IMG/VR virus record: IMGVR_UViG_3300006750_000048
Span: 1-30,632 of that record
DNA: 30,632 nucleotides
Reading direction: 5' to 3' (one strand)
Source: a virus
In this document: piece after piece, positions 1 through 30,632 of the stretch
Layout of the letters: every line of letters starts with the position of its first letter
How positions within the stretch are numbered: the first letter of the stretch is position 1
Position numbers and translations under genes: made by a program
Notes under the pieces: model-generated
What the model was told of the DNA's origin: nothing
The model's input: only the letters and a program-made list of their open reading frames with translations
Databases searched by the model: none

Positions 1-127
1 ATACCGGCCCCTGCGCCCGCAGGAGCGCCTTGCGGGGGCGCACCGGCCTGTGGCGGCATACCGGCCTGTGGCGGCATACCGGCCCCTGCGCCCGCAGGAG
101 CGCCTTGCGGGGGCGCACCGGCCTGTG
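1..127. repeat. Direct repeats in the Pro/Gln/Gly-rich gene
   Basis: A 52-base segment at 1-52 recurs at 76-127 without change. The 23 bases between them (53-75) are themselves a partial copy built on the GGCATACCGGCCTGTGG unit. In protein terms this is a repeat of APPQGAPAGAGAG blocks joined by MPPQAG. Such arrays expand and contract by slippage or recombination, and the left window edge lies inside the array, so the true copy number is unknown. Confidence 0.9.
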
Positions 128-224
128 CCTGTGCCTGTGCCTGTGGCAAGGCGATAGCCGGGGGCGGCACGTCTTCGGTCTGCGGCAGTCCACCACCCTG
201 TTGCTGTTGCTGTAGCACACCCAT
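1..224 (-). CDS. Pro/Gln/Ala/Gly-rich protein, 3' part outside the window
   Basis: The gene starts at the ATG at 224-222 (protein begins MGVLQQQQQGGG) after a GAGGAG site, 12 bases beyond the stop of the 236-1315 gene, and stays open to the window edge (74 codons visible). After a short Q run and an acidic PQTEDVPPP segment the protein is low complexity: QAQAQAQ, then repeated units rich in APPQGAP, AGAGAG and MPPQAG. No folded domain, signal peptide or membrane segment is visible. It is the last late gene in the window, after tail and internal virion genes, so a virion or host-interaction role is likely but not shown. The GC-rich composition comes from the repeat. Function unknown; the reading frame and start are well supported. 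Confidence 0.75.
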   Translation of the reverse strand, partial: MGVLQQQQQGGGLPQTEDVPPPAIALPQAQAQAQAGAPPQGAPAGAGAGMPPQAGMPPQAGAPPQGAPAGAGAG

Positions 225-235
225 CGTTTATCTCC

Positions 236-1315
236 TCACGATCCGTAATTGACTGTCGGTGCGTACCGGTTGCGTCCACGATCCGAAACCCGAGCTTGCG
301 CACGGGTACCGTAGTCCGGGTTGACCGGTATCGAGAAATCAGTATTGTCCAGATCTGCCATCGATTCAGATCCGGCATGCCATTGCTCATCCCACCAACG
401 ATCCTGCGCCAGTCGACGTTTCTCGACGGACTCGGCAGCCTTACCCGATGCGTAACCCATGGCAGCCTGACCCAACATGAGCCCACCACCGGATGTCTTT
501 GCAAAATCAGTAACAGGCTTGAGCTTTTTCCCGGCATATTTGCTCGCTTTCTTCAGCAAACCCTCCTTTGGGACTACCGGCACCGGGGTTCCTGTCCCGG
601 TCAAGCCAGCATCGTATAACCCTTCAGCAAATCCAGTGTGCTGCCCCGCCACGCCCTGACCTCCACCGGGCAAACCAGATGGAGGAGTAACACCCACCGG
701 GTTTCCTGTCCCGGTCAAGCCAGCATCGTATAACCCTTCAGCAAATCCAGTGTGCTGCCCCGCCACGCCCTGACCTCCACCGGGCAAACCAGATGGAGTA
801 GTATTAACAATACCCGCCGTGTTGTTGCCCAATTGGTTAGCTATATTCGGATCGACAGTCGACCCGCCCGCTGCCTTGGTTGCATCGACCAGTGCTTCAG
901 GAGAAGTCGTAACGGTATTGTCACCGACGGTCAATAGCCTTGCACCATCACCGGTTTGCCCGGCAGCGTTTGCAATTTTTGCAGCCTCGGCTGTTTTGAG
1001 CCCGGCACCGCCAAACATTTTCAGCTTCTTCGCAGTACCGATCGGGTCCATCAGCGCCGCACCGAATGCCTTGGCACCGGAAACAAAACTGTTCATGAAA
1101 CCCTGCGAGGCGGTCATAGACGCACTGTAGGCTGCCGTACCGGCCGCGAGTGCCAGGCCCGCTGTAAATACCGTGGCAGCGAGCATGATGATCTTGCCGA
1201 TCTTTGAGTTCAGAATCTTGCCGACAAAACCGAATACACTCTTCACGACTTTACCGACACCGTGAACAACGCTTTTGACTGCCCTTTTAACTTTCTTAAT
1301 AGGATTAAAACCCAT
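236..1315 (-). CDS. Putative membrane-active internal virion protein
   Basis: I place the start at the ATG at 1315 (MGFNPIKKVK, 359 aa) because a GAGGG site lies upstream; the open frame extends 18 codons further to 1369, inside the GNAT gene. Residues 1-40 are basic and amphipathic, with many K and V residues (KKVKRAVKSVV, GKVVKSVFGF). Residues 42-63 are hydrophobic (IIMLAATVFTAGLALAAG) and could cross or insert into a membrane. The middle carries two near-identical 32-residue Gly-rich repeats (PSGLPGGGQGVAGQHTGF...). The C-terminus is polar. Position after the tail genes, with a basic plus hydrophobic N-terminus, fits an ejected internal virion protein that assists DNA entry. This is inference from layout; no family is firmly recognised. 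Confidence 0.7.
   Translation of the reverse strand: MGFNPIKKVKRAVKSVVHGVGKVVKSVFGFVGKILNSKIGKIIMLAATVFTAGLALAAGTAAYSASMTASQGFMNSFVSGAKAFGAALMDPIGTAKKLKMFGGAGLKTAEAAKIANAAGQTGDGARLLTVGDNTVTTSPEALVDATKAAGGSTVDPNIANQLGNNTAGIVNTTPSGLPGGGQGVAGQHTGFAEGLYDAGLTGTGNPVGVTPPSGLPGGGQGVAGQHTGFAEGLYDAGLTGTGTPVPVVPKEGLLKKASKYAGKKLKPVTDFAKTSGGGLMLGQAAMGYASGKAAESVEKRRLAQDRWWDEQWHAGSESMADLDNTDFSIPVNPDYGTRAQARVSDRGRNRYAPTVNYGS
589..798. repeat. Tandem 96-bp duplication, 114-bp period
   Basis: Bases 589-684 recur at 703-798 essentially unchanged, separated by 18 bases. Both copies lie in frame within the 236-1315 gene and encode the Gly-rich segment ending in GFAEGLYDAGLTGTG. The near-identity implies a recent duplication or continuing homogenisation. 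Confidence 0.9.
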
Positions 1316-1325
1316 CGCTCTACCC

Positions 1326-1760
1326 TCAGTTGTACAGGAGGTACGAACCTCCATGCCTTTTGAAACCAATTCTCTCTGTCAGCATCCACGTGCGCGGATC
1401 GATGTCAACGTCAGGTGCCATACCGGCGACCTTGATTGCTCGTCGTGATAACACCCAGTCACGGAAACCACGTAACAGTTCGGCACCACCACCGGGGATC
1501 TTCGACACCCATAACGCAACCGCCGCATGCTGCCGTTGCGCCCAGACGCTGTTCTGCACGTGCGCCATTATAGCAGCGCCAACCTTGCGGTTCTCATCCA
1601 GACCGACCATGGCGTAATGCGCGGCAGAACTGATCATCTCGACACCAATCACCCGCATATTCCGCTCATTGGGTTTCAGTTGCGGGTACAGTTCAGCCTG
1701 TTCCAGTGCGAACCGCATCAACGCATTAATATCCTTCAATGTTGCTGGTCGAATAATCAT
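1326..1760 (-). CDS. GNAT-family N-acetyltransferase-like protein
   Basis: 144 aa, starting at the ATG at 1760 (MIIRPATLKDINALMRFALE). The N-terminal IRPAT.kDi opening followed by a helix is the usual first strand and helix of GNAT acetyltransferases. The middle (HYAMVGLDENRKVGAAIMAHV) fits the central strands that lead to the acetyl-CoA site, and the end (TERIGFKRHGGSYLLY) matches the common final 'GF.r.g..y' strand. The R/Q-x-x-G-x-G/A acyl-CoA loop is weak here (VSKIPGGGAELLRGF), so activity is uncertain. GNAT proteins of unknown substrate are common among virion genes of podoviruses. It sits four bases after the coiled-coil virion gene and in the same operon. It may modify a host or virion protein; nothing in the sequence says which. 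Confidence 0.75.
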   Translation of the reverse strand: MIIRPATLKDINALMRFALEQAELYPQLKPNERNMRVIGVEMISSAAHYAMVGLDENRKVGAAIMAHVQNSVWAQRQHAAVALWVSKIPGGGAELLRGFRDWVLSRRAIKVAGMAPDVDIDPRTWMLTERIGFKRHGGSYLLYN

Positions 1761-1763
1761 AAA

Positions 1764-3011
1764 TTAACCCTGCCAGTTTGAATCATCCCATGGATAGTCA
1801 ACATCAGTAGAACTTTCAGAGTCCTCTACCGGTGGAGTTGAGTGAATATCTTCCTTCCCCGGACCACCGGTAACAGTCGGCATCGGGAAATCACCAAGGT
1901 CGAGCCCACCGATCGTGTCTATCAATTCCAGCGCACCCACGAGCATGTCTTGATGAACACTCACATAAGAGGCAATTCTCTTAGGTGAAATATCCTTGTT
2001 TGCCATGGCCGACGAGATGCCTTCAAAGAACGACTTGTACAGGCCCGCTGCAGTTTCGTTAGTTGACATCAACGCCTGGTATTTGCCCTGAATGTCGGCC
2101 AGATCCATTGCTTGCGTACCGGCCAGATATTGCTTGTTGAGATCCGTGTTCAGTCGCAGCACTTCAGCTTCAAACATATTCGCTGCTTCTGCGTTGAACA
2201 GCGACTCACGGTTCACTGCATCGGCGTTGAATGTCGAAACATCTGTTTCCAGTTGCGCTTTTTGTGCTTCCAGTTTATTTGCTTCTTCTGCATTACCTTG
2301 AGATACTGCTGTTTCCAATTGAGCATTAAGTTCTTCCATCTTGTTCGCAGCGTTGGCGTTAAACTCGGAAACCTCAGTTTCAAGTTTTGCATTAAAAGCT
2401 GCCAGATCATTTGCCTGTGCTGTGTTGAACTTGTCCAGATCCGCAGCAACACCCACATTAAATTTGCTGACATCAGTGTCGTAACCCGCTTGCGTCTTTT
2501 GCCGGTCTGATTCAATGGCAGCATCGGTTAACGCTCTGGTTGCAGCAGTCTTTGAATCCTGCAGTGCCAGGGGAGTGGCACGATCGACCATGGCTGCCTG
2601 AGATGCCCCGGCAGCAATACTGGAATTCTGAAGTCCACGAGATGCTGCCGACAACATGCCCTGTTGTTTGGCTCGCACCATGTTCGGGCTGTCCTGCGAC
2701 GTAATCTGATTTAACTGGTGCGCAGATGACTGGTCCGGTGTGTCGGCAACCTTGACTTCGCCAATGTTACCGGCGAGCGCATCGTCAGCCGTATCCGTCT
2801 GGCTGAGATCTGCAGTGGTCGATGAAGCATCAGTCGAGGTACCTGTTGTTGCAACAGCGTTGGTAACCGTTCCAGATGAAGCAACAGCATCCTGCGTTGT
2901 CGTTTCTGCGACATCAGGCGCTTCGACCTTCATGTCACTTACTGTCGGCTCGCTGACAGCAGTGTCATCGGGCATTGTAGTGTCATCGGGCATTGTAGTG
3001 TCATCGGGCAT
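1764..3011 (-). CDS. Putative coiled-coil virion protein
   Basis: 415 aa. The start at 3011 follows a GAGGAA site inside the end of the tail fibre gene, which it overlaps by 11 bases. The first 17 residues are three copies of MPDDT(T/A), so ATGs at 2993 and 2975 are also in frame. Residues 18-100 are acidic and Thr/Ser/Ala-rich, probably unstructured. Residues about 105-155 (MVRAKQQGMLSAASRGLQNSSIAAGASQ region) resemble a segment I know from many phage virion proteins of unknown role. Residues about 185-300 hold repeats of an FNA..ETEVS-type motif, predicted as long helices or coiled coil. The C-terminus is helical then polar (GGPGKEDIHSTPP). Context suggests a tail- or core-associated structural protein. 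Confidence 0.7.
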   Translation of the reverse strand: MPDDTTMPDDTTMPDDTAVSEPTVSDMKVEAPDVAETTTQDAVASSGTVTNAVATTGTSTDASSTTADLSQTDTADDALAGNIGEVKVADTPDQSSAHQLNQITSQDSPNMVRAKQQGMLSAASRGLQNSSIAAGASQAAMVDRATPLALQDSKTAATRALTDAAIESDRQKTQAGYDTDVSKFNVGVAADLDKFNTAQANDLAAFNAKLETEVSEFNANAANKMEELNAQLETAVSQGNAEEANKLEAQKAQLETDVSTFNADAVNRESLFNAEAANMFEAEVLRLNTDLNKQYLAGTQAMDLADIQGKYQALMSTNETAAGLYKSFFEGISSAMANKDISPKRIASYVSVHQDMLVGALELIDTIGGLDLGDFPMPTVTGGPGKEDIHSTPPVEDSESSTDVDYPWDDSNWQG

Positions 3012-5421
3012 TGGCTTTTTCCTCTAGTTCCTCAATTCGGGCCAGCAACTCTTGAACAGCTTTTATCAATGGGAACACAAAAGCAGATGGTGAAATGGCT
3101 TGCTTACCGTCAGGTTGCTCGTCCCACCCATCAAATTCGTATATACCCGCTTTCATCATCGCAACTCTTACTTCCTGTGCGATTAGCCCGTGGTCGACTC
3201 TGTCTGACATGGGCTTTATGTTTTCCGAGTCATAACTTGTCCACTCTTCCGGGTACTCACTGGGTGACTTGTAGCTGAAAGTAACTGGACGAAGATCATT
3301 TATAAAAGACAACCCAAGATCCGCATCAACGATATCTTTCTTCATTCGTTCGTCAGATGAATAGTACCAATCAAGTGCCGAATTAAAATCAGCGTAAATA
3401 TGATTGGTGGTATTACCTATATATACATAGTTATCGGTGTTAACAGGTAAATCTGACCCGATCGCAATCCTACTGGTAGCACCTGTTGCATTTAATACAT
3501 TAGAGACACCAATAGATATGTTTTTAGATCCGGTTGTCACTGTGCTACCGGTTTCATGCCCAATGAAAACATTTTCACCACCGGTAGTGAGGTCATCACC
3601 GGCTGCTGCCCCTAGTATTATATTGTCTGACCCTGATTCCAAGACGTTGGCTGCGCCCCAGCCCATTAGTATATTATCAGCCCCGGTTGCGACTCCGGTA
3701 TTAACAGCGCCGCCGATAACTACATTTCTAGAAGCTGATGTTGCGTCATTAAAAGAGCCGCCGATAACCACATTGAAGTCACCTGTCGTGCCGCATTGTC
3801 CGTTAGTACCTATACATACATTAGCCGCCCCTTCCGTCAAGGTATATGCGGCCATCGATCCGATAATAATATTTGAATCCCCCGTTATGGCGGTAGTTCC
3901 TCCTGCCTTCCAACCCAAAGCTATGGTGTCATTCGGCGTAGCACACCATATACCTGCGGAATAACCGATAAATGTATTCCTAAGACCATCACTATTGGAC
4001 AACCCGGCTCCAGCGCCGATAGCGGTGCAATGATCTACATCAGCATCAGCCCCTAAAAGCGCATTTTGTCCCAGAGCGACATTGCCATCACCAGTTGTAT
4101 GATTACCACCCGTCAGATCCATGGCACCACCATTGGTAATAAAATCACCAGCAGTAATTGTGAGATCTCCAGAGGTAACTGTAAGATCTCCAGAGGTAAC
4201 TGTAAGATCTCCAGAGGTAGCTGTAAGATCTCCAGAGGTAACTGTAAGATCTCCAGAGGTTATCGTTATACCTCCTGCTGCAACTGTCAGTGCGTCAGTC
4301 GTGTCGAGTGTTCCGGTTACATCTACCCCGGCAGCATCGAGGCTGAGTTTAAGATCACCGATATGTGAGAAACCGACGTAGTTGGCATGACTCCACATAC
4401 CCGATCCGGTTTCATTGGTGAAAGTATACGAAGGAGTACCAACTGCTCCGTCAGGAACATCGGTGACTCCTGTAACAGTGAGTGTTCCGGTTACATCTAC
4501 CCCGGCAGCATCGAGGCTGAGTTTAAGATCACCGATATGTGAGAAACCGACGTAGTTGGCATGACTCCACATACCCGATCCGGTTTCATTGGTGAAAGTA
4601 AGCGAAGGTGCTGTGACGATTCCATCGACAAATTCTATTGGCGCAATTGCCGACACAGATCCATCGCGCAGAAGAGCAGACCCACCGGCTGCTTTTGCAG
4701 CCCAATGAAGTGCCGAGAATTGCCCGGCTCCACCACCAGCAGCAGCAGACACAGGACTGTCTTCGGCTTTTTGCGCCCATTCTTCAGCGTAACTGGTTTC
4801 CAAAACACAAAGTGCTGTTTCGGCTACACACAAAGTTGTTTCGTCCTGACACAGGACTGTCTCGGCAGCAGACTTTGCAGAGTGGTGTAGTGCCGAGAAT
4901 TGCCCGGCTCCACCACCAGCAGCAGCAGACACTGCACTGTCTTCGGCTTTTTGCGCCCATTCTTCAGCGTAACTTGCTTCCAACGCAGCGTTTGTGATGT
5001 AGCTGGTCGACGGTCCTATTAACTGGTAATTTGTTCCGTCGAATCGAACAACGTACACGACACCGTTTGCAATATCACCGGCAATCAATGTAGCCCCATC
5101 CGGGCCTTTAATTTCTATCGCGCCGATGGTGTCAATATCAAGAGTTGGCGTGCCTGTGTTGGTATGCGTGGCAACGAAGACTGCTTCATCACCCGTGGTG
5201 TTCACCGTCCTGACATCTGTCCCGGTGAACGCAATTGCATAAGCGTTCCCACTACCTGTTTCAGTAGCAAAGGTGGACTTGCCGGTCGACATTGCGTCAG
5301 CAGCAACAGGTAATAAGTCGAATGCTGTTTCAATACCATCCAGCTTCGGATTCATCTCCGATGAACGAACCTTCGTGTTCGCAATAAAAGCTTGGGTATG
5401 TACCCAATAATTGTTAGCCAT
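3001..5421 (-). CDS. Tail fibre with C-terminal S74 autoprocessing chaperone
   Basis: 806 aa, start ATG at 5421 directly after the tail nozzle-like gene. The N-terminus (MANNYWVHTQAFIANTKVRS) is a typical fibre attachment region. The shaft contains two copies of an EEWAQKAEDS..SAAAGGGAGQFSALH unit, two copies of a TFTNETGSGMWSHANYVGF unit, a run of SGDLTVT repeats, and Gly/Asn-rich head-like repeats (NVALGQNALLG, NTFIGYSAG, DNIILGAAAG). Residues about 685-806 form an intramolecular chaperone of the Peptidase S74 type: SSDERMKKDI carries the Ser689/Lys694 pair expected for self-cleavage, followed by LRPVTFSYK, HGLIAQEV and a C-terminal helix (VQELLARIEELEEK). It should trimerise, cut off the chaperone, and bind the host receptor. 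Confidence 0.93.
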   Translation of the reverse strand: MANNYWVHTQAFIANTKVRSSEMNPKLDGIETAFDLLPVAADAMSTGKSTFATETGSGNAYAIAFTGTDVRTVNTTGDEAVFVATHTNTGTPTLDIDTIGAIEIKGPDGATLIAGDIANGVVYVVRFDGTNYQLIGPSTSYITNAALEASYAEEWAQKAEDSAVSAAAGGGAGQFSALHHSAKSAAETVLCQDETTLCVAETALCVLETSYAEEWAQKAEDSPVSAAAGGGAGQFSALHWAAKAAGGSALLRDGSVSAIAPIEFVDGIVTAPSLTFTNETGSGMWSHANYVGFSHIGDLKLSLDAAGVDVTGTLTVTGVTDVPDGAVGTPSYTFTNETGSGMWSHANYVGFSHIGDLKLSLDAAGVDVTGTLDTTDALTVAAGGITITSGDLTVTSGDLTATSGDLTVTSGDLTVTSGDLTITAGDFITNGGAMDLTGGNHTTGDGNVALGQNALLGADADVDHCTAIGAGAGLSNSDGLRNTFIGYSAGIWCATPNDTIALGWKAGGTTAITGDSNIIIGSMAAYTLTEGAANVCIGTNGQCGTTGDFNVVIGGSFNDATSASRNVVIGGAVNTGVATGADNILMGWGAANVLESGSDNIILGAAAGDDLTTGGENVFIGHETGSTVTTGSKNISIGVSNVLNATGATSRIAIGSDLPVNTDNYVYIGNTTNHIYADFNSALDWYYSSDERMKKDIVDADLGLSFINDLRPVTFSYKSPSEYPEEWTSYDSENIKPMSDRVDHGLIAQEVRVAMMKAGIYEFDGWDEQPDGKQAISPSAFVFPLIKAVQELLARIEELEEKANAR
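4155..4260. repeat. 21-bp tandem repeat in the tail fibre shaft
   Basis: About five copies of a 21-base unit (GTAACTGTAAGATCTCCAGAG on the plus strand, with single-base variants) encode repeated SGDLTVT heptapeptides on the minus strand. Because the unit is a multiple of three, copy changes would lengthen or shorten the fibre without breaking the frame. Confidence 0.92.
4306..4600. repeat. 121-bp direct duplication in the tail fibre
   Basis: Bases 4306-4426 recur at 4480-4600 with no difference that I can see (period 174). They encode the segment from TFTNETGSG to DAAGVDVTGTL twice. Near-perfect DNA identity in a protein repeat points to recent duplication or gene conversion. Confidence 0.9.
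4711..4975. repeat. 85-bp direct duplication in the tail fibre
   Basis: Bases 4711-4795 recur at 4891-4975 (period 180) with only a few differences. They encode the repeated SYAEEWAQKAEDS / AAAGGGAGQFSAL unit near the fibre N-terminus. Confidence 0.88.
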
Positions 5422-7575
5422 TTATCTCTGCAGCCTCCGGGGGTCGTAATGCAGAATCATTCCCTGAAGTATAAACGGGTCTGAGTATGCAGTCTCGTTG
5501 AAAATCATGAAACCTATGTTGGTTGCCGTCCCGGTTATATTTGCTCTAGCCCTGGCAATTGAAGCGCCGTCCCATGTGAACTCATCCCAGTTGTCTGAAT
5601 CCCAAAACCCGCCACTACCGAAAACAGATACGTCATGCGTTCCCGAAATAAATTCATCACCACTGTAATCAAGATCCACAATAAACTTCAGATCCTGCTG
5701 CTGTGGAGAGTTGAGTTCCAGATCCGCTCGTCTGAATCGTTTGCGACGTAGCGGAGATCCGACGTGGTTGAACGGCAGCCGTACAAACGAAGTAATAACA
5801 GCGCCGTCAAAATCCTTGCCGATCTGGTCTTCGTATACAAACCCGTCGTCACCATCGGTACCACCGAGAGCGTCAGACACAAAATAGGTTCGTTCTTTAC
5901 CGGTTTCATCATCTGTGTTGTAGATCTTCAGTACCGGATACGGGTACTCAAGAAATCCGAATTCCGGCGCTTTCTTACGGTTGTAATCCTGTCGTCCACC
6001 AGCGGGTACATACAGAATTATCGCGCTGTTCTCACTGAAATATTGCCGGTACTGGTTTGTCTCTCGCACGATAGTTGAATCCGTGAACTGACCGCGCAAC
6101 TGGGTGACGATCGGCTGAATAAGTTGTGACACGGTAGCGCCGACAAAATCACCGAAGGCATCGGTACGCGCCACACTGGTAATGCCCAAATCATCAAGCG
6201 CATAAATCGTGTCGATCTTCTGCGTTGAGTGCAATTTACCACCGGTTTGTTCGCCGACCAGTTTCATTTCCCAATCAGAAACACTCTTACCAAACAGGCC
6301 GCGTGTCTCTCTGTCTGTCGTCAACACGAGGACATTACCGACAACACTGTTCATGCCGGTTATTTCATCACCCAATCCGAATTCGGCAGAACCAAGAAAC
6401 CCGCTGAAATTGAATGGAAGACCAACAGTCGAATGAACAACTCGCCCACCGGGGTACGCAAGAAACAAGTGATTTCTGTGTTCCTGAATAAGAAACGGAT
6501 TACCAACCGGCAAAACGTCGCCAGCAGTCGGTGCAACACCCGGCATCATTATCGGCGAGACATACCCGCTCTGATCTATTTCAATAGCAAAGTCATCAAC
6601 TCCGCTACAAGCGTATGCACTGTATGAATCGGCCAGTGCAAAAAAGTTATGGTTATGAAACTTGTAATGTCCACCGGCTGACAATGTCAACGTATACCCG
6701 GCTGCACTTGCGTCGGCAATTTTTGTTGTACCCGGTGATTCAAGCACATCGCTATCAGCCCACGTACCACCACTCACCGTGTGGCATATAAAATATCCTT
6801 CACCAGATCCGTCCCACGCAACAGATCCTTCATTCAACACGATCTTGTGGATGACTGCTGTTTCTCCAATAGTGGAATTGGTCAGCGTGTCACCTTCAAC
6901 AACAGCCGACCCTGCCGCGAGCCCGCCGTTAAATGGAACAATAAATGTCATATTGACACCAGTAGTTGTCCAGCCTGATGCAGACGCTACATGAATGACA
7001 CCGGCTGTCTGTCCTATGTTATCCCTGACGCAATAAACCTTGTCGAGCAATTGCCAGGCACCACGCACGACACCGGCACCCGGTGGCACGGTTATGTCGG
7101 CCCGGTAATTATCTCTTGCTTCAAGTAACCAGATGTCCTCGATATCAAGCGACGGTGATATGAGCGCACCGGGTGTTGATGTGACTGAAACAGTTGATAA
7201 GGCAAACGTGTCATCAATGGTAAATGTGCCGGTTGCCTTGGTGATCCCGATGGAGTCACTGCCATACGTGCCATCGTCATCCCAGATCCCGCAGATCTCA
7301 CCTGAGAACCCGGAATCACTGCCAGTAACCGTTTGCCCCAGAGACAAGCCATCGACTGTGTCTACTTCCATTCCCTGGAAGGTGGCATCACTGGGTTTTG
7401 GTCTGCCGTCGAATCTTTCAAAACCGGGTATGCGCCGATAACCGCCGTTGTACCACGGTTCATAATTTGTCATGGCAATTGCAACACCAGTTTTAATTGA
7501 GATCGCCGGGGTGACAAGATCTAGCCCACCACCAAACGAGAAGTGTTGAATTTTTGTGCTACCGCGAGCGGCCAT
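5422..7575 (-). CDS. Putative tail nozzle/tubular structural protein
   Basis: 717 aa, ATG at 7575. The N-terminus (FSFGGGLDLVTPAISIKTG, then NYEPWYNGGYRRIPGFERFD) matches a phage tail protein family I know from podoviruses, in which a 'GGld..tpa...pG.a....N.e....GyrRi.GyerfdG' opening leads into a beta-propeller-like body. Further family-like segments are the LFLAYPGGRVVHSTVG and GLGDEITGMNSVVGNVLVLT stretches. It lies between the 222-aa adaptor-like gene and the tail fibre, which is where T7-like phages place the nozzle (tail tubular B). The nozzle assignment rests on position and size; the family resemblance is from memory. No catalytic motif is seen. Confidence 0.75.
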   Translation of the reverse strand: MAARGSTKIQHFSFGGGLDLVTPAISIKTGVAIAMTNYEPWYNGGYRRIPGFERFDGRPKPSDATFQGMEVDTVDGLSLGQTVTGSDSGFSGEICGIWDDDGTYGSDSIGITKATGTFTIDDTFALSTVSVTSTPGALISPSLDIEDIWLLEARDNYRADITVPPGAGVVRGAWQLLDKVYCVRDNIGQTAGVIHVASASGWTTTGVNMTFIVPFNGGLAAGSAVVEGDTLTNSTIGETAVIHKIVLNEGSVAWDGSGEGYFICHTVSGGTWADSDVLESPGTTKIADASAAGYTLTLSAGGHYKFHNHNFFALADSYSAYACSGVDDFAIEIDQSGYVSPIMMPGVAPTAGDVLPVGNPFLIQEHRNHLFLAYPGGRVVHSTVGLPFNFSGFLGSAEFGLGDEITGMNSVVGNVLVLTTDRETRGLFGKSVSDWEMKLVGEQTGGKLHSTQKIDTIYALDDLGITSVARTDAFGDFVGATVSQLIQPIVTQLRGQFTDSTIVRETNQYRQYFSENSAIILYVPAGGRQDYNRKKAPEFGFLEYPYPVLKIYNTDDETGKERTYFVSDALGGTDGDDGFVYEDQIGKDFDGAVITSFVRLPFNHVGSPLRRKRFRRADLELNSPQQQDLKFIVDLDYSGDEFISGTHDVSVFGSGGFWDSDNWDEFTWDGASIARARANITGTATNIGFMIFNETAYSDPFILQGMILHYDPRRLQR

Positions 7576-7580
7576 GATAC

Positions 7581-8249
7581 TTAACTCGCTATGACTTCAA
7601 TAAAGTTGCCTGTGCTTTTGAATTGCGAATATTCTTGGCTAGGCAACTGGTGATCTTGTAGACGCTGTATGAACTCATCGTAGATTTCAGTGCCTTGCCT
7701 TTTCGCTTCGGCAGCGTCTTCGTAGTTGGCATAAAGCTGCATCGCTCTGCCAAGGATTACCTGATGATATGTCAGTGGTATTGCTGACACATCAGCGTTT
7801 GCCGCCAATTTGGTGGGCTGGAGATAGTAGTCTGCCGTGATCAGGTACGCATCGTCAGGTATCGGATCAAACTTCAGACTGTTATCGGGCATTATGATGA
7901 CACGACCGGGTTGTGCTTCGGTCGTAGAAAGAACATCTGCCTTCATGACTTCATACTCGACAGCGGCTAGAGGACCACCGTCGATTTTGAATGTTTCCAT
8001 GTCCCAGAAATGATGGGACGTGGGTTTAGCGAGAGTCGCTGTTGATGCGACAGTGCTGACAGAGAACCCGGTTGCATGCTTCAGGAACTTCCAGTTATGC
8101 CACAGCATCTGGATATAGTAATCAGCAGAGATTACCCAATTGACCATGCGGGCCGCTTCGCCCACTTGGCCTGTAACTGCTGACGGGGCGGTACCAGCGG
8201 CACCTACCTCACGATGCAGTTCCTGTACAAGTTGTAAAAATGTACTCAT
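7581..8249 (-). CDS. Putative head-tail adaptor (tail tubular A-like)
   Basis: 222 aa, ATG at 8249, sharing one base with the stop of the preceding gene (TGATG). The opening (TFLQLVQELHREVGAAGTAP, then TGQVGEAARMVNWVISADYYIQ and WKFLK) is the usual start of a phage adaptor family: a helix with 'l...lr.evg..g.gp', a 'GQ.ge..r...wi..a...iq' helix, and a 'W.fl' motif. The middle alternates short strands, and the C-terminus is helical (YHQVILGRAMQLYANYEDAAEAKRQG). Size and place between capsid genes and the nozzle-like gene agree with a ring that joins portal to tail. I am confident of family type and less so of exact structural equivalence. Confidence 0.78.
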   Translation of the reverse strand: MSTFLQLVQELHREVGAAGTAPSAVTGQVGEAARMVNWVISADYYIQMLWHNWKFLKHATGFSVSTVASTATLAKPTSHHFWDMETFKIDGGPLAAVEYEVMKADVLSTTEAQPGRVIIMPDNSLKFDPIPDDAYLITADYYLQPTKLAANADVSAIPLTYHQVILGRAMQLYANYEDAAEAKRQGTEIYDEFIQRLQDHQLPSQEYSQFKSTGNFIEVIAS

Positions 8250-8569
8250 CAGCCATTATCGTCTTCTGCTTTCTTGGCTTTTTTGTTTTCTTTCTTCGCA
8301 GCACGATAAGCCTTGGCAGCAGCAGACAGTTTACTGGCACCTTTACCACCAGGCTTTTTACCAGTGGACTTTTTAGCGTTGCCGTTTTTCTTCTTGCTCT
8401 TCGGGTCTGGCGCAGGAGCAGGAGCAGCCTCTTCAGCCAGTCCTAGATACGCATGTCCTTGGTTGAACTCGTTGCCGTCCTGTACAAGAACGCAAAAAGA
8501 TTCACCGACATTTTTTCTGTACGGTGCTGCTGGATCGAAAACAGGTACTGACTTGTCTTTTCTCGTCAC
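8249..8569 (-). CDS. Lys/Ala-rich small protein
   Basis: I start this at the GTG at 8569 (106 aa, MTRKDKSVPVFDP) because an AAGGAG site lies exactly six bases upstream; the longest frame begins at a TTG at 8584 that overlaps the SD itself. Residues 1-45 may fold (VPVFDPAAPYRKNVGESFCV, VLVQDGNEFNQGHAYLGLAEE). The rest is a Pro/Ala linker then a strongly basic tail (KSKKKNGNAKKSTGKKPGGK, AYRAAKKENKKAKKAEDD). The tail could bind DNA or the acidic capsid interior. It lies between the post-capsid terminator and the tail adaptor. Family not recognised. Confidence 0.7.
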   Translation of the reverse strand: MTRKDKSVPVFDPAAPYRKNVGESFCVLVQDGNEFNQGHAYLGLAEEAAPAPAPDPKSKKKNGNAKKSTGKKPGGKGASKLSAAAKAYRAAKKENKKAKKAEDDNG

Positions 8570-8580
8570 GATATGCTCCT

Positions 8581-8844
8581 TCAACGGTGTGGAAACATGA
8601 AACGGTCGCGCAGCTTCGGTGCATGCTCGCCGCTCCTCGGTGTTTCGGAAACTGATTCGTGAGTATTTTCATACTCGGAGTCGATTGCAGATCTGCCAGC
8701 TACTCCTTCCTGCAGATCCTCACCGGCCTTGAATCGACCTTCAACACTCTGACGCAACTCGTCAGTGTCGATCATGTCCAGTGACACGGCGAGATGTTCA
8801 TCAACGTAAGTAGTGATGATAGGTGAACGAATTTTATTACCCAT
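8581..8844 (-). CDS. Small hypothetical protein after the late terminator
   Basis: 87 aa, ATG at 8844 with CCGGAGAA upstream. The sequence is charged and soluble (MGNKIRSPIITTYVDEHLAV, later ELRQSVEGRFKAGEDLQEGV, ending in KLRDRFMFPHR), with no membrane segment or recognised motif. It is the first gene after the intrinsic terminator at 8859-8889, so its expression depends on readthrough or on a promoter I could not identify. The AAGGAG site for the next gene spans its stop. I do not recognise a family. Confidence 0.65.
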   Translation of the reverse strand: MGNKIRSPIITTYVDEHLAVSLDMIDTDELRQSVEGRFKAGEDLQEGVAGRSAIDSEYENTHESVSETPRSGEHAPKLRDRFMFPHR

Positions 8845-8858
8845 GTCGATTCTCCGGT

Positions 8859-8889
8859 AAAAGGTCTGGGGGAGAAACTCCCCCAGACC
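8859..8889 (-). terminator. Strong intrinsic terminator downstream of the capsid genes
   Basis: Bases 8863-8874 and 8878-8889 form a perfect 12-bp GC-rich stem with a 3-base loop. On the minus strand the stem is followed at once by TTTT (8862-8859). It lies in the 75-base gap between the 80-aa gene and the 87-aa gene. A terminator just past the capsid gene is the arrangement of Tphi in T7, where it lowers expression of tail genes relative to capsid. Confidence 0.9.
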
Positions 8890-8919
8890 AACCGATTAAC
8901 AGATCGATGCCAACCGGAG

Positions 8920-9162
8920 TCAGCACATATCCATGCTTTCGCCCTTGGACTTGACAGACTTTTTACCGAGTGAGGTTCGGCCTGTCTTGTTCTTCACGAC
9001 GGGGCTTAACGGATTCTCGCTGTCGAAACCGGACAAGGCACTGAGCCCTGTACCGACACCGACGCTGTCACCGTCATCCATCTTCGCACCACGAATGGTT
9101 GAAGACTTGTGACCCGGAGGTGAATAGTCTTTGGACGAAGAAAAACCACTAGTGTCTTTCAT
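8920..9162 (-). CDS. Small Ser/Lys/Gly-rich hypothetical protein
   Basis: 80 aa, ATG at 9162 preceded by GGAGGACAGCC. The protein is polar and Ser/Gly/Lys-rich (MKDTSGFSSSKDYSPPGHKS at the start; NKTGRTSLGKKSVKSKG near the end) with no visible hydrophobic core, so it is probably disordered. Small disordered basic proteins of this kind often accompany the capsid genes of tailed phages. It is the last gene before the terminator at 8859-8889. It ends in MDMC, with a single cysteine. Function unknown. Confidence 0.65.
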   Translation of the reverse strand: MKDTSGFSSSKDYSPPGHKSSTIRGAKMDDGDSVGVGTGLSALSGFDSENPLSPVVKNKTGRTSLGKKSVKSKGESMDMC

Positions 9163-9177
9163 GATGGCTGTCCTCCG

Positions 9178-9546
9178 TTAGTACCAGTCAACGACGATTG
9201 TGATGTCGCCGTCACCTGCGTTGGCATCGCCATCGGCACCGACATAAGTCACTGCGTCAGCGATGATGTCGGCCCCTGCCGCTATCTCTGCTGCCGTCGC
9301 GGAGTGACCCAGATTGATAGCCAAAATCGGCACATCAAAAGACAGGTTCTCCGTTCCGTTTGCAGCGATACCGATCTCGATACCCGCTGCAGCAACAGTG
9401 ACAGCCGCCGTAAGCGCGACAGTACAAGAAACGATTCGACCTACTTTACCCGGCGGGCCGATGAACGTACCGATCAAAGCATCGGTATCGATCGCAGCAG
9501 CCGCAAACTGGTAGGTGATTCGTAAGGGTTTGTCATACGTGTACAT
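9178..9546 (-). CDS. Possible capsid decoration or minor head protein
   Basis: 122 aa, ATG at 9546 after an AGGGAG site. The sequence is rich in Ala, Val, Ile and Thr in alternating strand-like patterns (GKVGRIVSCTVALTAAVTVA, AGIEIGIAANGTENLSFDVP) and ends in DITIVVDWY, so it is expected to be an all-beta protein. It lies 16 bases downstream of the major capsid gene, the usual site of a capsid cement or decoration protein. The family is not recognised; the role is inferred from place and size. A tail or head completion protein would be an alternative. Confidence 0.6.
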   Translation of the reverse strand: MYTYDKPLRITYQFAAAAIDTDALIGTFIGPPGKVGRIVSCTVALTAAVTVAAAGIEIGIAANGTENLSFDVPILAINLGHSATAAEIAAGADIIADAVTYVGADGDANAGDGDITIVVDWY

Positions 9547-9561
9547 GTCTTGATTGCTCCC

Positions 9562-10497
9562 TTACGTTGCCGAATCCCACTTGATAATGCGGGATTGTGT
9601 GACATCATGTCCCACAGAATCGGTGTGGCATAAGCCATAACCGAGTTCCGCATACCAGGCGATTCCTCTTGAACGCCCGAAGTCCGTGGGAATTTTTCCT
9701 CGGATCTCTTCGGGAATGGCAAAGGCCTCAACGACCGTATCGGCACCGAAGAAATAGATAGCGTCTGACAGCGTCCATCCTTCCGATGCAATGTTGGTCT
9801 GTTCGCAGTAACGAATGCCTTCGTAACGACCTTTCTCGCCGTTCATGATGACGTGCCAACCTTCCGACACGTACTGGTGTATCGCTTCAAGGTTGTTTTT
9901 GAATGCACGGAACGTCGATGGCCGACCGATAGCCATGTAGTTGTTTCCGTCGAACGTCGGAATGTCGCTCTCAGCCATTTCATCGGCAACCAACTTCGCG
10001 TGCGCGTTGTTGAATGCGTGGGTATGAGAACCTGATGTCGCACCGGAATAGAAAGACACGGTGCTTGAGGTTAACGACACAACCTTTCTGCTCGCCAGAT
10101 CGAATTGCGCATGTGCCGCAGTATCGAGTGCCTTACGAGCGTCGTTCTTCAGAACTTGGTTGATGACCTCGGTGACCGGTTGTTCGGAAAGGTCATCGAG
10201 TTTCTTGGTGAAAGGAACACTGTTGCCGTATTCCGTGATTGTCAGAGAGTTCTGAGCAACCGTGAAATTGGTCGACGGCATCTCGGTCGTTTCAACGAGG
10301 GCAGCACCCTGCGTCACTACGTCCGAATAAATGTTCCAGTTAAAGGTTTCGCCCTTTCCGAGTCCGAATGCCTCGCGGGCATCACAGAACTGTCGGAAAC
10401 GGGTCATGGGCTGCAGTGCCATCCTGAGTTTACGACTCAGGTTGGCTGCATACATGAACCCGCCAAGGCTATTTGTTTGCCAGACTTGTCCAGTCAT
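9562..10497 (-). CDS. Major capsid protein (HK97 fold)
   Basis: 311 aa, ATG at 10497 with a strong AGGAGGG site. The N-terminal half (LSRKLRMALQPMTRFRQFCD, GKGETFNWNIYSDV, LTITEYGNSVPFTKKLDDLS) fits the capsid type often grouped with phage N4 gp56, in which a fold-typical E-loop and 'yGn.v..t.kl.dls' segment precede a long spine helix (EVINQVLKNDARKALDTAAH). The C-terminal half has ADTVVEAFAIPEEIRGKI and RGIAWYAELGYGL, typical of the A-domain and P-domain strands. It follows the scaffold gene and precedes the decoration-like gene, as in most tailed phages. The strong ribosome site and downstream terminator agree with high expression. Confidence 0.9.
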   Translation of the reverse strand: MTGQVWQTNSLGGFMYAANLSRKLRMALQPMTRFRQFCDAREAFGLGKGETFNWNIYSDVVTQGAALVETTEMPSTNFTVAQNSLTITEYGNSVPFTKKLDDLSEQPVTEVINQVLKNDARKALDTAAHAQFDLASRKVVSLTSSTVSFYSGATSGSHTHAFNNAHAKLVADEMAESDIPTFDGNNYMAIGRPSTFRAFKNNLEAIHQYVSEGWHVIMNGEKGRYEGIRYCEQTNIASEGWTLSDAIYFFGADTVVEAFAIPEEIRGKIPTDFGRSRGIAWYAELGYGLCHTDSVGHDVTQSRIIKWDSAT

Positions 10498-10523
10498 AAC
10501 AAAACCCTCCTGGTATTACTAAA

Positions 10524-10539
10524 CACCCCTCGCGAGGTG
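10524..10539 (-). other. Small GNRA-capped hairpin between scaffold and capsid genes
   Basis: On the minus strand CACCUC-GCGA-GGGGUG forms a 6-bp stem (one G-U pair) capped by a GCGA tetraloop, followed by UUUAGU. It stands in the scaffold-capsid gap, 27 bases before the capsid start. It is too weak to be a confident terminator; it could be a stabilising or processing site for the capsid message. Confidence 0.5.
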
Positions 10540-10548
10540 AAACCAGAT

Positions 10549-11673
10549 CTAGGTCATCTGCCCACGCGACTGCTTGATTTCGTTCAGCGCATCTTTGGGT
10601 GATTGCGCACCCTCGACCTCTGTAGGTCGGATGTCAGCCGATTGAGCCGAAGCAGCAGCACTAGGCATTGGCACTAGATCATCCTTTCGGTCCTGACGAT
10701 CATTCAAGTCGTTCTCGACAGTGAGATCTTCGGATGGCTTGTTGCCGCCCGCCCACTCACGAGTACGCTTTCCTGCTTCTGCCATGACTTGCGATTGCAC
10801 CCAATCAGGATGTTCTCTCGCAATTTCGTCGGTCATGGTGTCAGCTACGAGAAACAGATTCTGGTCAGCCATAATGTCAGGATAATCTTTCTGGAATTGT
10901 TCGTACCCAGAAACAGCATCCTTCGCGGTATCCCGTTCATCTATTTTCTCTACCGCTCTGTCAGCAGCCGCATCAACCAGCGTTCCAGTTTCGACAGGGG
11001 TCTGGGGCGAACCAGATATCTTGTCGGTAATGAAATTCACCAGCTTATCGGCAGCCTCTTCCTCGGTGTCCGAGAACATCGAAGAAATGACTTCGCGAGC
11101 CCCATTTCTGAGGTCTTCCTGATCGCCTACGTCCGGGTTGGATGGTAGGTCTTCATGGATGTTCGCTGAACGATTATGCAGAGCGGCCTCGTTTACCCGT
11201 ATCTGCTCTTCTCGCTCATCGAGATTTCTACTCCGATTTGCCGCAATTTGCAACCTGACCTCGGCAGCCTCGTGTTTCTGTAACTGCGCTCTGGCTCGGT
11301 CGAGCGGCACGAGAACCTCCTGTCCATCGACCAGAGTTTTAAACATTTGCTGTCCGTTATGTTCGACAATGTAGTTTTCCATGACAGGCGCAGTAGCAGC
11401 GTCATCATCAACGCCCGGCGCAGCCTCGCTTTCAGGCGTATCGGCATCCGGTTCGACAGTTGTAGTACCACGTGCCTCATCGATGGCGGCGTGCATGGAT
11501 GCCTGATCAGAATCAGTAGCCAGTACACCATCACGCTCATCATTGCGATTCTGTTCAAACCTTTCAGCCATGGAATCGATCTCGCTGAATCGCGGCGTGT
11601 CTTCAATTGTGCGCACGGCGGGTTCCTGCTGGCTGTCAGCAGAAGCGCCTCGCTTGGTAGCTTCCGTAGTCAT
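10549..11673 (-). CDS. Putative scaffolding protein
   Basis: 374 aa, ATG at 11673 after GAGGATTAAATC. The protein is strongly acidic, helix-forming and poor in hydrophobic residues. Residues about 1-95 are disordered and acidic (TTTVEPDADTPESEAAPGVD). Residues about 100-165 form a charged helix likely to coil (RARAQLQKHEAAEVRLQIAA, then NLDEREEQIRVNEAALHN). Residues about 195-290 are more structured (EVISSMFSDTEEEAADKLV; YEQFQKDYPDIMADQNLFLV). The C-terminus is a short charged segment (DALNEIKQSRGQ), which in P22-like scaffolds contacts the capsid shell. Composition, size and position directly before the capsid gene are characteristic of a scaffold. No protease motif is visible. Confidence 0.85.
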   Translation of the reverse strand: MTTEATKRGASADSQQEPAVRTIEDTPRFSEIDSMAERFEQNRNDERDGVLATDSDQASMHAAIDEARGTTTVEPDADTPESEAAPGVDDDAATAPVMENYIVEHNGQQMFKTLVDGQEVLVPLDRARAQLQKHEAAEVRLQIAANRSRNLDEREEQIRVNEAALHNRSANIHEDLPSNPDVGDQEDLRNGAREVISSMFSDTEEEAADKLVNFITDKISGSPQTPVETGTLVDAAADRAVEKIDERDTAKDAVSGYEQFQKDYPDIMADQNLFLVADTMTDEIAREHPDWVQSQVMAEAGKRTREWAGGNKPSEDLTVENDLNDRQDRKDDLVPMPSAAASAQSADIRPTEVEGAQSPKDALNEIKQSRGQMT

Positions 11674-11676
11674 GAT

Positions 11677-12012
11677 TTAATCCTCGTCGTCTTCTAACAT
11701 CTGGAATGCAGTGTCGCCATTAATAATAGCTTCCGCACACCAGTCCAAAAAATTCTTTGCTGAACCGCATTTCAATTGCAGCCGGTTCCACGTTTCACGG
11801 TCTTCTTCCTTGTGCGGATTCAGATCCAGTAACACTGTTTTTACTTCTTCGACATCCTGCTTGGCACGTGCATGCAAATGTTTACCAACCGCACTAATCA
11901 GAAAATCTCTGAAATGCTCGCCGGTCAATGCCTCTTTATAGCGTTCGCGTTCGGCCTCATCGAGAAATTCGATGTTGCTGTCGTCAAAACTTTGTACCGC
12001 GCCTTTACCCAT
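11677..12012 (-). CDS. Conserved-looking hypothetical between portal and scaffold
   Basis: 111 aa, ATG at 12012 sharing a base with the portal stop (TGATG). It is mainly helical and charged: FDDSNIEFLDEAERERYKEA, HARAKQDVEEVKTVLLDLNP, RETWNRLQLKCGSAKNFLDW, and a very acidic end (MLEDDED). No membrane or catalytic motif is seen. Many podoviruses have a small helical protein in this place whose function is not settled. Translation is probably coupled to the portal gene. The family is not identified. Confidence 0.65.
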   Translation of the reverse strand: MGKGAVQSFDDSNIEFLDEAERERYKEALTGEHFRDFLISAVGKHLHARAKQDVEEVKTVLLDLNPHKEEDRETWNRLQLKCGSAKNFLDWCAEAIINGDTAFQMLEDDED

Positions 12013-14354
12013 CAGCCACTCCCCGTTGATGCTGCAGCCGATTGCCGGGCCGACTCGATAGCAGTTACACGTTTGCCGACTTCACTGGCAGCGGCACTAT
12101 CTCGTTTGGTGCGATCTGACTGATCACCCAATTCACGAGTCCTGATATCAGTCTGGTCAGCGATGTCTCGTTGTGTACCGTCTGCGCGTACCGAGATCCC
12201 CAGTTTAGCTTCAACCTCGCGCAACGAAATGTTATCGCGCAACGCGAGTTCGGCGTAACCGAGTTCACGCTTCAACTGCAATTCCATCATCTGCTTCTTA
12301 TCCCTGGCTTTATTGTCTTCGCGCCTGATTGCCAATTCCTGCTGCTTCAGCTTCATCTCCATTGGCGGTTCAGGCGGGTTTTCTTCCAGATGCTTTTCCT
12401 GTTCCTCATCAGTACGGAAAAATCTTGCGCTTGATTTATAACCCAGTGCGCCGAAGACATCGTCTGCAATCGGTGACGGTTTCACCCGGCTCTTCATGCC
12501 GGGTACTTCCAGAATCTTTGAGACACCCAGAAGCAGACGTTCAACTTTACGCATGGGATCTGTGTTACCCATGCCGACGTTGATCCTGACAACCAGATCC
12601 TTGCGAATTAATTCATCCGATGGCTTGTCGATGCCATATCGCAACCACAGGTCTGACTTCTTCGCGGCCAGAGTAATTATCGTCAGGTCTGTTTCGTAGT
12701 ACTGGATCAACTTGACCAGTTGTCGCAGCGTTTTTTCCATCCACGTTTCAAGGAAAATACGCATGCTGTAGTCAGACATTGCGTTGGCAGACAGCCCCAT
12801 CTGCGCCTGACCACCTTTAGTGTTGTCGGCACCCTTCGATTGCTTGTTACCTTGTGTTGCCTGACTGAAGTTTCCGACCAGATCGTCGTACTCCATCATC
12901 AGCCGGTCTTGTTCCTGATAACTGGAACTGGTTACGTCATGGGTTTCGACAGTCTTAACGTCCTTTTCAGGATCGTTCATCATGACTCCACCACCAGGGA
13001 CGTTGCGAATCAGTGCATCGAGGTCGACTTGGCTACCTCTTCGTACATAGTATCGTTTGTTAAGTACCAGTTTGACGTTATCGAGGCGCTGATTCGCGAC
13101 TTCGTTTACTTCGGTTTGCAATCCGGCCCCTTGCTCGATATCACCGGCAGGGTAATTGCGGAATGCTTCGATGGATGAGAAACCCATCGTGAAAGGACGT
13201 TCACCAGAATCCAGATGCGGATATGCTTCAGCTAATGGCACCGGATCGGTGAGTAACAACTCGGTACCCATCGTCCAGTACATCATGTCAACACCATTCA
13301 TGCGAATGATGTTCATGTGCGCCATCAGCATGGTGAATTCTTCGGTGACATACTCGTTGGCCGGATCGATGCGTCGATCGCCCTCACGTGCTTGTCTGGT
13401 TCGATCGTATAGTTTCCGGCGAGTTGCAAGCAATGTGTCTATTGAATAATTCTTCCATTGCTTCTGCCCGGTTTTCGGGTCGTCGGTTTTCATGCGGGTC
13501 AGTGCTTCTTCAGCATAGATCGGCATGATGTAAACCAAGTACGGACTTGTGCCAACCGGATCTCGCCAATCGCACATTGCATCAAAACGGAAATTCTCCG
13601 GGGCAACGAGGTCACTGCAAAGATCATCCTTTAATACTTTGCGTTCACGTTTACCCATCGGCACGCCATCCTGAATAACCAACTGACCCTGCTCATCAAG
13701 TGCAGGAACAATCTGTTGCTCAGTTTTGTATTGCCAGTACTGGTGAGAAATGCACAGACCGTAAACCTTGGTACATTGATACGCGCCGATCGCAGTCAGG
13801 TACCACGGCATGCGCCTGTCCAGTCGATACTGGAGCATGGCTTTATTAATAGCGGCCGAAATTGTTTGTCGCTCGTCACGAGGATCTTCAGCTTCAACAT
13901 CAACCAGATCCAGTGTTGAGAACGCGGCGGTTGTCAGCGCAGCTTCGGCTGCCTTGGTACTGGATCGTGTTTTGGGTCTGAATGTGCGCGAGCGTTTGTA
14001 ATTGCGACTGTTGATACGGCTGCCTGGAGCATGCTCACTATTGAAGTGCGCAAGGTTTCGCTCCCATGCAGTTGTGATGTTCGCTTCGATGTACCGGGTC
14101 GAAGAGTGATAGATCTTTTGCGCCTTGCTTATAAGATCTTCGACACGCTGTTTCTCTTTCAGCATGGCGACTTCTTCAGGAGATGTAGCTATGGGTGTGT
14201 CGTACTCAGGTTGATCACCCGGCGGGCGGTCTTCCACAGAATCTACATACGGCGCATCGACATCACCGGTATATCCAACCGGGCCTTTCTCTGACTCGCC
14301 ACCTTCCGGCATGTTGCCTGTGCGAGTCGGGTCTTTCTGGTCATCGGACTGCAT
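12012..14354 (-). CDS. Portal (head-tail connector) protein
   Basis: I start this at the ATG at 14354 (780 aa) because GAGG lies six bases upstream; an ATG two codons earlier at 14360 directly abuts that site. The protein begins with a disordered acidic stretch, then the portal body: STRYIEANITTAWERNLAHF, FRPKTRSSTKAAEAALTTAA, a central YGLCISHQYWQYKTEQQIVP, DLVAPENFRFDAMCDWRDPV, and a spine-like VNEVANQRLDNVKLVLNKRY. Residues about 650-780 are a long charged helical region (QQELAIRREDNKARDKKQMM) typical of the barrel end. Length and motifs fit the large P22/N4-type portals. It lies between TerL with its neighbour and the scaffold and capsid genes. Twelve copies would form the DNA channel. 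Confidence 0.9.
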   Translation of the reverse strand: MQSDDQKDPTRTGNMPEGGESEKGPVGYTGDVDAPYVDSVEDRPPGDQPEYDTPIATSPEEVAMLKEKQRVEDLISKAQKIYHSSTRYIEANITTAWERNLAHFNSEHAPGSRINSRNYKRSRTFRPKTRSSTKAAEAALTTAAFSTLDLVDVEAEDPRDERQTISAAINKAMLQYRLDRRMPWYLTAIGAYQCTKVYGLCISHQYWQYKTEQQIVPALDEQGQLVIQDGVPMGKRERKVLKDDLCSDLVAPENFRFDAMCDWRDPVGTSPYLVYIMPIYAEEALTRMKTDDPKTGQKQWKNYSIDTLLATRRKLYDRTRQAREGDRRIDPANEYVTEEFTMLMAHMNIIRMNGVDMMYWTMGTELLLTDPVPLAEAYPHLDSGERPFTMGFSSIEAFRNYPAGDIEQGAGLQTEVNEVANQRLDNVKLVLNKRYYVRRGSQVDLDALIRNVPGGGVMMNDPEKDVKTVETHDVTSSSYQEQDRLMMEYDDLVGNFSQATQGNKQSKGADNTKGGQAQMGLSANAMSDYSMRIFLETWMEKTLRQLVKLIQYYETDLTIITLAAKKSDLWLRYGIDKPSDELIRKDLVVRINVGMGNTDPMRKVERLLLGVSKILEVPGMKSRVKPSPIADDVFGALGYKSSARFFRTDEEQEKHLEENPPEPPMEMKLKQQELAIRREDNKARDKKQMMELQLKRELGYAELALRDNISLREVEAKLGISVRADGTQRDIADQTDIRTRELGDQSDRTKRDSAAASEVGKRVTAIESARQSAAASTGSG

Positions 14355-14763
14355 CTGCATCCTCGCTTATTACTTCATCCCTGATGTTTCGTGGGAGTGC
14401 TTCGATAACGTCTGAGTCGAATTTCTTGGCACGTGATACTCCGAATCGTTCCAGTATCTCACCGGCAGCCATAACTGCCCGCTCCTGCAACCTAGTGAGA
14501 CTATCTGCTTTGAAAAACAAATGGTACCCCCGTGTCAAAGATAGTGAGTCACAGGAGATAATGCACATGTGACTTTCGATGTTGACGCGCACCCCCCACT
14601 GGCGATTCGGGTAGTGTTTCACCAATGCCATACCGACGTTCTTGGCGATCCACATTTCCATCTTGTCGCGACGGATCTCGTCACTGTCCTCAAAGTTGAT
14701 CTGGTTATAGTCACCAGTGATCTTCTTCTCGGTCGGCCCACGTGTAATTATATGTCTACTCAT
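14341..14763 (-). CDS. Conserved phage protein between TerL and portal
   Basis: 140 aa, ATG at 14763 overlapping the terminase stop (ATGA); its 3' end overlaps the portal start by about 14-20 bases. The central part (MALVKHYPNRQWGVRVNIES, MCIISCDSLSLTRGYHLFF, and AVMAAGEILERFGVSRAKKF) resembles a small conserved family that I recall next to portal genes, although I cannot name it. It reads as an alpha/beta fold of about 110 residues. No catalytic motif is visible. Its tight coupling to terminase and portal suggests a role in packaging or head assembly. Confidence 0.7.
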   Translation of the reverse strand: MSRHIITRGPTEKKITGDYNQINFEDSDEIRRDKMEMWIAKNVGMALVKHYPNRQWGVRVNIESHMCIISCDSLSLTRGYHLFFKADSLTRLQERAVMAAGEILERFGVSRAKKFDSDVIEALPRNIRDEVISEDADAVR

Positions 14764-16220
14764 GCTGGTTCAAACGACTCGTCTGGTTCAAAAGAATTGT
14801 GAAGCATATCGCCGAGTATCTCGGCAAATGTCATTGACAGGGAATCACCGTCATCCGGTGAATCCAGCCCACGCTTTTTCATATCGGCTTTTCTCTCCAG
14901 CCGCATCTGCTCTTTATCGTTATACCCGTATTCAATACCGATCAGGTCGTTGCGTGTCTCGGAATCATTAGGAAGATCCGCACCGTCATGCAACCACGAG
15001 CGCATTCTATCCCACATTTCTACTCGCTTGTTGAAATACAATTCACCATCCTGCGCCTTCGACCCGGCAATGACTTCAACAATGTCGTATCCAAGCATGC
15101 GGAGTCTATCAACGACCCCTGCTCCAATACCAACCCCGTCGACAAAGACAGCCGCCGGGTGAAATTCCTTGATCGCCTCCGAGACTCGCTGTGAAAGTTG
15201 CATGGTATCCAACTCACGATATTTCCTGAACTCCAGAACTTTACGACCCTGCCTGATGCAGATAACTGATCGGTCATCACCATACCTCGCTACGTCAACA
15301 CCAAGGACAATCGGCATTTGGTAATAGGATTCATAGATAGCCTCATTAAGCATGGTCTGATCGACCACGTCTGACCTGATGAACTGCATGTCACCCGCAC
15401 GCGGGAACTGTCCTTTGACACGCACCCGGATGAAATCGCTGTCTTCACTGTAAGTTTTAATCTGTGCCGCGATCTCTTTCTTGTTGGTCATCTTCGCCGT
15501 GCGAGAATCGACCTGTTGCGTGTGCCATCGATGCTTATCATCGGAGAAACAGTTGCGGAACTTACCGGTGTTCTTGGTAGGGTTCCCGTACACGAACCAC
15601 ATGGCTCGCGGATCGGTCATCGCGCCTTCAGAAACTTCCCAGATCTTGTCCGGTATACCAGATGCCTCGTCGTAAATAATTAACACATGTGTACCGTGCA
15701 ACCCGGCGAACGCTTCGCTGTTGTGTTCGGTATTCGGGGTCGCACTGCAGAACCACGTTTCCGGGTGTTCCAAGTGAAAGAATTTCGTGGCCGTCCATTT
15801 GAACCAGTGTGCGTTGATTGATCTCTTGTGCCATAACGCTAACTCTCTCCACGTCTTGGTGGTCAACTGGTTAGTGGTGTTGGCGGTGATTACACCGTTA
15901 AGGTGCGGCCTGGTACTCATGGCCCACAGAATTATCCACGCCACCTCGGCTGACTTGCCGATACCGTGACCCGATGCAACCGCTTCACGAATTGTGCCTT
16001 CCGGGTCTTTATTTATATTGTCACGCACCCGGTTAAGTTGTTCTTCCTGCCACGTGTCCGGGCCGTCAAACTCTTCCAGTGGAGTGTCTTTTACTCCCCA
16101 CGGAAATGCATATATGACAAACCCATACGGATCGTCATAAAACTCGGCAATGTCTTCCAAGATCTCCGCTTCAAATTCGGAGTCAGACATGCGTGATTTT
16201 ATTTGTTGTGCGGCTGTCAT
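14760..16220 (-). CDS. terL: Terminase large subunit (packaging ATPase and nuclease)
   Basis: 486 aa, ATG at 16220, sharing a base with the preceding stop (TGATG). ATPase domain: Walker A SGHGIGKS at residues 83-90 with Lys89, Walker B VLIIYDEA at 179-186 with Asp184-Glu185, and a coupling-motif-like FVYGNPTKNTG near 209-219. Nuclease domain (RNase H fold): first acidic residue in VLGVDVARYGDD (Asp309), second in VFVDGVGIG (Asp361), and acidic residues near the C-terminus (LPNDSETRNDLIGIEYGYND). All expected catalytic segments are present and the length is normal for the family. It packages DNA through the portal and cuts the concatemer. The phosphoesterase and lectin genes between it and the small subunit are unusual. 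Confidence 0.96.
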   Translation of the reverse strand: MTAAQQIKSRMSDSEFEAEILEDIAEFYDDPYGFVIYAFPWGVKDTPLEEFDGPDTWQEEQLNRVRDNINKDPEGTIREAVASGHGIGKSAEVAWIILWAMSTRPHLNGVITANTTNQLTTKTWRELALWHKRSINAHWFKWTATKFFHLEHPETWFCSATPNTEHNSEAFAGLHGTHVLIIYDEASGIPDKIWEVSEGAMTDPRAMWFVYGNPTKNTGKFRNCFSDDKHRWHTQQVDSRTAKMTNKKEIAAQIKTYSEDSDFIRVRVKGQFPRAGDMQFIRSDVVDQTMLNEAIYESYYQMPIVLGVDVARYGDDRSVICIRQGRKVLEFRKYRELDTMQLSQRVSEAIKEFHPAAVFVDGVGIGAGVVDRLRMLGYDIVEVIAGSKAQDGELYFNKRVEMWDRMRSWLHDGADLPNDSETRNDLIGIEYGYNDKEQMRLERKADMKKRGLDSPDDGDSLSMTFAEILGDMLHNSFEPDESFEPA

Positions 16221-18181
16221 CAGTCTATCACGTTCACCACTAATTGCGGTGCATTGGTATCGCCAAATTCAGTAGAGTAACTACCCAAATCAATAGCGGC
16301 TGATATGTTGTCATACCAGATGCCGAAATTTGCGTAGTGGGTGTCATCATAATTAGCGTGATCAACCATAGCCTGAATCAAGTCAGTGACATCGATGCAG
16401 ACTCTAAAAAGCCCATTGGTGTATGCGCTGTTACTGTCAGACAACCCGGCCTCAGTTATGGTTATCTGCGGGTAAAGTTTCCCGGCAGTGTTTTTAGGTA
16501 GGTTACTTGCGCCCCATGGGGTTTCTGTTTTAGTTCCAGGTGTCTCAAGGAACAGCAGAAAGTTGTCAACGTCGTTGGTGTCGGACACGTAAAAAGATAA
16601 CTCGGCCCATCGTATCTGTGCGTCTTCTGCCAAACCGGTGAGAAATGCCGCACCACCATCCAGTCGGCCCAGTGGTGCGCTAGTGCCAGATATCAACATG
16701 TACTGGTTGCCGTCATCCCAACCACCAGCCCCGTCATCGTTACCACAATGCGCCTCGGTATTGATCGTATGATTATAGGTTGTCGGAAAGGTGGTGACGG
16801 AAGTTACGTTCCAACCTTCATCGGCTTGTGTTGTGTTGGCAACAATGGTTGCCTCGCCCAATGAATTGATCATTGATACCGTCACGTCGTCAGGAGTGAA
16901 ATCAAGCCGGGCAAGCGAGTGCTGCTGTATAAGCGTTGACTGTGGTCGATCAGTGTAGGTCATATCACCACCGACACCACTGGACTGCAGAAAATCCCAC
17001 GGTGCGATGTTATGCGCCTGACCACCGGGGCCGCCGTTGTACGCTTTCATCGGTCGAGCCGGGAGTCCGTGTTGCAACGATGGAGAATGCCAGTCTCCAC
17101 CACCAAAGATGCAACGCTTCGGGTCATCCAACGAATCATAAAACAAATGCCAGTCAGTTGGTCTTGCACCCCACCCGTTAAATGCTAAAGCTGATGTCTC
17201 GATACCGGTGGGCGGGTACGCTATTATGAAATGAACCCAGTCGCACACCGTTGCATTCTCTATAGCAACAGCCCACGCACGTTGTGTTGCTCCTAATAGC
17301 AGCCTGTCTGCTTCCGGCGAGTGATCGTTCGGATGTTTGCCGCCAGTACCATCAAGAACAACAACCTCGACCAGATTGTCGCCGAGTATGAAGCTGTAAT
17401 ACATTGCTGCATAATCAGCGGCAACCGGTGTTCCGTCCGGGTCACCGGACCCACCGTTACATTCATACGGGAGATCGAGCCCGTCGTTGGCTGTCACGTA
17501 AGGTGCGTTCGGGTAGAAAAGTTTTTGCGCCTCGATAGAACGCACGTAAGTTATGTTTGCTTCACCCTGATTGGTCAACGTACCGCCCGCCGAAGTGAAT
17601 CCAGTTATTGTGTGGTCATCCCTGTCACCGGGAGTGTCGTGATTGCCGCCGACCCAGATCTGCGGCCATTGGTGGTTCACTCGCATAACACCAGGGTTGT
17701 CTAAAAAAGACTCGTACTGGTCGTAGTAGTCCTGCAACGATGGAGGATCTCCGTTGTCAATCAATTCCTTCTCGATACGATTTACAGCATGCCCCCAGAG
17801 AGTTTCAGTGAAGTGTGTATATCCATTATCACTTCCCCAAACAAAAAGATCCGGTTGGTTTGCCTCTACAACTTTGCTTAAAGGAAACGATATGGTCTTT
17901 CCAAAACAATTAGTATGCATGATGCGAATTGCGTCACCGGCTCTTGGCACGAGAACCGTGTAACCTGTATCAGTGCCGTCGAGAACGATCGGGTATCTCT
18001 GACCCGCAGTCAGTCCGGTCTTTATGTCAGACCCGGTGTTATTAAGCCCGCTCGTGGCAACAGAACGCGAGTCACCATCGATGAGCCACGTCACGTTCGC
18101 GCCGTCAGTTGTTTTTATCCATATTGCAATTGACGACGTGGCTGGTGTGCCAATTTCAACGTGCCACATAGCTACAGCCAT
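16220..18181 (-). CDS. PhoD-like metallophosphoesterase with C-terminal beta-sandwich
   Basis: 653 aa, ATG at 18181 (TAATG junction). Residues 1-85 form an N-terminal beta domain, as in PhoD-type phosphodiesterases. The catalytic part shows LFVWGSDNGYTHF (112-124), IWVGGNHDTPGDRDDH (175-190; GNHD at 179-182) and, near residue 355, FGGGDWHSPS, matching the metal-binding GNHD and GD.H segments of calcineurin-like enzymes. Between them is LVEVVVLDGTGG plus a LGATQRAWA helix typical of PhoD. Residues about 480-653 resemble the beta-sandwich domains attached to secreted carbohydrate enzymes (FRVCIDVTDLIQAMVDH; EFGDTNAPQLVVNV). No signal peptide is visible. Located among virion genes, it may act on cell-surface phosphodiesters such as teichoic or capsular polymers. 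Confidence 0.8.
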   Translation of the reverse strand: MAVAMWHVEIGTPATSSIAIWIKTTDGANVTWLIDGDSRSVATSGLNNTGSDIKTGLTAGQRYPIVLDGTDTGYTVLVPRAGDAIRIMHTNCFGKTISFPLSKVVEANQPDLFVWGSDNGYTHFTETLWGHAVNRIEKELIDNGDPPSLQDYYDQYESFLDNPGVMRVNHQWPQIWVGGNHDTPGDRDDHTITGFTSAGGTLTNQGEANITYVRSIEAQKLFYPNAPYVTANDGLDLPYECNGGSGDPDGTPVAADYAAMYYSFILGDNLVEVVVLDGTGGKHPNDHSPEADRLLLGATQRAWAVAIENATVCDWVHFIIAYPPTGIETSALAFNGWGARPTDWHLFYDSLDDPKRCIFGGGDWHSPSLQHGLPARPMKAYNGGPGGQAHNIAPWDFLQSSGVGGDMTYTDRPQSTLIQQHSLARLDFTPDDVTVSMINSLGEATIVANTTQADEGWNVTSVTTFPTTYNHTINTEAHCGNDDGAGGWDDGNQYMLISGTSAPLGRLDGGAAFLTGLAEDAQIRWAELSFYVSDTNDVDNFLLFLETPGTKTETPWGASNLPKNTAGKLYPQITITEAGLSDSNSAYTNGLFRVCIDVTDLIQAMVDHANYDDTHYANFGIWYDNISAAIDLGSYSTEFGDTNAPQLVVNVID

Positions 18182-19014
18182 TACAGATCCCTCGCGGCTG
18201 CCGGTATAGATTTACGAAGGTAACAATGATCACGCATAATTTTCGCGACCATTTCATATCTATCTTCCTCCAGTCGTTGTGCAAAGAAGTGACTCATCGA
18301 AAACCCGGCATCAACCGCATTCATTTCATCAGTAATTGCAACAGACGCATCGGATGGATCACGAGAAGTACCCCATAACGCTAATCCGGCATCGGGGTTT
18401 ATAGTGGTACCCGGATCAGTCAGTGCGCCGGATTTCACACGACTGCCTTCGATAAATACATCGACAAAATAACCTTCCTTCAGGAAGCACATGGCTGCAC
18501 CAATGTGATAAATACTCGACTTCTTGGTTTGCCCGGCAATACCAGGCGGGTACAGGACGTTAGACCCGGATTCAATCCAACTTGGAATTGTAACCACAAC
18601 AGACTCAGAGTCAGACGCATTAGGTCGCCAGCAAAACTCCAACGGATCGTTAGCTTTTGCACCGTCGATCCACATACCATAACCACGATAATTGAAATTA
18701 GTATTAGTAAGTGATGGGTCCGGGTCACTGCCGCAATCAAACAACATGGTTTTTGCCACCCGTATGCTGGAGGTTATTTTTATGAAGAAAGAAAATAACT
18801 GGATGCCATACTTCCCGTTTTCCACCATCGACTTCGGGTCAAACAACCGCAACACGTCGCGATTGTTGTACTGGTATATACAATCATCAGGGGTCCACCA
18901 GTCAGTACCGCCATTCTGGCTTACTTCGGTTTGCGTATCGGGTGTCGCGTCATATGTAGATGCCTGATATAAATTAAAATCGGCAACTGTCAGTACGTTT
19001 GATTCAATAGTCAT
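18181..19014 (-). CDS. Beta-rich putative tail or adsorption protein
   Basis: 277 aa, ATG at 19014 overlapping the stop of the lectin-like gene (ATGA). Strand-like segments alternate with Gly/Ser/Asn loops (YQASTYDATPDTQTEVSQNG; GIQLFSFFIKITSSIRVAKT; NFNYRGYGMWIDGAKANDP; ESVVVTIPSWIESGSNVLYP; FVDVFIEGSRVKSG), suggesting a concanavalin-like jelly roll, and the C-terminus is helical (EEDRYEMVAKIMRDHCYLRK). I recognise no family with certainty. Being between a LamG-like protein and a phosphoesterase with a beta-sandwich domain suggests the three act together at the host surface. No signal peptide is visible. Confidence 0.6.
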   Translation of the reverse strand: MTIESNVLTVADFNLYQASTYDATPDTQTEVSQNGGTDWWTPDDCIYQYNNRDVLRLFDPKSMVENGKYGIQLFSFFIKITSSIRVAKTMLFDCGSDPDPSLTNTNFNYRGYGMWIDGAKANDPLEFCWRPNASDSESVVVTIPSWIESGSNVLYPPGIAGQTKKSSIYHIGAAMCFLKEGYFVDVFIEGSRVKSGALTDPGTTINPDAGLALWGTSRDPSDASVAITDEMNAVDAGFSMSHFFAQRLEEDRYEMVAKIMRDHCYLRKSIPAAARDL

Positions 19015-19904
19015 GGTACGAACAATCTAGGCGCATTCGGGAAATAAATCTGGTTGAGAAACGTCTGAATGACACTGCTCTCTGACGAGTTCAGTAACCG
19101 GTCATACAGAATCCACGCGGCGATATCACAATGCAACCACGAGGCTGGCGAGTTACCTGCGCCGGTACCGGGCCAGACGTAAGCACCACTTGCACCCATG
19201 CGAAAGTACTCAGGTTCAAAATCGGCTGTCGAAGTAATTGCAGTGTCAGTGCTTTCTTCAACACCATTAACCCGATGACTTACCGAGTCAGCACCGATAT
19301 CGATATGTGAGGATACGATATACCAACCGGTTGTAAGATCAGTGGTTGTGTCAGTATCAATATCATTGGCTGCCCCACCACCACCGAACACACCGTTTGC
19401 TCTAGTTACCTGCCCAACACCACCTGTACCTGTAGCTGCAATTAACGAACAACCTTTTTCACTTTGCCATGAACCGAATTCCAGTTCACCAATACCAATT
19501 GCAACTCCGCCTGAAGTGTCAGTGTTAATGCGTAGTACACAAAACGAGGTCAGATAGCCACTGGTGAAATACGACGAGGTCAGATTAAATACATCCAGGC
19601 AATTGGCAACCCCGTCGAACTCGGCATACGGGGTTCCGTTCGGACCGGCAGTAGCACGATAGGTCGGGCGGGCCGACGCACTTCCAGCATGGAGCAGTAT
19701 TGTGCTTTGCTCGTTCGGGAAGTCCTCGACTGGATCAGTGTCGTCGCACGGATCACCACTTGCATCGAGCATCTGGTTGATTGTACTCACCCACGAATAG
19801 TCCGTTGAGATCGGCACACCGCCGGAATTCATCCACGGAGGCGCACTGGTTACCGGTTTGGTAACCGGATGCGTCACCGGGTGAGTAACGCTATATGTTG
19901 GCAT
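19011..19904 (-). CDS. LamG/concanavalin-like lectin virion protein
   Basis: 297 aa, ATG at 19904 (TGATG junction with the 104-aa gene). The N-terminus YSVTHPVTHPVTKPVTSA is the VT-repeat leader common on phage proteins that carry a laminin-G-like domain. The body follows the LamG pattern: TPYAEFDGVANCLDVF, TSGYLTSFCVLRINTDTSG, TGWYIVSSHIDIGADSVSHR, and a terminal CDIAAWILYDRLLNSSESSV helix with TFLNQIY, corresponding to the 'i.eiivydr.Ls..e...v..yL...y' ending. The domain normally binds carbohydrate. Its position next to the other beta-rich genes supports a receptor- or polysaccharide-binding role on the particle. Confidence 0.75.
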   Translation of the reverse strand: MPTYSVTHPVTHPVTKPVTSAPPWMNSGGVPISTDYSWVSTINQMLDASGDPCDDTDPVEDFPNEQSTILLHAGSASARPTYRATAGPNGTPYAEFDGVANCLDVFNLTSSYFTSGYLTSFCVLRINTDTSGGVAIGIGELEFGSWQSEKGCSLIAATGTGGVGQVTRANGVFGGGGAANDIDTDTTTDLTTGWYIVSSHIDIGADSVSHRVNGVEESTDTAITSTADFEPEYFRMGASGAYVWPGTGAGNSPASWLHCDIAAWILYDRLLNSSESSVIQTFLNQIYFPNAPRLFVP

Positions 19905-20218
19905 CAGTCTGAAACAGCCATGTTAAGGCTGAACGTCGTCCCGCCTGATCCAGTTCTGCTTCGTAAGTAAATACCACCACCGAGTGTCAGGTCAATTGTT
20001 CCTTTTGCCGTGAACTGGGCATCAGGATGATCGAACCATTCACTGTTGTCCGGGCTGGTCTGAAGTTTGATTTCAGCACCAGAGTCGAAGGTTCCCCATG
20101 CGTAAACCGTTACAACATGAAAACCTTGAGTACCCCTGACAGACGGAAGAAGAACAACGTCTACAGCCGCATTTGTATCCACCGATGTTAGTGGTGTAGT
20201 AGTCAGTAAGTCAGCCAC
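19904..20218 (-). CDS. Small beta-rich structural protein
   Basis: 104 aa, starting at a GTG at 20218 with GAGGAG six bases upstream; that SD lies in the last codons of the HEFGH-protein gene. The sequence has a regular strand pattern (TPLTSVDTNAAVDVVLLPSV; GFHVVTVYAWGTFDSGAEIK; GTIDLTLGGGIYLRSRTG) ending in FSLNMAVSD, so an all-beta fold is expected. Similar small proteins are often minor virion or adaptor components of lectin-like proteins. It may form a unit with the lectin-like gene that follows. Family not recognised. Confidence 0.62.
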   Translation of the reverse strand: MADLLTTTPLTSVDTNAAVDVVLLPSVRGTQGFHVVTVYAWGTFDSGAEIKLQTSPDNSEWFDHPDAQFTAKGTIDLTLGGGIYLRSRTGSGGTTFSLNMAVSD

Positions 20219-20221
20219 TAT

Positions 20222-21154
20222 TTACTCCTCGTTTACATTTCCAGAATGCCGATCCGTTTCGGGATCGGCTGCATTGTCCCTGTCGAACTGTACCTGTGTC
20301 CAGTACCGGCTATTATTTAGCCTGTCCTGTTCTTCTACCGTGTCCGACACAAATGGTTTTTCACCTTCACGTGAAGCCCAATTTACTTCCGGGTCTTCGA
20401 TCAACTTTCTCTCTCTGCGCCGGATGTAGCTTTCAGGATTTTCCATGTCACGGACATATTCCTGTTCTACCTCGGAGAACAGCGTTTTGATCTTCTTACC
20501 TCGGTGTTCTTTTCTACCACCTTGGTGCTTGACTGTCCGCATGATTGCTTCATCCCACTCGGACTTGGTTCGGGCGGTGTACGCATCCATCATGTATATG
20601 AAAGAATGCGAGTTATCGGGAAAAGCCCGGTGACCGAATTCATGCGGCCAGACATTCGACTGTTGGTTGTACGGGTTACTGTCACCACCGATGTTATCGG
20701 GTCCAACCGCATAAACCGTGTCCGGTTCAAATTTCTGTTCAGGTACTCCTCTTGCCCGGTTGGTTTCGTTGGCCCGGTCCATCACCTTGCCATAATGATC
20801 GTTCAACCGTTCTTCATTCTCGCTGCTTTTTTCATACGGATGTGTGTACAGCCCATCGAGATTCCAAGCTTTGTGTGTAGGGTTATCCCGATCGTGAACA
20901 CCCATGACCCGGATCATCTCTGCATGGTCTGCATCGATGTTGCCTGACTTGCCTCTGAATGGCCCTAGCCGGTTCGCTATATCTATTTCAAATTCATTAT
21001 CCATCATTTGCATCGATGCTTCGCGTGCCTCTTCCAGATCGTCACCAAAAACTGCTCGACCTACCCTGTCCTCGCGCATATTAAAATCGGATGCCGCCTG
21101 ATTGTTGGCAACAGTTTCATTCGGTGCATCGGCCATGTCGTGTCTTCCACTCAT
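20222..21154 (-). CDS. Protein with HExxH zinc-protease motif
   Basis: 310 aa, ATG at 21154 (TAATG junction). The N-terminal 125 residues are acidic and helical (GDDLEEAREASMQMMDNEFE). Residues 168-178 read NVWPHEFGHRA; HEFGH (171-175) is the HExxH zinc-binding and catalytic motif of gluzincin/metzincin-type metalloproteases, with His171, Glu172 and His175. A third ligand is not obvious; His183 or Asp190 in the following DNSHSFIYMMDAY, or glutamates near FSEVEQEY, are candidates. Residues about 200-310 are charged and helical. Capsid maturation proteases are usually of other families, so this is unusual. It could be a virion-carried protease acting at entry or on a virion precursor. Activity is not proven by the motif alone. 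Confidence 0.6.
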   Translation of the reverse strand: MSGRHDMADAPNETVANNQAASDFNMREDRVGRAVFGDDLEEAREASMQMMDNEFEIDIANRLGPFRGKSGNIDADHAEMIRVMGVHDRDNPTHKAWNLDGLYTHPYEKSSENEERLNDHYGKVMDRANETNRARGVPEQKFEPDTVYAVGPDNIGGDSNPYNQQSNVWPHEFGHRAFPDNSHSFIYMMDAYTARTKSEWDEAIMRTVKHQGGRKEHRGKKIKTLFSEVEQEYVRDMENPESYIRRRERKLIEDPEVNWASREGEKPFVSDTVEEQDRLNNSRYWTQVQFDRDNAADPETDRHSGNVNEE

Positions 21155-21369
21155 TACTTCACCTTTGATTTCGACATTTTGAACCGAGCCGCGACCGGGC
21201 CGGTCTTACTGTACTTTTTACGAGATAACTCTTTCGCCGGGTGATCCGGCAGCTTTGCATTTCGTTTTGCACGTGCAGCCTGTTCCTGAGCGACCTGCAT
21301 CGAGAGTGTCTCGCCGTGCGGTGATTTGTTGCCACGGATATGCTTATGACTGTCGCTTTCTTTACCCAT
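21154..21369 (-). CDS. Small basic hypothetical protein
   Basis: 71 aa, ATG at 21369, overlapping the terminase small subunit stop by one base (TGATG). It is basic and polar throughout (SDSHKHIRGNKSPHGETLSM; QEQAARAKRNAKLPDHPAKE; SRKKYSKTGPVAARFKMSKS), with no hydrophobic core and a Lys-rich end. It could bind nucleic acid. Neighbouring genes give no more specific clue. Family not recognised. Confidence 0.62.
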   Translation of the reverse strand: MGKESDSHKHIRGNKSPHGETLSMQVAQEQAARAKRNAKLPDHPAKELSRKKYSKTGPVAARFKMSKSKVK

Positions 21370-22082
21370 CAGTCTACCCTTTGTGCTGTGCCTTCGATAA
21401 CGGCAGGATCGCCTTTGCGTTTTCTGTGCGCCAGTTCACGACGCTTTCTGGCACCGTCGAGTGTTTCCTGGTGGTTGACCGTCACGTTCACCTCTTGCAA
21501 CAGGTGCTGCTTATCACCGAAGCGACGGAAATTCAGTCGACCCATTACCCACTGGCGCGTGTTGATTTTAAGTTTTGCCCGGTGGACGACATCATGATTA
21601 ACCCGGTTGCCGGTCTTGTCGTCCTTGTTGTCATCTGAAATGTCGATGATCTCATCGAGCAGGGATTCAGCCTGAACATGTCGACACTCCTGATAGATCT
21701 GGTTGATCTCGTTGTCGTTCAATATCAGCCTGTAGAGATTGTTGAACTCTTCCGGCAGGAGGTTCAACTCTTCACTGGCCGCTTTCAGGGTCGAGCCCAT
21801 TGCAACCTGTGTGAACAATTCCTCGATTCGCTCGATCGGCCAATCGCGCCTGATCCACTGTAATTCTGCGTGCCGTATTTTTGCTACTGCATCGTCAGTG
21901 GCGACGATGTATCCACGGAAGGTTTGTAGTGAAACCCCGGCAGCCTTGCATGCGGCTTTTCGGGTTGCGCCTTCAGCCAGTTGCCTGAGTATCTCCCGCC
22001 ATCGGACATCGTCCATTGGCGTTCCCGTGATGACACGGGTCTGCTTGGTGACCGGATTTATGCGGTCGGCTGAAGCACTCAT
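21369..22082 (-). CDS. terS: Terminase small subunit
   Basis: 237 aa, ATG at 22082. It lacks a strong SD and starts three bases after the stop of the 54-aa gene, suggesting coupled translation. The N-terminal half holds a helix-turn-helix (WREILRQLAEGATRKAACKA then AGVSLQTFRGYI) and a second helical repeat (TLKAASEELNLLPEEFNNLY), suited to binding the packaging site. The C-terminal part has AKLKINTRQWVMGRLNFRRF, the widely shared 'r..l..d.rkW...rl.p.rfGdk' segment of small terminases, and a basic tail (GARKRRELAHRKRKGD). It should recognise the packaging site and recruit the large subunit. In most phages the two subunits are adjacent; here about 5.1 kb separates them. Confidence 0.88.
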   Translation of the reverse strand: MSASADRINPVTKQTRVITGTPMDDVRWREILRQLAEGATRKAACKAAGVSLQTFRGYIVATDDAVAKIRHAELQWIRRDWPIERIEELFTQVAMGSTLKAASEELNLLPEEFNNLYRLILNDNEINQIYQECRHVQAESLLDEIIDISDDNKDDKTGNRVNHDVVHRAKLKINTRQWVMGRLNFRRFGDKQHLLQEVNVTVNHQETLDGARKRRELAHRKRKGDPAVIEGTAQRVD

Positions 22083-22085
22083 ACA

Positions 22086-22250
22086 TCACAGTCCGGCAAA
22101 CGGATTATGGCCGGGCTTTTCGACAAACTGCTTTTTCCGGTTGCGGCGTAATTTCTGGTACACCGGGTACGGTTTCTCGTTGCCGTCGAGCGCAAAAACC
22201 ATCGATCGCATGCTCATTACTCTGGTCTTAGGGAGTACACCGTCAGGCAT
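22086..22250 (-). CDS. 54-aa protein at the head of the late operon
   Basis: The start at the ATG at 22250 (MPDGVLPKTRVMSM) is chosen because GGAGG lies eight bases upstream; an ATG at 22255 is in another frame and too close, and the longer in-frame extension to 22379 would run through the leader hairpin. The product is small and basic (GNEKPYPVYQKLRRNRKKQF, ending in HNPFAGL). It is followed after three bases by the terminase small subunit, so its translation may feed that gene. Function unknown; a terminase accessory or a leader peptide are possibilities. Confidence 0.7.
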   Translation of the reverse strand: MPDGVLPKTRVMSMRSMVFALDGNEKPYPVYQKLRRNRKKQFVEKPGHNPFAGL

Positions 22251-22274
22251 AGCATCGTCCTCCAAATATAAAGT

Positions 22275-22308
22275 GGTTCCCGGCTGAAGGGGGATACAGC
22301 CGGGAACC
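22275..22308 (-). promoter_or_regulatory. Perfect 12-bp hairpin in the late-operon leader
   Basis: Bases 22275-22286 and 22297-22308 are perfectly complementary and enclose a 10-base loop. On the minus-strand transcript the hairpin lies about 12 bases upstream of the GGAGG that serves the 54-aa gene. There is no U run after it, so it is not an intrinsic terminator. It could stabilise the 5' end of the late mRNA, mark a processing site or bind a regulator. Confidence 0.7.
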
Positions 22309-22380
22309 CATCCCGCACTCATCGGGTGTACTGGCGAGTCACACCCCCGTAACCGGAGACAAATCAGCCACGGAATCATG

Positions 22381-22410
22381 AGACTAAGCCCGGCATGGTA
22401 ATAAAGTCAA
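22381..22410 (-). promoter_or_regulatory. Candidate sigma70-like promoter for the late operon
   Basis: On the minus strand TTGACT (22410-22405) matches five of six -35 bases and, after an 18-base spacer, TAGTCT (22386-22381) keeps the key T, A and final T of a -10 box. Transcription would begin about 120 bases before the first late ATG and include the 22275-22308 hairpin. The -10 is weak, so this may need an activator or may be chance. Confidence 0.3.
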
Positions 22411-22648
22411 CTGTTTCATGCAAAATCGGGTATCTGATTTTCAGCGAAAAAAAATATTTCCGTACACAATTTGGCATCCTACTGAAATCGTGAACAACAT
22501 CGGATCGTGTACACGGGGGATGGGTAGAACTTAAACCTGGAGAATGTGAATTTTAAAATTTGCGATTTCCAGAGTTACAGGGTGGTACCGTTTGCCCGGC
22601 ACCTTGCCCGGCCTTTCCCCGTTTCCCCGTTTCCCTGGATCATGAGAC

Positions 22649-22786
22649 TCATTTCCCATCGGTTTTCCACGCCCGGTTTACCGTGACTGTGAGCCGACCC
22701 TCTGAATCCGTTGCTACCAGTACATTGTTGCCTATCGTATGCGATGTACTTGTCACGTCTTCCCTTTTAGTCAGACCGACGAACAT
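22649..22786 (-). CDS. Small minus-strand gene, 45 aa, unknown function
   Basis: An ATG at 22786 with AAGGG seven bases upstream opens a 45-codon frame (MFVGLTKREDVTSTSHTIGN ... TVNRAWKTDGK) to a TGA at 22651-22649. The product has a natural soluble composition with strand-like VLVATDSEGRLTVTVNRAW. The frame also extends 13 codons upstream without a usual start codon (KIKPSKGFS), so it may be the remains of a longer gene. It is the only gene-like frame in the hinge and would be the first gene of the leftward unit, about 400 bases before the 54-aa gene. No family recognised. A chance frame cannot be excluded at this length. Confidence 0.5.
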   Translation of the reverse strand: MFVGLTKREDVTSTSHTIGNNVLVATDSEGRLTVTVNRAWKTDGK

Positions 22787-22876
22787 GCTGAAACCCTTAC
22801 TGGGCTTGATCTTCAGAGGATGTACTTAAATACTTTTAAATATTTTTCAATATTTCTCTACATTGATGGGTCAATA

Positions 22877-22908
22877 TCGACATTTTTCGCCTATATAAGT
22901 GTTAAAAT
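22877..22908 (+). promoter_or_regulatory. Candidate early promoter with extended -10
   Basis: TGTTAAAAT at 22900-22908 is an extended -10 (TG-n-TAAAAT). TCGACA at 22877-22882 matches five of six -35 bases but at a long 20-base spacing. An inverted repeat ATTGA-TGGG-TCAAT just upstream (22862-22875) could be an operator. It lies 36 bases before the first early ATG, in the most AT-rich part of the window. Confidence 0.4.
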
Positions 22909-22943
22909 CAGCACTGGCACAAAAACCACTTCAGGAGACAGAT

Positions 22944-23252
22944 ATGGATGGACTAATATTCGGGCTGACCGACAATGCAGTACTCATTGCGTCAGCGTAT
23001 GTCGGCGCACTGAACGTCGAGAAATACTTTGAGGGGCGCGGAGTACTGGGAGCTATCGTCGGTGCAGGAATTGGCAACACAATCAGCGACAGTCTTGGCG
23101 CAATCATCGATCCGTCGATGCACAATATGATCGTCGGCATTACTGTCGGTTGCATCATCCCACTTTTCGCGCTACCCATCATCGAGAAATTCAAACCGAC
23201 TGCTGACGTTAACGTGCAGTCAATCACTCACACTCAGGAGATACGACAATGA
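22944..23252 (+). CDS. Small membrane protein, first early gene
   Basis: 102 aa, starting at the ATG at 22944 (MDGLIFGLTDNAVLIASAYV), with AGGAGA upstream; an earlier in-frame start at 22899 has no SD and overlaps the promoter candidate. Hydrophobic stretches lie at residues about 5-20, 29-54 (VLGAIVGAGIGNTISDSLGA) and 62-78 (MIVGITVGCIIPLFALP), so two or three membrane segments are likely; the Gly-rich middle is glycine-zipper-like. The C-terminal 24 residues are soluble. Its stop overlaps the next start (ATGA). It could be a holin-like or superinfection-related membrane protein, but its early place argues against a plain lysis role. Function unknown. Confidence 0.75.
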   Translation: MDGLIFGLTDNAVLIASAYVGALNVEKYFEGRGVLGAIVGAGIGNTISDSLGAIIDPSMHNMIVGITVGCIIPLFALPIIEKFKPTADVNVQSITHTQEIRQ

Positions 23253-23407
23253 ACAAATGGAATTTAACGGCAAGCGAAGTACGCAAAGCAACAGCCGCCG
23301 CGAAGTACGCAAACCTTCCGGTAAACTCAGTACTCGCACGACCGGCAACCGCGCGGCAACTTATTAAAGACGTTGCAAGCGAACAGCAAAAAGCCAAACA
23401 CGTTTAA
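23249..23407 (+). CDS. Short basic early protein (52 aa)
   Basis: The ATG at 23249 overlaps the preceding stop (ATGA) and follows CAGGAGATACGACA. The 52-residue product (MNKWNLTASEVRKATAAAKY ... SEQQKAKHV) is basic, Ala-rich and probably helical, with no membrane segment. The leader spacing (GGAGATACGACA-ATG) is the same as for the next gene (GGAGATACGACC-ATG), which supports both starts. No family recognised. Confidence 0.7.
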   Translation: MNKWNLTASEVRKATAAAKYANLPVNSVLARPATARQLIKDVASEQQKAKHV

Positions 23408-23420
23408 CGGAGATACGACC

Positions 23421-23576
23421 ATGACCGCAAGTAAAGAATTTAAGTTAGTACGTAAAACCGATAACGTAATAACCGACGAAGGTAGCGCGCGCAAAATACG
23501 CAAGCTACGCAAGGCTGACCCCGATAAATATTTTATAGGACGTTCGTTCGCTAAGAATGTCGGTGACAAATGGTAG
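23421..23576 (+). CDS. Short basic early protein (51 aa)
   Basis: The ATG at 23421 follows CGGAGATACGACC; a longer in-frame extension to 23373 would overlap the preceding gene and lacks an SD. The product (MTASKEFKLVRKTDNVITDE ... GRSFAKNVGDKW) is highly basic (KIRKLRKADPDKY) and soluble. It is the last gene before the first hammerhead element, whose 5' strand begins about ten bases after the stop. A nucleic-acid-binding role is possible from charge only. Function unknown. Confidence 0.7.
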   Translation: MTASKEFKLVRKTDNVITDEGSARKIRKLRKADPDKYFIGRSFAKNVGDKW

Positions 23577-23586
23577 ACCGACAATA

Positions 23587-23656
23587 AGTCGAAACCGGAA
23601 CGTCGTGATGATGTGCCGGTCTGTCGTTATTTTGACGGCACTGATGAGACTAAAAT
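23587..23656 (+). ncRNA. Hammerhead ribozyme, type II, copy 1 (divergent)
   Basis: AGTC-GAAA at 23587-23594; helix III 23594-23620 (ACCGG/CCGGT, then ACGTC/GATGT with one G-U); cleavage triplet GTC ending at C23621; helix I 23622-23640 (TGTCGT/ACGGCA); core CTGATGA 23641-23647; GACT 23648-23651 pairs with AGTC. Loop I ATTTT (23629-23633) is complementary to AAAAT (23652-23656). All invariant core bases are present. CAAT (23582-23585) and ATTG (23655-23658) offer an alternative extension of helix II. Predicted cut after 23621. Confidence 0.88.
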
Positions 23657-23670
23657 TGGAGAGACATAAA

Positions 23671-23883
23671 ATGAATTTCGACGAATTTAAAACCGCGCTA
23701 GAAACTGCCAAGATCGTTAAGGGTTTTGTTAAATTTTCTGAACACGACGGCTTTTACATCAAGCTAGTTAAATCCGATGTTTTGGAAATGGTAACGCAAC
23801 ACCTTAGCGACGGCATGTTTCCCTATGAAGTAAACATAGACGCGGAATTCAATGAAACGAAGACGCATTTGTATATCAACTAA
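23671..23883 (+). CDS. 70-aa early protein, first gene after ribozyme 1
   Basis: ATG at 23671, with TTGGAGAGACATAAA upstream, so the start lies 49 bases past the predicted cleavage site. The product (MNFDEFKTALETAKIVKGFV ... NETKTHLYIN) is acidic, with a helical first half and strands at the end (FYIKLVKSDVLEMV; EVNIDAEF). It has no membrane segment or known motif. It opens the longest predicted processed RNA (23622-25675), which carries seven genes. Function unknown. Confidence 0.7.
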   Translation: MNFDEFKTALETAKIVKGFVKFSEHDGFYIKLVKSDVLEMVTQHLSDGMFPYEVNIDAEFNETKTHLYIN

Positions 23884-23889
23884 GACACG

Positions 23890-23908
23890 ACACACACACA
23901 CACACACA
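23890..23908. repeat. AC dinucleotide repeat upstream of a small gene
   Basis: An uninterrupted run of about 9.5 AC units sits between the stop of the 70-aa gene and the GGAGAA ribosome site of the next. Such runs mutate by slippage. Here changes would alter the spacer or leader and not the coding frame if translation starts at 23921. Confidence 0.9.
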
Positions 23909-23920
23909 TGGAGAAATGAC

Positions 23921-24088
23921 ATGAATTCAATGCAGATAGTAGCGTGGCGATTAATGTCTGAAGAAGACTACGACAGGGAATATTTTAACTGGTCTTATCT
24001 TGATAAAGATAAAACTGATGCCATTGACAATGACATCCTTTTTGACAAATTTCGCAACGACATAAACATAGAAATGAGGGAGAAATAA
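23921..24088 (+). CDS. 55-aa acidic early protein
   Basis: The ATG at 23921 is chosen because GGAGAAATGAC lies just upstream; an extension to 23852 would read through the AC repeat as alternating His-Thr and overlap the previous gene. The product (MNSMQIVAWRLMSEEDYDRE ... DINIEMREK) is acidic and Asp-rich (YLDKDKTDAIDNDILFD), possibly a protein-binding or DNA-mimic type, but it is too short to judge. Its stop shares a base with the next start (TAATG). Function unknown. Confidence 0.65.
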   Translation: MNSMQIVAWRLMSEEDYDREYFNWSYLDKDKTDAIDNDILFDKFRNDINIEMREK

Positions 24089-24306
24089 TGACAACAAAAC
24101 AACATCAATTAGCAATGCGTTTAAAAGCCCATGCCTTAGCAAATTACGAAGATGGATGGGATACATTTGTCGAATGCTGCACTGATGAAGACTATCTAGA
24201 ATTCGTAGGTGACAAGACAACATGGGAGGCAACATTCAACCTTGCCAAGACTGTCAACGAAGTAATCGCTGATCGACGCGCCGACGCTAAACATTACATC
24301 GATTAA
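24088..24306 (+). CDS. 72-aa early protein
   Basis: ATG at 24088 overlaps the preceding TAA (TAATG), with GAGGGAGAA upstream. The product (MTTKQHQLAMRLKAHALANY ... EVIADRRADAKHYID) is predicted to be mostly helical, with DGWDTFVECCTDEDYLEFVG in the middle. The 'l...a....y.dGwd.ivE' form resembles small phage proteins seen in early regions, but I cannot name a family. It is followed by a 70-base gap with a strong hairpin. Function unknown. Confidence 0.7.
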   Translation: MTTKQHQLAMRLKAHALANYEDGWDTFVECCTDEDYLEFVGDKTTWEATFNLAKTVNEVIADRRADAKHYID

Positions 24307-24310
24307 ATTT

Positions 24311-24349
24311 CATCGAGTATGCACATTGGCAACAGTGTGCATCTCGATG
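24311..24349 (+). other. 14-bp intergenic hairpin, non-hammerhead
   Basis: CATCGAG-T-ATGCACA (24311-24325) pairs with TGTGCAT-CTCGATG (24336-24349): 14 pairs with one bulged T and a 10-base loop. A competing hairpin, GATGC (24346-24350) with GCATC (24357-24361), shares the last bases of the main stem and ends next to the GAAGGAG ribosome site. There is no U run, so it is not a typical terminator. It may be an RNase III-type or regulatory structure in the longest ribozyme-free stretch. Confidence 0.7.
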
Positions 24350-24376
24350 CAATTTCGCATCGAAGGAGATATGACA

Positions 24377-24640
24377 ATGTACCAATACGCAATTATCGAG
24401 ATGATCGGATCAATACCGCACCTTGTCACTACTTCAGAACGCGACTGCGATTCTGATGCGCGGCAAGATTTTGAAGAGTACGTTCGCGACATAGCCCTCG
24501 ATATCACGTCCTGCTACATGGAACGTGGCGATGGCACGTATGGCAATGTAGTTGCCTATGCGCACTTCACACGCAACGTCGGCACTGTTAAGTTTGCTGG
24601 CAAAACGGTGGCTAAATTTTATTTAGACAGCATAAGCTGA
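24377..24640 (+). CDS. 87-aa early protein
   Basis: I use the ATG at 24377, 11 bases after GAAGGAG in the recurrent leader GGAGATATGACA-ATG; an ATG at 24371 is in another frame and too near the SD, and the frame extension to 24326 lies in the hairpin. The product (MYQYAIIEMIGSIPHLVTTS ... VGTVKFAGKTVAKFYLDSIS) has a central helix (ARQDFEEYVRDIALDITSCY) and beta segments on either side, suggesting a small alpha/beta fold. No catalytic motif seen. Function unknown. Confidence 0.7.
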   Translation: MYQYAIIEMIGSIPHLVTTSERDCDSDARQDFEEYVRDIALDITSCYMERGDGTYGNVVAYAHFTRNVGTVKFAGKTVAKFYLDSIS

Positions 24641-24653
24641 AGGGGATACGACC

Positions 24654-24929
24654 ATGACACGCGACGACTTTATAAAAGCATTAGCCGACGGCCACACGCA
24701 TTACAACGACAGCCATATATTAGTACGCACCCGTAGCGGTGCCGAATACTTGGTACACGAAGACCAGTTAGACGGTTTCGAGGATGGAAAATACGACCAC
24801 GTTTTCGGCACACGCAACAATGGCCGGATTCACATGAAAGGCCGCCGCAGGGTAGACACACGCGACCAACTGCGGTCATTTAAGTTAGGAGCCGTTACAT
24901 TGGTGAAACCATCATCAAAGGAGAAATGA
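24654..24929 (+). CDS. 91-aa basic early protein
   Basis: ATG at 24654 after GAAGGGGATACGACC. The product (MTRDDFIKALADGHTHYNDS ... LRSFKLGAVTLVKPSSKEK) has strand-like SHILVRTRSGAEYLVHEDQL and a basic patch (HMKGRRRVDTRDQL), giving a small beta-rich protein that might bind nucleic acid. Its stop lies two bases before the ATG of the next gene at 24932, an in-operon coupling. Family not recognised. Confidence 0.68.
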   Translation: MTRDDFIKALADGHTHYNDSHILVRTRSGAEYLVHEDQLDGFEDGKYDHVFGTRNNGRIHMKGRRRVDTRDQLRSFKLGAVTLVKPSSKEK

Positions 24930-24931
24930 CA

Positions 24932-25270
24932 ATGGAATTATTTAAACCGCATCCAGAATCACATCCTGCCGCCGTTAAGGTTGGACGCATCAACGGGCGC
25001 AACTGGTATAACGTGCCGGTGCATATTCGTCACAACAACAGCAAACATTGCTGCACGGTTGCCGACTACTGGGTCATCACAACCGCACATTCGGCTGCCG
25101 ACGCAGCAAACTTCGTTCGTGATCAGGTCATCGATATTCCTGAAACCGAAATTACTGCTGTCGGTGCTAAAGGTGGCAAGGTAGAACGCTACATCGGATG
25201 GTACTCATCCATCGCAAATTCTGTACACGGATCACGCGATCCACAACTAAAACTCGCACTGGAGAATTGA
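24932..25270 (+). CDS. 112-aa early protein
   Basis: I choose the ATG at 24932 (MELFKPHPESHPAAVKVGRI) because it stands in the same place as the starts of other genes with the GGAGAnATGACA-ATG leader; the ATG at 24926 is in frame but only three bases from GGAG. The product has strands (GRNWYNVPVHIRHNNSKHCC), a helix (HSAADAANFVRDQVID) and a polar C-terminus. The HCC and nearby His are not a recognised metal site. It ends two bases before the next gene. Function unknown. Confidence 0.7.
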   Translation: MELFKPHPESHPAAVKVGRINGRNWYNVPVHIRHNNSKHCCTVADYWVITTAHSAADAANFVRDQVIDIPETEITAVGAKGGKVERYIGWYSSIANSVHGSRDPQLKLALEN

Positions 25271-25271
25271 A

Positions 25272-25640
25272 ATGAAAAATGCTGTTAGACATACACCCAA
25301 TACAAAGGGGCGCACTGGCAAGCGCAATGCATGGTCGGAGCAGGAATGCATCGTCGTGATCATGGCGTATATGGAGTTGCTGAAAGTGCAACGTGAAGAG
25401 GGTGAAATACCTCACGGCATGAAAGCACGATTGCGTAAAAAAGCCTTGCCGCAACTGAACAACCGTTCAGCCGGTTCTTACGAGGCTAAGATGCAGAATG
25501 TTTCGACATTCAGGCATGAGTACGGGTTAGAAATTGTGCAAGGGTACAAAGCCTTACCGGGCGCACAAAACCTGCTCGGTCAATTGCTCGTCAACTACGA
25601 CGACGAGTTCGCAGCGGTAGCTGAATTCTCCGACGGGTAA
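25272..25640 (+). CDS. Stand-alone domain resembling restriction-enzyme N-terminal module
   Basis: 122 aa, ATG at 25272 after GGAGAATTGAA. The protein shows AWSEQECIVVIMAYMELLKV (a W-x-x-x-E opening helix), a basic linker (ARLRKKALPQLNNRS), then RSAGSYEAKMQNVS and LEIVQGYKALPGAQNLLGQL. This fits a domain I know at the N-terminus of HNH and McrBC-like nucleases, with the pattern 'W..eE....l..Y..m...e..g.......r.l...l..RS.gsiE.K..NiS......g.....GYkp..n.Q..L'. The nuclease part is absent. The gene may be a phage decoy or a DNA-binding protein related to those enzymes. Its stop abuts ribozyme 2 directly. Match is by eye and memory. Confidence 0.6.
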   Translation: MKNAVRHTPNTKGRTGKRNAWSEQECIVVIMAYMELLKVQREEGEIPHGMKARLRKKALPQLNNRSAGSYEAKMQNVSTFRHEYGLEIVQGYKALPGAQNLLGQLLVNYDDEFAAVAEFSDG

Positions 25641-25712
25641 AGTCGAAACCGGAACGTCGTGATGACGTACCGGTCTGCCGGGGATTATCTCCCGACACTG
25701 ATGAGACAGATA
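25641..25712 (+). ncRNA. Hammerhead ribozyme, type II, copy 2
   Basis: AGTC-GAAA 25641-25648, starting on the base after a TAA stop. Helix III 25648-25674: ACCGG/CCGGT and ACGTC/GACGT with an A-A mismatch between and GTGAT loop. Cleavage triplet GTC ends at C25675. Helix I 25676-25697 (TG, CGGGG / TCCCG, CA). Core CTGATGA 25698-25704; GAC 25705-25707 pairs with GTC. Loop I TATCT (25686-25690) is complementary to AGATA (25708-25712). SD AGGAGA follows. Confidence 0.93.
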
Positions 25713-25728
25713 TCTCAGGAGACATGAA

Positions 25729-26295
25729 ATGAGACTTGAATTGAAAAACGTCAAGCACTTTGCTGAACTGTCACGAGACGGTAACGCATTTAGTGCAACA
25801 CTCTATGCATCCGGCAAACGTATATGCAAAGTCAGCAACGATGGCAACGGTGGGTGCGACATGCATGAACCGTTGCAGAAAGAAAAATTGTCGCTGATGC
25901 GCAAACGTCTGCAACCTGTACTGGACTACATCGCGACACTCCCGCCGCACGTCAGTGACGCATACAAAAATGATGACGGTAGTCCGTTGACATACGATCA
26001 GGACATCGACTCTGTCGTCAGTGAACTGTTTACCGACACAATGATAATGCGTGACGCAAGGCGAAACTTGAACAGGTACGTGATGGGTTTCGATACGAAG
26101 AGTAAGCAACTGTACACGTGGTCTTTGACACATCGTGGTGAGACAGTTCTAGCATCGAAGGTAAACGCGGCAGCACTGTCTGATCACATGGGTAAGATCG
26201 GTATGAAAAACCCTGACGTGATCTTGCTGAATCAGTTGCCGGAATCAGAGATTATCGGTTACGTCAAACAGGCACACGCAGCAAACTTCACCTAA
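25729..26295 (+). CDS. 188-aa conserved-type phage protein
   Basis: ATG at 25729 after CAGGAGACATGAA, 53 bases past the predicted cut of ribozyme 2. The start (LELKNVKHFAELSRDGNAFS, then ATLYASGKRICKVSNDGNGG) fits a phage family I recall: 'l.nvkh..f.SeEt..F.a.lyvdGk..a.vsN.G.GG.d', an N-terminal beta module followed by helices. The middle helix region is LSLMRKRLQPVLDYIATLPP and the end YVKQAHAANFT. No catalytic residues are known for this family. Its stop TAA overlaps the first base of ribozyme 3. A regulatory or host-takeover role is only a guess from its place. Confidence 0.75.
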   Translation: MRLELKNVKHFAELSRDGNAFSATLYASGKRICKVSNDGNGGCDMHEPLQKEKLSLMRKRLQPVLDYIATLPPHVSDAYKNDDGSPLTYDQDIDSVVSELFTDTMIMRDARRNLNRYVMGFDTKSKQLYTWSLTHRGETVLASKVNAAALSDHMGKIGMKNPDVILLNQLPESEIIGYVKQAHAANFT

Positions 26296-26374
26296 GTCGA
26301 AACGGGGAAACCTGGCAAACGCCAGGTTTACCCGTCTGACCGGGGATAGTCACCCGGCACTGATGAGACAGACT
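26295..26374 (+). ncRNA. Hammerhead ribozyme, type II, copy 3
   Basis: AGTC-GAAA 26295-26302; the first A is also the last base of the TAA stop. Helix III 26302-26335: ACGGG/CCCGT, a G-A mismatch, then AAACCTGG/CCAGGTTT. Cleavage triplet GTC ends at C26336. Helix I 26337-26359 (TG, CCGGG / CCCGG, CA; one unpaired A). Core CTGATGA 26360-26366; GAC 26367-26369. Loop I AGTC (26348-26351) is complementary to GACT (26371-26374). Confidence 0.93.
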
Positions 26375-26397
26375 CTCGATTGATTGGAGATATGACA

Positions 26398-26607
26398 ATG
26401 TACAAAATAGTCAGATCGTATAAAAAAGATTGGCGCAAACTGCGCACCATTAAAACCGGGCTAACGCTAGAACAAGCACAAGCACATTGCAGTGATCCAG
26501 AAACTAGTTCGACAACCTGCACGGGTGCTGTTGGCAAAGCGTGTACCCGCAGACACGGTGATTGGTTCGACAGTTATACTTCTATGGACAAAGTTAAACG
26601 CGCATAG
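26398..26607 (+). CDS. 69-aa phage protein (KIVRSYKKDW opening)
   Basis: ATG at 26398 in the leader TTGGAGATATGACA-ATG. The product begins MYKIVRSYKKDWRKLRTIKT and continues GLTLEQAQAHCSDPETSSTT, a small-protein pattern I have seen in many unrelated tailed phages ('r.iktGlTleEAqaHC.dpetSssT'), here followed by CTRRHGDWFDSYTSMDKV. Cys and His residues could bind a metal, but no standard site is present. The stop TAG overlaps the ribozyme 4 AGTC. The first ~13 codons resemble the 30277 gene start. Function unknown. Confidence 0.78.
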   Translation: MYKIVRSYKKDWRKLRTIKTGLTLEQAQAHCSDPETSSTTCTGAVGKACTRRHGDWFDSYTSMDKVKRA

Positions 26608-26679
26608 TCGAAACAGGTCACGAGGTTTCTCGTGACCTGTCTGATCGGGGATAGTCTCCCGACACTGATGAGACAGACT
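26606..26679 (+). ncRNA. Hammerhead ribozyme, type II, copy 4
   Basis: AGTC-GAAA 26606-26613; the TAG stop (26605-26607) overlaps it. Helix III 26613-26640 is a perfect 12-bp stem (ACAGGTCACGAG/CTCGTGACCTGT) with a GTTT loop. Cleavage triplet GTC ends at C26641. Helix I 26642-26664 (TG, CGGGG/TCCCG, CA). Core CTGATGA 26665-26671; GAC 26672-26674. Loop I AGTCT (26653-26657) is complementary to AGACT (26675-26679), five pairs. Confidence 0.94.
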
Positions 26680-26695
26680 TCTCAGGAGATATGAT

Positions 26696-26935
26696 ATGAG
26701 CAGCAACATAGAAATGAACAAACTGCAACATGAAAACGAAGAGTTACGTGTCAGCGCGAACCGGGTCGAACATGCGAACCTTATTCTACGGGGGCGTGTC
26801 GTTGATTTAGAACGCCGATTACGCCACGCAGAACAGAGACTAAAAAAGATTGAAGCAGGACGATTGCGCCGCGAACGAGAAGTGCGACTACCTGTTACGC
26901 ATCGCATAGCATTGAAGAGCCACGGAAAGAGTTAA
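26696..26935 (+). CDS. 79-aa coiled-coil protein
   Basis: ATG at 26696 in leader CAGGAGATATGAT-ATG. The product is almost entirely one charged helix: MNKLQHENEELRVSANRVEH, then GRVVDLERRLRHAEQRLKKI and a basic tail (EAGRLRREREVRLPVTHRI). Leu/Ile/Val recur at heptad spacing between residues about 9 and 55, indicating a parallel dimeric or oligomeric coiled coil. It could dimerise and bind nucleic acid through its basic end. The stop is eight bases before ribozyme 5. Family not recognised. Confidence 0.72.
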   Translation: MSSNIEMNKLQHENEELRVSANRVEHANLILRGRVVDLERRLRHAEQRLKKIEAGRLRREREVRLPVTHRIALKSHGKS

Positions 26936-26943
26936 ACGCGCAT

Positions 26944-27017
26944 AGTCGAAACAGGTCACGAGGTTTGTCGTGACCTGTCTGACCGGGGATAGTCACCCGG
27001 CACTGATGAGACAGACT
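26944..27017 (+). ncRNA. Hammerhead ribozyme, type II, copy 5
   Basis: AGTC-GAAA 26944-26951. Helix III 26951-26978 (ACAGGTCACGA/TCGTGACCTGT) with loop GGTTTG. Cleavage triplet GTC ends at C26979. Helix I 26980-27002 (TG, CCGGG/CCCGG, CA). Core CTGATGA 27003-27009; GAC 27010-27012. Loop I AGTC (26991-26994) is complementary to GACT (27014-27017). The upstream 10-base ACGCGCATAG is shared with copies 4 and 6. Confidence 0.94.
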
Positions 27018-27042
27018 CTCGATTGATTGGAGATATGACAAT

Positions 27043-27258
27043 ATGGACAACCTGCTCAAAATTAAACAGCGTACAGTTTATGGTCAGACGTGGTACTACC
27101 CGGCATGTGATAAGTCACAAGCGTTAGCTAGGATATCTGGGGAAGGCACATTAACCGTTGCTGCATTAAACATCATCAAAAACGATCTTAAGTTCAATAT
27201 TGAGATTACCCGTGACTACACGGTAGATCCATCATACCTGCATGTAAAACGCGCATAG
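27043..27258 (+). CDS. 71-aa early protein
   Basis: ATG at 27043 in leader TTGGAGATATGACAAT-ATG; the short gap places it 63 bases past the predicted cut. The product (MDNLLKIKQRTVYGQTWYYP ... VDPSYLHVKRA) has strand-rich KIKQRTVYGQTWYYPACDKS, then a helix (TLTVAALNIIKNDLKFNIEI). The opening is similar to small phage proteins with a 'k.k.rt.yG...yyP.c..s..la.i.g..Tlt' pattern, which I cannot name. It ends HVKRA with TAG inside ribozyme 6, the same ending (KVKRA) as the 26398 gene. Confidence 0.72.
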   Translation: MDNLLKIKQRTVYGQTWYYPACDKSQALARISGEGTLTVAALNIIKNDLKFNIEITRDYTVDPSYLHVKRA

Positions 27259-27330
27259 TCGAAACAGGTCACGAGGTTTGTCGTGACCTGTCTGATCGGG
27301 GATTATCTCCCGACACTGATGAGACAGATA
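27257..27330 (+). ncRNA. Hammerhead ribozyme, type II, copy 6
   Basis: AGTC-GAAA 27257-27264; the TAG stop (27256-27258) overlaps it. Helix III 27264-27291 is the same as in copy 5. Cleavage triplet GTC ends at C27292. Helix I 27293-27315 (TG, CGGGG/TCCCG, CA). Core CTGATGA 27316-27322; GAC 27323-27325. Loop I TATCT (27304-27308) is complementary to AGATA (27326-27330). It combines the helix III type of copy 5 with the helix I type of copies 2 and 7. Confidence 0.94.
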
Positions 27331-27349
27331 TCTCAACTGGAGTAATGAC

Positions 27350-27715
27350 ATGACAGAAAAGGAACCGACCATCACTTTGTATAAAAATGATGGGTCTGAA
27401 GTCGAGTTACCGACGATGTACGAAATGTGCGGTAATTGTCACGGCAAAGGATCACACGTTAATCGTGCTATCGATGGCAACGGCATCACATCATCCGAGA
27501 TGGATGAAATTCTGCACGACGACCCTGAGTTTCTCGACAACTACATGAGTGGCGTGTACGACGTACCGTGCGATGAGTGTCACGGTAAGCGTGTCGTGCC
27601 AGTCGTGGATCGGTCACGTGTCTCTGACGAGGAGTGGCAGGAATATCAGGAGCAGTGTGAGATCGAGGCAGCCTGTGATGCTGAGATGGAAGCTGAACGC
27701 AGGATGGGGTGCTGA
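27350..27715 (+). CDS. Zinc-knuckle protein with DnaJ-like CxxCHGK motifs
   Basis: 121 aa, ATG at 27350 after ACTGGAGTAATGAC. Two motifs of the DnaJ central-domain type are present: CGNCHGKG (residues 27-34, Cys27 and Cys30) and CDECHGKR (residues 74-81, Cys74 and Cys77). The four cysteines could bind one zinc. Between and after are acidic helical segments (SSEMDEILHDDPEFLDNYMS; EEWQEYQEQCEIEAACDAEM). Proteins with such paired knuckles are frequent in phage early regions and are of unknown function; a chaperone-adaptor or nucleic-acid role is possible. The next gene starts one base after its stop. Confidence 0.78.
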   Translation: MTEKEPTITLYKNDGSEVELPTMYEMCGNCHGKGSHVNRAIDGNGITSSEMDEILHDDPEFLDNYMSGVYDVPCDECHGKRVVPVVDRSRVSDEEWQEYQEQCEIEAACDAEMEAERRMGC

Positions 27716-27716
27716 C

Positions 27717-27920
27717 ATGATCGAACCTGACTTTAAAGTACAGATCGACATATCTATCAGCGTACTTCACGCTAAAACTCAAAACGCCAGGGAATGGGTA
27801 CATGACCACATTCCTGATGACGCGCAGACATGGTGCGGCGGTATTGTCATTGAACCTCGTTTCCTTGATAACGTCATCGAGGGCATCCAGCAGTCAGGCA
27901 TGACAGTGGAGGCATTTTGA
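27717..27920 (+). CDS. 67-aa early protein
   Basis: ATG at 27717, one base after the zinc-knuckle gene stop and with a GGATGGGG purine run upstream. The product (MIEPDFKVQIDISISVLHAK ... IEGIQQSGMTVEAF) is alternating strands and helices (VLHAKTQNAREWVHDHIPDD; GGIVIEPRFLDNVIEGIQQS), a compact alpha/beta domain. Its stop shares a base with the next ATG (TGATG). No motif recognised; the longer frame from 27549 is inside the zinc-knuckle gene and is not used. Confidence 0.7.
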   Translation: MIEPDFKVQIDISISVLHAKTQNAREWVHDHIPDDAQTWCGGIVIEPRFLDNVIEGIQQSGMTVEAF

Positions 27921-28102
27921 TGACACGTCGTGATCAGATACCAGTAGTTGGTGACTACGTCGAATGCGCTGATGAGTTCAAACAGAACGTCACGCATACC
28001 GGCACTGTCGAAGACATCCTGTCAACGCAGTTTATTTATGTCGATCACATGGGTGTGCAACGTTTCTCTTTCTTTCGCAACTGGTGGAGGTTGATCAAGT
28101 AG
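27920..28102 (+). CDS. 60-aa SH3-like small protein
   Basis: ATG at 27920 (TGATG junction) with GGAGG eight bases upstream; a TTG one codon earlier is not needed. The product (MTRRDQIPVVGDYVECADEF ... VQRFSFFRNWWRLIK) has the pattern of a small beta-barrel: a GDYVEC turn, HTGTVEDI, IYVDHMGVQRF, as in short SH3-like phage proteins. The C-terminus FFRNWWRLIK is basic and aromatic. Its TAG stop overlaps ribozyme 7. Function unknown. Confidence 0.68.
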   Translation: MTRRDQIPVVGDYVECADEFKQNVTHTGTVEDILSTQFIYVDHMGVQRFSFFRNWWRLIK

Positions 28103-28174
28103 TCGAAACCAGTACGTGCGTTTTGTGCGTACTGGTCTGCCGGGGATTATCTCCCGACACTGATGAGACAGATA
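28101..28174 (+). ncRNA. Hammerhead ribozyme, type II, copy 7
   Basis: AGTC-GAAA 28101-28108; the TAG stop (28100-28102) overlaps it. Helix III 28108-28136 has a stem of its own sequence (ACCAGTACG/CGTACTGGT) with a different loop. Cleavage triplet GTC ends at C28137. Helix I 28138-28159 (TG, CGGGG/TCCCG, CA). Core CTGATGA 28160-28166; GAC 28167-28169. Loop I TATCT (28148-28152) is complementary to AGATA (28170-28174). The unique but still paired helix III is strong evidence for conserved structure. Confidence 0.94.
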
Positions 28175-28190
28175 TCTCAGGAGACATGAA

Positions 28191-28502
28191 ATGTTTGAGA
28201 AATTAAATCAAGACATCACACTCGGTTGTTTTGTGCATACTAAAAAGCACAATTTATCCGGGCGCGTCATTGGATTCCAATTTGGGTCACCACAATACCC
28301 GGAGTGGTTGGATATTCAGGAACCTCCATTGACTGATGAAGAACGTGACGAACTCGTGCTGGTCAACATACTGGTCAACAGTGGCGGCGCGATAATCGTA
28401 CCTGACAGTGACTGTGAACTTATCGAACCTATCGAGGGATTCACGCATCTTGATAACAAGTTCTACTTTGGTGCGGAGGATGCATACAATGTCAAAAGCT
28501 AA
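28191..28502 (+). CDS. 103-aa acidic early protein
   Basis: ATG at 28191 in leader CAGGAGACATGAA-ATG. The product (MFEKLNQDITLGCFVHTKKH, then NLSGRVIGFQFGSPQYPEWL) has a small-barrel opening like the 60-aa protein just upstream, then an acidic region (IQEPPLTDEERDELVLVNIL; PDSDCELIEPIEGF). It overlaps the next gene by 14 bases. A protein-binding or DNA-mimic type is possible, but no family is recognised. Confidence 0.7.
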   Translation: MFEKLNQDITLGCFVHTKKHNLSGRVIGFQFGSPQYPEWLDIQEPPLTDEERDELVLVNILVNSGGAIIVPDSDCELIEPIEGFTHLDNKFYFGAEDAYNVKS

Positions 28503-29208
28503 AGATAAAGACAGATCGACAGTCGGATATACACTGTTCGACATTCCATGGAATGCTGATGGCAAGGCATTCGTTAAAACCATTCGTAACTTTATAAACC
28601 GGGATCGATTCACTGTCCGGGTGCGCGGTAATGGCGCACGTGCAGCAGTCGCACGGTTGGAAAACCTGCACCCTCGATCTTACGATCAAGACTTGCCACT
28701 CGATAAAGCAGAAACAGTACGTGTCTATTTTGAAGACAAGCATCACAGGAAGATGACTGAGAACCGGAGGGCAGCGAAAGAACAGGAAGGATGCTACATG
28801 AGAGATGTTCTGAGAAACCTGTACGACATTCTCGGCATCGACTGTGATCAGTCTACCTCCAACACTGTCGCACTGGCAGAGGGTCTGAGATCGCCGCTAC
28901 AGGCACTTTTGTCAGTCGGCACGGTTCCATTCGGCACAGTCGATGAGGATCGTTACGGTGATCAGGGTCGAGGACCTGACGCTGATGACTTCACTGATGA
29001 CCTGATCAGTCGCATCTCGGATCTGGAACAACACGAGAAAGAATTGTTACGTGAACTGGATCAGGAGAAAGAGCGCACGATCCGGTACGCATCTAATTAC
29101 CATGATGCACGACGAGACTGCGCGATCCTGCGTGAGAATCTGCGTCAGATTCCAAGTCGCGAACCGGTCACGTTTACCATTGCTGGTCGAACCATCACTG
29201 TCACCTGA
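28489..29208 (+). CDS. 239-aa protein with C-terminal coiled coil
   Basis: ATG at 28489 with GGAGG upstream, inside the end of the preceding gene; the frame extension to 28408 is in that gene and not used. The N-terminal part (GYTLFDIPWNADGKAFVKTI, NFINRDRFTVRVRGNGARAA) is basic and alpha/beta. The middle is helical (MRDVLRNLYDILGIDCDQST). Residues about 170-225 are a coiled coil (LISRISDLEQHEKELLRELD). A RDCAILRENLRQI segment near the end recurs, in variant form, in the 30277 gene. No known function; a DNA- or RNA-binding regulator would fit the charge. Confidence 0.72.
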   Translation: MSKAKDKDRSTVGYTLFDIPWNADGKAFVKTIRNFINRDRFTVRVRGNGARAAVARLENLHPRSYDQDLPLDKAETVRVYFEDKHHRKMTENRRAAKEQEGCYMRDVLRNLYDILGIDCDQSTSNTVALAEGLRSPLQALLSVGTVPFGTVDEDRYGDQGRGPDADDFTDDLISRISDLEQHEKELLRELDQEKERTIRYASNYHDARRDCAILRENLRQIPSREPVTFTIAGRTITVT

Positions 29209-29252
29209 CGGTGAATTGCAGATTACCAGGGAAATTTGAAAGGATGTACAGT

Positions 29253-29273
29253 ATGAACCTGAAAGGGTTGTAA
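29253..29273 (+). CDS. Possible 6-codon leader peptide abutting ribozyme 8
   Basis: An AAAGGATGTACAGT-ATG leader opens MNLKGL and stops with a TAA whose next base begins the AGTC of ribozyme 8. An ATG at 29244 is also in frame (nine codons). The stop is in exactly the position that real gene stops take before ribozymes 2, 4, 6 and 7. It may be a micropeptide, the relic of a lost gene, or chance. Confidence 0.3.
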   Translation: MNLKGL

Positions 29274-29347
29274 AGTCGAAACAGGTCACGAGGTTTGTCG
29301 TGACCTGTCTGACCGGGGATAGTCACCCGGCACTGATGAGACAGACT
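29274..29347 (+). ncRNA. Hammerhead ribozyme, type II, copy 8
   Basis: AGTC-GAAA 29274-29281, starting on the base after a TAA. Helix III 29281-29308 is the same as in copies 5 and 6. Cleavage triplet GTC ends at C29309. Helix I 29310-29332 (TG, CCGGG/CCCGG, CA). Core CTGATGA 29333-29339; GAC 29340-29342. Loop I AGTC (29321-29324) is complementary to GACT (29344-29347). SD AGGAGA follows. Confidence 0.94.
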
Positions 29348-29365
29348 TCTCAGGAGATATGATAA

Positions 29366-30169
29366 ATGAAAATACTTGATACCATACAATTCTCGGCATT
29401 GCTCAGTTCAATTGGTGAGGCTATCAATCCGACACCTCCGGGTAACTGGAAAGAAAGTCTGGCTGACGCATTTGACATGCTTCAGCACGTGCCTGAACTG
29501 GGTGATGATAAAATGTGGATCGTGTTACAGGAAGAAACCTGTACAACATTCTCGGCATATGATCCAGACACGTATCCGTTCAGTAACGTGTTCTTGTCAC
29601 GTGCTGCCGCTATGCGAGCAGTGCGTGACCAGTACAAAAGTTATCTCGCATTCATGGAAAAGGATCGATCACCTGACGATGACTCGGTACATGAACTGTT
29701 CGATGACCTGACTGCAAAGCGCACGTTGTCACCTCTGCCTGTGGAGTTCATCTGGGAGGACACGAAGAATTCTATCGTGTACTGCAAGTGGACTGTCATG
29801 TCGGTATCGGTAATCGAACCGGATCAGACTCTGCCGCACATCGACAGGGAGAAACTGGCACGTGACTTTATCGAAGAGATGCGCAAGTTCACCACACCTG
29901 AACAGCGTGTAAACATCGATGTCGAGAATGACTTGGTGTCGAATGATGGTACGTGTGCATCGCACGACTATTGTGATGCCAATGTCATAATGATGATCGC
30001 ACTGCAACACCAGACGGATTACTTCAATACTGGTGACGATGAACTGTGCAACGACATCAAAGCTGCATGGGATCGTGCGAAGGTGATCGGGTTTGGTACG
30101 AACCTCGATGACATTGCAGAGTTCACTGGTGCTGAGGCACGACTAGACTATTACGAGGTACGACCATAG
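29366..30169 (+). CDS. 267-aa acidic early protein
   Basis: ATG at 29366 after CAGGAGATATGATAA. It is the largest early gene in the window. The product (MKILDTIQFSALLSSIGEAI, then KESLADAFDMLQHVPELGDD) is acidic, with helical and beta segments (KMWIVLQEETCTTFSAYDPD; RAAAMRAVRDQYKSYLAFME; VEFIWEDTKNSIVYCKWTVM; SHDYCDANVIMMIALQHQTD). I see no catalytic motif, membrane segment or signal peptide. It stands alone on its predicted processed RNA (29310-30222). Function unknown. Confidence 0.75.
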   Translation: MKILDTIQFSALLSSIGEAINPTPPGNWKESLADAFDMLQHVPELGDDKMWIVLQEETCTTFSAYDPDTYPFSNVFLSRAAAMRAVRDQYKSYLAFMEKDRSPDDDSVHELFDDLTAKRTLSPLPVEFIWEDTKNSIVYCKWTVMSVSVIEPDQTLPHIDREKLARDFIEEMRKFTTPEQRVNIDVENDLVSNDGTCASHDYCDANVIMMIALQHQTDYFNTGDDELCNDIKAAWDRAKVIGFGTNLDDIAEFTGAEARLDYYEVRP

Positions 30170-30181
30170 CGATCCAAACTA

Positions 30182-30260
30182 AGTCGAAACGGGAAACCTG
30201 GCAAACGCCAGGTTTACCCGTCTGACCGGGTTTAGTCACCCGGCACTGATGAGACAGACT
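30182..30260 (+). ncRNA. Hammerhead ribozyme, type II, copy 9
   Basis: AGTC-GAAA 30182-30189, 12 bases after a TAG stop. Helix III 30189-30221 (ACGGG/CCCGT and AAACCTGG/CCAGGTTT with one bulged A), like copy 3. Cleavage triplet GTC ends at C30222. Helix I 30223-30245 (TG, CCGGG/CCCGG, CA) with loop TTTAGTCA. Core CTGATGA 30246-30252; GAC 30253-30255. Loop I AGTC (30234-30237) is complementary to GACT (30257-30260). Confidence 0.94.
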
Positions 30261-30276
30261 TCTCAGGAGATATGAT

Positions 30277-30632
30277 ATGAACAAAATAGTCAGGACATAC
30301 GCCAAAGAATGGAGCAAAGATGGGTTTAGCATAACCGAATTTACTATGGATAATCTGGTTTTAGTTTTCTCGTCAGATGATGATAGTGAAACTGGGAAAG
30401 GATGGTATTTGCAGAAGTTTCCCGATGGGGCTACTTCCCAATTATTTAGAACTAGTGCAGAGGGGATGGAGGCTTATCGGACTGATAAGCTAAAGTTTGG
30501 AGAGACTTTTGAACGTGAAGTGGAACCGGTCTGCGTAGCAACGCATCGTGACTGTGCCACCTTGCGAGAGAATCATCGTCATCTGCTTTCTTGGCTTTTA
30601 CAGCAGGTTCAGAGTCACAACCAGTATCCGCC
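30277..30632 (+). CDS. Mosaic early protein, cut by the right window edge
   Basis: ATG at 30277 after CAGGAGATATGAT; another ATG at 30272 is closed at once. The frame stays open for 118 codons to the edge. The N-terminus MNKIVRTYAKEWSKDG resembles the start of the 26398 gene (MYKIVRSYKKDW), including a shared ACAAAATAGTCAG at DNA level. A later HRDCATLRENHRHL resembles RDCAILRENLRQI near the end of the 28489 gene. The middle (NLVLVFSSDDDSETGKGWYL) is unique. It looks assembled from parts of its neighbours. Function unknown; the end is missing. Confidence 0.65.
   Translation, partial: MNKIVRTYAKEWSKDGFSITEFTMDNLVLVFSSDDDSETGKGWYLQKFPDGATSQLFRTSAEGMEAYRTDKLKFGETFEREVEPVCVATHRDCATLRENHRHLLSWLLQQVQSHNQYP

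Follow-up and report, generated by a model that had tools for sequence, protein, structure and literature searches.

Multiple hammerhead ribozymes that flank single genes or blocks of genes were described in prophages by Perreault et al. in 2011, who proposed a role in mRNA processing (PMC3088659). Three of these arrays were cleaved in vitro, the array of A. tumefaciens was also cut in E. coli, and in the haloviruses HF1 and HF2 a mapped 5' end of an early transcript lies within 3 nt of the hammerhead site (PMC3088659). In the majority of type II hammerheads, loop I forms a pseudoknot with the tail (PMC3088659). In a paper of 2023, it is still described as unknown why, biologically, bacterial self-cleaving ribozymes are placed where they are (PMC10085705). 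The window analyzed here, the whole stretch of 30,632 nt from a viral contig, contains terminase, portal and capsid genes and, in a region whose transcription points away from the late genes, nine hammerhead copies within 6.7 kb. An earlier note, made from the DNA alone, had considered the use of such an array as undescribed, which is wrong, as it was described and proposed in 2011 (PMC3088659). Since the arrangement was proposed and partly tested at that time, the array is a large and clean example and not a new kind of system.

Analysis of the whole window with the Rfam model RF02276 (Hammerhead_II), whose gathering score is 37, gave nine matches in total, all on the + strand. All nine matches span the full length of the model (1-66); six elements reach the gathering score, and copies 1, 6, and 9 fall below it (21.9, 36.0, and 30.8, respectively). 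A second, independent descriptor, built on GAA and the A15.1-U16.1 pair with helix III, a UH cleavage site, helix I, CUGANGA and helix II, found the same nine elements and no others on either strand of the window, with a chance expectation of 0.045 elements per window according to Markov-1 shuffles. Each element shows the order GUC-GAAA-hairpin III-GUC-hairpin I-CUGAUGA-GAC, with helix II open and helices I and III closed by loops, and the invariant core (CUGAUGA, GAA, A15.1-U16.1, the UH cleavage site and G10.1-C11.1) is present in all of them. Copy 1 is the weakest by RF02276, yet its core and pseudoknot are intact. The earlier note had claimed nine type II hammerheads and called for a covariance-model search; the search matched every element and, together with the descriptor, bears the claim out. 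Furthermore, the H17 positions of the descriptor are identical to the nine cleavage positions that the note gave, and its lengths for the complete units (2054, 661, 305, 338, 313, 845, 1172, and 913 nt) are therefore correct. Judged from sequence and predicted structure, the assignment of these nine intergenic elements as genuine type II hammerhead ribozymes is well supported:

Hammerhead 1, 23587-23655, + strand: predicted cleavage after C23621; pseudoknot ATTTT/AAAAT; RF02276 21.9 bits.
Hammerhead 2, 25641-25715, + strand: predicted cleavage after C25675; pseudoknot TATCT/AGATA; RF02276 38.6 bits.
Hammerhead 3, 26295-26377, + strand: predicted cleavage after C26336; pseudoknot AGTC/GACT; RF02276 38.7 bits; helix III -24.2 kcal/mol.
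Hammerhead 4, 26606-26682, + strand: predicted cleavage after C26641; pseudoknot AGTCT/AGACT; RF02276 40.0 bits.
Hammerhead 5, 26944-27020, + strand: predicted cleavage after C26979; pseudoknot AGTC/GACT; RF02276 43.5 bits.
Hammerhead 6, 27257-27333, + strand: predicted cleavage after C27292; pseudoknot TATCT/AGATA; RF02276 36.0 bits.
Hammerhead 7, 28101-28177, + strand: predicted cleavage after C28137; pseudoknot TATCT/AGATA; RF02276 40.1 bits.
Hammerhead 8, 29274-29350, + strand: predicted cleavage after C29309; pseudoknot AGTC/GACT; RF02276 43.6 bits.
Hammerhead 9, 30182-30263, + strand: predicted cleavage after C30222; pseudoknot AGTC/GACT; RF02276 30.8 bits.

In the nine window copies, loop I pairs over 4-5 bp with the tail located 3' of helix II, as in the type II pseudoknot, and the pairs fall into three families whose partners change together: AGTC(T)/AGACT, TATCT/AGATA and ATTTT/AAAAT. 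Relatives of this phage show GATCCT/AGGATC, GCCCT/AGGGC and TCACC/GGTGA at this place, and two of the three elements of one relative (G004) have no obvious pseudoknot. Across 239 type II elements there are 105 distinct pair sequences, and 81% of the elements have at least four Watson-Crick pairs at the pseudoknot vs. 20% after swapping of tails between elements. The pseudoknot was not mentioned in the earlier note. Helix III ranges between -17.8 and -24.2 kcal/mol in seven of the nine window copies, within about the top 11% of the sample, and inner-shuffled versions reach about -7 to -8 kcal/mol; a protective 3' hairpin would be expected to show such high stability.

The window copies are related by duplication and, therefore, cannot be counted as nine independent lines of evidence. 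Their mutual relatedness, together with the three scores below the gathering score, would suit a duplication relic with little activity, in which structured repeats spread within the operon and are now decaying. However, a relic does not account for nine intact cores, for nine pseudoknots that pair with compensatory differences, or for the recurrence of the same geometry in unrelated contigs, and we consider this explanation very unlikely.

The elements are located between genes and just ahead of an SD. The earlier note placed each of them between the stop of one gene and the SD of the next; the intergenic location and the following SD hold, but the distance to the stop varies with the copy. 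For copies 2, 3, 4, 6, and 7, the stop of the upstream gene touches or overlaps the element; for copies 1, 5, and 9, it lies about 9-12 nt before it. At copy 8 the distance is about 65 nt, and the gap is occupied by a six-codon minigene (MNLKGL-stop) that abuts the element. The units, which the note had taken as separate mRNAs, are right in their eight lengths, but not all are single genes: the ORF counts of the complete units are, in order, 7, 1, 1, 1, 1, 3, 2, and 1. The genes are arranged as follows:

Upstream of hammerhead 1, 22944-23576, + strand: three small ORFs with SD (22944-23252, 23249-23407, 23421-23576).
Unit 1, 23671-25640, + strand: seven small ORFs with SD (starting at 23671, 23921, 24088, 24377, 24654, 24926, 25272).
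Unit 2, 25729-26295, + strand: one ORF of 188 aa, weakly matching phrog_17767 (unknown function).
Unit 3, 26398-26607, + strand: one ORF of 69 aa, with a relative of 61% identity in the hammerhead-bearing viral contig L153.
Unit 4, 26696-26935, + strand: one ORF of 79 aa.
Unit 5, 27043-27258, + strand: one ORF of 71 aa.
Unit 6, 27350-28102, + strand: three ORFs (27350-27715, 27717-27920, 27920-28102), the first with two CxxC pairs.
Unit 7, 28191-29208, + strand: two ORFs (28191-28502, 28489-29208).
Unit 8, 29366-30169, + strand: one ORF of 267 aa; phrog_21393 (unknown function).

The ORF group that starts at 22944 begins just past the divergent intergenic region. The last two ORFs of unit 1 (24926 and 25272) have no PHROGs match, and no function was assigned to the array ORFs tested against Pfam and PHROGs. 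The first ORF of unit 7 has a 30% identical relative in L044, where it lies directly 3' of a hammerhead.

The + strand has no terminator-like site from 22944 to 30400, and in the array gaps promoter-like sites are no commoner than in shuffles. Cleavage does not consistently increase the predicted accessibility of the SD, and thus no direct translational switch through SD unmasking is evident. The palindrome AGATATCT (8 bases) and an alternative TGAGA/TCTCA hairpin in the leaders were considered as a post-cleavage lock, but neither is seen in the relatives.

In viral contigs, counting only ORFs of 40 codons or more, a stop falls no further than 3 nt from the ribozyme 5' edge in 157 of 236 elements. 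An SD and a start codon no more than 60 nt downstream are found in 211 of the 239 type II elements (88%), compared to 22% at random positions, and the start codon is mostly 17-28 nt 3' of the ribozyme. Copies are co-directional in 50 of 51 multi-copy loci, and co-directional arrays of 5-9 copies recur among hammerhead-bearing contigs. Nine copies are not unique to the window: the same descriptor finds nine in each of the viral contigs L108 and L155, and the viral contig L091 has eight. These three arrays share with the window the stop-codon/hammerhead/SD geometry, the gene-length units and the use of one strand, but their ribozyme helices are unrelated to those of the window and their copies are less alike. 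Tentatively, the succession of stop codon, hammerhead and SD might represent a standard intercistronic module of phages, in which the stop lies at the 5' strand of helix II, the terminating ribosome would briefly block folding and cutting would be coupled to termination, making each gene a self-contained and exchangeable message unit.

Type II hammerheads also occur in four relatives whose early genes are different, at the corresponding position in the region divergent from TerS/TerL; these eight elements differ in helix sequences and have the same core. Several relatives show no hammerhead in the assembled sequence adjoining TerS, therefore phages of this group can do without the system, and no other Rfam ribozyme reached its gathering score in these hammerhead-free relatives. 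The alignment with the nearest contig by TerL (G001) covers late genes only. A DNA-level search of the array region against annotated phages gave no match, and two array proteins searched in viral contigs had no relatives there. Exact patterns of the window ribozyme 3' halves were absent from viral contigs, and hence a close sister carrying the array was not detected.

Comparison of the window copies indicates that the ribozyme halves are shuffled between them, a pattern that an exchange of cassettes would leave. By their 5' halves, the copies form the groups {1,2}, {3,9}, {4,5,6,8} and {7}, and by their 3' halves with the RBS the groups {2,7}, {3,5}, {4,8,9}, {6} and {1}; identity of at least 90% is reached by eight pairs for each half and by only two pairs in both halves. 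In addition, the tail AAACGCGCATAG, common to copies 4-6, precedes them behind unrelated genes, and the hammerhead position persists in relatives while the early genes differ. All this would agree with ribozymes kept mainly as borders of portable gene cassettes, with the cores as recombination sites and mRNA cutting either tolerated or serving to render insertions neutral; such a short conserved joint would let unrelated accessory genes enter the operon anywhere without polar effects. Selection on recombination alone, however, does not require pseudoknot covariation or a stable helix III, and most copies in L108, L155, and L091 are too diverged for homologous recombination. We find it rather unlikely that this is their main function.

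The nine hammerheads are probably cistron separators of a divergently transcribed, likely early, operon, whose long transcript would be cut into messages. The reading as an mRNA-separating array is well supported by the Rfam matches, the covarying pseudoknots, the stop/SD geometry of the 239 elements and the synteny in relatives. The sequence, structure, covariation, position and synteny of the elements are established here; we infer that the elements are cut in this phage, that a single transcript is made, that its timing is early and that the benefit lies in end protection and uncoupled expression. Under this separator model, a long + strand transcript would be made and each element would fold and cut after its own GUC. 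The upstream message would end in the helix III hairpin with a 2',3'-cyclic phosphate, and the 5'-OH end of the downstream message would be capped by the helix I hairpin, with a leader of 49-63 nt whose tail could remain pseudoknotted to loop I. Each message would thus carry one to several genes, structured ends and its own SD, and decay and translation of genes would be decoupled without separate promoters or terminators. As a secondary consequence, suggested by the copy mosaic, the common ribozyme core may act as a recombination joint for the gain, loss and shuffling of cassettes.

Ends with 5'-OH and 2',3'-cyclic phosphate are substrates of RtcB, and units of 305-2054 nt have elements at both ends, so that cleavage could be followed by ligation, by a host RtcB-like ligase or the reverse reaction, with circular or re-spliced RNAs as the function. 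Against this, unit sizes vary, and helix II, which holds both products together, has only 3 bp, which would make re-joining inefficient; moreover, Perreault et al. detected neither spliced nor circular products when they searched for them in bacteria (PMC3088659). This alternative is highly improbable.

The analysis adds the position rule over 239 elements (stop at the ribozyme edge, SD and start after it), the co-directionality of multi-copy loci and the shuffling of halves in the window. With this rule, the dense array of eight complete units turns the suggestion of 2011 into exact predictions of RNA ends, and it offers natural self-cleaving separators for multi-gene constructs.

Among known systems, the early transcript of T7 is cut between genes by RNase III, which results in hairpin-bearing ends. 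The likeness lies in the cutting of a long early transcript of a phage at sites between genes; however, in T7 a host protein cuts, whereas in the window the RNA is predicted to cut itself, and there is no family relation. The HHphage of haloviruses HF1 and HF2, which are lytic, also lies just upstream of an early gene, but it is a structural variant described as a single copy in an archaeal virus (PMC3088659). The prophage clusters (the ardA triple array of Agrobacterium tumefaciens, Azorhizobium caulinodans and Clostridium scindens) resemble the window in that hammerheads flank phage genes or short blocks, as well as in the type II fold common in bacteria, the loop I-tail pseudoknot and the inferred mRNA processing (PMC3088659). 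In relation to the triple array tested in that work, the window has more copies (nine, though not more than other viral contigs sampled here), and it is a viral contig whose late operon is divergent.

Searching the whole window, an entire viral contig of 30,632 bases, against Rfam gave nine full-length + strand matches to Hammerhead_II between 23587 and 30263 (21.9-43.6 bits) and no further hammerhead matches; with a gathering score of 37, six of the nine pass. A descriptor for the type II order (GAA and the A15.1-U16.1 helix III, UH cleavage site, helix I, CUGANGA, helix II), written separately from the Rfam model, recovers the same nine elements and nothing else in the window; the chance expectation is 0.045 per window in shuffled sequence, and four helix III base pairs are demanded, so that pairing of this helix is partly built in. 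The nine type II hammerheads claimed in the earlier note, numbered here 1-9 in coordinate order, are thus borne out by the covariance-model check that it proposed and by the descriptor, whose cleavage bases (23621, 25675, 26336, 26641, 26979, 27292, 28137, 29309 and 30222) are exactly those it listed; its unit lengths are therefore also correct.

Within each copy, GUC-GAAA is followed by helix III, which is closed and ends in GUC, then by helix I, likewise closed, and then by CUGAUGA and GAC. Furthermore, in all nine copies loop I pairs with the bases directly 3' of helix II, a pairing described by Perreault et al. 2011 (PMC3088659) as the type II pseudoknot. These pairs form three families in the window (AGUC(U)/AGACU, UAUCU/AGAUA and AUUUU/AAAAU), and the partners co-change from copy to copy and phage to phage. 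Among 239 listed type II elements, collected from viral contigs and relatives by a search that did not include the pseudoknot, 81% show at least four Watson-Crick pseudoknot pairs, compared with 20% when tails are swapped between elements, and 105 distinct pair sequences occur; these statistics are direct evidence that the folded form of the type II class is under selection. Seven of the nine window copies have a helix III of -17.8 to -24.2 kcal/mol, more stable than that of most other elements; this fits the idea that it might protect the new 3' end as a hairpin once cleavage has taken place.

Most of the listed elements follow a position rule, with a stop codon at the 5' edge of the hammerhead and an SD and start codon shortly after it. 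In this sample, which is no census and was for the most part gathered with a single exact pattern (GUC/GAC in helix II) among the matches listed, 157 of 236 elements (the 239 minus copies sharing upstream context) have an ORF stop (ORFs of 40 codons or more) within 3 nt of their 5' edge, often overlapping the ribozyme as TA(G)UC; the sampling pattern did not cover the bases that form the stop codon. A 75-nt stretch placed at random contains such a stop, at whatever position, in 41% of cases; therefore only a few percent are expected within so narrow a band. An SD and start codon lie within 60 nt downstream of 211 of the 239 elements, mostly at 17-28 nt, and of 22% of random positions. Multi-copy loci are co-directional in 50 of 51 cases among the matches listed, with a median spacing of 512 nt. 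In the window, five copies obey the stop-at-edge rule strictly, while the stop is 9-12 nt upstream in three and about 65 nt upstream in one. In the text body of Perreault et al. (PMC3088659) and in passages of other papers, figures and supplements aside, no statement of the rule was found.

The surrounding genome is organized as follows:

ending at 22379, - strand: late genes, with TerS, TerL, portal, major head protein and a tail protein
5422-7575: late protein of 717 aa, residues 371-711 matching a PHROG annotated amidase; its position suggests a tail protein
from 22944, opposite to the late genes: hammerhead region, with small ORFs that have almost no known relatives
27350-27715: ORF of 121 aa with two CxxC pairs and a weak DnaJ zinc-finger likeness below the Pfam cut-off

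Judging by this gene layout, the hammerhead region is probably early. From 22944 to 30400 the + strand has no terminator-like site, and the number of promoter-like sites is at chance level, in keeping with one transcript. The reading with the best support is that the hammerheads would cut this common transcript so that each message carries between one and seven genes and has a hairpin at either end. A simple translation switch is not proposed, because predicted SD accessibility shows no consistent direction of change upon cleavage. In most leaders 3' of helix II (25675-30260), TGAGA, which belongs to the core, and TCTC(A), immediately upstream of the SD, could form an alternative hairpin that would undo the ribozyme core; no such hairpin was seen in relatives.

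Clustering of the 5' halves ({1,2}, {3,9}, {4,5,6,8}, {7}) differs from that of the 3' halves with the RBS ({2,7}, {3,5}, {4,8,9}, {6}, {1}), and copies 4-6 have the 12 bases preceding the ribozyme in common, next to unrelated genes. Most simply, this would reflect recombination between ribozyme cores, by which cassettes made up of a 3' half, an SD, a gene and the following 5' half are moved. Downstream of hammerheads 3 and 9, the genes begin alike (MYKIVRSY and MNKIVRTY; 26398-26439 and 30277-30318) and these copies have the same 5' half, suggesting that a hammerhead was duplicated with its gene. A six-codon minigene (ATGAACCTGAAAGGGTTGTAA, 29254-29274), preceded by an SD-like AAAGGA and with its stop abutting hammerhead 8, appears to be what remains of a lost cassette. 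In addition, a 26-base near-identical repeat (AGAAACCTGTACRACATTCTCGGCAT) is found in two different ORFs, 720 bases apart (28813-28838 and 29533-29558).

A related TerL is encoded by 36 viral contigs, four of which (G004, G007, G017 and G033) show one to three type II hammerheads, with helix sequences different from those of the window, in the equivalent divergent region; for G004 and G017 this position presumes joined contig ends. Hammerheads were not found in other relatives with assembled sequence there, and the system is therefore optional in this phage group. The ORF at 28191-28502 has a 30% identical relative, likewise directly 3' of a hammerhead, in L044, a hammerhead-bearing viral contig. 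Eight of 79 records sampled by pattern contain five to eight Rfam-level copies, always on a single strand, and the descriptor counts nine each in L108 and L155 and eight in L091; the nine copies of the window match the highest counts sampled and do not exceed them. Another such contig, L129, shows six type II elements (1497-3893, reverse strand), whose inner arms of helix III have changed places between strands (GGAGAGTC versus GACTCTCC) with pairing preserved.

The points worth pursuing are the position rule and the precise RNA ends that it predicts, which can be tested. A 2017 review (PMC6155905) restates the association of hammerheads with small ORFs and phages, and a 2023 paper (PMC10085705) still describes as unknown the reason why bacterial self-cleaving ribozymes lie where they do. 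The claim that such a system is undescribed does not hold: Perreault et al. 2011 (PMC3088659) described several hammerheads around single genes or gene blocks of prophages, suggested this kind of processing, observed cleavage of three arrays in vitro and of one in E. coli, and pointed to a halovirus transcript whose end falls at a hammerhead site of an early region. Given this precedent, the window array is a large, clean further case of an already described system.
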